Assembly (NCBI RefSeq): GCF_017356245.1
Contig: NZ_JAFMZZ010000001.1
Location: 1,693,698-1,757,697, forward strand
Direction of reading: 5' to 3'
DNA length: 64,000 nt
From: Bordetella petrii
Lineage (GTDB): Bacteria > Pseudomonadota > Gammaproteobacteria > Burkholderiales > Burkholderiaceae_B
The notes under the pieces were generated by a model. It was not told the origin of the DNA, ran no database searches, and was given only the letters and a program-made list of their open reading frames with translations. Within the stretch, counting starts at the first letter, position 1, and each line of letters opens with the position of its first letter. This document shows, piece after piece, positions 1-64,000 of the stretch. The position numbers and the translations under genes were made by a program.

Positions 1-154
1 GCACCGGGCTGCGCGCCGCGAAGGCGGCCGACAGGGCGGCGCCCACCGCGTCTTCCGGGGCCAGCGTGGAACGGGCGATGACGCCATCCAGATTCAGGCG
101 GATATCTTTGGCCCAATCCGGCAGCTGTTCTTTGATCGCTGAAAGGAATTCCAT
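1..154 (-). CDS. ahpD: AhpD alkylhydroperoxidase, N-terminal part (runs off the left edge)
   Basis: Only the first 51 residues are in the window. They begin MEFLSAIKEQLPDWAKDI and match the AhpD N-terminus, an all-helical domain preceding the CxxC active site, which lies outside the window. AhpD is a thiol-disulfide reductase that re-reduces AhpC, taking the place of AhpF in organisms with a mycobacterial-type pair. It lies 55 bp downstream of ahpC on the same strand, so the two are probably cotranscribed. The start ATG (152-154) has only a weak GGTAAA ribosome site. Identification rests on the N-terminus plus the ahpC context. Confidence 0.85.
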   Translation of the reverse strand, partial: MEFLSAIKEQLPDWAKDIRLNLDGVIARSTLAPEDAVGAALSAAFAARSPV

Positions 155-209
155 AGTTTTTACCTATAATCTGGAGCAGGAAAGGCCCGGACGAACCGGG
201 CCGGGGGTA

Positions 210-758
210 TTACAGCGTCGCGCCGCCCACGGTGCGGTTGCACGGGCAGAGCTCATCGGTTTGCAGGCCGTCGAGCAGGCGCAGCACTTCTTCGGGGTTG
301 CGGCCGACGTTCAGGTTGTTCACCGACACGTGCTGGATGGTGTTGTCCGGGTCGACGATGAACGTGGCGCGCAGGGCGACGCCTTCGTTCTTGTCGCGCA
401 CGCCGAGCTGGTCAACCAGCGAACCGGTGGTGTCGCCGAATTGATAGTGACCCAGCTTGTTCAGGTCGGGGTGCTCGCGGCGCCAGGCCAGCTTGACGAA
501 TTCGTTGTCGACCGAACCGCCCAGCAGGACGGCGTCGCGGTCTTCGAAATCTTTGGCCAGCTTGTTGAAGCCGACGATTTCGGTGGGGCAGACGAACGTG
601 AAGTCTTTCGGGTAGAAGTAGATCACCTTCCACTTGCCGGGAAACGAGCTTTCGGTGATGTCTTCGAACGCCGAAACGCCGTTTTCTTCGTGCTGGTTGA
701 AGCCGGGTTTGACGCCGGTGACCTTGAAGGGCTCGAGTTTATCGCCAACAGTTTTCAT
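210..758 (-). CDS. ahpC: AhpC peroxiredoxin
   Basis: 182-residue 2-Cys peroxiredoxin that reduces hydrogen peroxide, organic peroxides and peroxynitrite in the cytoplasm. The peroxidatic cysteine is C57 in FVCPTE. Two C-terminal cysteines, C171 and C173 (LCPCNRTVGG), give the three-cysteine arrangement known from AhpC enzymes that work with AhpD rather than AhpF, which fits the ahpD gene that follows. The start is supported by a GGGAGT ribosome site. A promoter with good -35 and -10 boxes lies immediately upstream, inside the 3' end of risS. OxyR control is usual for this family but no clear OxyR site was identified. Confidence 0.97.
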   Translation of the reverse strand: MKTVGDKLEPFKVTGVKPGFNQHEENGVSAFEDITESSFPGKWKVIYFYPKDFTFVCPTEIVGFNKLAKDFEDRDAVLLGGSVDNEFVKLAWRREHPDLNKLGHYQFGDTTGSLVDQLGVRDKNEGVALRATFIVDPDNTIQHVSVNNLNVGRNPEEVLRLLDGLQTDELCPCNRTVGGATL

Positions 759-808
759 GAGTACTCCCGTAGTTGTTGGGTGGATGAAGGCACTGCCTCA
801 AACCCCAA

Positions 809-837
809 ATTCTACGCTATTGGCTATCGCTGTCTAA
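809..837 (-). promoter_or_regulatory. Candidate sigma-70 promoter of ahpCD, overlapping the end of risS
   Basis: Reading leftward, TTAGAC (832-837), a 17-base spacer and TAGAAT (809-814) match the -35 and -10 consensus. The predicted start of transcription near 802 gives an untranslated leader of about 44 bases before ahpC. The boxes lie within or just past the last codons of risS (stop 817-819), in a clearly AT-rich patch. Confidence 0.6.
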
Positions 838-2259
838 TTGATAATTTCTAAATTTGGCTTTGGGGATCTCTATGCGCGCGGTCAGTCCGCCGCCGGGCCG
901 CGCCAGCATTTTCAGCGAGCCGCCCACGTGCTTGAGCAGGCGCTCGACGATGGCCAGGCCCAGGCCGGCGCCGCTGACGCCGGTGCGGGCGGCCTCGCCG
1001 CGCGAGAACGGCCGCAGCAGGCGGTCGACCTCTTCGGGCGCGATGCCGGGCCCGCGGTCGGACACTTCGATGACCAGGGTGCTGCCCTCGGCATGCAGGC
1101 TCATGCTCAGATGCGCCTGGCCGTCGGTAGAGCGGCCGTAGCGGCGGGCGTTTTCGATCAGGTTGCTGACCACCCGTTTCAGGTCCAGGGCGGTAATGCG
1201 GGCGCGCAGGCCCGGCTCGATGGCCGCGTCGAGCTCGCCTCCCATGGAGGCGGTGTGGCTGCGTTCGCGCTCGTACAGGTCGGCCAGCACGGCCGAGATG
1301 TCGGTGGCCATTTGCGGCAGGGTGCCGGCCGGGCGGGCGTATTCCATCAACTGCCCGATGCTGTGGTCGATTTGCCCGAGGTCTTCGTCGATGGCCTGCC
1401 GGGCGTCTTCCGAGACGCCGCTCATTTCGATTTCCAGGCGCATGCGCGCCAGCGGCGTGCGCAGGTCGTGCGAAATGCCGGCCAGCATCAGTTCGCGGTC
1501 GGCCTCGGTTTGCCGCAGGTCTTTGGCCATGCGGTTGAATGATGCGTTCAGGTCGCGGATTTCGAGCGGCCCCTGCTCGGGCAGGGGGGCCGGCGTCTCG
1601 CCGCGCGACAGCACCTGCGCGGCCCGCGCCAGGCGCGACAGCGGCCGGTTGACGAACCCCACGCTGACCGCGGCGCCCACCAGCGACAGCAGCAGGGCGG
1701 TGGCGCCCCAACCCAGCCATTCGATGCCGCCGGTCAGGCCGATCTGTTCCCGTTCGAAGACCAGCCAGTACAGGTCCTGGTTGATCTGGAAGCTGACCCA
1801 GAAGCCCGGTACCTGGTTCACCCCCCAGGAAATCTGGGTTTCGGGGCCGAACCGGGTACGTATGTGCTGGGCGACCCGCTGCCAGTAGTTGTCGTCGGGC
1901 AGGGCTTCGGTGAAGTCGGTGACTTCGCGCGGATAGACCTGGATGCCTTCGTTGGTGGCCAGGTCGAGCAGCAGTTTGCTGCGCTCGGCGTCGTTGGAAT
2001 AGATGAGGGCCGTGCGCGTGATGTTGACGGCCGTGATGACCCGCTGCGCCATCTGGTTGGCGCGCGGGCCCAGCTCCATGCTGAAGAACACCTGCAGCCA
2101 GGCGCCCAGGCTGACCAGCATCAGGGCGGCCAGCAGCAGGAAAGTACGGCCGAACAGACCCAGCCTGAGGCGTGAGGTCAGGTTCCGGAATATCTTGCGC
2201 AAGCTGGGCACGAGACGTCGCTCTTGCCCCGGTCGGGCGGGATGATCAGCTACCGCCAT
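817..2259 (-). CDS. risS: RisS sensor histidine kinase (EnvZ-type)
   Basis: 480-residue inner-membrane sensor kinase, cognate to RisA. Order: cytoplasmic N-tail, first membrane segment about 38-60, periplasmic sensor loop of about 120 residues, second segment about 180-202, HAMP domain, then the HisKA domain with phosphoacceptor H264 in the motif GISHDLRTPL. The ATP-binding N box (NLIENARRYG) and the G boxes DRGPGI and GAGLGLAIV are all present, so the kinase looks intact; in B. pertussis the orthologue is known to be disrupted. Its ATG overlaps the last 14 bases of risA, showing translational coupling. The last dozen codons are AT-rich and contain the -35 region of ahpC. Confidence 0.94.
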   Translation of the reverse strand: MAVADHPARPGQERRLVPSLRKIFRNLTSRLRLGLFGRTFLLLAALMLVSLGAWLQVFFSMELGPRANQMAQRVITAVNITRTALIYSNDAERSKLLLDLATNEGIQVYPREVTDFTEALPDDNYWQRVAQHIRTRFGPETQISWGVNQVPGFWVSFQINQDLYWLVFEREQIGLTGGIEWLGWGATALLLSLVGAAVSVGFVNRPLSRLARAAQVLSRGETPAPLPEQGPLEIRDLNASFNRMAKDLRQTEADRELMLAGISHDLRTPLARMRLEIEMSGVSEDARQAIDEDLGQIDHSIGQLMEYARPAGTLPQMATDISAVLADLYERERSHTASMGGELDAAIEPGLRARITALDLKRVVSNLIENARRYGRSTDGQAHLSMSLHAEGSTLVIEVSDRGPGIAPEEVDRLLRPFSRGEAARTGVSGAGLGLAIVERLLKHVGGSLKMLARPGGGLTARIEIPKAKFRNYQLDSDSQ

Positions 2260-2980
2260 CCGGGACGAATACGTAGCCCAATCCCCAGACCGTCTGGATG
2301 AACACCGGCTTGGACGGGTTGGGTTCGATCAGCTTGCGCAGACGCGAAATTTGCACGTCCAGGCTGCGATCGAAGGCTTCGTATTCGCGGCCGCGGGCCA
2401 GTTCCATCAGTTTGTCGCGGGACAGGGGGATCTTGGGGTGGCGTGCGAACACCTTCAGGACCGAGAACTCGCCGGTGGTGATGGGCACCTGTTCGCCGTT
2501 GCGCGTGAGCGTGCGGGTGGACAGGTTGAGCACGTACGGCCCGAAAGCGATGGATTCGTTTTCCTGGCTGGGCGCGCCCGGGTGTTCTTCGGTGCCGCGG
2601 CGGCGCAGGATGGCGTTGATGCGGGCCAGCAGTTCACGCGGGTTGAACGGCTTGGACAGGTAGTCGTCGGCGCCCATTTCGAGGCCCACGATGCGGTCGA
2701 TTTCTTCGGCCTTGGCCGTGAGCATGATGATGGGCGTGTTGTCGTGGCCCCCGCGCAGGCGGCGGCAGATCGACAGGCCGTCTTCGCCCGGCAGCATCAG
2801 GTCGAGCACCAGCAGGTCGAAGTGTTCGCGCTGCCAGAGCTTGCCCATTTCCTTGGCGTCTTCGGCGACGAAGACGTTGAACCCTTGTTCCGACAAGTAG
2901 CGGCGCAGCAGGTCGCGCAGGCGCGGGTCGTCGTCGACGACGAGGATCTTGCGGATGGGATTGGTGTTTTGCGTGTTCAT
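2246..2980 (-). CDS. risA: RisA response regulator (OmpR family)
   Basis: 244-residue DNA-binding response regulator. The receiver domain (about 10-125) has the acidic pocket DDD at 16-18, phosphoacceptor D60 (LVLDLMLPGEDG) and K110 (LSKPF). The C-terminal OmpR/PhoB winged helix (about 145-240) ends with the typical VWGLGYVFVPD. RisA is phosphorylated by RisS and controls stress and virulence genes in Bordetella. First gene of a two-gene operon with risS. The ribosome site before ATG 2978-2980 is weak. Divergent from tsaB-rimI across 129 bp. Confidence 0.95.
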   Translation of the reverse strand: MNTQNTNPIRKILVVDDDPRLRDLLRRYLSEQGFNVFVAEDAKEMGKLWQREHFDLLVLDLMLPGEDGLSICRRLRGGHDNTPIIMLTAKAEEIDRIVGLEMGADDYLSKPFNPRELLARINAILRRRGTEEHPGAPSQENESIAFGPYVLNLSTRTLTRNGEQVPITTGEFSVLKVFARHPKIPLSRDKLMELARGREYEAFDRSLDVQISRLRKLIEPNPSKPVFIQTVWGLGYVFVPDGGS

Positions 2981-3031
2981 GGCCGGAAATGTAACAGTGA
3001 CAAGAACCAGCGGCTAGTGCCTATTCACAAG

Positions 3032-3060
3032 ATATTACACATTGCGAAGTAAGGTTGAAA
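3032..3060 (-). promoter_or_regulatory. Candidate risAS promoter
   Basis: Reading leftward, TTTCAA (3055-3060), a 17-base spacer and TAATAT (3032-3037). The -10 box is good and the -35 poor, so an activator may be needed. The leader would be about 45 bases. Confidence 0.4.
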
Positions 3061-3067
3061 TCCCCCG

Positions 3068-3082
3068 TTTCCCCTGGGGAAA
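3068..3082. promoter_or_regulatory. 15-bp palindrome between risA and tsaB
   Basis: TTTCCCC-T-GGGGAAA, perfect 7-base arms around one central base, upstream of the risA -35 box and 28 bp before the tsaB start. A TACAAT hexamer at 3096-3101 could be a -10 box for tsaB. The palindrome looks like a dimeric regulator site; no protein can be named. Confidence 0.35.
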
Positions 3083-3109
3083 GTCGTTGATTTCGTACAA
3101 TCTGCCGCT

Positions 3110-4345
3110 ATGGATTTGAACCTGCTGGCCCTCGAGACCTCTTCCTCGCGTTGCGGGGTGGCCCTTTTGCGCGCGACGCCCGCCGGCGCCGTGGTCAGCG
3201 TGCTGGAGCACGACGGCGCCCAGGAGCACGCCGAGCGCCTGCTGCCCATGGCCGGCGAGCTGCTGGCCCAGGCGGGCCTGGCGCCCGGCGACCTGCATGC
3301 GGTGGCGTTCGGCCAGGGGCCGGGCGGCTTCACCGGGCTGCGGGTGGCGTGCGGGGTGGCGCAGGGCATGGGCCTGGCCCTGCAGGTGCCGGTGGTGCCG
3401 GTGGTGTCCCACCTGGCGGTGGCCGAACAGGCGCAGGCCGGGCCGGGCGATATCGTGGTGGTGGCCCTGGACGCGCGCATGAACGAGGTCTATCTGGCGG
3501 TCTACGAACGCGGCGCGGATCCCGCCGCGCCCTGGCTGACGCGCCAGGCACCGATGCTGATCGCCGCCGGCGAGGCGGTGGCCTGGGCGGCCCACCACCT
3601 GCCGGCCTGGTCGGCGCTTGCCCCGTGCGTGGCGGGCGACGCCTGGGACGTGTACGCCGCCGACATGGCCGTGCCGGCCGGCTGGCGCCGCAGCGCCGCC
3701 CAGCGGCCGCAGGCCGGCGCGGTGGCGCAGCTGGCGCGGCTGGCGTGGCTGCGCGGCGAGGCGGTGGCGCCCGAGCTGGCGGCGCCGCTGTATGTGCGGG
3801 ACAAGGTTGCGTTCACCACTGCCGAGCGCGAACTGGGGCAGGGCGGCAACCCCAAGGCGGCGCCCGCCTGGCCGCCCGCGGGGCCCGTGCTGGCTGCCAT
3901 GGCCGAGGCCGACCTGGACGAGGTGGCGGCGCTGGAAGCGCAAGTACAGGCGTTTCCCTGGACCCGCGGCAATTTCGCCGACGCCCTGGCGGCGGGCTAC
4001 GAGGCCAGGGTGCTGCGCCAGGATGGCCGGCTGGCCGGGTTCTGCGTGGCCATGCTGGCGCCCGATGTGGCGCACCTGCTGGTGATTGCGGTGGCCCGCT
4101 CGCGCCACCGCCAGGGGCTGGGCACCCAATTGATCGACTGGTGCGAGCAGTGCGCGCGCCAGCGCGGCCTGCCGGCCCTGCTGCTCGAAGTGCGGCCGTC
4201 CAACCGGGCGGCGCTGGCGTTCTATGAGCGCCGCGGCTTCCAGCGCATCGGCATGCGGCGGGGCTATTATCCGGCAGGCAAGGGCCAGCGCGAGGATGCG
4301 CTGGTCATGCAGAAAACCCTTGTCCGCGACGGAGGCCAGCCATGA
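3110..4345 (+). CDS. tsaB: TsaB-RimI fusion protein: tRNA t6A partner subunit joined to ribosomal-protein alanine acetyltransferase
   Basis: 411 residues with two domains normally made by separate genes. Residues 1 to about 245 are TsaB: the start LLALETSSSRCGVALL and the FGQGPGGFTGLRVACG motif are characteristic; TsaB is the dimerisation partner of TsaD for threonylcarbamoylation of A37 in tRNAs reading ANN codons. Residues about 260-405 are a GNAT acetyltransferase of RimI type, with the acetyl-CoA motif RHRQGLGTQL and the FYERRGF signature; RimI acetylates the N-terminal alanine of ribosomal protein S18. The junction reads straight through with no stop or frameshift. The TGA overlaps the ATG of the next gene. 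Confidence 0.93.
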   Translation: MDLNLLALETSSSRCGVALLRATPAGAVVSVLEHDGAQEHAERLLPMAGELLAQAGLAPGDLHAVAFGQGPGGFTGLRVACGVAQGMGLALQVPVVPVVSHLAVAEQAQAGPGDIVVVALDARMNEVYLAVYERGADPAAPWLTRQAPMLIAAGEAVAWAAHHLPAWSALAPCVAGDAWDVYAADMAVPAGWRRSAAQRPQAGAVAQLARLAWLRGEAVAPELAAPLYVRDKVAFTTAERELGQGGNPKAAPAWPPAGPVLAAMAEADLDEVAALEAQVQAFPWTRGNFADALAAGYEARVLRQDGRLAGFCVAMLAPDVAHLLVIAVARSRHRQGLGTQLIDWCEQCARQRGLPALLLEVRPSNRAALAFYERRGFQRIGMRRGYYPAGKGQREDALVMQKTLVRDGGQP

Positions 4346-4461
4346 GCCCGCCGGGCCGCCCCAAGGGCGAATACCGGAGTGCGCAGCATGAAGGTCAACC
4401 AACGAGCCCGCCGGGCCGCCCCAAGGGCGAATACCGGAGTGCGCAGCATGAAGGTCAACCA
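4342..4461 (+). repeat. Two tandem 60-bp repeat units inserted at the start of the uracil-DNA glycosylase gene
   Basis: Copies at 4342-4401 and 4402-4461 differ at one base (T in the first ATG, C at 4403). A third, partial start of the unit (ATGAGCCCG) follows at 4462. Each unit is a multiple of three, encodes SPPGRPKGEYRSAQHEGQP in frame, and ends with GAAGGTCAACC followed by A(T/C)G, so it carries its own ribosome site and, in all but the middle copy, a start codon. Removing both copies exactly would leave a normal ATGA stop/start overlap behind the GGAGG ribosome site. I recall similar peptides at the N-termini of unrelated proteins in related betaproteobacteria (from memory, not checked). 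Confidence 0.9.
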
Positions 4462-5340
4462 ATGAGCCCGACGGACGCCGCGCCGACGGCGCCCCGCATC
4501 AACGCGCTGCAGAAGTTCTGGCTGCGCGAGATCGGCATCGAAAAAACCTGGCTGCAGGCGGCCGAGCCGCCGCCGGCGGCGCCTGCCCGGCCGGCCGCCG
4601 CGCCGGCCGTGGCCGCGGCTCCAGAGGCGCCGGTGGCGCAGGCCGCCCCGACAGCGCCGGCGGCCCGCGCCGTTGCGGACGCGGCGCCCGCTGCGTCGCC
4701 GCGCCCGGCGGCGCGCCCCGCCGCGGCCGCGCCCGCCGCGCGCGCGCAGCCGGCGCCGGAGGCGCAGCCGGTGGTGGCCGCCCACGATTTCGACGCGCTG
4801 CGCGAGCAGGTTGTCCAGTGCACGGCCTGCGGCCTGTGCAACGGCCGCCGCCATGCGGTGTTCGGCATGGGGGCCCGCCCGGCGCGCTGGATGGTGGTGG
4901 GCGAAGCTCCCGGCGAGCAGGAAGACCGCCAGGGCCTGCCCTTTGTGGGAAGGTCGGGCCAGTTGCTGGACGCCATGCTGGCGGCGGTGGGCCTGAGCCG
5001 CGAAAAAGACGTCTTCATTGCCAATGTCATCAAGTGCCGCCCGCCCGGCAACCGCAATCCCAAGCCGGAAGAAATCGCGGCCTGCAGCCCATACCTGATG
5101 CGGCAGATCGAGCTGTTGAAGCCCGAACGCATCCTGGTGCTGGGCCGCTTCGCCGCCCAGACCCTGCTGGGCACCGACGCCACCATCGGCAGCCTGCGGG
5201 GGCGCCGGCACACGCTGGCGGCCGACGACGGGCGCAGCATTCCGGTGGTGGTCAGCTATCACCCGGCCTATCTGCTGCGCAGCCCGGTCGAAAAGGCGCG
5301 CGCCTGGCAGGATCTGCGCCTGGCCATGGCGCTGGGCTGA
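4342..5340 (+). CDS. Uracil-DNA glycosylase, family 4 (iron-sulfur type)
   Basis: 332 residues. Excises uracil from DNA as the first step of base excision repair. Residues 1-41 come from the tandem repeat; 52-72 (INALQKFWLREIGIEKTWLQA) look like the native N-terminus; 75-145 is an Ala/Pro-rich linker; the catalytic domain follows. Iron-sulfur ligands are probably C160, C163, C232 and C248. The active-site motif GEAPGEQED is at 187-195 and the SYHPAYLLR motif near the end. Two starts are possible: ATG 4342 (GGAGG site, four-base overlap with the previous stop) and ATG 4462 (GAAGG site inside the repeat). I infer 4462 is the ancestral start codon displaced by the repeat. Confidence 0.92.
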   Translation: MSPPGRPKGEYRSAQHEGQPTSPPGRPKGEYRSAQHEGQPMSPTDAAPTAPRINALQKFWLREIGIEKTWLQAAEPPPAAPARPAAAPAVAAAPEAPVAQAAPTAPAARAVADAAPAASPRPAARPAAAAPAARAQPAPEAQPVVAAHDFDALREQVVQCTACGLCNGRRHAVFGMGARPARWMVVGEAPGEQEDRQGLPFVGRSGQLLDAMLAAVGLSREKDVFIANVIKCRPPGNRNPKPEEIAACSPYLMRQIELLKPERILVLGRFAAQTLLGTDATIGSLRGRRHTLAADDGRSIPVVVSYHPAYLLRSPVEKARAWQDLRLAMALG

Positions 5341-5366
5341 GCCCCGCCGGCCACGGGCCGGGGGTT

Positions 5367-6680
5367 TCAGTGAGGCGTCTTGAGCGCCTGGCCGTGGCCG
5401 GTCTGGCCGATCTGTTCGTGCAGCGCCGGGTCGGCCGACATGTTGCGGCGGCTCCAGCGCATGAAGATGATCATCAGCACCGCCACCAGCAGGCCGAACA
5501 GCACGATGATGGTGTTGATGGCCATGTCCAGCCACAGCAGCACGGTATACACCGCCACCATCAGCAGGATGTTGAGCTGCTCGTTGAAGTTCTGCACGGC
5601 GATGGAATGGCCGGCCGACAGCAGCACGTGGCCCCGATGCTGCAGTAGGGCATTCATGGGCACCACGAAGAAGCCGGCCAGGCCGCCGGTGATCAGCAGC
5701 AGGATGTAGACGCTCCAGGTCGAGTGCACCAGGGGCATCAGCAGCACCACCAGGCCCATCGCCACGCCCACCGGCAGCACGCACAGCGCCTTGCGCAGCG
5801 GGATGCGGCCGGCCAGGATCGAGCCGGCCACGGTGCCCAGGGCGGCCACGCCCATCAGTATCGACGATTCATCGAGCCGGTAGCCCAGGTGGCGGCGGCC
5901 CCATTCGATGACGATCAGCTGCAGCACCGCGCCGGCGCCCCAGAACAGCGTGGTGACCGCCAGCGAGATCTGGCCCAGCTTGTCGTGCCACAGCACGCGC
6001 ACGTAGCTGGCGAAGGTCAGGGTCAGGCGCACCGGGTTTTTCTGCTGGGGGGGATAGCGCACGTGCGTATGGGGAATCAGCAGGTTGCAGAGCGCGGCCA
6101 GCAGGTAGACGAAGGCGATCACCAGAATGGCGGCCTCGGCCGGCGTGCGCACCAGCAGGCCGATATGGGCGTGCTTGAGCAGCAGCGCCGAGGCCGCCGG
6201 CGAGATCAGCACCCCGCCCAGCACCGTGCCCAGGATGATGGAAAACACGGTCAGGCCCTCGATCCAGCTGTTGCCCTTGACCAGCATGTCGGGCGGCAGC
6301 ATCTCGGTGACGATGCCGTACTTGGCCGGCGAATAGGCCGCCGCGCCCACGCCCACCAGGCCATAGGCGGCGCACACCAGGTAGGTCTGGTGGGTGGCCG
6401 GAATGCCCAGGTTGGCGTACATGAACATCAGCAGACAGCCGGTCACCTTGAGCGCGTTGGTGGCGAACATCACGCGCCCCTTGGGGAAGGAGTCGGCCAG
6501 CGCGCCCACGAAGGCCGCCAGCACCACGTAGGCCAGGGCGAACGACCACTTCATCACGGGAGCCATCCAGTCGGGGCCGTGCAGTTCCAGTATCAGGGCG
6601 ATCGCCGCGATGAATAGCGCGTTGTCTGCCAGGGACGAGAAGGCCTGCGCAGCCATGACCAGATAGAACCCGCGTTTCAA
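5367..6680 (-). CDS. lplT: LplT lysophospholipid transporter (MFS)
   Basis: About 437 residues with 12 predicted membrane helices; flips lysophospholipids inward for re-acylation. The N-terminus from the TTG at 6678-6680, KRGFYLVMAAQAFSSLADN, is the typical LplT beginning and is preceded by GGGGA, so TTG is preferred; an ATG at 6717-6719 would add 13 residues without a ribosome site. The usual acyltransferase partner gene aas is not adjacent. It converges with the glycosylase gene; the 26-bp gap contains a GC-rich imperfect hairpin (about 5342-5366) but no U-tract. Confidence 0.88.
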   Translation of the reverse strand: MKRGFYLVMAAQAFSSLADNALFIAAIALILELHGPDWMAPVMKWSFALAYVVLAAFVGALADSFPKGRVMFATNALKVTGCLLMFMYANLGIPATHQTYLVCAAYGLVGVGAAAYSPAKYGIVTEMLPPDMLVKGNSWIEGLTVFSIILGTVLGGVLISPAASALLLKHAHIGLLVRTPAEAAILVIAFVYLLAALCNLLIPHTHVRYPPQQKNPVRLTLTFASYVRVLWHDKLGQISLAVTTLFWGAGAVLQLIVIEWGRRHLGYRLDESSILMGVAALGTVAGSILAGRIPLRKALCVLPVGVAMGLVVLLMPLVHSTWSVYILLLITGGLAGFFVVPMNALLQHRGHVLLSAGHSIAVQNFNEQLNILLMVAVYTVLLWLDMAINTIIVLFGLLVAVLMIIFMRWSRRNMSADPALHEQIGQTGHGQALKTPH

Positions 6681-6942
6681 AAGTGAATCCCCGGTGGCTG
6701 CCGCAATGTGCCGCAGCATTGAAAAACGTGTTTCGTATGGAAAAAAGTGTCAGCGAGTATAGCGTCCGGCATCCAGGGCAAGGGTTTTTACGCGCTTCGA
6801 GGGGGGCGGACCGCCGGTGGGCCGGCCGGCCGCCTGGGGTATCATACGATCCGCATCTACCGGCCCCCGGGGGCCGTCTGCAATCCGTGCGGCAGGTCCG
6901 TTCAACGCCTTTCGTTCAACCCCACCCGTCCGTCATCGTACT
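6681..6942. other. Divergent intergenic region between lplT and smc
   Basis: 262 bp holding both 5' regions. An isolated TATCAT at 6840-6845 could serve as a -10 box for smc, but no convincing -35 accompanies it. No gene or strong inverted repeat seen. Confidence 0.4.
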
Positions 6943-9900
6943 GTGCGCCTGACTCAACTAAAACTCGCCGGCTTCAAATCGTTCGTCGACCCCACCGTCA
7001 TTCCCGTGCCCAGCCAGCTGGTGGGCGTGGTGGGCCCCAACGGTTGCGGCAAATCCAACATCATCGACGCGGTGCGGTGGGTGCTGGGCGAGGCCAAGGC
7101 GTCGGAGCTGCGCGGCGAGTCCATGCAGGACGTCATTTTCAACGGCTCGGGCAACCGCAAGCCGGCGGCGCGCGCTTCGGTCGAAATGGTGTTCGACAAT
7201 TCCGAGGGCCGTGCCGCGGGCCAATGGAGCGCCTATTCCGAGATCGCGGTGCGGCGCGTGCTGACGCGCGACGGCACCAGCAGCTACTACGTCAACAACC
7301 AGCAGGTGCGGCGCCGCGACATCCACGACATTTTCCTGGGCACCGGCCTGGGCGCGCGCGGCTACGCCATCATCGGGCAGGGCATGATCAACCGCCTGAT
7401 CGAGGCGCGGCCCGAAGAACTGCGGGTGTTCCTCGAAGAGGCCGCCGGGGTGTCGCGCTACAAAGAGCGGCGCCGCGAAACCGAAAACCGCCTGTCCGAC
7501 ACGCGCGAGAACCTGACGCGGGTCGAAGACATCCTGCGCGAGCTGGGCTCGCAGCTTGAAAAACTGGAAGCCCAGGCCGAAGTGGCCCGCCAGTACCGCG
7601 AGCTGCAGGCCGATGGCGAAAAGAAGCAGTTCGCGCTCTGGCTGCTGAAAGAAACCGGCGCGCGCGACGAGCGCCAGCGCAAAAACCAGGACATGGCGCA
7701 GGCCCAGACCAACCTCGAAGCCGCCATCGCCAGCCTGCGTTCGGGCGAAGCCGAGCTCGAATCGCGCCGGCAGGCTCATTACGCCGCCGGCGACGCGGTG
7801 CATGCCGCGCAGGGCCAGCTGTACGAGGCCAACGCGCAGGTCAGCCGCCTGGAAGCCGAAATCCGCCATGTGGTCGATTCGCGCAACCGCCTGCAGGCCC
7901 GCCGCGAGCAGCTGCAGCAGCAGATTGCCGAATGGGACACCCAGCAGACTCATTGCGTCGAGCAGATCGCCCAGGCCGAAGACGACCTGGCCACGGGCGC
8001 CGCTCGCACCGAAGAGGCGCGCGCCCGCGCCGAAGAGGCCCAGGCCAGCCTGCCGGCCACCGAGGCCCGCGTGCGCGATGCGGCCGCCTCGCGCGACGAC
8101 ATGCGCGGCTCGCTGGCGCGGGTCGAGCAGAACCTGGCGCTGGCCGCGCAGACCCAGCGCGACGCCGACCGCCAGCTGCAAAACCTGGAACAGCGCCGCG
8201 AGCGCCTGCAGCAAGAACTGCGCGAGCTCCAGGCGCCCGATCCGGTGCGGCTGGAACAGCTGGCGGGCGACCGCGCGCAAGGCGAAGACCAGCTCGAAGA
8301 GGCCCAGCACGAACTGGCCACCCTGGAAGCCCGGGTGCCCGAGGCCGATGCCGAGCGCAGCAGCGCCCACGCGTCGGCCCAGCAAGACGCGCAAAACCTG
8401 GCCCGCCTCGAGGCGCGCCTGGCGGCCCTGGTCAAGCTGCAGGACGACGTGCAGAAGCAGGGCGCGCTGGAACCCTGGCTGGCCAAGCACGAACTGGCCG
8501 GCCTGGGGCGCCTGTGGCAAAAGCTGCACATCGAGCCCGGCTGGGAAAACGCCCTGGAATCGGTGCTGCGCGAGCGCATGGCCGCCATGGAGGTGCGCAA
8601 CCTGGATTGGTCGCGCGCCTTTGCCGAAGACGCGCCGCCGGCCCGCCTGGCGTTCTACCAGGTGCCGGCCGCCGCGCCCGCTCCGGCCGCGCCGCAGGGG
8701 CTGACGCCGCTGGCCAGCCTGCTGCGCATCACCGACCCCGATCTGCGCACGCTGCTCAACGACTGGCTGCGCAACATCTACACCGCCGCCGACCTGGGCC
8801 AGGCTCTGGCCGCGCGCGCCACCCTGCCGGCCGGCGCGGCCTGCGTGGTCAAGGCCGGCCACCTGGTGGACACCCACAGCGTGCGCTTTTATGCGCCCGA
8901 CTCCGAGCAGGCCGGCCTGCTGGCCCGCCAGCAGGAAATCGAGAACCTGCAGCGCGAGATCAAGGCGCAGCAGCTCATTGCCGACCAGGCCCGGGCGGCG
9001 GTGGCGCGCGCCGAGGCCGCCTGGCAGCAGGTGTCGCAAGCGGTGGCGCCGGCCCGCCAGCGCGTGGCCGAGGTCACGCGCCGCGTGCACGACATCCAGC
9101 TCGAACACTCGCGCCTGCAGCAGCAGGCCGAACAGTCCGGCGAACGCGCCGCGCGGCTGCGCCAGGACCTGGAAGAAATCTCCGCCCACGAAGAAGACCT
9201 GCGGGCCACGCGCGAAGAAGCCGAAGCCCGCTTCGAGACGCTGGACGCCGAGCTGGCCGAGCACCAGTCGCGTTTCGCCGATGCCGAGATCGCCGGCGAA
9301 GACCTGGCCGCCCAGGCCGAGGCCGCCCGCGCGAGCCTGCGCGAACTCGAGCGCGCGGCCCAGGAAGCCGAATTCGCCGAGCGCGGCGTGCAGTCGCGCA
9401 TCGCCGACCTGCAGCGCAACCGCCAGCTGGCCGCCGATCAGAGCCAGCGCGCCGTGGTTGAACTCGAACAGTTGCAGGCCGACCTGGCCGAACTCGACGC
9501 CTCGGCCTCGCAGGCCGGCCTGCAAGACGCCCTGGAAGCGCGCGCGGAACGCGAAGAAGCGCTGTCGCGCGCCCGCCAGGAACTCGACAACCTGTCGGCC
9601 CTGCTGCGCGGCGCCGACGAAGAACGCATGCAGCAAGAGCGCGCGCTCGAGCCGCTGCGCGCGCGCATTACCGAACTGCAGCTGCAAGAGCAGGCGGCCC
9701 GCCTGGCCGAAGAGCAGTTCACCGAGCAGCTCAACGCCCGCGAGGTCGACCGCGAGGCGCTGGCCCAAGAGCTCTCGGCCATGCCCGATGAATGGCGGCG
9801 CGCCAATTGGCTGCAGTCCGAAGTCGGGCGCATCTCGCGCCAGATCGATTCGCTGGGTTCGGTGAACCTGGCCGCGCTCGACGAGCTCAACGCCTCGCGC

Positions 9901-10473
9901 GAACGCAAGGAATTCCTCGATTCGCAGCAGCAGGACCTGCTTACCGCCATCGACACCCTGGAAGACGCCATCCGCAAGATCGACCGCGAAACCCGCGAGT
10001 TGCTGCAGGCCACTTTCGACACCGTCAATGGCCATTTCGGCGAACTGTTCCCCAAGCTGTTCGGCGGCGGCGAAGCCAAGCTGACCATGACCGGCGACGA
10101 AATCCTGGATGCGGGCGTGCAGGTCATGGCCCAGCCGCCGGGCAAGCGCAACAGCACCATCCACCTGTTGTCGGGGGGCGAAAAAGCCCTGACCGCCACC
10201 GCGCTGGTGTTCGCGCTGTTCAAACTGAACCCGGCGCCGTTCTGCCTGCTCGACGAAGTCGACGCGCCGCTGGACGACGCCAATACCGAACGCTACGCGA
10301 ACCTGGTCAGCAACATGAGCGAGCAGACCCAGTTCCTGTTCATCTCGCATAACAAGATCGCCATGCAGATGGCCAAGCAACTGGTCGGCGTTACCATGCA
10401 AGAGCAGGGGGTTTCGCGTATCGTTGCCGTAGACATTGATTCGGCCGTGCAAATGGCCGCCGAAGCCGCATAA
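6943..10473 (+). CDS. smc: SMC chromosome segregation ATPase
   Basis: 1176 residues from a GTG start; the frame stays open further upstream, but MRLTQLKLAGFKSF is the conserved SMC N-terminus. Walker A GPNGCGKS is at 31-38, followed by long coiled coil, a hinge around 500-650, a second coiled coil, and the C-terminal half of the ATPase with signature LSGGEKALTATAL and Walker B FCLLDEVDAPLDD. It dimerises through the hinge and, with ScpA/ScpB, compacts and separates daughter chromosomes. No clear ribosome site precedes the GTG. Followed by zipA and ligA in the same direction. Confidence 0.96.
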   Translation: MRLTQLKLAGFKSFVDPTVIPVPSQLVGVVGPNGCGKSNIIDAVRWVLGEAKASELRGESMQDVIFNGSGNRKPAARASVEMVFDNSEGRAAGQWSAYSEIAVRRVLTRDGTSSYYVNNQQVRRRDIHDIFLGTGLGARGYAIIGQGMINRLIEARPEELRVFLEEAAGVSRYKERRRETENRLSDTRENLTRVEDILRELGSQLEKLEAQAEVARQYRELQADGEKKQFALWLLKETGARDERQRKNQDMAQAQTNLEAAIASLRSGEAELESRRQAHYAAGDAVHAAQGQLYEANAQVSRLEAEIRHVVDSRNRLQARREQLQQQIAEWDTQQTHCVEQIAQAEDDLATGAARTEEARARAEEAQASLPATEARVRDAAASRDDMRGSLARVEQNLALAAQTQRDADRQLQNLEQRRERLQQELRELQAPDPVRLEQLAGDRAQGEDQLEEAQHELATLEARVPEADAERSSAHASAQQDAQNLARLEARLAALVKLQDDVQKQGALEPWLAKHELAGLGRLWQKLHIEPGWENALESVLRERMAAMEVRNLDWSRAFAEDAPPARLAFYQVPAAAPAPAAPQGLTPLASLLRITDPDLRTLLNDWLRNIYTAADLGQALAARATLPAGAACVVKAGHLVDTHSVRFYAPDSEQAGLLARQQEIENLQREIKAQQLIADQARAAVARAEAAWQQVSQAVAPARQRVAEVTRRVHDIQLEHSRLQQQAEQSGERAARLRQDLEEISAHEEDLRATREEAEARFETLDAELAEHQSRFADAEIAGEDLAAQAEAARASLRELERAAQEAEFAERGVQSRIADLQRNRQLAADQSQRAVVELEQLQADLAELDASASQAGLQDALEARAEREEALSRARQELDNLSALLRGADEERMQQERALEPLRARITELQLQEQAARLAEEQFTEQLNAREVDREALAQELSAMPDEWRRANWLQSEVGRISRQIDSLGSVNLAALDELNASRERKEFLDSQQQDLLTAIDTLEDAIRKIDRETRELLQATFDTVNGHFGELFPKLFGGGEAKLTMTGDEILDAGVQVMAQPPGKRNSTIHLLSGGEKALTATALVFALFKLNPAPFCLLDEVDAPLDDANTERYANLVSNMSEQTQFLFISHNKIAMQMAKQLVGVTMQEQGVSRIVAVDIDSAVQMAAEAA

Positions 10474-10530
10474 ACCGACCGGGCCTTTAGACCCTAGAAT
10501 GGCGCTGTCTTGCCGGCGCAGGATTGACAC

Positions 10531-13673
<3,143 letters not shown>

Positions 13674-13681
13674 CGGCACAG

Positions 13682-13719
13682 AAAAATGCCCGCCGGGTCG
13701 AAACCCGGCGGGCATTTTT
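13682..13719. terminator. Bidirectional terminator between ligA and par27
   Basis: Perfect 17-bp stem (13682-13698 with 13703-13719) around a CGAA loop, with A-rich left and T-rich right ends so it works in both directions. It lies between converging genes. Confidence 0.92.
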
Positions 13720-13739
13720 TTGCGTGCGTGTAGCGGGCC

Positions 13740-14516
13740 TTACTTGATGGTGGCCTTTTCGCGCAGTTCTTTCTGGTATGCCGTCAGGGTTTGCTGGCGC
13801 AGCATTTCTTCGAGCTGCGGGCGCACCTGGTCGAGCGGCGGGAATTCCACCGGACGGGTGTCTTCGACTTCGATGATGTGCCAGCCGAACTGCGTCTGCA
13901 CCGGCTTGTCGGCCAGTTGGCCCTTCTTCAGGCCGCTGACGGTGTCGGCGAACGGCTTGACGTAGTTGGTGGGCGCAGCCCAGCCCAGGTCGCCGCCCTT
14001 GGCGGCGCTGCCCGGGTCTTTGGAGTTTTTCTTGGCCAGGTCGGCGAACTTGCTTTTGTTGCTCTTGATCTGGGCCAGCAGGTCGTTGGCGGTTTTTTCG
14101 TCTTCGACCAGGATATGGCGAACCTTGTATTCCATCTGGCCGGCCTGCTGCTTCTTGGCCTTGTCGTACTCGGCCTGGATCTGCTGGTCGGTGACGGGGT
14201 GCTTCTGCAGGTAGTCGGCCATCAGGGCGCGCACCAGGATGCCCTGGCGGGCCAGCTCGATTTCGGTCTGGACGTCGGCCTGCTTGGCGACGCCGTCTTT
14301 CTCGGCCGCCTGCACGAAGATCTGGCGGTTGATCATTTCCTGCTTGACCTGTTCGCGCAGCTGCGGCGAGTCGGTGGCACCCTGGCTGACCAGCAGTTTC
14401 ACGAACTGATCGAGGCTTTGTTGCGAAATGGCCTTGCCATTGACGGTGGCGACGTTTTGCGCAAAGGCCGGCAGCGCGACCGCGCAAGCCGCGGCCAGCA
14501 TCACGATGCGTTTCAT
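13740..14516 (-). CDS. par27: Periplasmic parvulin-type peptidyl-prolyl isomerase (Par27-like)
   Basis: 258 residues with a signal peptide ending PAFA before QNVATVNG. N- and C-terminal helical chaperone parts flank a single parvulin domain at about 130-225 (KVRHILVEDE ... FADLAKKNSKDPGSAAKGGDLG ... QFGWHIIEVED). Size and layout match the Par27 chaperone described from B. pertussis, which assists outer-membrane protein passage through the periplasm. It is last in a leftward series msrB-yciB-bolA-par27 with a 9-bp gap to bolA and ends at a strong terminator. The symbol is by resemblance. Confidence 0.9.
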   Translation of the reverse strand: MKRIVMLAAACAVALPAFAQNVATVNGKAISQQSLDQFVKLLVSQGATDSPQLREQVKQEMINRQIFVQAAEKDGVAKQADVQTEIELARQGILVRALMADYLQKHPVTDQQIQAEYDKAKKQQAGQMEYKVRHILVEDEKTANDLLAQIKSNKSKFADLAKKNSKDPGSAAKGGDLGWAAPTNYVKPFADTVSGLKKGQLADKPVQTQFGWHIIEVEDTRPVEFPPLDQVRPQLEEMLRQQTLTAYQKELREKATIK

Positions 14517-14525
14517 GGATTTCCT

Positions 14526-14804
14526 TTAGGGGTTTGACTTGGGAGCTTGGGCATCGAGCGCAAGCGCATGAACGGGATGGGGGATCAAATCGTGCAAAAG
14601 ATCATACACCAGGCGATGGCGGGCAACCGGCGACAGGCCGGTGAAACGGGCTGCCACGATATGCACATGGTAATGGCCCGCGCCGCCTTGCGCGCCGGCG
14701 TGCCCGGCATGCAGGTGGGAGTCGTCGCGGATGTCGAGGACAACGGGGTCCAGCGCGGCCAGGCGCGCGCGTATCAGGGCAATGCGGTCGGTATCGTCGG
14801 GCAT
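14526..14804 (-). CDS. bolA: BolA-family protein
   Basis: 92 residues with the BolA signature: HLHAGHAG in the first half and the ARFTGLSPVARHRLVYDLL block in the second. BolA proteins work with monothiol glutaredoxins in iron-sulfur trafficking and some bind DNA. Sits 25 bp after yciB. Confidence 0.93.
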   Translation of the reverse strand: MPDDTDRIALIRARLAALDPVVLDIRDDSHLHAGHAGAQGGAGHYHVHIVAARFTGLSPVARHRLVYDLLHDLIPHPVHALALDAQAPKSNP

Positions 14805-14829
14805 GGGCGGGATGCGGGAAACAGGCGGG

Positions 14830-15405
14830 TCAGTCTTTGCCGGCGTCGTTGCCGGCCTCGGGTTGGCGCGGCTGCTGCATATGGCGGCCCAGCCACAGCG
14901 ACTGGCCGATCACGAAGGCCAGCAGCAGGCCCATCAGGCCGAACACCTTGAAGTTGACCCATTGCGATTCGGTGAAATGGCCGGAAAAGGCCACATACAG
15001 ATTGACGGCGCCGGCGGCCAGGAAGAACAGCGCCCAGCTGAGGTTGAGCTTGTCCCAGGCGGCATCGGGCAGTTCGATTTGCGTGCCCAGCAGGCGCCGC
15101 ATCAGGTTGCGCTTGAACAGTACGCGCGCGCCCAGCAGGGCGCCGCCGAACAGCCAGTACAGCACTGTGGGCTTCCATTTGATGAAGACATCGCTGTGCA
15201 GCCAGAGCGTGGCGCCGCCGAAGATGACGATGACCGACAGGTTGATCCAGTGCGTGGCCTCGATGCGCTTGCCGGTGGCCCGCAGCCAGATGAACTGCGC
15301 CACCGAGGCGGCGATGGCCACGGCCGTGGCGGTGTAGATATCGGCGAACCGGTACGCGATGAAGAAAAGGATCAGCGGGAACAGGTCGAGCAGGAATTTC
15401 TTCAT
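14830..15405 (-). CDS. yciB: YciB/IspZ inner-membrane septation protein
   Basis: 191 residues with about five hydrophobic helices, beginning MKKFLLDLFPLILFFIAYRF and containing the family stretch NLYVAFSGHFTESQWVNFKVFG. Involved in cell-envelope integrity and septation through undefined chemistry. The ATG follows the msrB stop directly (TGAATG). Confidence 0.94.
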   Translation of the reverse strand: MKKFLLDLFPLILFFIAYRFADIYTATAVAIAASVAQFIWLRATGKRIEATHWINLSVIVIFGGATLWLHSDVFIKWKPTVLYWLFGGALLGARVLFKRNLMRRLLGTQIELPDAAWDKLNLSWALFFLAAGAVNLYVAFSGHFTESQWVNFKVFGLMGLLLAFVIGQSLWLGRHMQQPRQPEAGNDAGKD

Positions 15406-15804
15406 TCAGTCTTCAAGCGGTTCGAATTTGAGCGACACCGAGTTGATGCAATAGCGCAGGCCGGTGGGTTCGGGGCCGTCGGGGAAGACGTGGCCCAGGT
15501 GGGCGTCGCAGATGTTGCACAGTACTTCGGTGCGGACCATGCCGTGCGTAGTGTCTTGCTCTTCGCGCACGCGCGCGGGGTCGAGCGGCTCGAAGTAGCT
15601 GGGCCAGCCGCAGCCGGCATCGAATTTGGTGTCGGAGGCGAACAGCGGGGTGCCGCAGCCCACGCAGCGGTAGATGCCGTGGGTGGTGGTGTTCCAGTAG
15701 CGGCCCGTGAAGGGACGCTCGGTGCCTTTTTGGCGCGCCACGGCGTATTCTTCGGGGGTCAGTTGGGTACGCCATTCGGCGTCGGTTTTGCGTACTTTTT
15801 CCAT
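15406..15804 (-). CDS. msrB: MsrB peptide-methionine (R)-S-oxide reductase
   Basis: 132 residues from ATG 15802-15804; the frame is open upstream but [20 protein letters not shown] is the conserved start. Zinc-binding CxxC pairs are in CVGCGTPLF and CNICDAHLG; the catalytic cysteine is in [11 protein letters not shown]. Repairs R-methionine sulfoxide in cytoplasmic proteins, complementing the periplasmic MsrPQ system encoded near 59 kb. First gene of the msrB-yciB-bolA-par27 series. Confidence 0.96.
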
Positions 15805-15856
15805 ATGCACTATTGGAGTCCCGCTCCGTGAAATGGTTCGGGCATAATCCCGCCCC

Positions 15857-16534
15857 ATGTTAATCGAGTTTGACCAGGCGGTTGTGGCCACGCCGCATTC
15901 CCAGGCGCTCAAGGGGGTCAGCCTGACCCTCTCGCAGCGCCGCGTCGGCGTGGTCGGCCCGAACGGGGCCGGCAAAAGCACCCTGGCCAAGCTGCTGAAC
16001 GGCCTGGTGCTGCCCACCTCGGGCCGGGTACTGGTCGACGGCCTGGATACCCGCCGCGACCCGAAGGCGGTGCGCCGGCGGGTGGGGTTCGTGTTCCAGA
16101 ACCCCGAAAATCAGATCGTTTACCCCATCGTACGCGAAGACCTGGCTTTCGGGCTGAAATCGCTGGGCCTGGGGGCGGCCGAATGCGCGCGCCGGGTCGG
16201 CGCCCGCCTGGACGAACTGGGCGTGGCCCACCTGGCCGACCGGGCCAGCCACACGCTGTCGGGCGGCGAGTGCCAGCTGGTGGCGCTTGCTTCGGTGCTG
16301 GTAATGGAGCCGGCCATGGTGGTGTTCGACGAGCCCACCACCCAGCTCGACCTGCGCAACCGCAACCGCGTGGCCCGGGCCATCGCCGCGCTGGACCGCC
16401 CGGCGCTGGTGGTCAGCCACGATCTTGAACTGCTGCACGATTTCGACCGCGTGCTGGTCGTGGCCGACGGCCGCATTGCCGCCGACGATGCGCCCGGCCC
16501 CGCGCTGCGGTGGTACCGCGAGCACTGCGCATGA
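15857..16534 (+). CDS. bioM: BioM, ATPase of the ECF biotin transporter
   Basis: 225-residue CbiO-type ATPase: Walker [11 protein letters not shown]-loop [13 protein letters not shown] (the QNP motif typical of ECF ATPases), signature LSGGE, Walker B VVFDEPT, switch histidine in VVSHDLELL. Powers biotin uptake with BioN and BioY. The stop overlaps the bioN start (ATGA). Substrate assignment comes from bioY two genes on. No BirA- or BioR-type operator seen in the 52 bp before it. Confidence 0.93.
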
Positions 16535-17127
16535 TGATCGAACCCCTGTATATCAATGGGGCCAGCCCGCTGCACCGGCTGCCGGCCGCCCTGAAGCTGG
16601 CGCTGCTGGTGGCGGCCGGGGCCGGCCTGGTCGCGGTGCGCGATGTGCGCTGGCTGGGCCTGGCGGCGGCGCTGGCGGCGCTGCTGGTCTGGTCCTCCGG
16701 CGTGGGCGCGGCCGCCCTGTGGCGCCAATTGCGCGGCCTGCTGTGGGCGCTGGCGGCCATCGGCATCTTCGCCGCGGCCTTCCAGGGCTGGCTGGCGGCC
16801 GCTGCGGTGCTGCTGCGCATAACCGCCCTGGTGGGCCTGGCCCTGGCGGTGACATTGTCCACCCGCAGCTCCGACCTGATCGCCGTCTGCGAACGGGCCT
16901 TGCGGCCCCTGCAGCGCCTGGGGCTGCTGGACGCCGGCAAGGTGGCCCTGGCGCTGGCCCTGGCGCTGCGCTTCGTGCCCGAGATCTGGCGCCACTACCA
17001 GGAAATCCGCGAAGCCCAGGCCGCGCGCGGCCTGGGCCGGCATCCGCTGGCATTGATCGTGCCGCTGGTCGTGCGTACGCTCAAGCGGGCCGAGCAGGTG
17101 GCCCAGGCCATCGACGCGCGCAGCTGA
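16531..17127 (+). CDS. bioN: BioN, transmembrane T component of the ECF biotin transporter
   Basis: 198 residues, CbiQ-type permease with several helices and the conserved C-terminal coupling segment (ALRFVPEIWRHYQEIREAQAARG) that contacts the ATPase. Start at ATG 16531, overlapping the bioM stop by four bases. Confidence 0.92.
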   Translation: MMIEPLYINGASPLHRLPAALKLALLVAAGAGLVAVRDVRWLGLAAALAALLVWSSGVGAAALWRQLRGLLWALAAIGIFAAAFQGWLAAAAVLLRITALVGLALAVTLSTRSSDLIAVCERALRPLQRLGLLDAGKVALALALALRFVPEIWRHYQEIREAQAARGLGRHPLALIVPLVVRTLKRAEQVAQAIDARS

Positions 17128-17170
17128 GGCGCGCCCGTCTTCCCCCGACGATTTTCCCCAGGAGCCTTCA

Positions 17171-17734
17171 ATGAAGACCCGAGACACCGTGCTGATCGCG
17201 TTGTTCGCCGCGCTGATCGTCGTGCTGAGCCTGATGCCGCCGATTCCGCTGCCGGCCATTCCCGTGCCCGTCACCCTGCAGACGCTGGGCACCATGCTGG
17301 CCGGCGCCATGCTGGGGCCGCTGCGCGGCGGGCTGGCCTGCCTGCTGTACCTGCTGCTGGCCGCCATCGGCCTGCCGGTGCTGCCGGGCGGGCGGGGCGG
17401 GCTGGGGGTGTTCTTCGGACCCACCGGCGGCTTCCTGGTGGGCATGGCGCTGGGCGCCTGCGTGACGGGCTGGCTGGCGCGCCGGGCCGTCCTGCGGGCC
17501 CGCAACGCCGGGCTGGCGGTGGCGGGCTATGTGGCCGCCTGCGTGGTGGGCGGCATCGCGGTAGTCTACGCGGTGGGCATCCCGTGGCTGGCCGTGGTCA
17601 CGCAGATGGAATGGGGCAAGGCGGCGCTGGCCGTGGCGGCGTTCGTGCCCGGCGACCTGGTCAAGGCGGTGGTGGCAGCCTGGGTGGCCTGGCGGGTCGA
17701 GCGGGTGTGGCCCGTGCTTCGGGAATCCCCTTAA
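17171..17734 (+). CDS. bioY: BioY, biotin-binding S component
   Basis: 187 residues, about six helices, with the family block PVPVTLQTLGTMLAGAMLGPLRG and the GGRGGLGVFFGPTGGFL signature. Binds biotin with high affinity in the membrane. An AGGAG site precedes the ATG. The bioM-bioN-bioY order makes a complete tripartite system; BioY can also act alone in some bacteria. Confidence 0.95.
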   Translation: MKTRDTVLIALFAALIVVLSLMPPIPLPAIPVPVTLQTLGTMLAGAMLGPLRGGLACLLYLLLAAIGLPVLPGGRGGLGVFFGPTGGFLVGMALGACVTGWLARRAVLRARNAGLAVAGYVAACVVGGIAVVYAVGIPWLAVVTQMEWGKAALAVAAFVPGDLVKAVVAAWVAWRVERVWPVLRESP

Positions 17735-17791
17735 TGACGCATACGGCCAAGTTCGGCAAGATTTGTTAATGTCAAATGCGTTCGATTCTTG

Positions 17792-17850
17792 CGTGACTGA
17801 ACTAGGGAAGTCACGGGGGTTTATTTGAAGGGTATTTGATACACTTCAAA
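17792..17850. promoter_or_regulatory. Regulatory region upstream of livK with two inverted repeats
   Basis: In the AT-rich 205-bp gap after bioY. First repeat: CGTGACT (17792-17798), 10-base spacer, AGTCACG (17809-17815). Second repeat: TTTGAAG (17824-17830), 13-base spacer, CTTCAAA (17844-17850). TAATAT follows at 17854-17859 and could be a -10 box. The arms are perfect and the sequences unrelated, suggesting two different regulators, or one operator plus a stem. No regulator gene is adjacent. Confidence 0.45.
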
Positions 17851-17939
17851 CGCTAATATTGATTTTTCTGTATGACGTTCAACCGGGCCCGCCATCCCCA
17901 TACGGGGCAAGAACAAGGGCCCACACAGGAGACAACAAC

Positions 17940-19106
17940 ATGACGCGCAAGCATTCCGGCTTGTCTGCGGCCGCCGCGGCCGTTGCCCTGAGCCTTCCGC
18001 TGCTCGCCAGTGCGCAGGTCAAGGTGGGTGTCACCATCGCCAGCACCGGCCCCGCCGCTTCGCTGGGCATCCCCGAACGCAACACGGTGAGCCTGCTGCC
18101 CACCGAGGTGGCCGGCCAGAAAATCGAGTGGATCGTGCTGGACGACGCCACCGACACGACTCAGGCCGTGAAGAACTCGCGCAAGCTGGTGTCCGACGAC
18201 AAGGTCGACGTGCTGGTCGGCACCTCCATCACGCCGGGCTCGCTGGCCATGGTGGACGTGGCGGCCGAGGCCAAGGTGCCGATGATCAGCGTTGCCGCCA
18301 GCGCCAAGATCGTCGAGCCGGTCGATGACAAGCGCCGCTGGGTATTCAAGACCCCGCAGAATGATGCGCTGATGGCCAGCGCGCTGGCTGACGCCATGGC
18401 CAAGGGCAAGATCAAGACCCTGGGCTTCATCGGGTTCGCCGACGCCTACGGCGACAGCTGGCTGGCCGTGATGCGCGACGCCGTCAAGGGCAAGGGCATC
18501 GAGATCACCGCGGTCGAAAAATACGGCCGTACCGACACCAGCGTGACCGGCCAGGTGCTCAAGCTGATCAGCGCCAAGCCGGACGCGATCCTGATCGCCG
18601 GCGCGGGTACGCCGTCGGCGCTGCCGCAGAAAGAACTGCGCGCGCGCAATTACCAGGGCATCATCTACCAGACCCACGGCGCGGCCAATAACGACGTGCT
18701 GCGTGTCTGCGGCAAAGACTGCGAAGGCATGCTGCTGCCCGCCGGCCCGCTGCTGGTGGCCGAACAGCTGCCCGACAGCAACCCGGTGAAGAATTCGGCG
18801 CTGGCCTACACCAAGGCCTACGAGGCCAAGTACGGCGACGGTTCCACCAACACGTTCGGCGGCCATATGTGGGACGCCGGCCAGCTGATCGTGCACGCCG
18901 TGCCGGTGGCGCTCAAGAGCGGCGCCAAGCCGGGCACGCCGGAATTCCGCGCCGCCATGCGCGATGCGCTGGAAGGCATCAAGAACCTGCCCGCTTCGCA
19001 GGGCGTGTTCAACATGAGCCCCACCGACCACGCCGGCTTCGACGAGCGCGCGCGCGTCATGGTGAAGGTCGAGAAGGGCAAGTGGGTGTACCAGCCCAAC
19101 CTGTAA
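17940..19106 (+). CDS. livK: Branched-chain amino acid type ABC transporter, periplasmic binding protein
   Basis: 388 residues from ATG 17940, supported by AGGAG; the frame stays open upstream. Signal peptide ends LLASA before QVKVGVTIASTGPAASLG. Type I periplasmic binding fold of the LivK/Leu-Ile-Val class. First gene of a complete transporter: binding protein, permease, fused permease-ATPase and second ATPase. The real ligand could be an amino acid, amide or aromatic acid, since this family is broad. Confidence 0.9.
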   Translation: MTRKHSGLSAAAAAVALSLPLLASAQVKVGVTIASTGPAASLGIPERNTVSLLPTEVAGQKIEWIVLDDATDTTQAVKNSRKLVSDDKVDVLVGTSITPGSLAMVDVAAEAKVPMISVAASAKIVEPVDDKRRWVFKTPQNDALMASALADAMAKGKIKTLGFIGFADAYGDSWLAVMRDAVKGKGIEITAVEKYGRTDTSVTGQVLKLISAKPDAILIAGAGTPSALPQKELRARNYQGIIYQTHGAANNDVLRVCGKDCEGMLLPAGPLLVAEQLPDSNPVKNSALAYTKAYEAKYGDGSTNTFGGHMWDAGQLIVHAVPVALKSGAKPGTPEFRAAMRDALEGIKNLPASQGVFNMSPTDHAGFDERARVMVKVEKGKWVYQPNL

Positions 19107-19152
19107 GCCTCATGCCGCCGGCGAGGCTGCCCAGCCCGCCGGCATCACCACG

Positions 19153-19172
19153 CACCGGCCGCCAGGCCGGTG
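19153..19172. other. Stem-loop in the livK-livH gap
   Basis: CACCGGCC (19153-19160), loop GCCA, GGCCGGTG (19165-19172): perfect 8-bp stem without a U-tract. A further GC-rich hairpin around ATTGCC...GGCAAT lies about 20 bases downstream. Such structures often protect the 3' end of binding-protein mRNA and reduce expression of the permease genes; that role is inferred. Confidence 0.5.
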
Positions 19173-19243
19173 TGTCGCATTCGCAGCATTGCCCCGCCGG
19201 CGGCGCCGGCAATGCCAAGGCATCCCCTTAAGGTAGTGGTTCG

Positions 19244-20281
19244 ATGGATTTCACGATAGCGCTCATCCTGCTGCAGGACGGCATCGTCAACGGCGCCATC
19301 TATGCGCTGCTGGGCATGGCGCTGGTGCTGGTCTTCACTGTCACCCGCGTCATTTTCATTCCGCAGGGCGAGTTCGTGGCGTTCGGCGCCCTGACGCTGG
19401 CCATGCTGGTCAACGGCCGGGTGCCGGGCACCGCCTATTTGCTGCCGCTGCTGGGCGCCATCGTGCTGGTGCTGGAAATCCTGCGGGCCCTGCGCACCGG
19501 CGCCTGGTCGGCGCTGCCCAAGGTGCTGCTGACTTGCGTGGCCGTGCCGCTGGCCCTGCTGTGGCTGACCGCCGGCTATGCCGGCGAAGGCAATTCGCTG
19601 TGGCTGAACATGCTGCTGACGCTGGCGCTTATCGTGCCGATGGGGCCCATGGTGTATCGCATCGTCTACCAGCCGCTGGCCGAAGCCTCGGTGCTGGTGC
19701 TGCTGATCGTATCGGTTGCCGTGCACTTCGCCCTGACCGGCCTGGCGCTGGTGTTTTTCGGGGCCGAGGGCTGGCGCACGCCGGCCTTCGTGAGCGGGCA
19801 GATCAACATCGGCCCCGCCACCTGGTCGGCGCAGAGCCTGTTCGTGGTGGGTACCTGCATCCTGCTGATCGTGGCCCTGTGGCTGTTCTTCGATAAGACT
19901 CTGTACGGCCGCGCGCTGCGCGCCACCGCCGTCAACCGGCGCGGGGCGCGGCTGGTGGGCATCAGCACCAGCATGTCGGGCAGCCTGACTTTCACCCTGG
20001 CGGTGGCCATCGGCGCCATGTCGGGCATGCTGATCGCGCCCATCACCACGGTCTACTACGACACGGGGTTCCTGATCGGCCTGAAGGGCTTCGTGGGCGC
20101 CATCATCGGCGGGCTGGGCAGCTACCCGGTGGCGGCCGCGGGCGCGGTGCTGGTGGGCGTACTGGAATCATTCTCGTCGTTCTGGGCCAGCGCCTACAAG
20201 GAAGTGATTGTGTTCACGCTGATCATCCCGGTCCTGGTGTGGCGATCGTTCAGCAGCCACCATGCTGACGACGAGGAATAA
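19244..20281 (+). CDS. livH: Branched-chain amino acid type ABC permease LivH
   Basis: 345 residues, about 8-9 membrane helices, starting [35 protein letters not shown] as LivH proteins do, with the [23 protein letters not shown] stretch near the C-terminus. It is about 50 residues longer than typical LivH because of an extra hydrophobic segment around 60-125. Forms the membrane channel with the LivM part of the next protein, which starts 5 bp downstream. Confidence 0.92.
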
Positions 20282-20286
20282 GCACC

Positions 20287-22116
20287 ATGAACCGCATCCT
20301 GCTTATCGCATTCATCGCGCTGTTGGCCGTCTTGCCGATGGCGCCGGCCACGCCGGAATTCTGGATTACGCAGCTCAACTACATCGGGCTGGCGGCCCTG
20401 GTGGCGCTGGGCCTGGTGCTGCTGACTGGCGTGGGCGGCCTGACCTCGTTCGGCCAGGCGGCCTTCGTGGGCCTGGGCGCCTATACCACCGCCGTCATGA
20501 CCAGCCACTTCGGCGCATCGCCTTGGCTGGCCCTGCCCGTGGGGCTGCTGCTGACGGCCGTGGTGGCGTACCTGCTGGGCATCATCACGCTGCGGCTGTC
20601 CGGCCATTACCTGCCGCTGGGCACCATCGCCTGGGGCCTGTCGCTGTATTTCCTGTTCGGCAACCTGGACTGGCTGGGCAAGCACGACGGCATCGCCGGG
20701 CTCGAGCCGATCAGCGTGTTCGGCTTTTCGCTGGCCAGCGGCCGGCACATTTATTACCTGATCTGGCTGTGCCTGCTGTTGTCGTTGTGGGCCACCAGCA
20801 ACCTACTCAGCTCGCGCCCCGGGCGCGCCATCCGCGCGCTTAAAAGCGGCGCCGGCATGGCCGAGTCGATGGGCGTGAACACGGCGGCCTACAAGGTGGT
20901 GATCTTCGTCTGGGCGGCGCTGCTGGCCTGCCTGTCGGGGTGGATCTACGCGCACATGCAGCGCGCCGTCAGCCCCAGCCCGTTCGGCCTGAACTACGGC
21001 ATCGAGTATCTGTTCATGGCGGTGGTGGGCGGCGCCGGCCATGTCTGGGGCGCGGTGGTCGGCTCGGCGGTGATCCTGGGCCTGAAAGATCAGCTGCAGA
21101 ATCTGCTGCCGGCGCTGCTGGACACCGACGCCAACTTCGAACTGATCGTGTTCGGCGTGCTGCTGATCCTGGTGTTGCAGTATGCGGCCAATGGCTTGTG
21201 GCCCATTCTGTCGTCTGGCTGGGCGCGCCTGACCGGCGGCGCCGGCTCGCGCCGCAATCTGGCGCCGCCGCCCGCCGCGGCGGCCCTGGCGCAGCGCGAG
21301 CGTCCGCAGGGCGGCGCGCTGGTGCTGGAAGTGGACGCCATTCGCAAAGAGTTCGGCGGCCTGGTGGCGGTCAACGACATCTCGTTCAAAGTGCGGGCCG
21401 GCGAGATCGTCGGCCTGATCGGCCCCAACGGCGCCGGCAAGAGCACCACCTTCAACCTGATCAGCGGTGTGCTGCCGGCCACCCGCGGCCAGGTGCGCTT
21501 TCTGGGCGAGCGCATCGACGGCCAGTCGGCGCGCGAGATCGCGCGGCGCGGCGTGGGCCGTACTTTCCAGCACGTGCAGTTGCTGCCTGGCATGTCGGTG
21601 CTGGAAAACGTGGCGCTGGGCGCGCACATGCGGGCTGACGTGGGCGTGCTGGCCGGCGCGTTGCACAGCGACCGCGCGCAAGAAGCGCGGCTGCTGCACG
21701 AAGCCGCCACCCAGCTCAAGCGGGTCGGCCTGGGCGATTACCTGTACGAGCAGGCCGGCAATCTGGCGCTGGGCCAGCAGCGCATCCTGGAAATCGCCCG
21801 CGCGCTGGCCAGCGATCCGGTGCTGCTGCTGCTGGACGAGCCCGCCGCCGGGCTGCGCTACAAAGAAAAGCAGGAACTGGGCCAGGTGCTGGAACAGCTG
21901 CGCGCCGAAGGCATGAGCATCCTGCTGGTGGAACACGATATGGATTTTGTCATGCGCCTGACCAACCACCTGGTGGTGATGGATTTCGGCACCAAGCTGG
22001 CCGAAGGCGTGCCCGCCGAGGTGCAGCAGAACCCCGCCGTGCTCGAGGCATACCTGGGCGGCATCGACGACGACCTGCCGGATGCTGCCGCCCCGGCAAC
22101 CGGGAGCGCCCAATGA
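20287..22116 (+). CDS. LivM-LivG fusion: ABC permease joined to its ATPase
   Basis: 609 residues. The first 320 or so are a LivM-type permease ([41 protein letters not shown]). After a short Ala/Pro linker (about 325-343), the rest is a LivG ATPase with Walker [10 protein letters not shown], Walker [12 protein letters not shown] and switch HDMDF. The ABC signature reads LALGQQR, where serine is usually second (LSYGQQ or LSGGQ). The reading frame is continuous. An exporter-like permease-ATPase fusion is less usual for this uptake family. ATGA overlap with livF. Confidence 0.93.
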
Positions 22117-22859
22117 GCCAGGATCCGATTCTCGACGTGCGCGGGCTGAGCGCCCGTTATGGCAAGGTGGGGGCGCTTAGCGAGGCGACCCTGACAGTCG
22201 CGCCCGGCAGCATCGTGACTGTGATCGGCGCCAACGGCGCGGGCAAGTCGACCATGCTCAACGCCATGATGGGCGCGCTGCCAGGCACCGGCCACGCATC
22301 TGGCGCCGTGCGCTATGCAGGCACCGATGTGTCGGGCTGGACAGTCGAGCGGCGCGTGGCGGCCGGCATGTCGCTGGTGCCCGAGCGGCGCGAGCTGTTC
22401 GGCAGCATGTCGGTAGAAGACAACCTGCTGCTGGGCGGATTCCGCCGCTACCGGGCGCGCGAAAGCGGCTGGCGCGGCACGCTGGACGAGGTGTTCGAGC
22501 TGTTTCCGCGCTTGCGCGAACGGCGCCGCCAGGAAGCGGGCACGCTATCGGGCGGCGAGCGGCAGATGCTGGCCGTGGGCCGGGCCCTGATGGCCAAGCC
22601 GCGCCTGCTGATGCTGGACGAGCCCAGCCTGGGGCTGGCGCCGCGCATCGTGCGGGAAATTTTCCACATCATTGCGCGGCTGCGCGAAACCGGCGTGGCG
22701 ATCCTGCTGGTCGAGCAGAACGCGCGCGCCGCCCTGCAGGTGGCCGACTATGGCTATGTGCTGGAAACCGGCGAGGTGATTCTGCACGGCCCGGCGCGCG
22801 ACCTGGCCGGCAACCCGCGCGTGATCGAAAGCTACCTGGGGTTGGGCAAGACGGCTTGA
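22113..22859 (+). CDS. livF: Branched-chain amino acid type ABC ATPase LivF
   Basis: 248 residues: Walker [10 protein letters not shown], signature LSGGERQ, Walker [14 protein letters not shown], switch VEQNAR. Second ATPase of the transporter, paired with the LivG half of the fused protein. A GGGAG site precedes the ATG. Converges with the iclR gene across 51 bp that hold an imperfect hairpin (about 22875-22898) without a U-tract. Confidence 0.94.
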
Positions 22860-22910
22860 GGGGCGCTTCGGGGCCAGGCACCGTGCGTGGCGCCTGATCC
22901 CTGGCGTTGC

Positions 22911-23630
22911 CTAGGCTTTGCCGCCGGGCCAGCGGCCGCCCAGCGCCTGGGTGGCCGCGGCGGCTGCCGCGCCGGCCAGCTGCGACATTTTCTTGATGGC
23001 GGCCGGCGTGAAGCGTTCTTTGGGGCCCGACAGGGAAATGGCTCCGCACATTTCGCCATCGGGGCCGAACACGGGGCAGGCCACCGCCGCGCAGTTGGGG
23101 TCGCGCTCGCCCATCGAGATCAGCGCCAGCCCGGCCTGCGCCGGCGGCTGGTGCTTGACCAGGTAGGCGGTCAGCAGCCGTCCGGCTGCGCCCTTGTCGA
23201 GCGGCAGCAGGTCGCCCACGCGGATGCGGTCGAGGGTGGAATGATGCGAATCGACGCGCAGCAGGCACACGCGCGACTGGGCATCGTGATAGGCGTGGAA
23301 CGACGCGCTTTCGGTGCCCTGGTCGACCAGCTGGCGCAGCAGCGGCTGCACGGCCTCGGTCAGGCGGTAGGTGGCTTCGTAGGCGCGCCCCAGGCGATGC
23401 GCGTAGGGGCCCAGCGCATACCGGCCATCGGCGCGCCGCACGACCAGGGCGGATTTTTCGAGCGAGGCAATGAGCCGCAGCAGCGTGCTTTTGTAGAACC
23501 CCGTGGCCCGGGACAGGTCGGCCAGGCTGATGGCGTCGGTGCGTTGGGCGATGGCATCGACGATGGCCAGGGCGCGTTCGACGGCGGCAACGCCGTCGGA
23601 AGAGGGCTCGGATTGGGGGCTGCGGCTCAT
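22911..23630 (-). CDS. IclR-family transcriptional regulator
   Basis: 239 residues. N-terminal winged helix (about 14-75: AAVERALAIVDAIAQRTDAISLADLSRATGF) and a C-terminal effector domain of GAF-like fold with a cysteine-containing ACPVFGPDGEMCGAISLSGP block. Last gene of the leftward catabolic operon, 15 bp after the dehydrogenase. IclR proteins bind palindromes as dimers; the best targets in this window are the two GTTCT-N7-AGAAC repeats near 28 kb. The effector is unknown but is presumably the pathway substrate. Confidence 0.93.
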   Translation of the reverse strand: MSRSPQSEPSSDGVAAVERALAIVDAIAQRTDAISLADLSRATGFYKSTLLRLIASLEKSALVVRRADGRYALGPYAHRLGRAYEATYRLTEAVQPLLRQLVDQGTESASFHAYHDAQSRVCLLRVDSHHSTLDRIRVGDLLPLDKGAAGRLLTAYLVKHQPPAQAGLALISMGERDPNCAAVACPVFGPDGEMCGAISLSGPKERFTPAAIKKMSQLAGAAAAAATQALGGRWPGGKA

Positions 23631-23645
23631 GGGTCGGGCAGGAAG

Positions 23646-24545
23646 TTAATCGGGGTCGGCCGGGCCGGCATCGATGCTGCGGCTGATGACCGGGAAGTAG
23701 CGGTCACCCTGGCCCTGGTCGATGGCGGCGGCGAACCAGCGCTCGACGTTGCGGGCCCCCGATGCATCCACGCCGGTTTGCGCGGCCAGAGCCAGCGCGT
23801 AGCGCAAGTCTTTGCGGGCGTACTCGACCGAGAAGGCTTTCTCGGGAAAATCCCCGGGCAGCATAGCCTTTAAGCCATGGTTGCGCAACGCGAAGCTGTC
23901 CGCCGACCCGCGGGTGAAGGTCTCGAGCAGCAGTTGCGGGTCGACGCCCGAACGCCGCGCGATGGCGCGGGCTTCGGAAAGCGCGGTCACGGTCTCGAAC
24001 AGCACCATGTTGTTCAGGATCTTCACCACCTGCCCGCTGCCCACCGGACCGCAGTGCGTGATTTCGGAGGCGAACGTCGCGATCAGCGGCTGCACCCGCG
24101 CAAACACGGCCGCATCGCCGCCCACCATCACCGACAGCGTGCCTGCCTCGGCGGCGGCGCGCGTGCGGGCCACCGGGGCGTCGATGAACAAGGCTCCCCT
24201 GGCGGCGAATTCCGCGGCCAGGGCGCGCGTCGTGTCGATGGGCGAGGTGCTGGTGTCGACGATTATCTGGCCCTGCCGCGCATGGGCCAGCAGGCCCTGC
24301 GGACCGCGCGCCACGTCGGCCACCACTTCGCCGGAAGGCAGCGACAGGAACAGGATGTCGCACTGCTGCGCGACTTCGGCCACCGAGGCGGCGGCGGCCA
24401 CGCCGTGCGCGGCCAGGCGCTGCAGAGGGGCCGGGTTGCTGTCATAGCCCAGCACCGGCAGCCCGCATTTCTGGGCCAGGTTGCGGCAGATGGGTTCGCC
24501 CATTACGCCCATGCCGATGAAGCCGGCATGCTTGAAATCTGTCAT
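23646..24545 (-). CDS. NAD(P)-dependent beta-hydroxyacid dehydrogenase (3-hydroxyisobutyrate dehydrogenase family)
   Basis: 299 residues. Rossmann motif GFIGMGVMGEPICRNL at 8-23, substrate motif DAPVARTRAAAEAGTL at 122-137 (usual form DAPVSGG), and catalytic K175 in GSGQVVKILNN. Oxidises a beta-hydroxy acid or reduces the semialdehyde. In the usual motif SGG the residues contact the substrate; here they are replaced by ART, so the substrate is probably not 3-hydroxyisobutyrate. Lies between the aldehyde dehydrogenase and iclR. Confidence 0.9.
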   Translation of the reverse strand: MTDFKHAGFIGMGVMGEPICRNLAQKCGLPVLGYDSNPAPLQRLAAHGVAAAASVAEVAQQCDILFLSLPSGEVVADVARGPQGLLAHARQGQIIVDTSTSPIDTTRALAAEFAARGALFIDAPVARTRAAAEAGTLSVMVGGDAAVFARVQPLIATFASEITHCGPVGSGQVVKILNNMVLFETVTALSEARAIARRSGVDPQLLLETFTRGSADSFALRNHGLKAMLPGDFPEKAFSVEYARKDLRYALALAAQTGVDASGARNVERWFAAAIDQGQGDRYFPVISRSIDAGPADPD

Positions 24546-24572
24546 GTGTATGGTCTCCGGAACGTGAGGGGC

Positions 24573-26039
24573 TTACATGCCCCAGTAAATGCCTTTCGAT
24601 TGCTGGTACAGGCGCAGCCCCGACAAGCCCTTCTCGCGGCCGATGCCGCTTTGCTTGAAGCCGCCGAACGGCGTGGCGATGGACAGCTGCTTGTAGGTGT
24701 TGATCCAGACGCTGCCGGCCTCGAGCTGCCGGGCCACCCGCCAGGCGCGCCGGTAATCGGCGGTCCAGATGCCCGCGGCCAGGCCGTAGGCGCTGTCGTT
24801 GGCCTGGTCGACCAGATCGTCTTCGTCGTCGAACGGCAGCACGCACAGCACCGGGCCGAAGATCTCTTCGCGCACCACGTGGGCGTCGCGTCCGAGGCCG
24901 CCCAGGATGGTGGGCAGGTAGAACGCACCCGCCTGCAGGGCCGCGGCATCGGGGCGCCGGCCGCCCAGCAGCACTTCGCCGCCCTCGGCCAGCGCGGTGC
25001 CGACCATGCCTTCGATCTTGTCGCGGTGACCGAACGAGGCGATGGGGCCCATCTGCGCGCCGTCGGCGTCGGGCAGGTCGATTTTCAGCTGCGCCGCGCG
25101 CGCCACCAGCTGCTCGATGAACGCCTGGGCGATGCCGCGCTGCACATACAGGCGCGAGCCGGCCACGCACGATTGGCCGCTGCCCTCGAAGATGCCGCCG
25201 ATCACGCTTTCGATGGCGGCCTGCTGGTCGGCATCGCCGAACACGATATGCGGCGACTTGCCGCCCAGTTCCAGCGCCACCGGCATCAGCTTGTCGGCCG
25301 CGGCGCGGGCGATGGCCCGGCCGCTGGCGGTGCCGCCAGTGAACGACACCATGCGCACACCGGGATGTTCCACCAGGCGCTTGCCGGCGGCGGCGCCCAG
25401 CCCGGTGACCACGTTCAGAATGCCCGGCGGCAGGCCGGCTTCGAGCGCGATGCGGCCCAGCTCCAGGGCCGGCGACGAGGTGACCTCCGACGGCTTAAGG
25501 ATGACGGCATTGCCAGCCGCCAGCGCCGGCGCCACCTTCTGCGCTTCCATGGTCATGGGGGAATTCCACGGCGTGATGGCCGCCACTACGCCATAGGGCT
25601 CGTACTGGGTCATCGATAAATAGTTGCCGCGGGACGGCGTGACTTCCGCGTTGAGGGTTTCGCAGACCCCCGCGTAATAGCGGAAAGTGGCGGACGCGCT
25701 GGCCACCTGGGCCTGGCATTCGCGCCAGACCTTGCCGTTCTCGATCATCTGCAGCCGCGCCAGCGTGTCGGCGTTGCGGTCCATGCCGTCGGCGATGGCG
25801 CGCAGCAGAGCGGCGCGCCTGTGCGGCAGCATGTCGCGCCAGGCGGGCTGGCGCACGGCGCGCCAGGCGGCGTCCACCGCCTGATCCACCTGTGCCTCGC
25901 CGGCCGCGCTGATCAGGAAGTTGGGCTGGCCGGTGGCGGGGTTGATGGACTCGAAGGTCGAATGCGCGTCCGCGACCCAGTTCGAGCCGATCAGCATTGG
26001 CATGGTCTGAGAGGAGGAAGATGTCTTGGTTGCTGGCAT
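24573..26039 (-). CDS. NAD(P)-dependent aldehyde dehydrogenase
   Basis: 488 residues, full length, with N159 in PWNSP, general base E257 in LELGGKSP and nucleophile C291 in GQSCVAGSR. Oxidises an aldehyde to the acid. The first twelve residues are Ser/Thr-rich and no ribosome site is evident, so M13 or M15 are alternative starts. With the neighbouring hydroxyacid dehydrogenase it could carry out a two-step alcohol to acid oxidation. Confidence 0.93.
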   Translation of the reverse strand: MPATKTSSSSQTMPMLIGSNWVADAHSTFESINPATGQPNFLISAAGEAQVDQAVDAAWRAVRQPAWRDMLPHRRAALLRAIADGMDRNADTLARLQMIENGKVWRECQAQVASASATFRYYAGVCETLNAEVTPSRGNYLSMTQYEPYGVVAAITPWNSPMTMEAQKVAPALAAGNAVILKPSEVTSSPALELGRIALEAGLPPGILNVVTGLGAAAGKRLVEHPGVRMVSFTGGTASGRAIARAAADKLMPVALELGGKSPHIVFGDADQQAAIESVIGGIFEGSGQSCVAGSRLYVQRGIAQAFIEQLVARAAQLKIDLPDADGAQMGPIASFGHRDKIEGMVGTALAEGGEVLLGGRRPDAAALQAGAFYLPTILGGLGRDAHVVREEIFGPVLCVLPFDDEDDLVDQANDSAYGLAAGIWTADYRRAWRVARQLEAGSVWINTYKQLSIATPFGGFKQSGIGREKGLSGLRLYQQSKGIYWGM

Positions 26040-26069
26040 GGCGGATGGACTAGTGGTTGAAGGTGGCTG

Positions 26070-27050
26070 TTATTTATGAACGGCGACACCGGCCTGCGTC
26101 GCCACGGTTTTCCAGCGCTGCAGTTCATCTTGCAGAAACTGCCGGAAGTCGGCACGCGTAGAATTGGTCATCGGCTCGATGCCTGCCTCGGCCAACTGTC
26201 TGACGGTGTCGGGGTCGTGCGCGGCCTTTGTGAATGCCGCGTGCAGCTTGTCGGCAATCGCGGCTGGCGTTCCCTTCGGCGCCACCACGGCAAACCAGTT
26301 CGAAGCAGCTACCTGGGGCAGGCCGAGTTCGGCGGTGGTGGGTAGATCCGGCAGGGCAGGCGACCGTTGCTTGCCGGCCACCGCCAGTCCGCGCATCCGG
26401 CCTGACTCGATGAAGCTGCGCAATGGCGGAAGATCCATGATGATGCCGTCCACGTGCCCGGCGACCACGTCGGTCGCGGCGGGCGCACCACCCTTGTATG
26501 GTACGTGGGTTACGTTTACATGGGCGGCCGTCTTGAACAATTCGATCGCCAGGTGTGGCAGCCCGCCGGTGCCGGAAGACGCCATGGTCAGGTTCTGCTT
26601 GCCGGCCAGGCGGATGAACTCGTCCAGTGTGTGCGCAGATACGGCAGGGTTGATGGCGATGACTTCAGGCGTCATGGCAACGGTACCGATACCTTCGAAA
26701 TCGCGCAACGGGTCGTAGCGGATCTCCGCCACTGTGTGTGGATTGATGGCGAGCGTGCTGGCGCTGCCCAGCAGCAGCGTGTAGCCATCGGGCGCGGCGT
26801 GCGCGACCAGATCGCTGGCGATGGCGCCATTGGCGCCGGGCCGGTTTTCCACGACCATCGGCGCGCCGAGCAGCTGGCTGGCTTTGGCGGCGACGATGCG
26901 CGCCACTACATCGTTGGACCCTCCAGCCGCGAAACCCAGTACCAGCCTCACAGGTTTGTCGGGGTAGGAAGAGGCCGCGCTGGCCGCGGCGGCCGAGAAC
27001 AGGGTTCCAGCCAGCAGGCCGCTCAGGCCCAGGCGCACGAGGTTACGCAT
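26070..27050 (-). CDS. Bug-type (TctC family) periplasmic solute receptor
   Basis: 326 residues from ATG 27048-27050 (GGAGAA site, 8-bp overlap with the preceding gene). Signal peptide ends in AASA before SSYPDKPVRLVLGFAAGGSNDVVAR, which is the Bug family hallmark. Binds organic acids, amides or similar ligands for tripartite tricarboxylate transport; the TctA/TctB membrane partners are not in this window. Similar in layout to the second receptor at 29.6 kb. Confidence 0.93.
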   Translation of the reverse strand: MRNLVRLGLSGLLAGTLFSAAAASAASSYPDKPVRLVLGFAAGGSNDVVARIVAAKASQLLGAPMVVENRPGANGAIASDLVAHAAPDGYTLLLGSASTLAINPHTVAEIRYDPLRDFEGIGTVAMTPEVIAINPAVSAHTLDEFIRLAGKQNLTMASSGTGGLPHLAIELFKTAAHVNVTHVPYKGGAPAATDVVAGHVDGIIMDLPPLRSFIESGRMRGLAVAGKQRSPALPDLPTTAELGLPQVAASNWFAVVAPKGTPAAIADKLHAAFTKAAHDPDTVRQLAEAGIEPMTNSTRADFRQFLQDELQRWKTVATQAGVAVHK

Positions 27051-27888
27051 GGCTGTTCTCCGATTGCAGGATGCCGTACGAGTTACGGACACTGTTGACG
27101 ACGTCCCGGGGCGGGGTACGGAACGGCGAATGAATGTGCTGGCTCTTGGCAAGGCCGATAGAGCGTTTCAGGCTGACCAGCGTCTGTGCGAATTTCAGGC
27201 CGCAGGCGGTCGTTTCGATGACGGGCACGCCGGTGTTGGCGATGCTGTTGAAGTTGTGCTTGACGAACGCCGGGCCGAACAGCTGGCCGCCGGCGATGAT
27301 GACGTCCGCGCCATCGGCGATGCATTCGCGGGCGGTCTTTTCGAACTCAACCAGGAATTCGTCGTCTTTGCCTTCCAGGCAGCGCACGAAGTTGTCGTAG
27401 GTCATGCCGAACTTGCGCACCGGACGCGTGGCAATAGCCTTGTCCTGGAGCCCGTAGGTGCGAATGTTGTGCTCGATGATGGGCACATAACCTTCGTGCA
27501 CCGTCAGCATGGCGAACCGGCGCCCTAGCGTCGCCGCCAGCATCATCGCCGATTCGCCCGGCCCCGCCACGGGAATCGAGGCCGCCTCGCGCGCCGCGTA
27601 TAAGCCGGGGTCCCAGTGGCCGCCGACAATGGCGCCGTCGATGCCCTGTTCTTCCATTTTCAGGATGTCATTGATGACATAAACGTCGTTGATCGTGCCC
27701 AGATACAGCGACGAGAGCAATGACGTTGTTTTTTCCAGCCAGCCGATGGTGACGGACACATCGGGACCCATGACGTGTCGCGTATAGGCCTGCAGGGTTT
27801 CATCCAGCAGGTCGCCACGCGGCGTTCGATCAGGCATTGCCTTACTCAACCCAATGGGCCAATACAGTTTCATTTTTTCACCAGACAT
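27043..27888 (-). CDS. Asp/Glu racemase superfamily protein with a single catalytic-type cysteine
   Basis: 281 residues from the ATG preceded by GAGGAG. The hydantoin racemase-like pattern is clear: GGHWDPGLYAARE at 89-101 and the C-terminal TTACGLKF at 226-233. Racemases of this fold use two cysteines; here the first position is G90 (usual form ACFxDPG), while the second, C229, is kept. A Gly/Cys combination is what arylmalonate decarboxylase uses, so this protein may be a decarboxylase or isomerase of a dicarboxylic acid rather than a racemase. First gene of the leftward catabolic operon. Confidence 0.82.
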   Translation of the reverse strand: MSGEKMKLYWPIGLSKAMPDRTPRGDLLDETLQAYTRHVMGPDVSVTIGWLEKTTSLLSSLYLGTINDVYVINDILKMEEQGIDGAIVGGHWDPGLYAAREAASIPVAGPGESAMMLAATLGRRFAMLTVHEGYVPIIEHNIRTYGLQDKAIATRPVRKFGMTYDNFVRCLEGKDDEFLVEFEKTARECIADGADVIIAGGQLFGPAFVKHNFNSIANTGVPVIETTACGLKFAQTLVSLKRSIGLAKSQHIHSPFRTPPRDVVNSVRNSYGILQSENSHA

Positions 27889-27958
27889 GATGGGAGTCTC
27901 CTCTTGTAGGTTGGTCTGTGAGTGCTGCAATCCGGCCGGCCATGACTCGCGGTTTTAT

Positions 27959-27989
27959 CGTTCTGTTAGATAGAACGTATATTCTGTTA
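27959..27989. promoter_or_regulatory. Operator-like inverted repeat, left copy, with adjacent half site
   Basis: CGTTCT (27959-27964), spacer GTTAGAT, AGAACG (27972-27977), followed by a half site ATTCTGTTA at 27981-27989. Located 71 bp before the start of the racemase-like gene. Differs from the right copy at only one base within an 18-base core. Confidence 0.65.
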
Positions 27990-28144
27990 TTGGCCATTCT
28001 GAGCCGATGGACACAGGCTTGTCAAGCATTTGCGGCCTGGCGTCGATGCCTCGCGGCCCACGCCCGCGCAGGCAGATGAATTTGAAGAGAGGCGTTGCAT
28101 CCTGGGTTCAGGCAGGATAGGATTGCTTCATAAAGAGAATGACT

Positions 28145-28161
28145 GTTCTGTTAGAAAGAAC
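28145..28161. promoter_or_regulatory. Operator-like inverted repeat, right copy
   Basis: GTTCT (28145-28149), spacer GTTAGAA, AGAAC (28157-28161), 26 bp before the PrpD-like start, a position suited to repression. The conserved spacer GTTAGA shows it is a copy of the left site and not chance. Confidence 0.65.
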
Positions 28162-28187
28162 GATAAGCAATAGGAGCTGAATAGGAA

Positions 28188-29549
28188 ATGGCGAGCACCG
28201 ATCAAGGCTTAGTAGCGCAGGACATGGCGCATTTCGCGGTCGACGCGGCATGGGACAGCCTGCCGGAACCAGTGCGTCGCGAGGCGGCCAGGGCGTGGTT
28301 GAACTGGGTGGCGTGCGCGATCGGTGGCGCTCGCACCGCGACGATGGACGCGGCCGTGCGAGGCTCGCAATCGATGCAGGCGCATGGTGATGTGCCGGTC
28401 CTGGGGCGCCTCGAGCGGACGAGCGTGACGGATGCGGCATTGCTCGGGTGCCTGAGTTCTTCGACGCACACCTACGATGACACTCATCTCGCCACCATCA
28501 CACACCCCACGGGTCCGGTGGCGTCTGCCGCGCTTGCCGTCGCGGCCAGGTTGTCCGCCCAGGGAAGGCCGGTGCAAGGTGCGCATCTTCTGGCGGCACT
28601 GGCCGTGGGGCTGGAGTTGACTTGCCGCACCAGTTGCGCCATTGCCGGACGCAGCAGCAAGGGTTGGTACATGACTGGTTTGTCCGGCGGCATCGGGGCC
28701 GCCGCGGCCGCTGGCCGCCTGCTGGGGCTGGACCGCGAACAAATGGAGGCGGCGATCGGCCTGGCGGCTGCGCAAGGGTGCGGTTTTCGGGCCACGCACG
28801 GCAGTATGGCCATCGCGTATGTGCCTGGGCTGGCGGCGCGCAACGGAGTGGCTGCCGCCTACATGGCGGCCGGCGGCTTCGAATGCAGCACCCATGCCGT
28901 GGATGGCAAATATGGCCTGCTGGACGTGCTGACGGGCGGCACCGATGCCGGGCCGATCCGGGATGGGCTCGGTCGGCGCTATGAGTTCCTGAACAACACG
29001 TACAAACCCTATCCGTGCGGCATTGTGATCCATCCAACCATCGATGCCTGCCTGGCGTTGTATCGCGAAGATGGAGTGCGGCCCGAAGACATTATTGGCG
29101 TCGAGCTGCGCGTGCACCCGGACGCGCTCAACCTGACATGGCGGAAGTTGCCCGACACCGTGCTCGATGCGCAGGTAAGCCTGTTCCATTGGGCCGCTGT
29201 GGTATTGGCGCGCGGCGCCGCGGGCGTCGCCCAAGGCGAAATCGATTGCGTCATGGACAGCCAGGTTCGCGGCCTGCAATCGAACATGCATGCCGAGGCA
29301 GACCCAGACCTGGCCGATAACCAGGCCATGGTGGTGGTCCGGCTGCGCAATGGAAAGGCCCGCGAACGGTTCACGCGGAACGCCATCGGCAGTGTCACCA
29401 ATCCGATGACCGACGCGCAATTGGCCGGCAAATTCAGCGAATTGGTCACGCCGGTGCTGGGCGAGGCGGCCTCGGCACGATGGCTGCAGGCTTGCGTGGC
29501 GATCGAACAGGCCGCTGATGCGGCCGAGATCGCCCAGCAGGCACATTGA
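28188..29549 (+). CDS. MmgE/PrpD-family protein
   Basis: 453 residues, with the helical domain typical of 2-methylcitrate dehydratase relatives (STHTYDDTHLATITHPTGP, GLAAAQGCGFRATHGSMA, KPYPCGIVIHPTIDACL). The family includes dehydratases, cis-aconitate decarboxylase and iminodisuccinate epimerase, acting on di- and tricarboxylic acids. No other propionate (prp) genes are adjacent, so 2-methylcitrate is unlikely; a dicarboxylate handled together with the racemase-like enzyme is more plausible. First gene of the rightward operon, with AGGAG and AGGAA before the ATG. Confidence 0.88.
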   Translation: MASTDQGLVAQDMAHFAVDAAWDSLPEPVRREAARAWLNWVACAIGGARTATMDAAVRGSQSMQAHGDVPVLGRLERTSVTDAALLGCLSSSTHTYDDTHLATITHPTGPVASAALAVAARLSAQGRPVQGAHLLAALAVGLELTCRTSCAIAGRSSKGWYMTGLSGGIGAAAAAGRLLGLDREQMEAAIGLAAAQGCGFRATHGSMAIAYVPGLAARNGVAAAYMAAGGFECSTHAVDGKYGLLDVLTGGTDAGPIRDGLGRRYEFLNNTYKPYPCGIVIHPTIDACLALYREDGVRPEDIIGVELRVHPDALNLTWRKLPDTVLDAQVSLFHWAAVVLARGAAGVAQGEIDCVMDSQVRGLQSNMHAEADPDLADNQAMVVVRLRNGKARERFTRNAIGSVTNPMTDAQLAGKFSELVTPVLGEAASARWLQACVAIEQAADAAEIAQQAH

Positions 29550-29583
29550 ACACCTCACAACTACATATTCTCAGGAGACAGTC

Positions 29584-30576
29584 ATGAATTGGTTTCGTAT
29601 CCGTTCCTGGCGCGCGGCGGCGCTGGCCGGCGCCGTGTCGTTGGCGCCAATGGCTTCCGCGGGCGCACAGCCGGATCATTTTCCCGACAGGCCAATCACG
29701 CTGGTGGTGGGTTTTTCCGCTGGCGGGTCGAACGATATCGTCGCGCGTGCGATTTCGCAGCCGCTGGGGCGAATACTGGGTGTGCCCGTAGTGGTTGAAA
29801 ACCGTGTGGGCGCAGCAGGCATGATCGGCACGGCCCACGTGGCCAAGGCCGATCCCGACGGCTACACCCTGATGGTGGCCAGCGCCAGCCCCGTAGTCGT
29901 CTCGCCCCATACTCAAGCCCACATGGCGTACGATGCCAAGAAAGACTTCGCTGCAATCAGCCTGGTTGGCATCACTCCCGAAGCGCTGGCGGTACACCCC
30001 AAGTTTCCCGCCAAGAATCTGGCCGAACTGATCGCGCTGGCCAAGACCCGGGAAATCACGCTGGCTTCGTCGGGCAGCGGAGGGTTGCCGCATCTGGCGA
30101 TCGAACTCTTCAAGAGCGCCGCGCCGGATACGAAGATCATCCATGTGCCCTACAAGGGCGCCGCGCCCGCGGTTGCCGATACTCTGGCAGGGCATGTCGA
30201 CGGCGTCGTCGTGGATTTGCCGGCCGTCTACAACCATATCCTGGGCGGACGATTGCAGGGCATTGCGCTGGCCAATGACGCCAGGTCGGAGTTCTTGCCA
30301 GACCTGCCCACTTCGGGTGAACAGGGCCTGCCGCGCTTCGTGGCCGTCAACTGGATAGGCCTGCTGGCGCCGGCCAGGACGCCAGGGCCGGTCATCGACA
30401 AGTTGCACGCCGCGTTGCTGGCCGTGATGAAGCAGCCGGAAGTCAGGCAAACCCTGGCGCAATCGGCCGTGCAGGTGTCGGTAAGCGATTCGCCGGCCGC
30501 GTTCCAGAAATTCTTGAATGACGAATACGAAAAATGGGGCGAGGTCGTGAAGGCATCTGGCGCGAAAGCCGACTGA
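29584..30576 (+). CDS. Bug-type (TctC family) periplasmic solute receptor, second copy
   Basis: 330 residues from ATG 29584 (AGGAG site). Signal peptide ends near ASAGAQ before PDHFPDRPITLVVGFSAGGSNDIVAR. Clearly homologous to the receptor at 26.1-27.1 kb, including a shared ASSG-GGLPHLAIELFK block, so a duplication followed by divergence between the two operons is likely. Cotranscribed with the PrpD-like and hydrolase genes. Confidence 0.93.
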   Translation: MNWFRIRSWRAAALAGAVSLAPMASAGAQPDHFPDRPITLVVGFSAGGSNDIVARAISQPLGRILGVPVVVENRVGAAGMIGTAHVAKADPDGYTLMVASASPVVVSPHTQAHMAYDAKKDFAAISLVGITPEALAVHPKFPAKNLAELIALAKTREITLASSGSGGLPHLAIELFKSAAPDTKIIHVPYKGAAPAVADTLAGHVDGVVVDLPAVYNHILGGRLQGIALANDARSEFLPDLPTSGEQGLPRFVAVNWIGLLAPARTPGPVIDKLHAALLAVMKQPEVRQTLAQSAVQVSVSDSPAAFQKFLNDEYEKWGEVVKASGAKAD

Positions 30577-30612
30577 CCAGCGCCGCCGGGCAAGCCAGAC
30601 AGGAGAACTCCC

Positions 30613-31422
30613 TTGATCATGCCGGAATACGAAGTCTACGCCATCCGCTATGCGCGCATGGACCGGTCGCGCGTCGCCAACTTCCTGGGGGGAGATCCGC
30701 ACGACGGCCCCATGCCGATGGATTTCTTCGTCTGGCTGGTGCGAGGCGCCGGCCGGTGCGTCCTGGTCGACACCGGGTTTTCCGCCGAGACCGCCGCGCG
30801 TCGCCAGCGTGAGATGCTGCGCTGCCCACTGGACGGGCTGGCAAGGCTGGGCGTGAAGCCGGAACTGATCAGCGATGTCGTGCTGACTCATCTGCACTAC
30901 GATCACGCTGGCAACCTGGCAAAGGTGCCACACGCCCGGCTGCATGTGCAGGATGATGAAATGGACTACGCCACCGGGCGCTGCATGTGCCATGGCGCCT
31001 TGCGCCATGCCTACGAAGTCGAGGACGTGGTTACCCTGGTGCGCCGCGTCTATGACGATCGCGTGGTGTTTCACGATGGCGACGCCGTGCTGTATCCCGG
31101 CATCGAACTGCTGAAGATCGGCGGGCATACCAAGGGACTGCAAGCCGTGCGGGTGCACACCGGGCGCGGCTGGGTGGTGCTGGCGTCCGATGCCAGCCAC
31201 TACTATGAAAACATGGATAGCGGCCGGCCATTTCCCATTGTGTTCAACGTGGCAGACATGCTGGCTGGCCACGTGCGTGTGCGGCAGGCCGCCAGTAGCG
31301 CCGCACACGTGGTGCCGGGACACGATCCGCAGGTATTGGCGCGTTACGGCCGCTACCAGAATGACCCTGACATCGCCGTCTTGCACCAGCCGCCGGTTCA
31401 GGACGGCACGGCCCGGTCCTGA
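30613..31422 (+). CDS. Metallo-beta-lactamase-fold hydrolase, N-acyl-homoserine lactonase family
   Basis: 269 residues from a TTG start; AGGAG is 7 bases before the TTG but 13 before the next ATG (30619), so TTG is preferred. Metal ligands H93, H95, D97 and H98 are in THLHYDHAGN; further ligands are likely in the GGHTKG (third His), ASDASH and PGHDP motifs. The fold opens lactones and thioesters. Within this operon a catabolic lactone or ester hydrolase is more likely than quorum quenching. Its TGA directly abuts the stop of the converging aminotransferase gene. Confidence 0.88.
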   Translation: MIMPEYEVYAIRYARMDRSRVANFLGGDPHDGPMPMDFFVWLVRGAGRCVLVDTGFSAETAARRQREMLRCPLDGLARLGVKPELISDVVLTHLHYDHAGNLAKVPHARLHVQDDEMDYATGRCMCHGALRHAYEVEDVVTLVRRVYDDRVVFHDGDAVLYPGIELLKIGGHTKGLQAVRVHTGRGWVVLASDASHYYENMDSGRPFPIVFNVADMLAGHVRVRQAASSAAHVVPGHDPQVLARYGRYQNDPDIAVLHQPPVQDGTARS

Positions 31423-32262
31423 CTATTTGCCGCCGCGCGCATACTCCATGTACAGCCCGTGCGCGCGGCGCGCCAGCGGCCCATAGGGCAGGCCGCGGTC
31501 TTCGACCCGGTTGACGTGCACCACCTTGCCGTAGTTGCCGGTGGAAAACACTTCGTCGGCCTGTTCGATATCGGCGCGCGTCAGCGCGCGTTCCTGCACG
31601 TCGACGCCGTCGGCGCGCAGTAGGGCCAGCACGCGCTGGCGCGTGATGCCGTTCAGGAAGGTGCCGTTGTCGGCGGGCGTGGCCACCACGCCGTCCTTGG
31701 CGATCCACAGGTTGGCGGTGGCGAATTCGGCCACGTGGCCGTCGCCGTCCAGCATGATGGCATTGTCGTAGCCCTTGGCCATGGCTTCGCGGATGGCGCG
31801 CTGGCCGTTGGGGTACAGGCACGATGCCTTGGCGTCGGTGGGCGCCATGTTCGACCAGGCGCGCGCGAAGCTGGAAAAGCAGGCCGAAAAGCCCTGTTCG
31901 CCCGGCATGGGCACCTTGAAGACATGCAGCACGAACTGCGTCTTGTCGGCTTCGGGCAGCAGGAAGCCGTCGGCGCAGAAGAACATGGGCTTGAGATACA
32001 GCGCCTCGCCGGCCGGGAAGCGCTCCACGGCCTGCAGGCACAGGTCGCGGATCTGCTGCCAGCCCAATTGGGGCTTCATCAGCATCTTCTCGGCCGAGCG
32101 CACCACGCGCTGGCAGTGCAGGTCGAGGTCGGGCGTCAGGCCGCCGAAGGCGCGCGCGCCGTCGAACACCATGCTGGCCATCCAGAAGGCGTGGTCGGCG
32201 GGGCCCAGCAGTTTGGGGTTTTCAGTAGTCCATTGGCCGTCGTGCCAGTAGAGCGCATCCAT
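31423..32262 (-). CDS. Class IV (branched-chain type) aminotransferase
   Basis: 279 residues from ATG 32260-32262 (AAGGA site), PLP fold type IV. K145 in APTDAKASCLY is the likely PLP lysine, and the GDGHVAEFATANLWIAKDG block is the family signature (usually EG-x-NLF). Shorter than E. coli IlvE (about 309). Probably transfers amino groups of branched-chain amino acids, consistent with its place at the end of a liv transport block; a D-amino acid or related specificity cannot be excluded. Confidence 0.85.
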   Translation of the reverse strand: MDALYWHDGQWTTENPKLLGPADHAFWMASMVFDGARAFGGLTPDLDLHCQRVVRSAEKMLMKPQLGWQQIRDLCLQAVERFPAGEALYLKPMFFCADGFLLPEADKTQFVLHVFKVPMPGEQGFSACFSSFARAWSNMAPTDAKASCLYPNGQRAIREAMAKGYDNAIMLDGDGHVAEFATANLWIAKDGVVATPADNGTFLNGITRQRVLALLRADGVDVQERALTRADIEQADEVFSTGNYGKVVHVNRVEDRGLPYGPLARRAHGLYMEYARGGK

Positions 32263-32330
32263 GTGGTCATTCCTTGAATCGGGGCGCGCCGGCGGGCGCA
32301 TTGCCTGCGCAGCATACACCCGCGGGCCGG

Positions 32331-33338
32331 CTACAGGCCGGCCTGCACCCGGTCGGCGACTTCGGCGGGCACCCACTTGCGCCAGACGTCGGGGTACTTG
32401 CGCAGGAAGTACTGCGCGGCGTCCTCGGGCTCCGCGCCCTGGTTCTCAAGCCAGCCCAGCGTGTCGTCGATGGCCGGGGCCGGCACGCTGAGCTTGTCGA
32501 AGAATGCCTTCAGCCGGGGCGCCTGGCGGGCGAATTCGGCGTTCAGGCCCGTGACCACCTTGTTGGCCTTGAATTCGGTGGGCACCGGGTTTTCGCACTT
32601 CGGATCGGTCATGCAGGTATAGGCGGCCTGGTCGAAGGGCGGCAATTGCAGCTTGACCAGGTCCAGCGCGCCCACCAGCGCGGTGGGCGTCCAGTAATAG
32701 AACACGATGTCGCGCTTGCGCTTGTAGGCCGATACGATGGCGGCCTTCTGCGCGGCGCCCGAGCCAGGGGCGAACATCGTGTACTGGCCGTCGAGCTTCA
32801 GCGCCTTGAGCAGGTTGGTGTTCAGGGTGCCGCAGGCCCAGCCCGCGGGGCAGCCGTAGATGCGGCCGCGGGCCGGGTCTTCGGGGTCGGCGAACACTTT
32901 GGTGTAGCGGGCCAGGTCCGCCGCGCTTTTCAGGTCGGGATGGCGTTCGGCCGTGTAGCGGGGGATATACCAGCCTTCGCCGGCGTCGTATACGTGGCCC
33001 GCCGCCAGCACCTTGCCCGACTTCAAGGCCTTGTCCCAGGCCACTTCGATCTGGCCGGGCCAGACTTCGGGCGTGACGTCGACATCGCGGCGCTGCAGGG
33101 CGGCCAGCATGGCCAGGGTCTCGCCGATTTCCACCGAGGTGGCGCAGCCGTAGCCGTGCTCGACGATAAAGCGCTCGATGCCGGCCAGCACCAGGTTGGA
33201 TTCCCAGTTCAGGCCGCTGAAGCGCACCGGCTGGTCGATTTCGCATTGGGCCGCGGCCGCGGCGGGCGCTGTCCAGAGCAGGGCCGTGGCGGCGGCCAGC
33301 GCGCCCAGCAACAGGCGGGGGGCTCGCGTCATGTGCAT
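32331..33338 (-). CDS. ProX/OpuAC-type periplasmic binding protein for quaternary amines
   Basis: 335 residues from ATG 33336-33338 (GGAGA site). Signal peptide ends about PAAAAAQ; mature part PVRFSGLNWESNLVLAGIERFIVEHGYG is typical of glycine betaine/choline/carnitine receptors, which cage the ligand in aromatic residues (several W and Y are present: WPGQIEVAWDKAL, YYWTPT). No matching ProV/ProW genes are nearby, so it is an orphan receptor or serves a transporter elsewhere. Confidence 0.87.
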   Translation of the reverse strand: MHMTRAPRLLLGALAAATALLWTAPAAAAAQCEIDQPVRFSGLNWESNLVLAGIERFIVEHGYGCATSVEIGETLAMLAALQRRDVDVTPEVWPGQIEVAWDKALKSGKVLAAGHVYDAGEGWYIPRYTAERHPDLKSAADLARYTKVFADPEDPARGRIYGCPAGWACGTLNTNLLKALKLDGQYTMFAPGSGAAQKAAIVSAYKRKRDIVFYYWTPTALVGALDLVKLQLPPFDQAAYTCMTDPKCENPVPTEFKANKVVTGLNAEFARQAPRLKAFFDKLSVPAPAIDDTLGWLENQGAEPEDAAQYFLRKYPDVWRKWVPAEVADRVQAGL

Positions 33339-33426
33339 GAAGGTCTCCTTGCTCGCATGGTGGCGCCCTGGGGGCGATCGGCCCATTGTACGAGGCGCGG
33401 AGCGCGGCCCGGCCAGGGCGCGGCGT

Positions 33427-34407
33427 TCAGGCGCGCGCGCGGCGCCGTTCCATGAACGCCTGCCATTCGCCCACGATGCCGCGGCGGAAGGCCAGCACGC
33501 AGATGATGAAGATCAGGCCGATCACGATGGTGACCGATTCGCCCAGCCGCAGGAACCAGCTGCTGCCGGTGAGGTCGGCCATGAAGCGGCCGAAGTCGCC
33601 CACCTTGTTTTCCAGCAGCACCACGATGAAGGCGCCGAGAATGGGGCCCACCAGCGTGCCCAGGCCGCCGATCAGGGTCATCAGGATCACCAGGCCCGAC
33701 ATCTGCCACGTGGCGTCGGACAAGGTGGCCGACACGAACACCAGGGTCTTGGTGGCGCCGGCTAGGCCCGCGATCGCGGCCGACAGCACGAAGGCCAGCA
33801 GCTTGAAGCGGTCGACGTCGTAGCCCAGCGACAGGGTGCGCGGCTCGTTTTCGCGCAGCGCCTTGAGCACCTGGCCGAACGGCGAGTGCACGGTGCGCCA
33901 GATCACGAAGTAGCCGAACGCGAAGATCGCCATTACCAGGTAGTACAGGTTCAGGTCGTTGCGCAGGTCGATGAAGCCCAGCAGCGTGCCGCGCGGCACG
34001 CGCTGCAGGCCGTCTTCGCCGCCGGTGAAGTGCGCCTGCAGGAAGAAGAAGAACACCATCTGGGCCAGCGCGAGCGTGATCATGGCGAAATAGATGCCGC
34101 TGCGGCGGATGGCCAGCAGCCCCATCACCAGCCCCAGCAGCGCCGCCACGGCGGTGCCGAACAGCAGGCCCAGTTCGGTGGGAAAGCCCCACACTTTCAG
34201 CGCGTGCCCGGCTGCGTATGCCGCGCTGCCCAGGAATGCCGCGTGGCCGAACGACAGCAGGCCGGTGTAGCCCAGCAGCAGGTTGAAGGCGCAGGCGAAC
34301 AGTGCATAGCACATCACCTTCATGGCAAAAATGGGATACACGCCCACGAACGGCAGGATGGCCACGACGATGGCCGCCGCCGCGTAGCTCAGCAGTTGGC
34401 GATTCAT
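33427..34407 (-). CDS. livM: Branched-chain amino acid ABC permease LivM
   Basis: 326 residues from ATG 34405-34407, overlapping the livH stop by four bases. About nine helices; signature blocks GLLSFGHAAFLGSAAYAAG, ENEPRTLSLGYDV and LIGGLGTLVGPILGAFIV. Forms the channel with LivH. Confidence 0.94.
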   Translation of the reverse strand: MNRQLLSYAAAAIVVAILPFVGVYPIFAMKVMCYALFACAFNLLLGYTGLLSFGHAAFLGSAAYAAGHALKVWGFPTELGLLFGTAVAALLGLVMGLLAIRRSGIYFAMITLALAQMVFFFFLQAHFTGGEDGLQRVPRGTLLGFIDLRNDLNLYYLVMAIFAFGYFVIWRTVHSPFGQVLKALRENEPRTLSLGYDVDRFKLLAFVLSAAIAGLAGATKTLVFVSATLSDATWQMSGLVILMTLIGGLGTLVGPILGAFIVVLLENKVGDFGRFMADLTGSSWFLRLGESVTIVIGLIFIICVLAFRRGIVGEWQAFMERRRARA

Positions 34408-35291
34408 TTCTCTTTTCCGAACAGCCCGGCGGGGCGGAGCAACAGGACGATGGCCATGATGATGAATACGACGGTGCTGGAGGCTTCGGGCCAGAAGACC
34501 TTGGTCAGGCCTTCGATCACACCCAGCCCCAGGCCGGTGAGGATGGCGCCCAGGATGGATCCCATGCCGCCGATCACCACCACGGCAAACACCACGATGA
34601 TCAGGTTGGAGCCCATCAGGGGCGAAATCTGCAGCACCGGCGCGGCCAGCACGCCGGCAAAGCCGGCCAGCGCCACGCCGAAGCCGTAGGTCAGGGTCAC
34701 CATGCGCGGGACATTCACGCCGAATGCCTCGACCAGCTTGGGATTCTCGGTGCCGGCGCGCAGCAGGGCGCCCAGGCGCGTGCGTTCGATGACGAACCAG
34801 GTGGTCAGGCACACGGTGATCGAGGCCACGACGATCCAGCCGCGGTAATTGGGCAGGATCATGAAGCCCAGGTTGGTGGCGCCGCGCAGCAGGTCGGGCG
34901 TGGGGTAGGGCTGGCCCGACACGCCATAGAAACTGCGGAACAGGCCTTCGATCAGCAGCGTCAGGCCGAAAGTGAGCAGCAGGCCGTACAGGTGGTCGAG
35001 CTTGTACAGGTGCTTGAGCAGCAGTTTTTCGATCACGATGCCGAACAGGCCCACCACCAGGGGGGCGAGGATCAGCATGATCCAGTAGTTCAGGCCCAGA
35101 TACGACAGCCCCATCCAGGCGACGAAGGCGCCCAGCATGTAGAGCGAGCCGTGCGCGAAATTGATGACGTTCAGCAGTCCGAAAATGACCGCCAAACCCA
35201 GCGACAGCATGGCGTAGAAGGACCCGTTGACCAGGCCCAGCAGCAGCTGTCCGAGCAAGGCCTGTAGGGGGATGCCGAAGAGGTCGATCAT
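34404..35291 (-). CDS. livH: Branched-chain amino acid ABC permease LivH
   Basis: 295 residues, normal length, starting at the ATG of MIDLFGIPLQALLGQLLLGLVNGSFYAML with NFAHGSLYMLGAF and VVVIGGMGSILGAILTG blocks. Follows livK by 93 bp. Confidence 0.94.
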   Translation of the reverse strand: MIDLFGIPLQALLGQLLLGLVNGSFYAMLSLGLAVIFGLLNVINFAHGSLYMLGAFVAWMGLSYLGLNYWIMLILAPLVVGLFGIVIEKLLLKHLYKLDHLYGLLLTFGLTLLIEGLFRSFYGVSGQPYPTPDLLRGATNLGFMILPNYRGWIVVASITVCLTTWFVIERTRLGALLRAGTENPKLVEAFGVNVPRMVTLTYGFGVALAGFAGVLAAPVLQISPLMGSNLIIVVFAVVVIGGMGSILGAILTGLGLGVIEGLTKVFWPEASSTVVFIIMAIVLLLRPAGLFGKEK

Positions 35292-35384
35292 GTCGGGAAA
35301 ATCCTGCGCGTTCGGATAGAGGCGTGCTTGTTCGCGGCGCGGCCCGGCCGGGTGGGCACGGGCGCGCGGGACAACTTCAGCGGA

Positions 35385-36599
35385 TTACTGTTTGAAGAGC
35401 TTGCAGGCCGACTCGGACGGCTTGGTGTAGACCTCGTCGCCGGGCAGGTTGGCAACCACCTTGTAGTAGTCCCAGGGGCCCTTGGATTCTTCGGGGGTCT
35501 TCACCTGCATCAGGTACATCTCGTGGATCATGCGGCCGTCTTTGCGCACGTAGCCGTCTTTGGCGTAGAAGTCGTTGATCTTGTTCGACTTCATCCATTT
35601 CATCAGGGTGTCGGCATCGTCGGTGCCGGTGGCCTTGACGCCGTTCAGGTAGAACGACACCGAGGAATAATCCGCGGCCTGCAGGCTGGACGGCTTGCGG
35701 TTGACCTTGGCTTCGAATTTCTTGGTCCAGGCGCGCGCCGCGTCGGATTGATCCCAGTACCAGCTGTCGGTCAGGTACATGCCCTGAGTGGTCTTGAGAC
35801 CCAGCGAGTGGATGTCGTTGATGAAGATCAGCAGGCCGGCCATCTTCATGGTCTGCGTGACGCCGAACTCGTTGGCGGCCTTGATGGAGTTGATGGTGTC
35901 GCCGCCGGCATTGGCCAGACCCAGGATCTGCGCGCCCGAGGCCTGCGCCTGCAGCAGGAACGACGAGAAGTCGGCGGTGGCCAGCGGCGCGCGCACGGCG
36001 CCCTTGACCTCGCCGCCGGCCGCCTTGATCACGGCGGTGGTATCGCGTTCGAGCGCATGGCCGAAAGCGTAGTCGGCGGTCAGGAAGAACCAGGTCTTGC
36101 CGCCGTTTTTCACTACCGCCGAACCGGTGCCGCGCGCCAGCGCGACGGTGTCATAGGCGTAGTGGATGGTGTAGGGGGTGCATTGCGCGTTGGTCAGGTC
36201 AGAGCTGCCCGCGCCGATCGAGATGAACGGCTTTTTCTTTTCGGCCGCGACGGCGGCCATGGCCAGGTTGGTGGCGGAATTGGTGCCGCCGATCAGCACG
36301 TCCAGGCCTTCCTGGTCGAACCATTCGCGCGCGCGGCTGGAAGCAATGTCGGCCTTGTTCTGGTGGTCGGCGGTGACCAGCTCGATCTTCTTGCCGTTGA
36401 CGGCGCCGCCCGCGTCGGCAATGGCCATGCGGATCGCCTCCACGCCAGCCGGCCCGTCGATGTCGGAATAGACGCCGGACATGTCTGTAATGAAACCGAT
36501 GCGGATGACGTCGCCGGAGATGCCTTGCGCCTGGGCGGGTAGCCCGGCAAATCCCAGGCCGGCCAGGGCCAGCGCGGCAGTGATGTGATGCAGCTTCAT
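35385..36599 (-). CDS. livK: Branched-chain amino acid type ABC substrate-binding protein
   Basis: 404 residues from ATG 36597-36599 (AAAGGAG site). Signal peptide ends PAQAQ before GISGDVIRIGFITDMSGVYSD. Type I binding fold; two cysteines (AQCTPY near 145 and ESACKLFKQ at the end) could pair. Placed between livF and livH. Ligand not determinable; close relatives are described for amino acids and for aromatic acids. Confidence 0.92.
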   Translation of the reverse strand: MKLHHITAALALAGLGFAGLPAQAQGISGDVIRIGFITDMSGVYSDIDGPAGVEAIRMAIADAGGAVNGKKIELVTADHQNKADIASSRAREWFDQEGLDVLIGGTNSATNLAMAAVAAEKKKPFISIGAGSSDLTNAQCTPYTIHYAYDTVALARGTGSAVVKNGGKTWFFLTADYAFGHALERDTTAVIKAAGGEVKGAVRAPLATADFSSFLLQAQASGAQILGLANAGGDTINSIKAANEFGVTQTMKMAGLLIFINDIHSLGLKTTQGMYLTDSWYWDQSDAARAWTKKFEAKVNRKPSSLQAADYSSVSFYLNGVKATGTDDADTLMKWMKSNKINDFYAKDGYVRKDGRMIHEMYLMQVKTPEESKGPWDYYKVVANLPGDEVYTKPSESACKLFKQ

Positions 36600-36657
36600 G
36601 GGATGACTCCTTTGCTTCTCTGTGGGGATGCCGCCTGCGCGGCGAATGACAGGATTC

Positions 36658-37371
36658 CTATACGCCCAGCAATTCGTTGAGCGTATCCTGTTTCTGTTGA
36701 AGTTCACTGGCCTCGAAGTGCTCGACGATCTGGCCGTGTTCCATGACGTAGAAACGGTCGGACAGCGGCGCGGCGAAGCGGAAGTTCTGTTCGACCATCA
36801 CAATGGTGTAGCCGCGTTGTTTCAGCGCCGTGATCATGCGCGCCAGCGCCTGCACGATGACCGGCGCCAGGCCTTCCGATATTTCGTCGAGCAGCAGCAG
36901 GTTGGCGCCGGTGCGCAGGATGCGCGCCACCGCCAGCATCTGCTGCTCGCCGCCCGACAGGCGCGTGCCCGGCGAATTGCGGCGTTCGTGCAGGTTGGGG
37001 AACATGTCGTAGATTTCGGTCAGCGACATGCCGCCGCCCAGGGCGCCGCCCACCGCGGGCGGCAAGAGCAGGTTCTCTTCGCACGACAGGCTGGCGAAGA
37101 TGCCGCGCTCTTCGGGACAGTAGCCCACGCCCAGGTGGGCAATCTTGTAGGTGGGCAGGTCGATGGCTTCGGTGCCGTGGATGCGCACCGAGCCCTTGCG
37201 GGAGCCGGTCAAGCCCAATATGGCGCGCAGCGTGGTGGTGCGGCCGGCGCCGTTGCGCCCCAGCAGCGTTACCACTTCGCCCTGCGCCACCCGCAGGTCG
37301 ACGCCGTGCAGGATGTGCGATTCGCCGTACCAGGCCTGCAGGCCGGAGATTTCCAGTGCCGGGGTACTCAT
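36658..37371 (-). CDS. livF: ABC ATPase LivF with an arginine in Walker A
   Basis: 237 residues. Walker A reads GRNGAGRTTT: the normally invariant lysine is arginine (CGC codon checked on the DNA). The rest is intact: signature LSGGEQQ, Walker B LLLLDEISEGLAP, switch VEQNFRF. Overlaps livG by four bases. I recall that some betaproteobacterial LivF proteins share this arginine (memory only), so it may be a tolerated subfamily variant. Confidence 0.92.
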   Translation of the reverse strand: MSTPALEISGLQAWYGESHILHGVDLRVAQGEVVTLLGRNGAGRTTTLRAILGLTGSRKGSVRIHGTEAIDLPTYKIAHLGVGYCPEERGIFASLSCEENLLLPPAVGGALGGGMSLTEIYDMFPNLHERRNSPGTRLSGGEQQMLAVARILRTGANLLLLDEISEGLAPVIVQALARMITALKQRGYTIVMVEQNFRFAAPLSDRFYVMEHGQIVEHFEASELQQKQDTLNELLGV

Positions 37372-38141
37372 GCGTGCGCTCCTTGCAGTTCCCCCTCGGT
37401 GGTGCCCATGTAGGCCTGCATCACGGCAGGATGTCGCGACACTTCCGCATAAGGCCCTTCGGCCAGCACGGCGCCGCGCGCCAGCACGGTGATGGTGTCG
37501 GCGATGGACGACACGACGTTCATATTGTGTTCAACCATCAGGATGGTGCGGCCCTGGCTGACCTGCTTGATCAGCTGGGTGACGCGGTCTACGTCTTCGT
37601 GGCCCATGCCCTGGGTGGGCTCGTCGAGCAGCATCAGTTCGGGTTCCATGGCCAGCGTGGTGGCGATTTCCAGCGCGCGCTTGCGCCCGTAGGGCAGGTT
37701 GATGGTGGTTTCGTCGGCGAAGGCGCCCAGGTCGACCTGTTCGAGCAGCTCGCGCGCCTTGGCGTCGAGCGTGGACAGCTGCTTTTCGCTGCGCCAGAAA
37801 TGAAACGACAGGCCGGTCTTGCGCTGCAGGCCGATGCGCACGTTTTCCAGCACGCTCAGGTGCGGGAACACGGCCGAGATCTGGAACGAGCGGATGATGC
37901 CGCGCCGCGCGATCTGGGCCGGGCGCTCGCCGGTGATGTCATGGCCGTTGAACAGGATCTGGCCCGAAGTGGGCGCCAGGAATTTGGTCAGCAGATTGAA
38001 ACAGGTGGTCTTGCCTGCGCCATTGGGGCCGATAAGGGCATGGATCTGGCCGCGCTTGACGCGCAGATCGACTCCGTTGACGGCAACGAAGCCGAGGAAT
38101 TCTTTTGTAAGGCCTTTTGTCTCCAGGATAATGTCATCCAT
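37368..38141 (-). CDS. livG: ABC ATPase LivG
   Basis: 257 residues from ATG 38139-38141 (MDDIILETKGLTKEF). Walker A GPNGAGKTT, signature LPYGRKRALEIA, Walker B LMLLDEPTQGM, switch VEHNMNV. First gene of the livG-livF-livK-livH-livM-proX-ilvE-like series. An upstream ATG at 38223-38225 in the same frame would add 28 residues but lacks a ribosome site and extends beyond the family start. Confidence 0.93.
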   Translation of the reverse strand: MDDIILETKGLTKEFLGFVAVNGVDLRVKRGQIHALIGPNGAGKTTCFNLLTKFLAPTSGQILFNGHDITGERPAQIARRGIIRSFQISAVFPHLSVLENVRIGLQRKTGLSFHFWRSEKQLSTLDAKARELLEQVDLGAFADETTINLPYGRKRALEIATTLAMEPELMLLDEPTQGMGHEDVDRVTQLIKQVSQGRTILMVEHNMNVVSSIADTITVLARGAVLAEGPYAEVSRHPAVMQAYMGTTEGELQGAHA

Positions 38142-38197
38142 ATCCGCGGCACCAGCAATGTATTTTTTAAGAGTTGCCGGCGAGTATGCGGACCTAT

Positions 38198-38222
38198 CCC
38201 TCAAAATGCCATGAGGGTTTTT
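38198..38222 (+). terminator. Small hairpin followed by five T residues
   Basis: CCCTCA (38198-38203), 8-base loop, TGAGGG (38212-38217), TTTTT. It has intrinsic-terminator form only for rightward transcription, though no rightward gene precedes it; for livG it would be a leader stem. Confidence 0.3.
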
Positions 38223-38249
38223 CATAGGTATTGCGCTGCCGCATGGCCG

Positions 38250-38269
38250 ATTGTCGGGCAGCCGACAAT
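38250..38269. other. Stem-loop after nth
   Basis: ATTGTCGG (38250-38257), loop GCAG, CCGACAAT (38262-38269): perfect 8-bp stem, 15 bp downstream of the nth stop, without a U-tract. Could be a weak terminator of rsxB-nth or an operator for the liv block. Confidence 0.45.
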
Positions 38270-38284
38270 GCGCGGGATGAACCC

Positions 38285-38923
38285 CTATTGCGGCAGGGTC
38301 TTTTGCTTGAATTCGCAGAGGTCCGCGATGCCGCATTGCGGGCATTTCGGCTTGCGCGCCACACAGACGTAGCGGCCATGCAGGATCAGCCAGTGGTGGG
38401 CATCCTGCATGTATTCAGCCGGTACGAATTTTTCCAGTTTGTGTTCGACTTCCAGCACATTCTTGCCCGGCGCGATGCCGGTGCGGTTCGACACGCGGAA
38501 AATGTGCGTGTCCACCGCCATGGTGGGCTGGCCGAAGGCCGTGTTCAGCACCACGTTGGCCGTCTTGCGGCCTACCCCGGGCAAGGCTTCCAGCGCTTCG
38601 CGCGTTTGCGGCACGGCGCCGCCATGGCGTTCGATCAGCAGCCGGCAGGTGGCAATGGCGTTCTTGGCCTTGGTGCGGTACAGGCCGATGGTCTTGATGT
38701 ACTCGGCCAGGCCGTCTTCGCCCAGCGCCAGCATGGCCTGGGGGGTGCCATAGCGCGGGAAGAATTTGCGCGTGGCCAGGTTCACCGATTTGTCGGTGGC
38801 CTGCGCCGACAGCAGCACCGCGATCAGCAGTTGAAAGGGCGTGTCGTATTCGAGTTCGGTGGTCGGATGGGGGTTGGCGGCTTGCAGGCGGGCGAAGATG
38901 GCCTGGCGCTTGGCTGCGTTCAT
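38285..38923 (-). CDS. nth: Endonuclease III
   Basis: 212 residues from ATG 38921-38923. Helix-hairpin-helix [12 protein letters not shown] with catalytic K120, catalytic D138 in MAVDTH, and the C-terminal iron-sulfur motif [17 protein letters not shown]. Bifunctional glycosylase/lyase removing oxidised pyrimidines. Overlaps rsxB by four bases. Confidence 0.97.
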
Positions 38924-39561
38924 GTCGGCGTGGCGGTGCGTCGGGCCCGGGCGCGGGCCAGGGCGGATTCGATGGCGGCGCGCTTGCGGGCGTCGCCGTC
39001 CGGGGGGGAGGCGGCCGGGCGCGGCGCGGCGGCGAGTTCGGCCGGGGCGGCCATCAGGCGCGCGTTGTCGGCTGTTTCGCGCGCCAGGCGGACCTGGCGG
39101 GCTTGGTGGCGCTGGCGGCCGGCCTGCGCATCGGCGGGGGTCCAGGCCCGGCCGGCCGGCACCATGTCGATGCAGTCGACCGGGCAGGGGGCCACGCACA
39201 GGTCGCAGCCGGTGCACCAGTCGGCCAGCACGGTGTGCATGCGCTTGTTGGCGCCCACGATGGCATCCACCGGGCAGGCGCGGATGCACAGCGTACAGCC
39301 GATGCAGTGGGCTTCGTCGATGCGCGCCACGGTCAGCGGGCCGGGCGCGCCGCGCGACAGATCCAGCGGCAGCACCGCGGTGTCGAGCAACGCCGCCAGC
39401 GCGGCGACGCCGTCATCGCCGCCGGGCGGGCAGCGGTTGATGGCGGCGGCGCCGTCGGCAATGGCCTGGGCGTATGGCCGGCAGCCGTCGTAGCCGCATT
39501 TGGTGCACTGCGTTTGCGGCAGCAGGGCGTCGATACGGTCGGCAAGGGAAAGACAGGGCAT
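38920..39561 (-). CDS. rsxB: RsxB/RnfB-type electron transport ferredoxin
   Basis: 213 residues. N-terminal four-cysteine cluster motif ([12 protein letters not shown] ... CPPGG), then two 4Fe-4S ferredoxin motifs ([16 protein letters not shown] and [16 protein letters not shown]), then an Arg/Ala-rich tail. In E. coli RsxB is part of a membrane complex that reduces SoxR. The other rsx/rnf genes are absent here; coupling to nth is a known arrangement, and electron supply to the nth iron-sulfur cluster is only a speculation. Confidence 0.9.
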
Positions 39562-39607
39562 GGCGGGTGAAGCAGAAACGGGCCGGGGCGGCCCGCGTAC
39601 GCCGGTA

Positions 39608-40822
39608 CTATGCCTGGCGGATGAATTCCGCGATTTTAGGACAGATCATTTCGCGCCAGCGGCGGCCCGAGAAAATCCCGTAGTGGCCGCAGCCGGGCGC
39701 GGTGTAGTGGCGCTTGCGGGCGGCCGGTATGCCGCGGCACAGGTCGATGGCCGCGCGGGTTTGCCCCTGCCCGGAGATATCGTCGAGCTCGCCCTCGATG
39801 CTGAGCAGGGCCACTTTCTTGATATCGGCCGGTCGCACGGCCTGGCCGTCGACCTGCCAGGTGCCGTTGGGCAGCCGGAATTCCTGGAACACCACCCGGA
39901 TCGTGTCCAGGTAGAACTCGGCGGGCATGTCCAGCACTGCGTTGTATTCGTCGTAGAAGCGCCGGTGCGCGGCCGCGTCGCTGTCGTCGCCGCGCAGCAG
40001 GTCCAGGTAGAAGTCGTAGTGCGATTTCAGGTGGCGGTCGGGGTTCATGGCGACGAAACCGGCATGCTGCAGGAAACCGGGGTAGACGCGGCGGCCGGCG
40101 CCGGGGTAGCGCGCCGGCACGGTGTCGATCAGCTGGCTTTCGAACCAGGAATAAGGCTTGGTGGTGGCCAGCCGGTTGACCTGGGTGGGCGACTGGCGCG
40201 GGTCGATGGGGCCGCCCATCATCACCATGCTGCGCGGCTGCAGCGGATCGTTGGCGGAGGCCATCAGGGCGATGGCGGCCAGCACCGGCACGGTGGGCTG
40301 GCACACCGATATCACATGGACGTCGGGCCCCAGGTGGCGGATGAATTCCTGGATGTAGCGCACATAGTCGTCCAGGTGGAACGGCCCCTGCGACAGCGGC
40401 ACCATGCGCGCATCGAGCCAGTCGGTGACGTACACGTCATGGGCGGGCAGCAGGGCGCGCACGGTATCGCGCAGCAGCGTGGCATGGTGGCCCGACAGCG
40501 GCGCCACCAGCAGCACGCGCGGGTCGGCGCGGCGGGCGGCGCGCTGGAAATGCAGCAGGCGACAGAAGGGTTTTTCGAGCGCAACCGACTCGGTCACGCG
40601 CAGTTCGCGGCCGTCGACGCGGGTGGCCGGCAGGTTCCAGGCGGGTTTCTGGTATTCCTTGCCCAGCCGGTGCATGAGTTCACAGCTGGCCGCCAACTGC
40701 CGCGAAAGGGGCGTGTAGGCCAGCGGGCTGAACGGACTGGAGAACAACTGCGAACTGGCGTCGGTGAATGCGGCAAAGGGCGTCAGGAAGGCCCGTTGCA
40801 GTTCGTGCAAGTGATACAGCAT
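39608..40822 (-). CDS. phaZ: Intracellular polyhydroxyalkanoate (PHB) depolymerase
   Basis: 404 residues from ATG 40820-40822 ([21 protein letters not shown]). Alpha/beta hydrolase with C174 in SVCQPT in place of the lipase-box serine, the cysteine-type active site known from Ralstonia PhaZ1. Catalytic Asp and His are probably in the [11 protein letters not shown] and [10 protein letters not shown] motifs. Mobilises PHB granules, so the organism presumably makes PHB. The frame is open far upstream, but only as an antisense shadow of fpr. Confidence 0.93.
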
Positions 40823-40916
40823 GTCGACGAGGGTCCTCGGCTGGGCGGGAGCGGATTTATTACCAACGCGTGTAAGGATATATCCAATTCGTCTAGCCGC
40901 ACGGTACCAATCGGGC

Positions 40917-40937
40917 CGCTTTTGTTGTGAAAAAGCG
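40917..40937. terminator. Hairpin between fpr and phaZ
   Basis: CGCTTTT (40917-40923), 7-base loop, AAAAGCG (40931-40937), 26 bp after the fpr stop. A plausible terminator, though the stem is short. Confidence 0.4.
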
Positions 40938-40962
40938 ACCAGCCGGGGGCGCCTGGCCGGGT

Positions 40963-41760
40963 TTACCAGTAGTTTTCGACGGCCAGATTGCCCGGGATGC
41001 CGCGCCGGCCAGGGGCGAAGCCCCGCCCCGAAAGCAGTTTGCGGGCGTCGGAAAGCATGGCCGGATTGCCGCACAGCATGATCTTGGACTGCTGCGGGTC
41101 GAGGGCCGCGCCGGCCAGCTGCTCGAGGCGGCCGTCGGCGATGAGCGTGGTAAGCCGTTCCTGGGGCGCGCCGGGCAGAGCTTCCCGGGTGGCAATGGGC
41201 AGGTACACCAGCTTGCGCGGGTCTTGCTGGAAGTGCCGGGCGTAGGCCGGCTGGTGGCGCCACTGCTGGATTTCGTCGCGGTAGGCCAGCTCGCTGGCCG
41301 TGCGCACGCCGTGCACCAGGATGATGCGCCGGAAGGTCTGCCAGGTGGCCGGGTCGCGCAGGATGGACAGGTAGGCCGACAGCCCCGTGCCGGTGGCCAG
41401 CAGCCACAGGTCGCCGCCGGGCGCGAAGCGGTCGATGGTCAGGAAGCCGAAGGGGTTTTTCTCGATGTAGAGGGCGTCGCCCGGCTGCAGCAGGGCCAGC
41501 CGCGGGCTGAACAGCCCCTCGGGCACGACGATGGAATAGAACTCCAGCCCGTCTTCGTGCGGCGCCGACACCATGGAATAGGCGCGCCATACGGTGGGCG
41601 GCGCATCGGGGGCGTCGGCGGCCGGCAGCCCCACGCGGGCGAATTGCCCGGCCTGGAACTGGAACGCCGGGTCGCGGGTGGTGCGCACCGAGAACAGCTT
41701 GCCCGGGACCCAGGTGTGGACTTGGGTGACGGTCTGGCGCGTGTACTTGGAATCGGTCAT
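40963..41760 (-). CDS. fpr: Ferredoxin-NADP reductase
   Basis: 265 residues. FAD motif WRAYSMVSAP (usual RxYS), FSPRL and EKNPFGF segments, NADP motif LLATGTGLSAYLSIL, LCGNPAML and a C-terminal VENYW aromatic end. Transfers electrons between NADPH and ferredoxin or flavodoxin; lies 47 bp after fdxA, its likely partner. Confidence 0.94.
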   Translation of the reverse strand: MTDSKYTRQTVTQVHTWVPGKLFSVRTTRDPAFQFQAGQFARVGLPAADAPDAPPTVWRAYSMVSAPHEDGLEFYSIVVPEGLFSPRLALLQPGDALYIEKNPFGFLTIDRFAPGGDLWLLATGTGLSAYLSILRDPATWQTFRRIILVHGVRTASELAYRDEIQQWRHQPAYARHFQQDPRKLVYLPIATREALPGAPQERLTTLIADGRLEQLAGAALDPQQSKIMLCGNPAMLSDARKLLSGRGFAPGRRGIPGNLAVENYW

Positions 41761-41807
41761 CAGTTAAGCAGGGCGGGCGCGGCGGCAGGCGGCGCGCCAG
41801 GGCCGGC

Positions 41808-42131
41808 CTATTTTTCCAGGTGTTGCAGCTTGTCTTGCACGCCGTTCCATTCGTCGGCGTCGGGCAGCGGCTTCTTGGCGCGGCTGATGGGGGCGAATTC
41901 GGGGGTCAGTTCGGCGTTCAGGGCGATGAACTGGACCTGGTCCTGGGGCACGTCTTCTTCGGCGTAAATGGCGTTGGCCGGGCATTCGGGGATGCAGACC
42001 GCGCAATCGATGCATTCGTCGGGATCGATGACCAGGAAGTTCGGACCTTCACGGAAACAGTCCACGGGGCACACGTCGACGCAATCGGTGTACTTGCATT
42101 TGATACAGTTTTCGGTAACGACGTGGGTCAT
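41808..42131 (-). CDS. fdxA: Seven-iron ferredoxin FdxA
   Basis: 107 residues. [18 protein letters not shown] provides the 3Fe-4S cluster (and one ligand of the other), [12 protein letters not shown] the 4Fe-4S cluster; the 45-residue C-terminal extension is typical. A TAAAAT hexamer (leftward, 42176-42181) may be its -10 box. Confidence 0.97.
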
Positions 42132-42302
42132 TCAGGAACTCCGCAGACAAGCAACAGCTTTTTTAACCTTTGCAGGATTTTACCCAATGCGGCGGTGCGG
42201 GGCGACCATAACCCTGGCCGGGGTAGTGCTGTGGCCGGGCCGGGACGGCGGGTTGCTTATGCTATGGTGTGACGAAACGAACCGCGCCCGAACCGCGCCA
42301 TC

Positions 42303-43478
42303 ATGATAATTACTTCGCTGCTCGACACCGACCTGTACAAGTTCAGCATGATGCAGGTGGTGCTGCATCACTTTCCCGCTGCGCAGGTCGAATATCGCTA
42401 CAAGTGCCGCACCCCGGGGGTGAACCTGCGGCCCTATCTGGATGAGATCCGTGCCGAAGTGCACGCATTGTGCCAGTTGCGTTTCACCGAAGAAGAACTG
42501 CAGTACCTGGGCAGTTTGCGTTTTATCAAAAGTGATTTCGTCGATTTCCTGGGGCTGTTCCATTTGCCCGAGCGCTGCATTTCCATCGGCGAGGGCGAGC
42601 AGGCCGGCGAGATCGCCATTACGGTGACCGGCCCCTGGCTGCACACGATTCTGTTCGAGATCCCGGTGCTGGCCATTGTCAACGAGGTCTATTTCCGCAA
42701 TACGCGCCGCCATCCCGACTGGGAAGAAGGCCGCCAGCGCCTGCAGTCGAAGATGCACCTGGTGCTCGACGACCCCGCGCTGGCCGAGTTCCGCGTGGCC
42801 GAATACGGCACGCGGCGGCGTTTCTCGAAGCTGTGGCACGAAGAAATCGTGTCGACCATGAAGGCCCAGATGGGCGTGCATTTCGCCGGCACCAGCAACG
42901 TGCTGCTGGCGATGCGGCATAACGTGCTGCCGCTGGGCACGATGGGCCACGAATACCTGCAGGCCTGCCAGGCGCTGGGGCCGCGGCTGCGCGACTCGCA
43001 GGTGTTCGCGCTGGAAGTCTGGGCCAAGGAATACCGCGGCGACCTGGGCATCGCGCTGTCCGATGTGTACGGCATGGACGCCTTCCTGCGCGATTTCGAT
43101 ATGTATTTCTGCAAGCTGTTCGACGGCGCGCGCCATGATTCGGGCGACCCGTTCGTGTGGGGCGAACGGCTGCTGGATCACTATCGCAGCAACCGCGTCG
43201 ACCCGCGCGCCAAGACCCTGGTGTTCTCGGATTCACTCACTTTCCCGCGCGCCATCGAACTGGCCAGGCAGTTTGCCGGCCGCTGCAAGGTGTCGTTCGG
43301 CATCGGCACCAACCTTACCAACGACCTGGGCCACGAGCCGCTGCAGATCGTGATGAAGATGGTCCGCTGCAATGGCCAGCCCGTGGCCAAGGTGTCGGAT
43401 GCGCCCGAGAAGACCATGTGCGACGATCCCGCCTACCTGGCCTACCTGCGCCAGGTGTTCCAGTTGCCGCCGGCCTGA
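42303..43478 (+). CDS. pncB: Nicotinate phosphoribosyltransferase
   Basis: 391 residues, starting [25 protein letters not shown] as PncB enzymes do, with [17 protein letters not shown] and [13 protein letters not shown] (PRPP site) motifs. Converts nicotinate and PRPP to nicotinate mononucleotide in NAD salvage. An extended -10 like sequence (TGCTATGGT, 42260-42268) lies upstream. Confidence 0.97.
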
Positions 43479-43529
43479 CGCGGCCGGCCCGTTTCTTTCT
43501 TTGCCAACCATTCTCTCAGGGGATTTCTG

Positions 43530-43883
43530 ATGAGCAGCATCAAGCGCGTCAATGTGGAAAAACGGCTGTCGGACATGGCCGTATACAACGGCGTGGCCTA
43601 TCTGGCCGGGCAGGTGCCCGACGACGCCTCGCTGGACATGGCCGGCCAGACCCGCCAGGTCCTGGCCACCATCGACCGCCTGCTGGCCGAGGCCGGCAGC
43701 GACAAGAGCAAGATCCTGATGGCCCAGATCTTCGTGGCCAACATGAAAGAGTTCGACGCCATGAACCAGGCCTGGGACGCCTGGGTGGCTCCCGGCAATG
43801 CGCCGCCGCGCGCCACCGTGGAAGCGCGCCTGGCCAACCCGGATTTCAAGGTCGAGATCGTGGTGACGGCCGCCGCCGGCTGA
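43530..43883 (+). CDS. RidA-family protein
   Basis: 117 residues of the YjgF/YER057c/UK114 fold: GVAYLAGQVPDD, QVLATIDRLLAEAGSDKSKIL, and PPRATVEARLANPDFKVEIVV with the substrate-binding arginine (R in PRATVE). RidA hydrolyses reactive enamine/imine intermediates; this one lacks some features of true RidA, so the exact substrate is open. AGGGGAT precedes the ATG. Confidence 0.9.
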   Translation: MSSIKRVNVEKRLSDMAVYNGVAYLAGQVPDDASLDMAGQTRQVLATIDRLLAEAGSDKSKILMAQIFVANMKEFDAMNQAWDAWVAPGNAPPRATVEARLANPDFKVEIVVTAAAG

Positions 43884-43968
43884 TGCAAGGGCCCCCGCCA
43901 GGCACGCCGCTTGCGGAAGGCCGGGCGGCGGCTTGGGTGGCCGCCCCGACAATCACAAGGAGCGCGCC

Positions 43969-44121
43969 ATGGGTACTATCCTGCTGATCATCCTGATCCT
44001 GCTGCTGATCGGGGCCTTTCCAAGCTGGCCGTACAGCCGCGGCTGGGGGTACTACCCAAGCGGCCTGCTGGGCCTGGTGGTGATCATCCTGATCGTGATG
44101 CTGCTTACCGGCAGGCTATAG
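43969..44121 (+). CDS. Small membrane protein, DUF3309 type
   Basis: 50 residues from ATG 43969 with an AAGGAG site. Two hydrophobic helices around a polar SWPYSRGWGYYPSG turn, a pattern of DUF3309 proteins. Function unknown. Converges with the flavodoxin-like gene with a 2-bp gap. Confidence 0.85.
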   Translation: MGTILLIILILLLIGAFPSWPYSRGWGYYPSGLLGLVVIILIVMLLTGRL

Positions 44122-44123
44122 CG

Positions 44124-44636
44124 TCATTCTTCGCCGGCCAGCAGGGTGGCCGCCAGCAGCCCGCCCAGTTCTTCGCAGCGCCGCAGCGCGGCGGCCGGCA
44201 CGGTCTTGGGCGCCAGGATGGCTTGCGGCGTCTGGGCGCCGTTGCGTTCGATCAGGGCGGGAGCCGCGGCGCGCAGCCGCCAGCCGGTGCAGATGCGTTC
44301 AGCCTGGCGGGCCGCGCCGGCCCCATCGGTGCCGGCGCTGATCGCCAGCGCATAGGGCCGGCCCTCGATCCGGTCCAGGGCCCCGTAGTAGCAGCGGTCG
44401 AAGCATTCTTTCATCTCGCCGCTCAGGCCGGCCAGGTTCTCGGGCGCGCAGAACAGGTAGCCGTCGGCGGCCAGCAGGTCGGCGGGCTCGACCAGCCGGG
44501 CGCGGCGCAAGGTTACATGCAATCGGTCGGCCAGTTCCAGCGCAATGCCCGCCTGGCGCGCCCCGCGCACCAGCGCGCGCGCCATCTGCCGGGCCGCGCC
44601 GGTACGCGAATGCCACACGATCAGCAGGCGCTTCAT
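44124..44636 (-). CDS. Flavodoxin-family protein
   Basis: 170 residues from ATG 44634-44636. FMN phosphate-binding loop VWHSRTGAARQMA near the N-terminus and the second loop CAPENLAGLSGEMKECFDR fit a flavodoxin/NADPH-dependent FMN reductase-like fold. Overlaps mtfA by four bases, so it is translationally coupled to it. Redox partner unknown. Confidence 0.85.
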   Translation of the reverse strand: MKRLLIVWHSRTGAARQMARALVRGARQAGIALELADRLHVTLRRARLVEPADLLAADGYLFCAPENLAGLSGEMKECFDRCYYGALDRIEGRPYALAISAGTDGAGAARQAERICTGWRLRAAAPALIERNGAQTPQAILAPKTVPAAALRRCEELGGLLAATLLAGEE

Positions 44637-45490
44637 GCCGGCCTCTGTCCGGCCGGCCGTGCCAGGCGCGCCAGGGGATCCTGCCGGTAATAAGCCTGCA
44701 GCAGCCCATACCATTCGGGCAGCGCCTGGGCCAGCGGCGCCGGATCGACAAAAAAGTGCTCCGAACTGACGGCGAAGAACTCCGCTTCGTCGGACGCCGC
44801 ATAGGGGTCCAGCGGCAATTGGCCATACCAGGCGTCGGCGGCCTCGCTTTCGGGATCCATATCGGGCGGAATCGCCGCCTCGATCGCGTCGAGCGCGGCG
44901 ATGAAGCGGTCCAGGCTGTCGTCCAGCACGCGCCGCCAGGTGCGCGGCGCCAGGCCAGGGTGGGCGCCCAGGTCGGGCATGCCGTCGGCATGGCCCGAGG
45001 AAAGATCCAGTTTATGGGCAAATTCGTGGATGACGACATTGAAGGCGGTGCCGCTGGGCAGCGCGTCGGCCCACGACAGGATCACCGGGCCGCCGTCCCA
45101 GGCTTCGCCCGCGGCGGCCTCGTCGTATTCGTGCACCACGCCCGCCTCGTCCTGCTGCACGCGCGGGATCGAGAAGCCTTCGGGGTACACGATGATCTCG
45201 TCCCAGCCTTCGTACAGGGTGGGCGGCAGGTTCAGGATGGGCAGCGCCGCCTGGGCGGCGATCGACAGGCGCATGAAGTCATCGGGCGCCAGGCCGCGCG
45301 CGCCGTTGAGGTTCTTGCTGGCCAGCAGCCAGGCTGCGCGTGCCTGCAGCTGGCTGCTTTCGGCCGCGTCCAGCACCGCCAGGAAGGGGTGCGCCCGCAG
45401 CACCCGGGCCCACACCTCGGGCTCGATGCGGGCCTGCACCTGGGCCACCGCCGAGGCGGCTGCCCCCCGGCCTCTCAGCCATCGCAACAT
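44633..45490 (-). CDS. mtfA: MtfA-family zinc-dependent peptidase
   Basis: 285 residues from ATG 45488-45490, chosen because AAGGA lies 9-10 bases before it; an ATG 21 bases upstream has no ribosome site. Zinc motif HEFAH at 155-159 followed by KLD, and the distal EFFAVSSEHFF glutamate motif. In E. coli MtfA binds the repressor Mlc and so affects glucose PTS genes; the role here is unknown. Divergent from relA. Confidence 0.9.
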   Translation of the reverse strand: MLRWLRGRGAAASAVAQVQARIEPEVWARVLRAHPFLAVLDAAESSQLQARAAWLLASKNLNGARGLAPDDFMRLSIAAQAALPILNLPPTLYEGWDEIIVYPEGFSIPRVQQDEAGVVHEYDEAAAGEAWDGGPVILSWADALPSGTAFNVVIHEFAHKLDLSSGHADGMPDLGAHPGLAPRTWRRVLDDSLDRFIAALDAIEAAIPPDMDPESEAADAWYGQLPLDPYAASDEAEFFAVSSEHFFVDPAPLAQALPEWYGLLQAYYRQDPLARLARPAGQRPA

Positions 45491-45595
45491 AACTCTGTGT
45501 TCCTTGATCATGCCCGCCGCGCGGGCGTCGCGGCGCTTGCGCTTAGTGTAGAGTGTAGGAAAATTCTGCTTACTTGCCGGCCCGTTTCGTTCGCG

Positions 45596-47818
45596 ATGTC
45601 TGTGATCCCCGATACCGATGCGTCTTCGCCGTTCGACGACGCCTGGCGCCAGACTGCCGGGGCCGGCCTCGAACCCGACGCGCTGGCGCGCATCGAGCGG
45701 GCGGTGGCCTGGGCCATGCCCCGGTTCGCCGGCCAGCACACGGCCACCGGCGAGTCCCTGGCGCGCCATGCCGCCGGCGCCGTACGCATCCTGGCGGGCC
45801 TGCAAACCGACGTCGCGGTCCGCATCGCCGCCTTGCTGGCGGTGCTGCCCACCGACCTGTCCCAGCCCGCCCCGCCGCTGCGCAATGACCCGATCGCCGC
45901 CGAGTTCGGCGCCGAGGTCGCCCGCCTGGTGCAGGGCGCGCGCGCGCTGCTGCGGCTGGGCATGGTGGCGCGCCACGCCAGCGACAGCGAAGCCGACAGC
46001 GGCGACCAGAAAGAAATGCAGCGCAAGATGCTGCTGGCCATGGCGGCCGACCTGCGCATCGTGCTGATGCGCCTGGCGTCGCGCCTGCAGACGCTGCGCT
46101 GGCACGCCGAATCCAAGACCCCGTGCACGCCGGCCTTCGCCCAGGAAACGCTGGACCTGTACGCGCCGCTGGCCAACCGGCTGGGCATCTGGCAAATCAA
46201 GTGGGAAATGGAAGACCTGGCCTTCCGCTTCCTGGAACCCGACCGCTACAAGCAGATTGCGCGCCTGCTCGAAGAAAAGCGGGTCGAGCGCGAAGCCTTC
46301 ATTGCCGGCGCCATCGAGCGCGTGCAGGCGGCGCTGGCCAGGGCCGGAATCCACGCCGAGGTCAGCGGCCGGCCCAAGCACATCTACAGCATCTGGAACA
46401 AAATGCGCCTGAAGGGGCTCGAGTTCTCGCAGCTGTACGACCTGCGCGCACTGCGCGTCATCGTCGACGACGTGCGCGATTGCTACACCGCGCTGGGCAT
46501 GGTGCACGACATGTGGACGCCGATGCCCGACGAGTTCGACGACTACATCTCGCGCCCCAAGCCCAACGGCTATCGCTCACTGCATACGGTGGTGGCCGAC
46601 GACGACGGCCGGCCGTTCGAGGTGCAGATCCGCACGCGCGGCATGCACCAGTTCGCCGAATACGGCATGGCCGCGCACTGGCGCTACAAAGAAGCCGGCG
46701 CCAAGGGCGGGCAGGTGGCCGCCTCCAGCGAGTACGACCGCCAGCTGTCCTGGATGCGCCAGCTGCTGGCCTGGAACACCGACATGGAAGCGGGCGGGGC
46801 GGCTGCGCCGGCCGGCGCGCCGCGCGACGAACGCATCTACGTGCTGACGCCGCAGGCCCGCGTCATCGAGCTGCCGGCGGGCGCCACGCCGGTCGATTTC
46901 GCCTACCACCTGCATACCGACCTGGGACACCGCTGCCGCGGCGCCCGCGTCGACGGCCAGATGGTGCCGCTGCAGACCCGCCTGGCCACCGGCCAGACAG
47001 TCGAGATCATCGCCGCCAAGTCGGGCGGCCCGTCGCGCGACTGGCTCAATCCGCAGCTGGGTTTCCTGGCCAGCCCGCGGGCGCGCGCCAAGGTGCGCAT
47101 GTGGTTCAACGCCATCGAGCTGCAGCAGCGCATCACCACCGGCCAGGCGCTGATCGAAAAAGAACTGCAGCGGCTGGGCAAGACCGCCGTCAATCTCGAG
47201 CAGCTGGCGCAAAGCCTGGGCTTCGCGCGGGCCGACGATCTGTACGTGGCGGCCGCCAAAGACGAATTCAGCCTGCGCCAGATCGACAGTGTTTTCCAGC
47301 AGCCGGCTCCCGAACCCGAACCCGAGGCGGCCGCCCTGGCCAATGCGCACAGCGCCGACAGCGCCGCGCGCAGCGGCAAGAGCGGGGTGCTGGTAGTGGG
47401 GGTGGGGTCGCTGCTGACCCAGCTGGCGCGCTGCTGCCGGCCGGCGCCGCCCGACGAGATCGCCGGCTTCGTCACCCGCGGCCGCGGCGTGTCCATCCAC
47501 CGCACCGGCTGCCGCAGCTACCAGGCGCTGGCCGCGCGCGAGCCGGAACGGGTCATCGACGTGGCCTGGGGCAAAACTTCCGAAACTTTTTACCCGGTTG
47601 ATATCAGCGTGCATGCGCACGACCGCTCCGGCCTGCTGCGGGACCTGTCCGAAGTCTTCGCCCGCCAGCGCCTGAACGTGGTGGGCGTCAATACCCAAAG
47701 CCGCCAGTCGCTGGCGCACATGATCTTCACGGTCGAAGTGCGCGGCGGCGAGTCGCTGGGCAAGGCGCTGGCGGCGCTGTCCGAGGTGCCGGGCGTCACT
47801 TCCGCGGTGCGCCACTGA
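45596..47818 (+). CDS. relA: RelA, (p)ppGpp synthetase
   Basis: 740 residues from ATG 45596 (longer upstream frame is an antisense shadow of mtfA). The N-terminal hydrolase-like domain has lost its HD residues (SLARHAAGAVRIL), the synthetase domain has EFDDYISRPKPNGYRSLHT near 312, where ExDD marks monofunctional RelA, followed by TGS (about 411-470, RIYVLTPQARVIELPAG), the CCRPAPPDEI zinc-finger-like region and a C-terminal ACT domain (about 663-740). Makes (p)ppGpp on stalled ribosomes. No obvious ribosome site. A SpoT gene must be elsewhere to degrade the product. Confidence 0.95.
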   Translation: MSVIPDTDASSPFDDAWRQTAGAGLEPDALARIERAVAWAMPRFAGQHTATGESLARHAAGAVRILAGLQTDVAVRIAALLAVLPTDLSQPAPPLRNDPIAAEFGAEVARLVQGARALLRLGMVARHASDSEADSGDQKEMQRKMLLAMAADLRIVLMRLASRLQTLRWHAESKTPCTPAFAQETLDLYAPLANRLGIWQIKWEMEDLAFRFLEPDRYKQIARLLEEKRVEREAFIAGAIERVQAALARAGIHAEVSGRPKHIYSIWNKMRLKGLEFSQLYDLRALRVIVDDVRDCYTALGMVHDMWTPMPDEFDDYISRPKPNGYRSLHTVVADDDGRPFEVQIRTRGMHQFAEYGMAAHWRYKEAGAKGGQVAASSEYDRQLSWMRQLLAWNTDMEAGGAAAPAGAPRDERIYVLTPQARVIELPAGATPVDFAYHLHTDLGHRCRGARVDGQMVPLQTRLATGQTVEIIAAKSGGPSRDWLNPQLGFLASPRARAKVRMWFNAIELQQRITTGQALIEKELQRLGKTAVNLEQLAQSLGFARADDLYVAAAKDEFSLRQIDSVFQQPAPEPEPEAAALANAHSADSAARSGKSGVLVVGVGSLLTQLARCCRPAPPDEIAGFVTRGRGVSIHRTGCRSYQALAAREPERVIDVAWGKTSETFYPVDISVHAHDRSGLLRDLSEVFARQRLNVVGVNTQSRQSLAHMIFTVEVRGGESLGKALAALSEVPGVTSAVRH

Positions 47819-47904
47819 CGCGGTGCCCCCGGCCCGGCCCGCCAGGCGCGGCGGCCGGCGGTTCTGTCCTACACTCGGTGTTTTACCCTGTCGAGAATCG
47901 TCAC

Positions 47905-49059
47905 ATGGATACGCGTACCTGGCTGCAAACGCTGGTCGGCATCGATACCACCAGCCGCAACTCGAACCTGGGCCTGATCGAAACCGTGCGGGACAGCCTC
48001 AAGGCCCAGGGCGTGCAGGCCTGGCTGGCGCACAACGCCGATGGCAGCAAGGCCAACCTGTTCGCCACGCTGCCGGCCAGCGACGGCGGCGAGCAGGGCG
48101 GCATCGTCCTGTCGGGCCATACCGACGTCGTGCCGGTCGACGGCCAGGCCTGGTCCACCGACCCGTTCGCGCTGGCCGAGGCCGACGGGCGGCTGTACGG
48201 CCGCGGCACCTGCGACATGAAAGGCTTCATCGCCGCCTCGCTGGCGCTGGTGCCCGAATACCTGGCCATGCCGCGCAAGAAGCCCATTCACCTGGCGTTC
48301 TCGTACGACGAAGAAGTCGGCTGCGTCGGCGCGCCGGTGATGCTGGCCGAGCTGCGCGAGCGCGGCATCCGGCCCGACGGCTGTGTGGTGGGCGAGCCCA
48401 CCGGCATGCAGGTGGTCGTGGCGCACAAGGGCATCAACCTGTTCCGCTGCTGCGTGCAGGGCAAGGCGGCGCACTCGTCGCTGACTCCGCGCGGCTGCAA
48501 TGCCATCGAGTACGCGGCCCGCCTGATCTGCCGCATCCGCGAGCTGGCCGATACATTCAAGGCGCAGGGCCCCTACGACGAGTTCTACGACGTGCCGTAT
48601 TCCACCCTGACCACCAACCTGATCCAGGGCGGCATCGCCGTCAACACCATTCCCGAGCGCTGCGAGTTCTCGTACGAGTTCCGCAACCTGCCGGGCATGC
48701 CGGCCGACGAAATCCAGGCCCAGGTCGAGCGCTACGTGCAGGAAACCCTGCTGCCGGCCATGCGGGCCGAGTTCGAGGGCGCCCGCATCGACATCCAGTC
48801 CGGCGCCAGGGCGCCGGGCCTGGACGCCTCGGAAGAGGCGGCCATTACGCAGCTGGCGCGGGCCCTGACCGACGACCGGGCCACCCGCAAAGTGGCCTAC
48901 GGCACCGAGGCGGGGCTGTTCCAGGGCCTGGGCGTGCCCACGGTGGTGTGCGGCCCGGGGCACATCGAGCAGGCGCACAAGCCCGACGAATACGTGGCGC
49001 TGGATCAGCTGGCGGCCTGCGAGAAATTCCTGCGCCGCCTCGGTCAGTCGCTGGCATAG
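47905..49059 (+). CDS. argE: Acetylornithine deacetylase
   Basis: 384 residues from ATG 47905 (MDTRTWLQTLVGIDTTSRNS). M20 peptidase family: LSGHTDVVPVDG, RGTCDMKGF, SYDEEVGCVGA (catalytic Glu), GEPTGMQ, then the dimerisation domain and a final GPGHIEQAHKPDEYV with a metal histidine. Releases ornithine in arginine biosynthesis. TACACT at 47870-47875 is a possible -10 box. Confidence 0.94.
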   Translation: MDTRTWLQTLVGIDTTSRNSNLGLIETVRDSLKAQGVQAWLAHNADGSKANLFATLPASDGGEQGGIVLSGHTDVVPVDGQAWSTDPFALAEADGRLYGRGTCDMKGFIAASLALVPEYLAMPRKKPIHLAFSYDEEVGCVGAPVMLAELRERGIRPDGCVVGEPTGMQVVVAHKGINLFRCCVQGKAAHSSLTPRGCNAIEYAARLICRIRELADTFKAQGPYDEFYDVPYSTLTTNLIQGGIAVNTIPERCEFSYEFRNLPGMPADEIQAQVERYVQETLLPAMRAEFEGARIDIQSGARAPGLDASEEAAITQLARALTDDRATRKVAYGTEAGLFQGLGVPTVVCGPGHIEQAHKPDEYVALDQLAACEKFLRRLGQSLA

Positions 49060-49149
49060 GCTGGCCACCCGTCCGCTCGGGTAAAATGGCGGGTTGCGAA
49101 GCGGGCTTCGCGGCGAACGGTGCGTTTGCCGCCAGCCCAGGAGAAACTG

Positions 49150-50349
49150 GTGAAACCTTACGACCTCCCGGATGCCCAGGGCCATTTCGGCCAGTATGGC
49201 GGCGTGTTCGTGGCCGAAACGCTGATGCACGCGCTCGATGAGCTGCGCGCGGCCTACGACCACTGCCGTCTCGACCCCAAGTTCGTCGAAACCTTCAACT
49301 ACGAACTCAAGCACTTCGTGGGGCGCCCCAGCCCCGTCTACCACGCGGCCCGCTGGTCGCGCGAGCTGGGCGGCGCGCAGATCTGGTTCAAGCGCGAAGA
49401 CCTCAACCACACCGGCGCGCACAAGGTCAACAACTGCATCGGCCAGGCCCTGCTGGCCCGCCACATGGGCAAGCCGCGCGTCATCGCCGAAACCGGCGCC
49501 GGCCAGCACGGCGTGGCCACCGCCACGGTGGCGGCCCGCTATGGCATGGAATGCGTGGTCTACATGGGCAGCGAAGACGTCCGGCGCCAGGCTTCCAATG
49601 TGTACCGCATGAAGCTGCTGGGCGCCACGGTGGTGCCGGTCGAGTCCGGCTCGCGCACCCTGAAAGACGCCCTGAACGAAGCCATGCGCGACTGGGTCAC
49701 CAATATCGAAAACACCTTCTACATCATCGGCACGGTGGCCGGCCCCGATCCCTACCCGCGCATGGTGCGCGACTTCCAGACCGTCATCGGCAACGAATGC
49801 CTGGCGCAGATGCCGCAAGACGCCGGCCGCCAGCCCGACTACGTGCTGGCCTCGGTGGGCGGCGGCTCGAATGCCATGGGCATTTTCTACCCGTACATTC
49901 CCTATGAAAACGTCCGGCTGGTGGGCGTGGAAGCCGCCGGCGAAGGGCTGGACAGCGGCCGCCACGCGGCGTCGCTGGCCGCCGGCCAGGTCGGCGTGCT
50001 GCACGGCAACCGCACCTATGTCATGCAGAACGCCGACGGCCAGGTCCAGGAAACCCATTCGGTGTCGGCCGGGCTCGACTACCCCGGCGTGGGGCCCGAG
50101 CACGCCTGGCTGAAAGACAGCGGGCGCGCCCAGTACGTGGGCATCACCGACGACGAGGCGCTGGCCGCGTTCCACGACTGCTGCCGCATCGAAGGCATCA
50201 TGCCGGCGCTCGAGTCTTCGCATGCCATTGCGCAGGCCGTCAAAATGGCGCCCACGCTGCCGCAAGACACCATCATCCTGGTCAATTTGTCGGGCCGTGG
50301 CGACAAAGACATGCATACCGTCGCCGAACGCGCCGGCATCCAGTTCTGA
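49150..50349 (+). CDS. trpB: Tryptophan synthase beta chain
   Basis: 399 residues from GTG 49150, supported by AGGAG six bases before; the longer frame from ATG 49120 lacks this. PLP lysine K92 in [10 protein letters not shown], glycine loop [10 protein letters not shown] and EAAGEG block. Condenses indole and serine. trpA follows after 4 bp. A TAAAAT box lies at 49082-49087. No leader peptide with tryptophan codons was seen. Confidence 0.98.
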
Positions 50350-50353
50350 CACC

Positions 50354-51214
50354 ATGACGACCCAAACCGATCGTATCGCCGCGGCGTTTTCCCGCGTGGC
50401 CGAATCCGGCCGCTCGGCCGCGCTGATTCCCTACATCGCCGCCGGCGACCCCTCGCCGCAGGCCACCGTGCCGCTCATGCACGCGCTGGTGCAGGCCGGC
50501 GCCGACATCATCGAACTGGGCGTGCCGTTTTCCGATCCCATGGCCGACGGCCCGGTCATCCAGCGCGCCGCCGAGCGCGCCATCGCCCAGGGCGTGGGCC
50601 TGCGCCGCGTGCTCGAACTGGTCGCCCAGTTCCGCCGCGACGACACCGCCACGCCGGTGGTGCTGATGGGCTACGCCAATCCCATCGAATGCATGGGCCA
50701 GCAGGCGTTTGCCCAGGCCGCCCAACAGGCCGGCGTCGATGGCGTGCTGGTGGTCGACTACCCGCCCGAAGAAGTCGATGCCTTCGCCGGGCAGCTCGAA
50801 ACCTGCGGCATCGCCCCCATTTTCCTGCTGGCGCCTACGTCCACCGATGCCCGCATCCAGGCCGTCGCCCGCATCGCGCGCGGCTATGTCTACTATGTGT
50901 CGCTCAAGGGCGTCACTGGCTCGGGCAGCCTGAACACCGACGACGTGGCGGCGCGCGTGGCGCTCATCCGGCGCCACGTCAGCATCCCGGTGGGGGTGGG
51001 CTTCGGCATCCGCGACGCGGCCAGCGCGCAGAACATCGCGCGCGCCGCCGACGCCGTGGTCATCGGCAGCAAGCTCATCGAAACCCTCGAACAGGCGGTT
51101 GCCGCCGCGCCCGCCGGCAAGCAGACCGAGGCCGCCGTGGCCGCCGCCAGCCAGTGGCTGGGCGGCATCCGGCAGGCGCTCGACCAAATCAAACGAGGCA
51201 ACCCGCCGGCCTGA
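50354..51214 (+). CDS. trpA: Tryptophan synthase alpha chain
   Basis: 286 residues from ATG 50354. TIM barrel with catalytic E54 ([10 protein letters not shown]) and D65 (MADGP), and the VTGSG phosphate loop region. Cleaves indole-glycerol phosphate and channels indole to TrpB. Confidence 0.98.
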
Positions 51215-51249
51215 AGCCGCCGCGCGCCGCCTCTTAACGGAAAAAGACA

Positions 51250-52125
51250 ATGAGCTGGATCGAAAAACTCCTGCCGCCCCGCATCAACAAAACCAGCGAC
51301 AGCGGCGCCCGGCGCGTGCCTGAAGGCCTGTGGGTCAAATGCCCGTCCTGCGAGTCCGTGCTGTACAGCGAAGACCTGGCGGCCAACCTGCATGTGTGTC
51401 CCAAGTGCGACCACCACATGCGCATCGGCTCGCGCGCCCGCATCGACTCGCTGCTCGATGTCGAGGGCCGGGTCGAAATCGGCCAGAACACGCGTTCGGT
51501 CGATTCGCTGAAATTCAAGGACACGCGCAAGTATCCCGAGCGCGTCCAGGAAGCCATGAAACAAACCGGCGAAACCGACGCGCTGGTGGTCATGAGCGGC
51601 TCGATCCGCGGGGTGCCCGCGGTGGTGGCCTGCTTCGAGTTCGAATTCATGGGCGGCTCGATGGGCTCGGTGGTGGGCGAACGCTTCGCGCGTGGCGCCC
51701 AGGTGGCCCTGGACAACAAAACCCCGTTCATCTGCGTGGCGGCCTCGGGCGGCGCCCGCATGCAGGAAAGCCTGCTGTCGCTGATGCAAATGGCCAAGAC
51801 CAACGCCATGCTGACCCGCCTGTCGGCGCACGGGCTGCCGTTCATCAGCGTGCTTACCGACCCCACCATGGGCGGGGTGTCGGCCAGCTTTGCCTTCATG
51901 GGAGACGTGGTCATCGCCGAGCCCAAGGCCCTGATCGGCTTCGCCGGCCCGCGCGTCATCGAGCAGACCGTGCGCGAGAAGCTGCCCGAAGGCTTCCAGC
52001 GCGCCGAGTTCCTGCTGCAGAAGGGGGCCATCGACATGGTGGTCGACCGGCGCCAGCTGCGCGAAGAAATCGCCCGCCTGCTGGCCCTGCTGACCGACCA
52101 GCCGGCCGACGTCGTCACCGCCTGA
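51250..52125 (+). CDS. accD: Acetyl-CoA carboxylase carboxyltransferase subunit beta
   Basis: 291 residues. Zinc ribbon C31, C34, C50, C53 near the N-terminus, then the carboxyltransferase fold ([29 protein letters not shown]). Supplies malonyl-CoA for fatty acid synthesis with AccA. Linked to trpBA by 35 bp, as in several other bacteria. folC, a frequent next gene, is not here; pagL follows instead. Confidence 0.98.
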
Positions 52126-52294
52126 TACATGGTTTTCCCGGTGCGATATTTCCATATTGCACTGGAATCCACCTGGTTTTCACCACCGGATGTCGGATTT
52201 TTCCGCCGGACTGTTGCCTGGCTTATACAGGCGGCGGCGAGGGCGGCGGAATTTCTGATATGTTTACTGGCGCGTAAAAAACACAGGAGCATTC
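52126..52294. other. accD-pagL intergenic region
   Basis: 169 bp, AT-rich by local standards. TTATAC/TATACA at 52223-52229 could be a -10 box for pagL, with a poor -35. No accD terminator with a U-tract recognised. A 60-codon open frame at 52129-52311 lacks a ribosome site. Confidence 0.4.
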
Positions 52295-52840
52295 ATGCTG
52301 AATCTCAATAATAAAATCACCCGTTCGGCGCTGGCCGCCTTGTCGCTGGCCGGCCTGGTATGCACGGCGCAGGCCCAGGAAGCCACCCAGGGCGGCATCG
52401 GCCTGCACTATGGCGTGGGCGACCACTACCAGCGTACCGAACTGGTGTACGAAACCCCCGGCCTGCAGCTGTACAAATCCGACGGCAATTGGGGCCGCGT
52501 GGATCTCACCGGCGAATTCGGCGTGGCCTACTGGACGGCCAACGGCTCGCGTTCGCCCAGCCATGTCTGGCAATTCAATGCCATCCCGATGTTCCGCTGG
52601 TGGATGAGCGAACGCTTCTACGTCGAAGCCGGCATCGGCGCCACCGCCTTCACCCACACCAGATTCGCCGACGAGAACATCAGTACGGCGTTTCAGTTTG
52701 GCGATCACATCGGCATGGGTTTCCTGGTGACGCCCAACAATCGCCTGGGCCTGCGCTATTCGCATTTTTCCAATGCCAGCATCAAGCGTCCCAACCCGGG
52801 CCTCGACGTCCTGCAGCTGACGTATACGTACCAGTTCTAA
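52295..52840 (+). CDS. pagL: PagL lipid A 3-O-deacylase
   Basis: 181 residues with a signal peptide ending AQA before QEATQGG and an eight-stranded barrel pattern ending in TYTYQF (terminal Phe). The catalytic block RYSHFSNASIKRPNPGLD holds H157, S159 and N160; the third catalytic residue is a glutamate further on in some species. Removes the 3-position acyl chain of lipid A in the outer membrane and changes endotoxin activity; active PagL is known in B. bronchiseptica. AGGAG precedes the ATG. Followed by a strong terminator. Confidence 0.93.
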   Translation: MLNLNNKITRSALAALSLAGLVCTAQAQEATQGGIGLHYGVGDHYQRTELVYETPGLQLYKSDGNWGRVDLTGEFGVAYWTANGSRSPSHVWQFNAIPMFRWWMSERFYVEAGIGATAFTHTRFADENISTAFQFGDHIGMGFLVTPNNRLGLRYSHFSNASIKRPNPGLDVLQLTYTYQF

Positions 52841-52869
52841 GCCGTGCGCGGGCCGGCAGGCCCCACGCA

Positions 52870-52899
52870 AAAAGGCCGGAAGCATGCTTCCGGCCTTTT
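52870..52899. terminator. Bidirectional terminator between pagL and a thioesterase gene
   Basis: 30-bp perfect palindrome: AAAAGGCCGGAAGC at 52870-52883, centre AT, then its complement to 52899 ending TTTT. Serves the two converging genes. Confidence 0.9.
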
Positions 52900-52910
52900 G
52901 CTTTGCGGGC

Positions 52911-53354
52911 TCAGGATGGCGTGCAATAGCGCGCCAGCCGCTCGCGATGGCGCGCCGGGATGGCCACCGGCCGGCGCGAATGCGGGTCGACGTAGACGTG
53001 CGTGAACACGCCGCTGGCGTGGCTGTCGGGACGCTGCGCCGTGAACACCCCCAGCCGATAGGTGACGCTGCTGGTGCCCAGCTTGAGCACCCGCAGGCCG
53101 ATTTCCACCGGCGCGGGAAACGATACCGGCTCGTAGTACTGGCATTGTGTGCCGACCACCAGGCCGATGGCCTCGGGCGAATCGGCGCCCGCGATGCCTT
53201 CGGCGATCAGCAGGCCGTTTACCGCCGTATCGAACCACGAGTAATAGACCACGTTGTTGACGTGGCCGTAGACGTCGTTGTCCATCCAGCGTGTGGTGAT
53301 GGGGGTGAAGTGCCGATAGGCATCGCGGCCTTCGGCAAGCAGCCGGTCTGTCAT
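52911..53354 (-). CDS. Hotdog-fold acyl-CoA thioesterase
   Basis: 147 residues. The motif RWMDNDVYGHVNNVVYYSWFD with its central aspartate is that of 4-hydroxybenzoyl-CoA thioesterase/YbgC-like enzymes. Likely hydrolyses acyl-CoA esters; substrate not predictable. Single gene bounded by terminators on both sides. Confidence 0.9.
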   Translation of the reverse strand: MTDRLLAEGRDAYRHFTPITTRWMDNDVYGHVNNVVYYSWFDTAVNGLLIAEGIAGADSPEAIGLVVGTQCQYYEPVSFPAPVEIGLRVLKLGTSSVTYRLGVFTAQRPDSHASGVFTHVYVDPHSRRPVAIPARHRERLARYCTPS

Positions 53355-53427
53355 GCGGGGCTCCGTTGAAGGGGGCGGGCGGGCCCGCGCTGGAACGGGG
53401 CCAGTCTACCGCGGGGCGGCAGCAAAA

Positions 53428-53455
53428 AAAACGCCGGCATTGCTGCCGGCGTTTT
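53428..53455 (-). terminator. Terminator of rne
   Basis: Stem AAAACGCCGGCA (53428-53439) with TGCCGGCGTTTT (53444-53455), loop TTGC. Leftward transcripts end in a run of eight U, downstream of the rne stop at 53480. Confidence 0.9.
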
Positions 53456-53479
53456 CACGTGGCCTGGCGGCCGCGCCGC

Positions 53480-56446
53480 TTAGTGGCGCTGGGTTTCCAC
53501 CTGCACCAGCGGCACATTGGAGACCGGCGCCACGGGCTTGCGCTCGCGGCCCAGGCGCGCCGGCACATGGCTGGCGGCAATGCGCTGCTGCGTCTGCGCA
53601 TGGCGCTCGGGGTCGGTTTCCACCCACTTCAGCCCGGCTGCGCTGACCACGTCTTGCAGGGCCTGGGCAGGCGCGGCCGGCGGCACCACGATGGGCTGGG
53701 GAGCGGCCGGCGCGGGTTCCGCGAGGGCGGCGGCGACGGGCGCCGGTTCCTGGGCCGCGGCCGGTTGTTCGACGACAGGGGCAGGAGCCGGTTCGGCCTG
53801 GGGCGCGGCCTCAGCCGGCGACGGGGCGGCGGCCACGGGCTCAGCCGGTGCGGCCTCGACAGCCTCGGCCGGGGCTTGCGGCGCGGCGGCCGGGGCCGGT
53901 TCCGCCGGCGGCTCGGCCGCCATCACGGCGGGCGCCGCGGGCTGTTCGGCAGGAGCCTCGGCCGGCGTCTGCGGGGCGGGCACCGCGACTTCCGGCATGC
54001 CCTGCGCCACGGCTGCGGCATTGGACACGTCGGACAGGCTGGGCGCCGGCTCGGCGGCGGCCGGCGCGGCCTCTACGGCGGCCTGGCCTTCGGCCGGCTG
54101 TTCCTGGTCGTCGCCTTGCTCTTCGGCGCCCTGCAGGGCCTGGTCGTCCTGGCTGCGGCGGCCGCGGCGGCTGCGGCGGCGGCGGCGCTTGCGTTCCGGA
54201 TCGCCCGTGCCTTCAGCGTTGTCGGCATCGCTTGCATCGGCGGCCGGCGCGGCGTCGGTGGCGGCCTCGGCCTGCTCGGTCAGGGCGGCGGCGATCGCCG
54301 GACCCTGGGCGGCGGGCAGGGCGGAAGCCACGGTTTCCGCCAGCGCGGCGACCATGCTTTCCTGTTCGCTCATCGGCGCGTCTTGCTGGGCGCTGTCGTC
54401 GCGGCGGTTGCGGCCGCGGCCACGGCGGCCGCGATTGCTGCGCGAAGCGGTGTCATCGGCGGCGGCCGTTTCGTCAGCCAGCGCGCGCTCGGGGCGGGCA
54501 GCTTCGCGCTCGGCGCGGGGGGGGCGTTCGGCGCGTTCTTCCTGGCGGCGGTTGCCGCGCACGTGGTGGCGGGCCGCGCCGTCGGCCTCGGCGGTGTCCG
54601 AACGGCCCTCGCCGCGGCGGTTGCGGCCGCGATCGGAGCCGTGGCGTTCGCCGCGGCGCTCCTGGCCGTCATGGCTGCGCTTGGCGCGCGAGCCGCCGCG
54701 CTTGGGCTCTTCCTTGGCCGCGACGGGGGCGGCCGGCTCGGCGCTGCCGCTCAGCCAGCCCACCAGGCGCTTGAACAGGCCGCCGAAACCGCCCGAGGCG
54801 GCCGGTGCTGCCGTGGGCGCGGGGGCGGTCGACACCGGGGCCGGCTGCGAGGGCGTGATGCCCTTGACCAGGGCTTCGGGGCGCGCCTTCACTTCCTGGT
54901 CGCGCGGCGCCCAGGCCATGTCGGTGGACGGCGCCTCGGCCAGTTCGAAGCTGGTCTTCACTTCTTCCAGGCGCGGGTCGTCGTGGCGCAGGCGTTCGAT
55001 GTGGTGGTGCGGGGTTTCCAGGTGCTTGTTGGGAATCAGCACCAGGTTGACCTTCAGGCGGGCTTCCATCTTGGCGATGTCGGCGCGCTTTTCGTTGAGC
55101 AGGAAGGTGGCCACGTCGACCGGCACCTGGGCGTGCACCGCCGCGGTGTTTTCCTTCATGGCTTCTTCCTGCAGCAGGCGCAGCACGTGCAGGGCGCTGG
55201 ATTCGGCGTCGCGGATCACGCCGGTGCCGTTGCAGCGCGGGCAGGTGATGTGCGAGCCTTCGTTCAGGGCCGGACGCAGGCGCTGGCGCGACAGTTCCAT
55301 CAGGCCGAAGCGCGAGATCTTGCCCATCTGCACGCGGGCGCGGTCGAAATGCAGAGCATCGCGCAGGCGCTGTTCGACGGCGCGCTGGTTCTTGCCGTCT
55401 TCCATGTCGATGAAATCGATCACGATCAGGCCGCCCAGGTCGCGCAGGCGCAGCTGGCGGGCCACTTCGTCGGCCGCTTCCAGGTTGGTGCGCAGCGCGG
55501 TTTCTTCGATGTCGGAGCCGCGCGTGGAACGCGCCGAGTTGACGTCCACCGCCACCAGGGCCTCGGTGTGGTCGATGACCACCGCGCCGCCCGAAGGCAG
55601 CTGCACCGTGCGCGAATAGGCGGTTTCGATCTGGTGTTCGATCTGGAAGCGCGAAAACAGCGGGATGTCGTCGCGGTAGCGTTTGACGCGCTGCACGTTG
55701 TCGGGCATCACCACGCTCATGAACGCGGTGGCCTGATCGGCGATTTCGTCGGTATCGATCAGGATCTCGCCGATTTCAGGCGAGAAGTAGTCGCGGATGG
55801 CCCGGATGACCAGGCTGGATTCCAGGTAGATGAGGATGGGCGCGGCATTGTCGCGGGCGGCCGAGTCGATGGCCGTCCAGAGCTGCATCAGGTAGGACAG
55901 GTCCCATTGGAGCTCTTCGACGTTGCGGCCGATGCCGGCGGTGCGGGCGATGATGCTCATGCCCTGGGGCACTTCCAGCTGCTCCATCGTGTCGCGCAGT
56001 TCCTGGCGGTCTTCGCCTTCGACCCGGCGCGATACGCCGCCGCCGCGCGGATTGTTGGGCATCAGCACCAGGTAGCGGCCGGCCAGCGAGATGAACGTGG
56101 TCAGGGCGGCGCCCTTGTTGCCGCGCTCTTCTTTTTCGACCTGGACGATCAGTTCCTGGCCTTCGCGCAGGGCGTCCTGGATGCGGGCGGAGCGGACGTC
56201 TATGCCTTCTTTGAAGTAGGTGCGGGCCACTTCCTTGAACGGCAGGAAGCCGTGCCGGTCTTCGCCGTAATTGACGAAGCAGGCTTCCAGGCCGGGTTCG
56301 ATGCGGGTGATGACACCTTTGTAGATGTTGCCTTTGCGCTGTTCGCGGCCGGCGGTTTCGATGTCGAGGTCGATGAGCTTCTGCCCATCGACGATGGCAA
56401 CGCGCAGTTCTTCCTGGTGCGTTGCATTGAACAGCATGCGCTTCAT
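53480..56446 (-). CDS. rne: Ribonuclease E
   Basis: 988 residues. S1 domain about 35-120, RNase H-like and DNase I-like catalytic parts with magnesium ligands D301 (VAVDVNSAR) and D344 (VIDFIDME), Zn-link C402/C405 (TCPRCNG), then from about residue 520 a low-complexity scaffold: an Arg-rich RNA-binding stretch (about 590-720) and an Ala/Pro/Glu-rich tail ending KPVAPVSNVPLVQVETQRH. Central enzyme of mRNA decay and rRNA/tRNA processing. GGAG precedes the ATG. It has a long leader and its own terminator, so is probably a single-gene unit. Confidence 0.97.
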   Translation of the reverse strand: MKRMLFNATHQEELRVAIVDGQKLIDLDIETAGREQRKGNIYKGVITRIEPGLEACFVNYGEDRHGFLPFKEVARTYFKEGIDVRSARIQDALREGQELIVQVEKEERGNKGAALTTFISLAGRYLVLMPNNPRGGGVSRRVEGEDRQELRDTMEQLEVPQGMSIIARTAGIGRNVEELQWDLSYLMQLWTAIDSAARDNAAPILIYLESSLVIRAIRDYFSPEIGEILIDTDEIADQATAFMSVVMPDNVQRVKRYRDDIPLFSRFQIEHQIETAYSRTVQLPSGGAVVIDHTEALVAVDVNSARSTRGSDIEETALRTNLEAADEVARQLRLRDLGGLIVIDFIDMEDGKNQRAVEQRLRDALHFDRARVQMGKISRFGLMELSRQRLRPALNEGSHITCPRCNGTGVIRDAESSALHVLRLLQEEAMKENTAAVHAQVPVDVATFLLNEKRADIAKMEARLKVNLVLIPNKHLETPHHHIERLRHDDPRLEEVKTSFELAEAPSTDMAWAPRDQEVKARPEALVKGITPSQPAPVSTAPAPTAAPAASGGFGGLFKRLVGWLSGSAEPAAPVAAKEEPKRGGSRAKRSHDGQERRGERHGSDRGRNRRGEGRSDTAEADGAARHHVRGNRRQEERAERPPRAEREAARPERALADETAAADDTASRSNRGRRGRGRNRRDDSAQQDAPMSEQESMVAALAETVASALPAAQGPAIAAALTEQAEAATDAAPAADASDADNAEGTGDPERKRRRRRSRRGRRSQDDQALQGAEEQGDDQEQPAEGQAAVEAAPAAAEPAPSLSDVSNAAAVAQGMPEVAVPAPQTPAEAPAEQPAAPAVMAAEPPAEPAPAAAPQAPAEAVEAAPAEPVAAAPSPAEAAPQAEPAPAPVVEQPAAAQEPAPVAAALAEPAPAAPQPIVVPPAAPAQALQDVVSAAGLKWVETDPERHAQTQQRIAASHVPARLGRERKPVAPVSNVPLVQVETQRH

Positions 56447-56961
56447 GAGTGGGGTTCTCCGTTGTCATGACGCGCCGATATCGGCGCGTGACCTTGGGCC
56501 ACTCGGGCTGCGGACTGAAGCGGGGCAAGAAGGTCAAACGGCAGCCGGGCGCAACGCCCAGGCGTAGCCGCCGCCGGTCAGGCGGGCACGTCGTGCCCTG
56601 GGGCACGCGGTTCTGTCAGCAGGGGGGTCAGCTTCACTAAGTGTGGTTGACGGAAAGGGTTGCTGTGAACGGCAGGTGCGGCCGGCGATCGGCCCGCGCG
56701 CACCTGGTGCTTTAATTACGCGACGATTCTTGCAGTGCTTCAGAGCCGCTTGCGGCAGGCAACGGACCTGTCAGGACGGCGGGCAAATGCAGTGCCACAC
56801 CACCATCCGGCAGGGCGCGGTTGCGCCGGCGACCGAGAGGCCCCGGAGCTGAACGATCGGGCAGCAGTACAATGGCGGCCCGCGCGCTCGACGGAGACGC
56901 GTACATGTTGCATCTCTACGCCAGGCGGCTTTGTTCAGCCCCTTAAGGCTGTCCCGATTAT
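56447..56961. promoter_or_regulatory. Divergent rne/rluC intergenic region, with a structured rne leader
   Basis: 515 bp without a supported gene. Toward rne: a 20-bp perfect palindrome at 56470-56489, a long hairpin CAGGTGCG ... CGCACCTG (56673-56706) with an inner GCCG/CGGC stem, and TAATTA (leftward, 56713-56718) as a possible -10 box, giving a leader of about 260 bases. Toward rluC: TACAAT at 56868-56873 without a good -35. RNase E of E. coli represses itself through leader hairpins; a similar role here is inferred. Confidence 0.6.
56470..56489. repeat. 20-bp perfect palindrome just upstream of the rne ribosome site
   Basis: ACGCGCCGAT followed directly by its reverse complement ATCGGCGCGT. 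In the rne transcript it would form a stem about 10 bases 5' of the GGAG site; as DNA it could also bind a dimeric regulator. Confidence 0.7.
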
Positions 56962-57930
56962 ATGTCGCTTTCCGCAATGCGCAAAGAAACCGCGTTTTTC
57001 TCCCATTCCGCCCCCTCGGTCCGCCTGGTCGAGGTCGGGGCCGAGCACGACGGCCAGCGCATCGACAATTTCCTGGTGCGGCTGTGCAAGGGCGTGCCCA
57101 AAAGCCATATCTACAAGGCCATCCGGGGCGGCGAGGTGCGGGTAAACAAGGGACGCATCCAGGCCGACTACCGGGTGGCGGCCGGCGACGTGGTGCGCGT
57201 GCCCCCGCTGCGCCTGCCGGCGCCGGGCGAGGCCCGGCCCGTGCCCGGCGCCGAGTTCCCGGTGGTGTACGAAGACGATGTCCTGCTGGTGGTGGACAAG
57301 CCCGCCGGCGTGGCCGTGCACGGCGGCAGCGGGGTGTCGTTCGGGGTCATCGAACAATTGCGCGCCGCCCGCCCGCAGGCGCGCTTTCTTGAACTGGCGC
57401 ACCGCCTCGACCGTGAAACCTCGGGCCTGCTGATGATCGCCAAGAAGCGCAATGCGCTGCTGGCGCTGCACGCCATGCTGCGCGAAGGCAAGGGCGACAA
57501 GCACTACTTGGCCCTGGTCGAGGGCGACTGGGTCAACGACCGCCAGCATATCCGCCTGGCTCTCACCAAATGGACCACCCAGTCGGGCGAGCGCCGCGTG
57601 CGCCCCGATCCGGACGGCCAGGCGGCGCACACCATTGTCACCCTGAAGCAACGCCTGGGCGGTTACAGTCTGGTCGATGCCGAACTGCGCACCGGGCGCA
57701 CCCATCAAATCCGGGTGCATCTGGCGGCCAGCGGCTTCCCCATCGTGGGCGACGATAAATACGGGACGGATGAAACGCGCGCCTGCTTCGCGCGCCAGGG
57801 GTTCAATCGCATGTTCCTGCATGCGCACCAGTTGACCCTGCCGCACCCGCTTACCCAAGAACCCCTGCGGCTGACGGCGGAATTGCCGGCGGCCTGCCGC
57901 AACCTGCTGCTGCAGTTGGAGAGCCTGTAG
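56962..57930 (+). CDS. rluC: 23S rRNA pseudouridine synthase RluC-type
   Basis: 322 residues. N-terminal S4 RNA-binding domain (about 25-85), catalytic domain with HRLDRETSGLLMIAKK containing the catalytic aspartate, and GRTHQIRVH. Makes pseudouridines 955, 2504 and 2580 in E. coli. Starts at ATG 56962, with M6 (56977) as an alternative; neither has a clear ribosome site. Classic rne-divergent position, as in E. coli. Confidence 0.94.
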   Translation: MSLSAMRKETAFFSHSAPSVRLVEVGAEHDGQRIDNFLVRLCKGVPKSHIYKAIRGGEVRVNKGRIQADYRVAAGDVVRVPPLRLPAPGEARPVPGAEFPVVYEDDVLLVVDKPAGVAVHGGSGVSFGVIEQLRAARPQARFLELAHRLDRETSGLLMIAKKRNALLALHAMLREGKGDKHYLALVEGDWVNDRQHIRLALTKWTTQSGERRVRPDPDGQAAHTIVTLKQRLGGYSLVDAELRTGRTHQIRVHLAASGFPIVGDDKYGTDETRACFARQGFNRMFLHAHQLTLPHPLTQEPLRLTAELPAACRNLLLQLESL

Positions 57931-57932
57931 AC

Positions 57933-58589
57933 ATGTCTTATTCGCTGGTGGTGTTCGATTGGGACGGAACCCTGATGGATTCCACGAACGGCATCGTGGC
58001 CGCCATCCAGGGGGCCTGCCGCGACCTGGACCTGCCCGTCCCGTCGGTCTCGGCCGCCAGCTGGGTGATCGGCCTGTCGCTCGAAAGCGCGCTGCGCCGG
58101 GCCGTGCCCGAGCTGACCCAGGCCATGGTGCCGCGCTTTCTCGAGCGCTATCGCACCCATTACCTGCTGCGCGACCCCGAACTGCGGCTGTTCGACGGCA
58201 TCGAAGACCTGCTGGGCGACCTGGCCGGCCGGCAGGTGCGCCTGGCGGTGGCCACCGGCAAGAGCCGGGTCGGCCTGAACCGGGTGCTGGCCGCCACTGG
58301 CCTGCGCGACATCTTCCAGGCCACCCGCACGGCCGACGAAACTTTCAGCAAGCCGCATCCGGCCATGCTGCACGAACTCATGCAGGAGCTCGAGGTCGAA
58401 CCCGAAGGGGTGGTCATGGTGGGCGATACCTCGCACGACCTGCAAATGGCCTGCAATGCCGGCGTGCACGGCCTGGGGGTCGCCTACGGCGCCCACAGTC
58501 CCCAGGAACTGCTGGGCTGCCAGCCGCAGGCCGTGGTCGACAGCGTGGCCGCCCTGCGCGAATGGCTGCTGCCACGGGCCGGCGCCTGA
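57933..58589 (+). CDS. HAD-superfamily phosphatase (phosphoglycolate phosphatase-like)
   Basis: 218 residues. HAD motifs: I FDWDGTLMDS (nucleophile D9), II VATGKS, III K in SKPHPAML, IV GDTSHDLQMA. Subclass IA cap. Starts 2 bp after the rluC stop, a pairing seen widely in proteobacteria. Substrate not certain; phosphoglycolate or another small phosphoester. Confidence 0.92.
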   Translation: MSYSLVVFDWDGTLMDSTNGIVAAIQGACRDLDLPVPSVSAASWVIGLSLESALRRAVPELTQAMVPRFLERYRTHYLLRDPELRLFDGIEDLLGDLAGRQVRLAVATGKSRVGLNRVLAATGLRDIFQATRTADETFSKPHPAMLHELMQELEVEPEGVVMVGDTSHDLQMACNAGVHGLGVAYGAHSPQELLGCQPQAVVDSVAALREWLLPRAGA

Positions 58590-58603
58590 TTTTGCGCGCG
58601 GCA

Positions 58604-58631
58604 GGGAATATTCCCGCCTGTGGTTCGTCTA
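58604..58631 (+). promoter_or_regulatory. Candidate ECF-sigma promoter of msrPQ
   Basis: GGGAAT (58604-58609), 16-base spacer, CGTCTA (58626-58631), resembling extracytoplasmic-function sigma promoters (GGAAY ... CGTC). The -35 lies in a 12-bp palindrome GGGAATATTCCC (58604-58615). No housekeeping promoter is evident in the gap. Confidence 0.4.
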
Positions 58632-58654
58632 AGAGATGCTGCCCTGTGTCGCCA

Positions 58655-58674
58655 AGTGCCTGACACCTGGCACT
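58655..58674 (+). other. Stem-loop before the msrP ribosome site
   Basis: AGTGCC (58655-58660), 8-base loop, GGCACT (58669-58674), three bases before AGGAGG. In the mRNA it would sit next to the ribosome site and might tune translation. Confidence 0.4.
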
Positions 58675-58691
58675 AACAGGAGGAAACCGTC

Positions 58692-59657
58692 ATGCCGTCA
58701 CGCAAGCCGGGCCACGTGCCGCCGCCATCCGAAATCACCCCCGAGGCGGTCTGGCTGTCGCGCCGCGAATGGATCGTCCGCGCCGGCCTGGCCGCCGCCG
58801 CGGCGGGCCTGCCGTCCTGGGCCGCCCGCCAGGCATTCGCCCAGGACGCGGCGCCGCTGGCGGGCCGCCCCAGCCCGCAGTTCTCGGTGATGGACAAGCA
58901 GACCTCGTTCAAAGACGTCAGCACCTACAACAACTACTACGAGTTCGGCGTCGACAAGGACGAACCGGCCGAATACGCCGGCAAGCTGCAGACCCGGCCC
59001 TGGTCGGTGGTCGTCGAAGGCGAGGTGCGCCGTCCGCAGACCTTCGACATCGATGCTCTGCTCAAGCTGGCTCCCATGGAAGACCGCGTCTACCGGCTGC
59101 GCTGTGTGGAAGGCTGGTCGATGGTGATCCCCTGGGTGGGCTATCCCCTGTCGGCGCTGCTCAAGCAGGTCGAGCCCACCGGCAACGCCAAGTACGTCGA
59201 GTTCACCACTGTTCTGCAGCGCGAAAACATGCCGGGCGTGCGCTATCCGGTGCTGGATTGGCCCTACGTCGAAGGCCTGCGGCTGGACGAGGCCATGCAT
59301 CCGCTGGCGCTGCTGGTGTTCGGCCTGTATGGCAAGGTGCTGCCCAACCAGAACGGCGCGCCGCTGCGCCTGGCCGTGCCCTGGAAATACGGCTTCAAGT
59401 CGGCCAAGTCGCTGGTGCGCATCCGGCTGGTCGAGCGCCAGCCCACCAGTTCATGGATGCAGGCCGCCGCCAACGAATACGGCTTCTACGCCAATGTGAA
59501 TCCCGATGTGCCGCATCCGCGCTGGAGCCAGGCCACCGAACGGCGCATCGGCGAGGACGGCCTGTTCACTCCCAAGCGCAAGACCCTGATGTTCAACGGC
59601 TATGCCGACCAGGTGGCATCCCTGTACCAGGGCATGGACCTGAAGGCCAATTACTGA
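58692..59657 (+). CDS. msrP: MsrP, molybdopterin subunit of periplasmic methionine sulfoxide reductase
   Basis: 321 residues with a Tat signal (SRREW at 23-27, then a hydrophobic Ala-rich run, cleavage near AFAQ 50-51). C138 in [11 protein letters not shown] is the molybdenum ligand. Formerly YedY. Repairs oxidised methionine in periplasmic proteins using electrons from MsrQ. A strong AGGAGG site precedes the ATG. Longer gap (102 bp) from the previous gene indicates its own promoter. Confidence 0.96.
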
Positions 59658-59673
59658 GCCGCCGGGCCGCCGC

Positions 59674-60345
59674 ATGCAGGGATCTTCCTCCGCCACGCCG
59701 CCATCCGCCGCGCGCCGTCCGCAATGGTCGGCCGCGGCCGTGGGGCGGTTCAAGCCGCTGCTGTTCATCGCCGGCCTGTTGCCATTCGCGCGCTGGATCT
59801 GGCTGGGCTTCACCGATGGCCTGACCGCCAATCCGGTGGAATTCCTGACGCGTTCGTCGGGCACCTGGACGCTGGTGTGCCTGTTGGCCACCCTGTCGAT
59901 CACGCCGCTGCGCCGCATGCTGGGCCAGCCCGCGCTGGTGCGCCTGCGCCGGCCCTGCGGGCTGTTCGCCTTTTTCTATGGCTGCCTGCATTTCATGGCG
60001 TGGGTCTGGTGGGACCGCGGCTTCGATCCGGCCTCGATGCTGCAGGACATCGGCGAACGGCCGTTCATCACCGTGGGTTTCGCGGCGTTCGTGTGCATGG
60101 CTGCGCTGGCGGTCACATCCACGCAATGGGCCATGCGCAAAATGGGGCGCCGCTGGCAGGCGCTGCATCGCGCCGTGTACCTGATCGGCATCCTGGCCAT
60201 CGTGCACTTGTGGTGGCACAAGGCGGGCAAGCACGATTTCCAGCAGCCTCTGGCCTACGGGGCCGTGCTGGCGGCGCTGCTGGGCTGGCGCGTGGCGGCG
60301 ATGCTGCGCGCGCGCGCCGCGGCGAGGGCGCCGCGCCAGCTGTAG
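59674..60345 (+). CDS. msrQ: MsrQ, heme-binding membrane subunit
   Basis: 223 residues with about six helices of the ferric reductase-like domain; histidines suited to heme binding are in CLHFMAW, QALHRAVYLIG and IVHLWWH. Passes electrons from the respiratory chain to MsrP. Starts 17 bp after msrP. Ends 5 bp from the converging amidase gene. Confidence 0.94.
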   Translation: MQGSSSATPPSAARRPQWSAAAVGRFKPLLFIAGLLPFARWIWLGFTDGLTANPVEFLTRSSGTWTLVCLLATLSITPLRRMLGQPALVRLRRPCGLFAFFYGCLHFMAWVWWDRGFDPASMLQDIGERPFITVGFAAFVCMAALAVTSTQWAMRKMGRRWQALHRAVYLIGILAIVHLWWHKAGKHDFQQPLAYGAVLAALLGWRVAAMLRARAAARAPRQL

Positions 60346-60350
60346 CCTGG

Positions 60351-61196
60351 TCAGTTGCGCTTGGCGCCGTGCCCCGGGCCCGCCGACAGGGCCATCATGA
60401 TGGCCGCGGTTTCCGCGTCGGGCTGGCCGTCGTAGTTGGCCGGCCGGTAGTGCATCTGGAAGGCCGCGATCACATTGCGCGTGGCGCGGTCCAGCTTGCC
60501 GTGCTGCGGGCAGGCGTAGCCCAGCCGCGCCAGCTGCCGCTGGAACCAGGCGGCATCCGGCACGCCCTGGCGCTGCAGCGTGACCCAGTTGGCGGCCGCC
60601 TGCGCCTCGTCGTACCAGCGTCCGATGCCGGCGTCGGCCAACTGCTTCCAGGGAAACAGCGGGCCGGGATCGGTCTTGCGCTGCGGCGCGATGTCGCTGT
60701 GCCCCACGATGTTTTCAGGGTGCACATGGTGCCGCGCGATCAGGTCGCGCAGCAGCAGCACCAGCGCCCGGATCTGCGTATCGGGATACGGTTGCCAGCC
60801 CGGCGCGCCATGCGCGTGGTCGGTCCGGCCGGCATTGACCAGTTCTATCCCGATGGACATCGGGTTCAGCCAGGCCTGCTCGTACCATTGGCTTTCGCCG
60901 GCATGCCAGGCGCTGCGGGTTTCGTCGACCAGCCGGTAGGTGTGCGGGCGGACATCGTCGGTAATCAGGTAATGGGCGCTGACGCCGCCCTGCGACAGCA
61001 GCTTGAGCGAGAGCGGGCCGTCCGTCGAGGTGTAGTGCAGCACGATGTAGCGCACCCGGCTGTCCTGGCTGACCGCGGTGACCGAGTCATCGATGTCGAG
61101 CTGGGGCGGCCCGGGCGGGGGGCTTGCGCAGCCGCCCAGCACCAGCGCCGCGGCGGCCAGGGCCGCAAGGTGGCGGAGCCGGCGCAAGGCGGTCAT
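60351..61196 (-). CDS. N-acetylmuramoyl-L-alanine amidase lipoprotein (AmiD-like)
   Basis: 281 residues from ATG 61194-61196. Lipoprotein signal ending LVLGGC. Amidase_2 domain about 50-200: zinc ligands in VLHYTS (H), AWHAGES and GHSDIAPQRKTDPG. A C-terminal peptidoglycan-binding helical domain follows (LDRATRNVIAAFQMHYRP). Cleaves the amide bond of (anhydro)muropeptides in the periplasm, probably at the outer membrane. Overlaps the methyltransferase gene by four bases. Confidence 0.93.
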   Translation of the reverse strand: MTALRRLRHLAALAAAALVLGGCASPPPGPPQLDIDDSVTAVSQDSRVRYIVLHYTSTDGPLSLKLLSQGGVSAHYLITDDVRPHTYRLVDETRSAWHAGESQWYEQAWLNPMSIGIELVNAGRTDHAHGAPGWQPYPDTQIRALVLLLRDLIARHHVHPENIVGHSDIAPQRKTDPGPLFPWKQLADAGIGRWYDEAQAAANWVTLQRQGVPDAAWFQRQLARLGYACPQHGKLDRATRNVIAAFQMHYRPANYDGQPDAETAAIMMALSAGPGHGAKRN

Positions 61197-61909
61197 GGGC
61201 GCCCGGCCAGGTACAGAAACAGGGTGGGGCGCTTGTCCAGTTCGGGCGCGGGCCGGTTCTTCCAGTCGGCGATGGCAAGGGTGCGCACCCATTCATCGCC
61301 GGTGGTCAGCGAACGGGCCACGCACAGGCGCGTATCGCCGCGCAGCGTGGCCAGCAGCGTGGCGAACATGGCGGCATTGCGGTAGGGCGTTTCGATCAGC
61401 AGCTGCGTCTGGTGGTGGCGCGCCGAATGCTGTTCCCAGCTGCGCAATTGCCTGGCCCGCTCGGCCGGGTCGACCGGCGCATAGCCATGGAAGGCGAAGC
61501 GCTGGCCGTCCAGACCGCTGGCCATCAGGCCCAGCAGGATGGACGACGGCCCTACCCACGGGCGCACGGTGATTCCCAGGCGGTGCGCGGCGGCGACCAC
61601 GGTAGCGCCGGGATCGGCCACGGCGGGGCAGCCGGCCTCGGACACCAGCCCCAGGTCGTGGCCCTGCTGCACGGGCGCCAGCCACTGCTGGATCTGGGGC
61701 GCGTCGGTCTTGGGCGTGAGGGTGTGGATGGTGATTTCCTGCAAGGGGCGCACGGTGCCGATCTGCTTCAGGAAGGCGCGCGCCGTCTTGGCGTTTTCGG
61801 CAACGTAGGTGTCCAGGGTGCCTGCCAGGGCGCGCGCATCGGCGGGCAGCCAGCGCTCGGGCGCGGCCTCGCCCAGGCCGACCGGAATCAGGTGCAGTGT
61901 GCCGCTCAT
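61193..61909 (-). CDS. SAM-dependent methyltransferase, RsmI/tetrapyrrole methylase family
   Basis: 238 residues from ATG 61907-61909. Starts GTLHLIPVGLGEA and has VSEAGCPAVADPGATVVAAAH, the family SAM-binding motif (usually SDAG-P-ISDPG). Shorter than RsmI (about 285) and with a divergent active site, so it is probably a paralogue; the methyl acceptor is unknown. Coupled to maf and to the amidase by ATGA overlaps. Confidence 0.85.
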   Translation of the reverse strand: MSGTLHLIPVGLGEAAPERWLPADARALAGTLDTYVAENAKTARAFLKQIGTVRPLQEITIHTLTPKTDAPQIQQWLAPVQQGHDLGLVSEAGCPAVADPGATVVAAAHRLGITVRPWVGPSSILLGLMASGLDGQRFAFHGYAPVDPAERARQLRSWEQHSARHHQTQLLIETPYRNAAMFATLLATLRGDTRLCVARSLTTGDEWVRTLAIADWKNRPAPELDKRPTLFLYLAGRP

Positions 61910-62505
61910 GCCGCGCTGCCCGCGAGGGGGTCCAGGCCGAACGTGGCCAGCATGCCCGTCAGGGCGATCAGGGGCAGGCCGATGATGGCCGTGGGGTCGT
62001 CGCTGCGGATCGATTCCATCAGCGCGATGCCCAGGCTTTCCGCTTTCGCGCTGCCCGCAGTATCGTAGGGTTCTTCGGCGCGCAGATAGGCCGCGATGGC
62101 GGCCTCGGACAGGGGGCGGAACCGGCAGTGCGTGACCACGTCGGCCTTTTCGACGCGCTTGCCGTCGGTAACCGCCAGCGCGCTGTGGAATTCCACCGCG
62201 CGGCCGGCCAGTTCCCGCAATTGGGCCTGGGCGCGCGGGAAATCGCCCGGTTTGCCGATCGGCCGGCCGTCGACCGTGGCGACCTGGTCGGAGCCGATCA
62301 CGATGCAGCCCGGATGCCGGCCGGCGATGGCCAGCGCCTTGTCCACGGACAGCCGCAGCGCCAGGTCGGCCGGGGCTTCGCCGGGGGCGGGGGTTTCGTC
62401 GATATCGGGGGAAATCGCCTCGAACGGCAGGCGCAGGCGCGCCAGCAATTCGCGCCGGTAGCGCGAGCTCGAGGCCAGGATCAGGCGGTGTGGCAGATGA
62501 GGCAT
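61906..62505 (-). CDS. maf: Maf/YceF nucleotide pyrophosphatase
   Basis: 199 residues: LILASSSRYRRELL at the N-terminus, SPDIDE, GSDQVATVDG and AGSAKAESLGIALMESI. Maf proteins hydrolyse modified or canonical nucleoside triphosphates; the YceF branch prefers m7GTP. Divergent from yceD-rpmF-plsX, the same neighbourhood as in E. coli. Confidence 0.94.
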   Translation of the reverse strand: MPHLPHRLILASSSRYRRELLARLRLPFEAISPDIDETPAPGEAPADLALRLSVDKALAIAGRHPGCIVIGSDQVATVDGRPIGKPGDFPRAQAQLRELAGRAVEFHSALAVTDGKRVEKADVVTHCRFRPLSEAAIAAYLRAEEPYDTAGSAKAESLGIALMESIRSDDPTAIIGLPLIALTGMLATFGLDPLAGSAA

Positions 62506-62512
62506 ACAAAGT

Positions 62513-62542
62513 TTGACGATGACACGTAAGTCACGGTATTAT
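62513..62542 (+). promoter_or_regulatory. Promoter of yceD-rpmF-plsX
   Basis: TTGACG (62513-62518), 18-base spacer, TATTAT (62537-62542): one of the best sigma-70 matches in the window. Transcription would start near 62549, leaving a leader of only about 20 bases. Confidence 0.75.
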
Positions 62543-62570
62543 CTAACGTTTTGCGGGATTTTTGCAGGCT

Positions 62571-63182
62571 GTGCCCAACCCTAAGCTCGCCCATTCCATC
62601 AATGCGGCGGCCGCCGATGCGGCTGTCGTGGATGCGTTCGGGCTTGCTCGCCAGGGCGGCGGCGTCCAGGGTACTGTACCCCTGGTGCGGCTGGCCAGGG
62701 CGGTCGAGGGCCTGCCAGAGCAGCCTGCCGGCGAAGCCGGGCTGGTGGCCTGGTCGGTGCGCGGCGAAACCGGAACTGGCGCCGCCAAGACCGGCATCGC
62801 CGCCGGCCAGCCGCTCTTGCACTTGCATGTGCGGGCCAATCCGGTACTGGTGTGCCAGCGTTGCAATGCCCCGTTTGTTTATGCGGTAGATTCCCGGACA
62901 GTACTGCAGTTGGTCAAGTCTGAAGACGAGCTCGACGACGACCTGTCCCTTGAATCGCAAGACCCGGATCTTGCGGACTCGCTGCCCGAAAAGGTGGTGG
63001 GCTCGCATCGTTTCGATCTGTTGGCCCAGGTCGAAGACGAGCTCATCCTGAGCATCCCGTACGTGCCCAGGCATCCCGTATGCCCGGGCGCGCAGGCCGA
63101 AGACGGCGACGCCTCCCCGGCGCCCGCCGCCGGGCGTCCGTCGCCTTTCGCGGTGCTCGAACAACTGAAGCGCAAAGATTAG
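62571..63182 (+). CDS. yceD: YceD (DUF177) protein
   Basis: 203 residues from GTG 62571; a TTG at 62562 is an alternative and neither has an ideal ribosome site. Contains the family core LHVRANPVLVCQRCNAPFVYAVD and the acidic stretch KSEDELDDDLSLESQDPDLADSLPEK, ending in an Ala/Pro-rich tail. YceD is needed for normal 23S rRNA accumulation and precedes rpmF in most proteobacteria. Confidence 0.92.
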   Translation: MPNPKLAHSINAAAADAAVVDAFGLARQGGGVQGTVPLVRLARAVEGLPEQPAGEAGLVAWSVRGETGTGAAKTGIAAGQPLLHLHVRANPVLVCQRCNAPFVYAVDSRTVLQLVKSEDELDDDLSLESQDPDLADSLPEKVVGSHRFDLLAQVEDELILSIPYVPRHPVCPGAQAEDGDASPAPAAGRPSPFAVLEQLKRKD

Positions 63183-63233
63183 GTCAACATCGGGCCGCAT
63201 CGCGTACAATGCGGCCCGTTTCTAGGAGTCATC

Positions 63234-63416
63234 ATGGCTGTTCAACAAAACAAGAAGTCCCCGTCCAAGCGTGGCATGCATCGCTCGCACGATTTCCTGG
63301 GCAACCCGTCCACCGCGATCGAGCCCACCACCGGCGAAACCCATCTGCGCCATCACATCAGCCCCAACGGCTTCTATCGTGGCCGCAAGATCCTGAAGAC
63401 CAAGGCCGACGAATAA
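63234..63416 (+). CDS. rpmF: Ribosomal protein L32
   Basis: 60 residues, [22 protein letters not shown], the cysteine-free form of bL32. AGGAG precedes the ATG. Cotranscription with plsX links ribosome and phospholipid synthesis. Confidence 0.98.
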
Positions 63417-63466
63417 CGCCGCGGCGGACTCGTCTTTCGCATTCACGGCAGCGCTGACCTGCACCC

Positions 63467-64000
63467 GTGATACGCATCGCCATCGACTGCATGGGCGGCG
63501 ATTTCGGCCTGCCCGTCACGATTCCGGCCGCGATCGAGTTCGCCCGGCAATTCCCGGATTCCCGGCTGTTGCTGGTCGGCCTGCCCGACGCCATCGAGGC
63601 GGCGCTGGCCGAGCACAAGGCCGCCCCGCGCGATCGCCTTGAAATCGTGCCGGCCACCGAGGTCGTCTCCATGGACGATCCGGTCGAGGTCGCCCTGCGT
63701 CGCAAAAAAGATTCCTCCATGCGGCTGGCCGCCCAGGCGGTCAAAGACGGCCGCGCCGACGCCTGCATCTCGGCGGGCAATACCGGCGCCTGGATGGCCA
63801 TCTCGCGCTATGTGCTCAAAACGCTGGACGGCATCGACCGCCCGGCCATCGCCACGTCCATTCCCAACCAGACCGGCCGCGCCACGACCGTGCTCGACCT
63901 GGGCGCCAACGTCGATTGCACCGCCGAGCACCTGCTGCAGTTCGCCATCATGGGCACGGCCCTGACCCAGGCGGTCGACCACCGTGACAACCCCACGGTG
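63467..64000 (+). CDS. plsX: PlsX phosphate acyltransferase, N-terminal part (runs off the right edge)
   Basis: 178 residues visible from GTG 63467 ([26 protein letters not shown]). The AIDCMGGD and [10 protein letters not shown] motifs identify PlsX, which makes acyl-phosphate from acyl-ACP for phospholipid synthesis. Lies 50 bp after rpmF. Confidence 0.96.

Follow-up and report, generated by a model that had tools for sequence, protein, structure and literature searches.

The BlcR protein of Agrobacterium is a regulator of the IclR family, the enzyme classes of BlcA and BlcB include succinate-semialdehyde dehydrogenase and hydroxybutyrate dehydrogenase, and the BlcB dehydrogenase belongs to a family other than HIBADH. 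BlcR and BlcABC (AttJ and AttKLM) constitute a gamma-butyrolactone operon, in which a repressor is combined with a metallo-lactonase and the lactone is converted through the hydroxyacid into the semialdehyde (PMC5924552). Among the three-box operators of IclR-type regulators, a GTT-11-AAC subgroup has been described that comprises PcaU, PobR and HmgR (PMC8222616). A third point of reference is the itaconate/methylsuccinate cluster with its MmgE/PrpD isomerase, near which a TTT receptor gene is located in C. necator (PMC12290011).

The locus discussed here lies in a window of 64,000 nucleotides of Bordetella petrii DNA, the whole stretch that was analysed. Eight close-set genes in two divergent arms occupy positions 22911-31422 (Table 1), and all of them are present as described, which confirms the tightly packed gene set and supports the divergent catabolic cluster with an IclR regulator proposed in the preliminary description. 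The gaps within the arms amount to 15, 27, 30, -8, 34 and 36 or 42 bases, the metallo-beta-lactamase (MBL) gene starting at 30613 (TTG) or 30619 (ATG), and a convergent aminotransferase gene (31423) directly adjoins the end of the latter. No Rfam family matched in the window at gathering thresholds, and terminator and promoter scans stayed at or below chance level. As the preliminary description had supposed, searches of open-licence papers turned up no described pathway with this gene set.

Table 1. Genes and predicted regulatory sites of the divergent cluster (positions in the window).
Feature	Position	Strand	Remarks
IclR-family regulator	22911..23630	-	PF01614/PF09339; last gene of leftward arm
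Beta-hydroxyacid dehydrogenase, HIBADH family	23646..24545	-	PF03446/PF14833
Aldehyde dehydrogenase (ALDH)	24573..26039	-	PF00171
Bug/TctC solute receptor, left	26070..27050	-	PF03401
Asp/Glu-racemase-fold protein	27043..27888	-	PF01177; ATG start preceded by AGGAG
Putative operator 1, three-box IclR type	27960..27990	+	before leftward arm; 47.8 bits, 0 mismatches to pattern
Promoter-like TTGACA-N18-CAGAAT	27996..28025	-	upstream of operator 1; weak match
Putative operator 2, three-box IclR type	28131..28161	-	before rightward arm; 39.5 bits, 2 mismatches to pattern
MmgE/PrpD-family protein	28188..29549	+	PF03972/PF19305
Bug/TctC solute receptor, right	29584..30576	+	PF03401
MBL-fold hydrolase, lactonase-like	30613..31422	+	PF00753

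The Blc operon and the window cluster have in common an IclR-family regulator within the unit. The window hydrolase possesses the MBL fold, but reaches only 57 bits with the AttM model against a cut-off of 390; the ALDH scores 366 bits with the SSADH model (cut-off 646), and the dehydrogenase, unlike BlcB, is of the HIBADH family, so that membership of the Blc operon was rejected on the AttM, SSADH and BlcB-family comparisons. Moreover, the window cluster extends beyond Blc by the MmgE protein, the racemase-fold protein, two Bug receptors and two arms with their own putative operators. The best reading is a logic resembling that of BlcR/BlcABC, which would be executed by different enzymes. With the itaconate/methylsuccinate cluster (PMC12290011), the locus shares an MmgE/PrpD enzyme and, as regards C. 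necator, a nearby receptor gene, whereas it is devoid of the CoA-transferase, hydratase, lyase and acyl-CoA dehydrogenase, and the active site of its MmgE protein differs.

Co-regulation of the two arms, for which a test had been set in advance, is supported by a predicted IclR-type operator copy on each, and this is the same three-box operator on both. As in PcaU, PobR and HmgR, a 17-base palindrome GTT-11-AAC is combined with a third box upstream of the target genes; the half-site here is NTTCTGTTA, compared with GTTYCRY in the published subgroup (PMC8222616), and a regulon of the NTTCTGTTA half-site type was not found in the parts of that paper examined. Operator 1 was scored with a weight matrix built without the window, the best of 20 shuffles attaining 4.8 bits, while operator 2 ends 27 bases before the MmgE start; the promoter-like element was found once against 1.4 expected by chance. 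When up to three mismatches were permitted, the full pattern matched twice in the 4.95 Mb genome, once per arm and nowhere else, the reversed-pattern control giving 0 matches; the bare 17-base core, at one mismatch, occurs in two further places of the same genome. Across 904,006 bases of relatives plus window, the weight matrix yielded 68 matches, all 68 of them intergenic according to the gene calls made in this analysis. Operator and IclR orthologues were found together in most of the relatives' loci, and the operators of both arms probably have one candidate regulator, the IclR protein. Given this linkage of site and regulator, IclR would bind both sites and, on the assumption of repression, probably represses both arms until released by binding a pathway intermediate.

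As relatives, an even sample of 200 genomes of the family and 369 of the order was used, the rarity figures holding for these samples and the orthologue lists depending on the chosen E-value cut-offs. Since the gene caller truncates or misses genes in less GC-rich relatives (e.g., L035, L036, L044-L048 and L126), absences there are not taken as evidence. The ALDH orthologue was encountered in 34 of the 200 family genomes, 33 of which carry IclR and HIBADH orthologues at most 8 kb away (G070 being the single miss, and the G063 locus being rearranged), whereby the core IclR-HIBADH-ALDH is present in 33/200. Among the matches listed, the IclR orthologues beside core genes in these 33 of 34 genomes are 61-94% identical. 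Judged from gene order, the cluster is beyond chance and IclR-HIBADH-ALDH is kept as a unit across the family. An MBL orthologue lies within 20 kb of the core in 23 of the 33 core genomes and was not detected within that distance in the other ten, which indicates that hydrolysis by the MBL enzyme may not be obligatory.

The remaining genes behave differently from this core, and the single fixed pathway implied by the preliminary description gives way to a conserved core with exchangeable additions. The MmgE module was observed in 8/200 genomes and the racemase module in 3/200, a genome-name scan giving two loci for the racemase gene. The left Bug gene follows the racemase-fold gene in all three genomes with a close copy, and the right one follows MmgE in five of seven relatives' loci (L028, L029, L038, L039 and L042; not in L040 and L041). 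MmgE and core coexist in five of the eight MmgE genomes, with a hypergeometric P of 0.004, or 0.015 when the own genome is left out, kinship being ignored in both. The gene-neighbourhood comparison proposed earlier revealed that the predicted operator precedes the core, the MBL arm, and MmgE-Bug or racemase-Bug units apart from the core. In G061 and G028 it stands before an MmgE-Bug unit of this detached kind. In the 5.6 Mb genome of Candidimonas (G063), the 17-base core at no more than one mismatch occurs in two places only, between MmgE and ALDH and 326 bases before a lone racemase gene, where the third box is shifted (22.4 bits) and no match was reported with the longer pattern; the reversed control for the 17-base core gave three matches in this genome. 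In G017 the operator is situated in front of MBL-MmgE-Bug, and none of the listed IclR matches from this genome reached E 1e-35. Elsewhere among the relatives, the same operator goes with a different front end, consisting of a Liv-type ABC transporter and an alpha/beta-hydrolase. As far as these sequence comparisons go, the MmgE and racemase modules are rare, exchangeable plug-ins on a conserved core. In the window's own genome, a second MBL-HIBADH pair adjoins another Liv operon.

In the HIBADH-family protein, ART replaces the SGG-type substrate motif (the solved relatives shown have SGG, TGG or SGT there); ART or MRT appears in 28 of the 35 sequences called and the motif was not found in the other seven, so that a substrate guess from the family is unsafe. 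The catalytic Lys in the KxxNN motif is present in the window protein (GPVGSGQVVKILNN), and its pattern matched 21/35 sequences called, part of which are fragments. No NCBIfam equivalog cut-off was reached by the HIBADH protein, and none by the ALDH among the best 25 of 44 families, the catalytic Cys and Glu motifs of the ALDH being kept in 34/35 sequences called, window included. The metal-ligand motifs HxHxDH, GGH, SDASH and PGHD of the MBL are intact in 24/24 sequences called, again including the window. All NCBIfam lactonase models scored far under cut-off with the MBL (best 66 bits, cut-off 375), whereby other hydrolase chemistry is as possible, and its best solved relative is 8x78.

The protein previously designated as racemase/decarboxylase-like keeps its Pfam family, but not the catalytic residues, as both catalytic Cys positions are Gly in the alignment with Asp/Glu/hydantoin racemases. 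Allantoin/hydantoin racemases (3qvj, 5lfd) bear two catalytic Cys, and a racemase function was rejected because the window protein has Cys at neither position. In arylmalonate decarboxylase, the second of the two positions bears the only catalytic Cys; a similar function was discarded on account of the Gly at this position, as placed by alignment to the racemases. The atypical racemase-family epimerase OpaE (9qbx; PMC12661438) was also rejected as a model for the Cys-free form, with Cys at both positions in an alignment by eye.

Structure models served for the fold only, and residues were judged from alignments. The predicted model of the MmgE protein (pLDDT 89) adopts the MmgE/PrpD fold, and the nearest solved sequence is IDS epimerase, in whose numbering the seven published active-site positions are H85, D88, H99, Y145, H150, K198 and K266, Y145 being counted for the two epimerases/isomerases only (PMC12290011). 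The window protein displays S, T, H, S, Y, I and K at these positions, retaining H99 and K266 alone, and five of the seven are likewise substituted in all six complete relatives. The same 2025 paper maintains that every MmgE/PrpD protein keeps the residues which coordinate the dicarboxylate. The earlier view of a known-type di- or tricarboxylate enzyme is not supported, most of the published carboxylate-coordinating residues being replaced, and membership of the dicarboxylate MmgE/PrpD enzymes was rejected. A more distant MmgE of G512 (41%) is not of the same subfamily, since by eye its first two positions are occupied by H and D, and its neighbour genes differ.

Our leading, still tentative reading, to which we give slightly less than even chances, is a catabolic regulon under IclR control whose substrate is an organic acid resembling a lactone or an ester. 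The two Bug receptors would capture the substrate(s), the MBL enzyme would cleave a lactone or an ester, releasing a hydroxyacid whose primary alcohol the HIBADH-family enzyme would oxidize to an aldehyde-acid, and the ALDH would furnish a dicarboxylic acid, while the MmgE and racemase-fold proteins might isomerise or otherwise prepare the strain's special substrate. Some relatives harbor an acyl-CoA carboxylase/beta-oxidation/CoA-transferase set within the locus, which suggests that the product may be a CoA-activatable dicarboxylate. We take gamma- or epsilon-lactones, pantolactone, mevalonolactone and tropate-like beta-hydroxyacids as candidate substrates, committing to none. It is conceivable, at roughly one chance in three, that an MmgE protein whose pocket has been rebuilt and no longer suits C4 dicarboxylates and the Cys-free racemase-fold protein perform reactions new to their families, feeding the lactonase/HIBADH/ALDH core of an undescribed pathway with interchangeable operator-tagged front ends.

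The locus might instead be a mosaic, in which the racemase-Bug and MmgE-Bug units serve unrelated substrates and share the promoter region through insertion, the pathway proper being IclR-HIBADH-ALDH with or without MBL. The rarity of both units against the common core would suit this explanation, as would the Candidimonas racemase-Bug pair standing alone amid housekeeping genes and the MmgE genomes G173 and G193, whose fetched loci yielded no operator; however, both units bear the same predicted operator where they lie apart from the core, and insertion beside a promoter does not explain operators on distant units, which leaves the mosaic rather unlikely. Bug receptors often bind carboxylates, and together with the fold, sequence family and nearest solved sequence of MmgE this speaks for a tri- or dicarboxylate route, where MmgE would isomerise or dehydrate a C4-backbone dicarboxylate in the manner of methylsuccinate isomerase, IDS epimerase, cis-aconitate decarboxylase or PrpD. 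Against it stand the five replaced active-site residues, such residues being linked in PMC12290011 to the dicarboxylate common to these enzymes, and we put this route at about one chance in five. Quorum quenching, with the MBL enzyme as an N-acyl homoserine lactonase in a cluster mainly degrading signals, draws on AHL lactonases being its best NCBIfam matches; those matches are all far under cut-off, and carbon use better accounts for aldehyde and hydroxyacid dehydrogenases plus a pair of Bug receptors sharing these operators, making this very improbable.

The MmgE group, inside a conserved operon, departs from the all-conserved rule given in PMC12290011. The cluster becomes a testable regulon, in which a single candidate regulator and a single operator go with genes traceable across genomes by that operator, and its plug-in architecture suggests that a catabolic core may gain substrates via small receptor-enzyme cassettes already bearing the right operator.

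Gene calls and Pfam assignments in the window revealed eight genes in two divergent arms, within which the gaps between genes do not exceed 42 bases, as the preliminary description of a divergent, tightly packed set had held. The cluster is bordered on the left by a Liv-type transporter operon and on the right by an aminotransferase and a glycine-betaine-type receptor. Since same-genus relatives keep these flanks wholly or partly but differ in the middle (loci L053-L059; also genome G191 and loci L061-L062), the locus acts as a slot with variable content.

Features of the cluster, its surroundings and the operator sites
Feature	Position	Strand	Content or remark
Leftward arm, in order			Racemase-fold protein, Bug receptor, aldehyde dehydrogenase (ALDH), HIBADH-family dehydrogenase, IclR
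Rightward arm, in order			MmgE/PrpD, Bug receptor, metallo-beta-lactamase-fold (MBL) hydrolase
Liv-type transporter operon	17940-22859		Left of cluster
Operator 1	27960-27990	+	Racemase-MmgE intergenic region; weight matrix 47.8 bits
Operator 2	28131-28161	-	Racemase-MmgE intergenic region; weight matrix 39.5 bits
Candidimonas 17-base core site 1			Between MmgE and ALDH
Candidimonas 17-base core site 2			Other contig; 326 bases ahead of a lone racemase-Bug pair

Six of the eight proteins (all but the two Bug receptors) were searched against 200 family genomes, and 51 stretches were fetched. ALDH orthologues with at least 67% identity are present in 34 of the 200 genomes, 33 of which harbor IclR and HIBADH orthologues within 8 kb of ALDH; G070 is the exception with neither nearby, while G063 (probably Candidimonas nitroreducens), whose IclR is located on the far side of MBL, is counted among the 33. 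Since MBL lies within 20 kb in 23 of the 33 genomes and is missing from that range in 10, IclR-HIBADH-ALDH constitutes the core and MBL is a frequent companion. The gene-neighbourhood comparison thus upheld part of the proposed set, whereas only 8 of the 200 genomes contain an MmgE orthologue (threshold E 1e-90) and three a close copy of the racemase gene (at least 79%), namely the own genome, G063 and G094. In an order-level sample of 369 genomes, MmgE was found in the own genome, G015 and, at 41%, G512, and the racemase gene in the own genome only. In many relatives, the other arm consists of a 130-residue protein, an alpha/beta-hydrolase, LivKHMGF and then MBL; the window is devoid of this arm and has MmgE-Bug preceding MBL instead, with racemase-Bug inserted ahead of ALDH. 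The 130-residue protein (L061:17699-18094 and orthologues), which starts the arm in many relatives, has no Pfam or NCBIfam match.

Comparison of the ALDH-upstream stretches disclosed an operator of three half-sites, GTTCTnTTnnAnAGAACnnnnnTTCTnTT, which shares the GTT-11-AAC layout of the three-box IclR-family sites described in part of PMC8222616. With a score of at least 13 out of 19 positions taken as presence, it precedes ALDH in 29 of 32 relatives and is absent there in L037, L043 and L064, the latter two having a site elsewhere in the locus. The window ALDH is not preceded by it; two copies are situated between racemase and MmgE instead. At up to three mismatches these are the only matches to the full pattern in the own genome, where the reversed pattern gave none. 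The 17-base core at up to two mismatches yielded four strand-hits (two sites) in the window against 0.14 expected, and at one mismatch two further places in the own genome (C1:106797 and C4:429519). A weight matrix built from 28 relatives' sites, with the window excluded, scored 4.8 bits at best in 20 approximate dinucleotide shuffles, against 47.8 and 39.5 bits for the window sites. It detected 68 sites in 904,006 bases of relatives and window, including the window's two; all 68 are intergenic by our gene calls, and one (L044) belongs to a locus without the core. From the linkage of site and regulator gene, the IclR protein is predicted to bind the operator sites. Whole-genome searches of 37 relatives found matches in 34 (none in G070, G094 and G193), amounting to 82 strand-matches versus 18 with the reversed control, and a good part of the three-mismatch matches may be noise.

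The strongest grounds for assigning the eight genes to one putative programme are the sites in trans, with the operator accompanying racemase-Bug and MmgE-Bug away from the core. In the 5.6 Mb Candidimonas genome, the 17-base core at up to one mismatch occurs in two places only (reversed control, three hits); the longer pattern misses the racemase-Bug site in the whole-genome search, owing to a shifted third box. In G094, the contig (L021) starts inside the racemase gene and so cuts off its upstream region. MmgE-Bug units distant from the core carry the operator without a mismatch in G061 and with one mismatch in G028, and it lies ahead of or beside MmgE in six of the eight MmgE genomes (own, G063, G015, G061, G028 and G017); the weight-matrix scan revealed none at MmgE in G173 and G193. 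These modules, together with the copies in the shared intergenic region, favor the suggested co-regulation of both arms. In G017 (L042, G017:C153) the operator precedes MBL-MmgE-Bug; as this genome has no match to the core IclR, HIBADH or ALDH at the cut-offs used, the site may be read by another regulator, or the regulator may be absent from the draft.

Several further observations concern related genes. The MmgE beside the core in G015 (L028, about 9143-10700) is split over two frames, either because the gene is disrupted or through an error in sequencing. A carboxylase/beta-oxidation operon, which sits within the core locus in some relatives, is placed elsewhere in G100 (L127, C1:122000-136000), where it adjoins another ALDH and has an operator match with three mismatches ahead of its receptor gene. 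A second island of the own genome (C4:845000-884999; L075 and L076) contains four complete MmgE/PrpD genes plus part of another, along with three MBL hydrolases, a Liv operon, two HIBADH-type dehydrogenases (one with an MRT and one with an SGG motif), an FMN oxidoreductase and a member of the PEP-mutase/isocitrate-lyase family. At least 150 TctC/Bug receptor matches exceed the cut-off in the 4.95 Mb genome (150 of 172 candidates scored). Among more distant Asp/Glu-racemase-fold proteins of the family (L004-L019), 16 of 17 lack both catalytic cysteines and one retains the first, which makes their racemase annotation doubtful.

Neither a description of such a cluster nor, in line with the earlier statement, a pathway with this exact set was found in searches of open-licence papers; one may exist elsewhere. 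In PMC6449761, which treats Betaproteobacterial aromatic regulons, an ALDH and a COG2084 3-hydroxyacid dehydrogenase are predicted to belong to a different regulator's regulon, while the passages covered do not mention the window gene set. Residues are altered in some of the window proteins, the racemase-fold member lacking both catalytic cysteines and HIBADH bearing ART in its substrate motif. In what we infer to be the most economical chain, the substrate would first be taken up via a receptor, MBL would hydrolyse a lactone or ester, HIBADH would oxidise the resulting hydroxyacid and ALDH the resulting aldehyde, with IclR sensing a pathway intermediate. This putative chain resembles in its logic the BlcR/BlcABC operon, as outlined in parts of PMC5924552, although the window cluster is distinct from it. 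The likely role of MmgE and the racemase-fold protein is to fit the pathway to a particular substrate.
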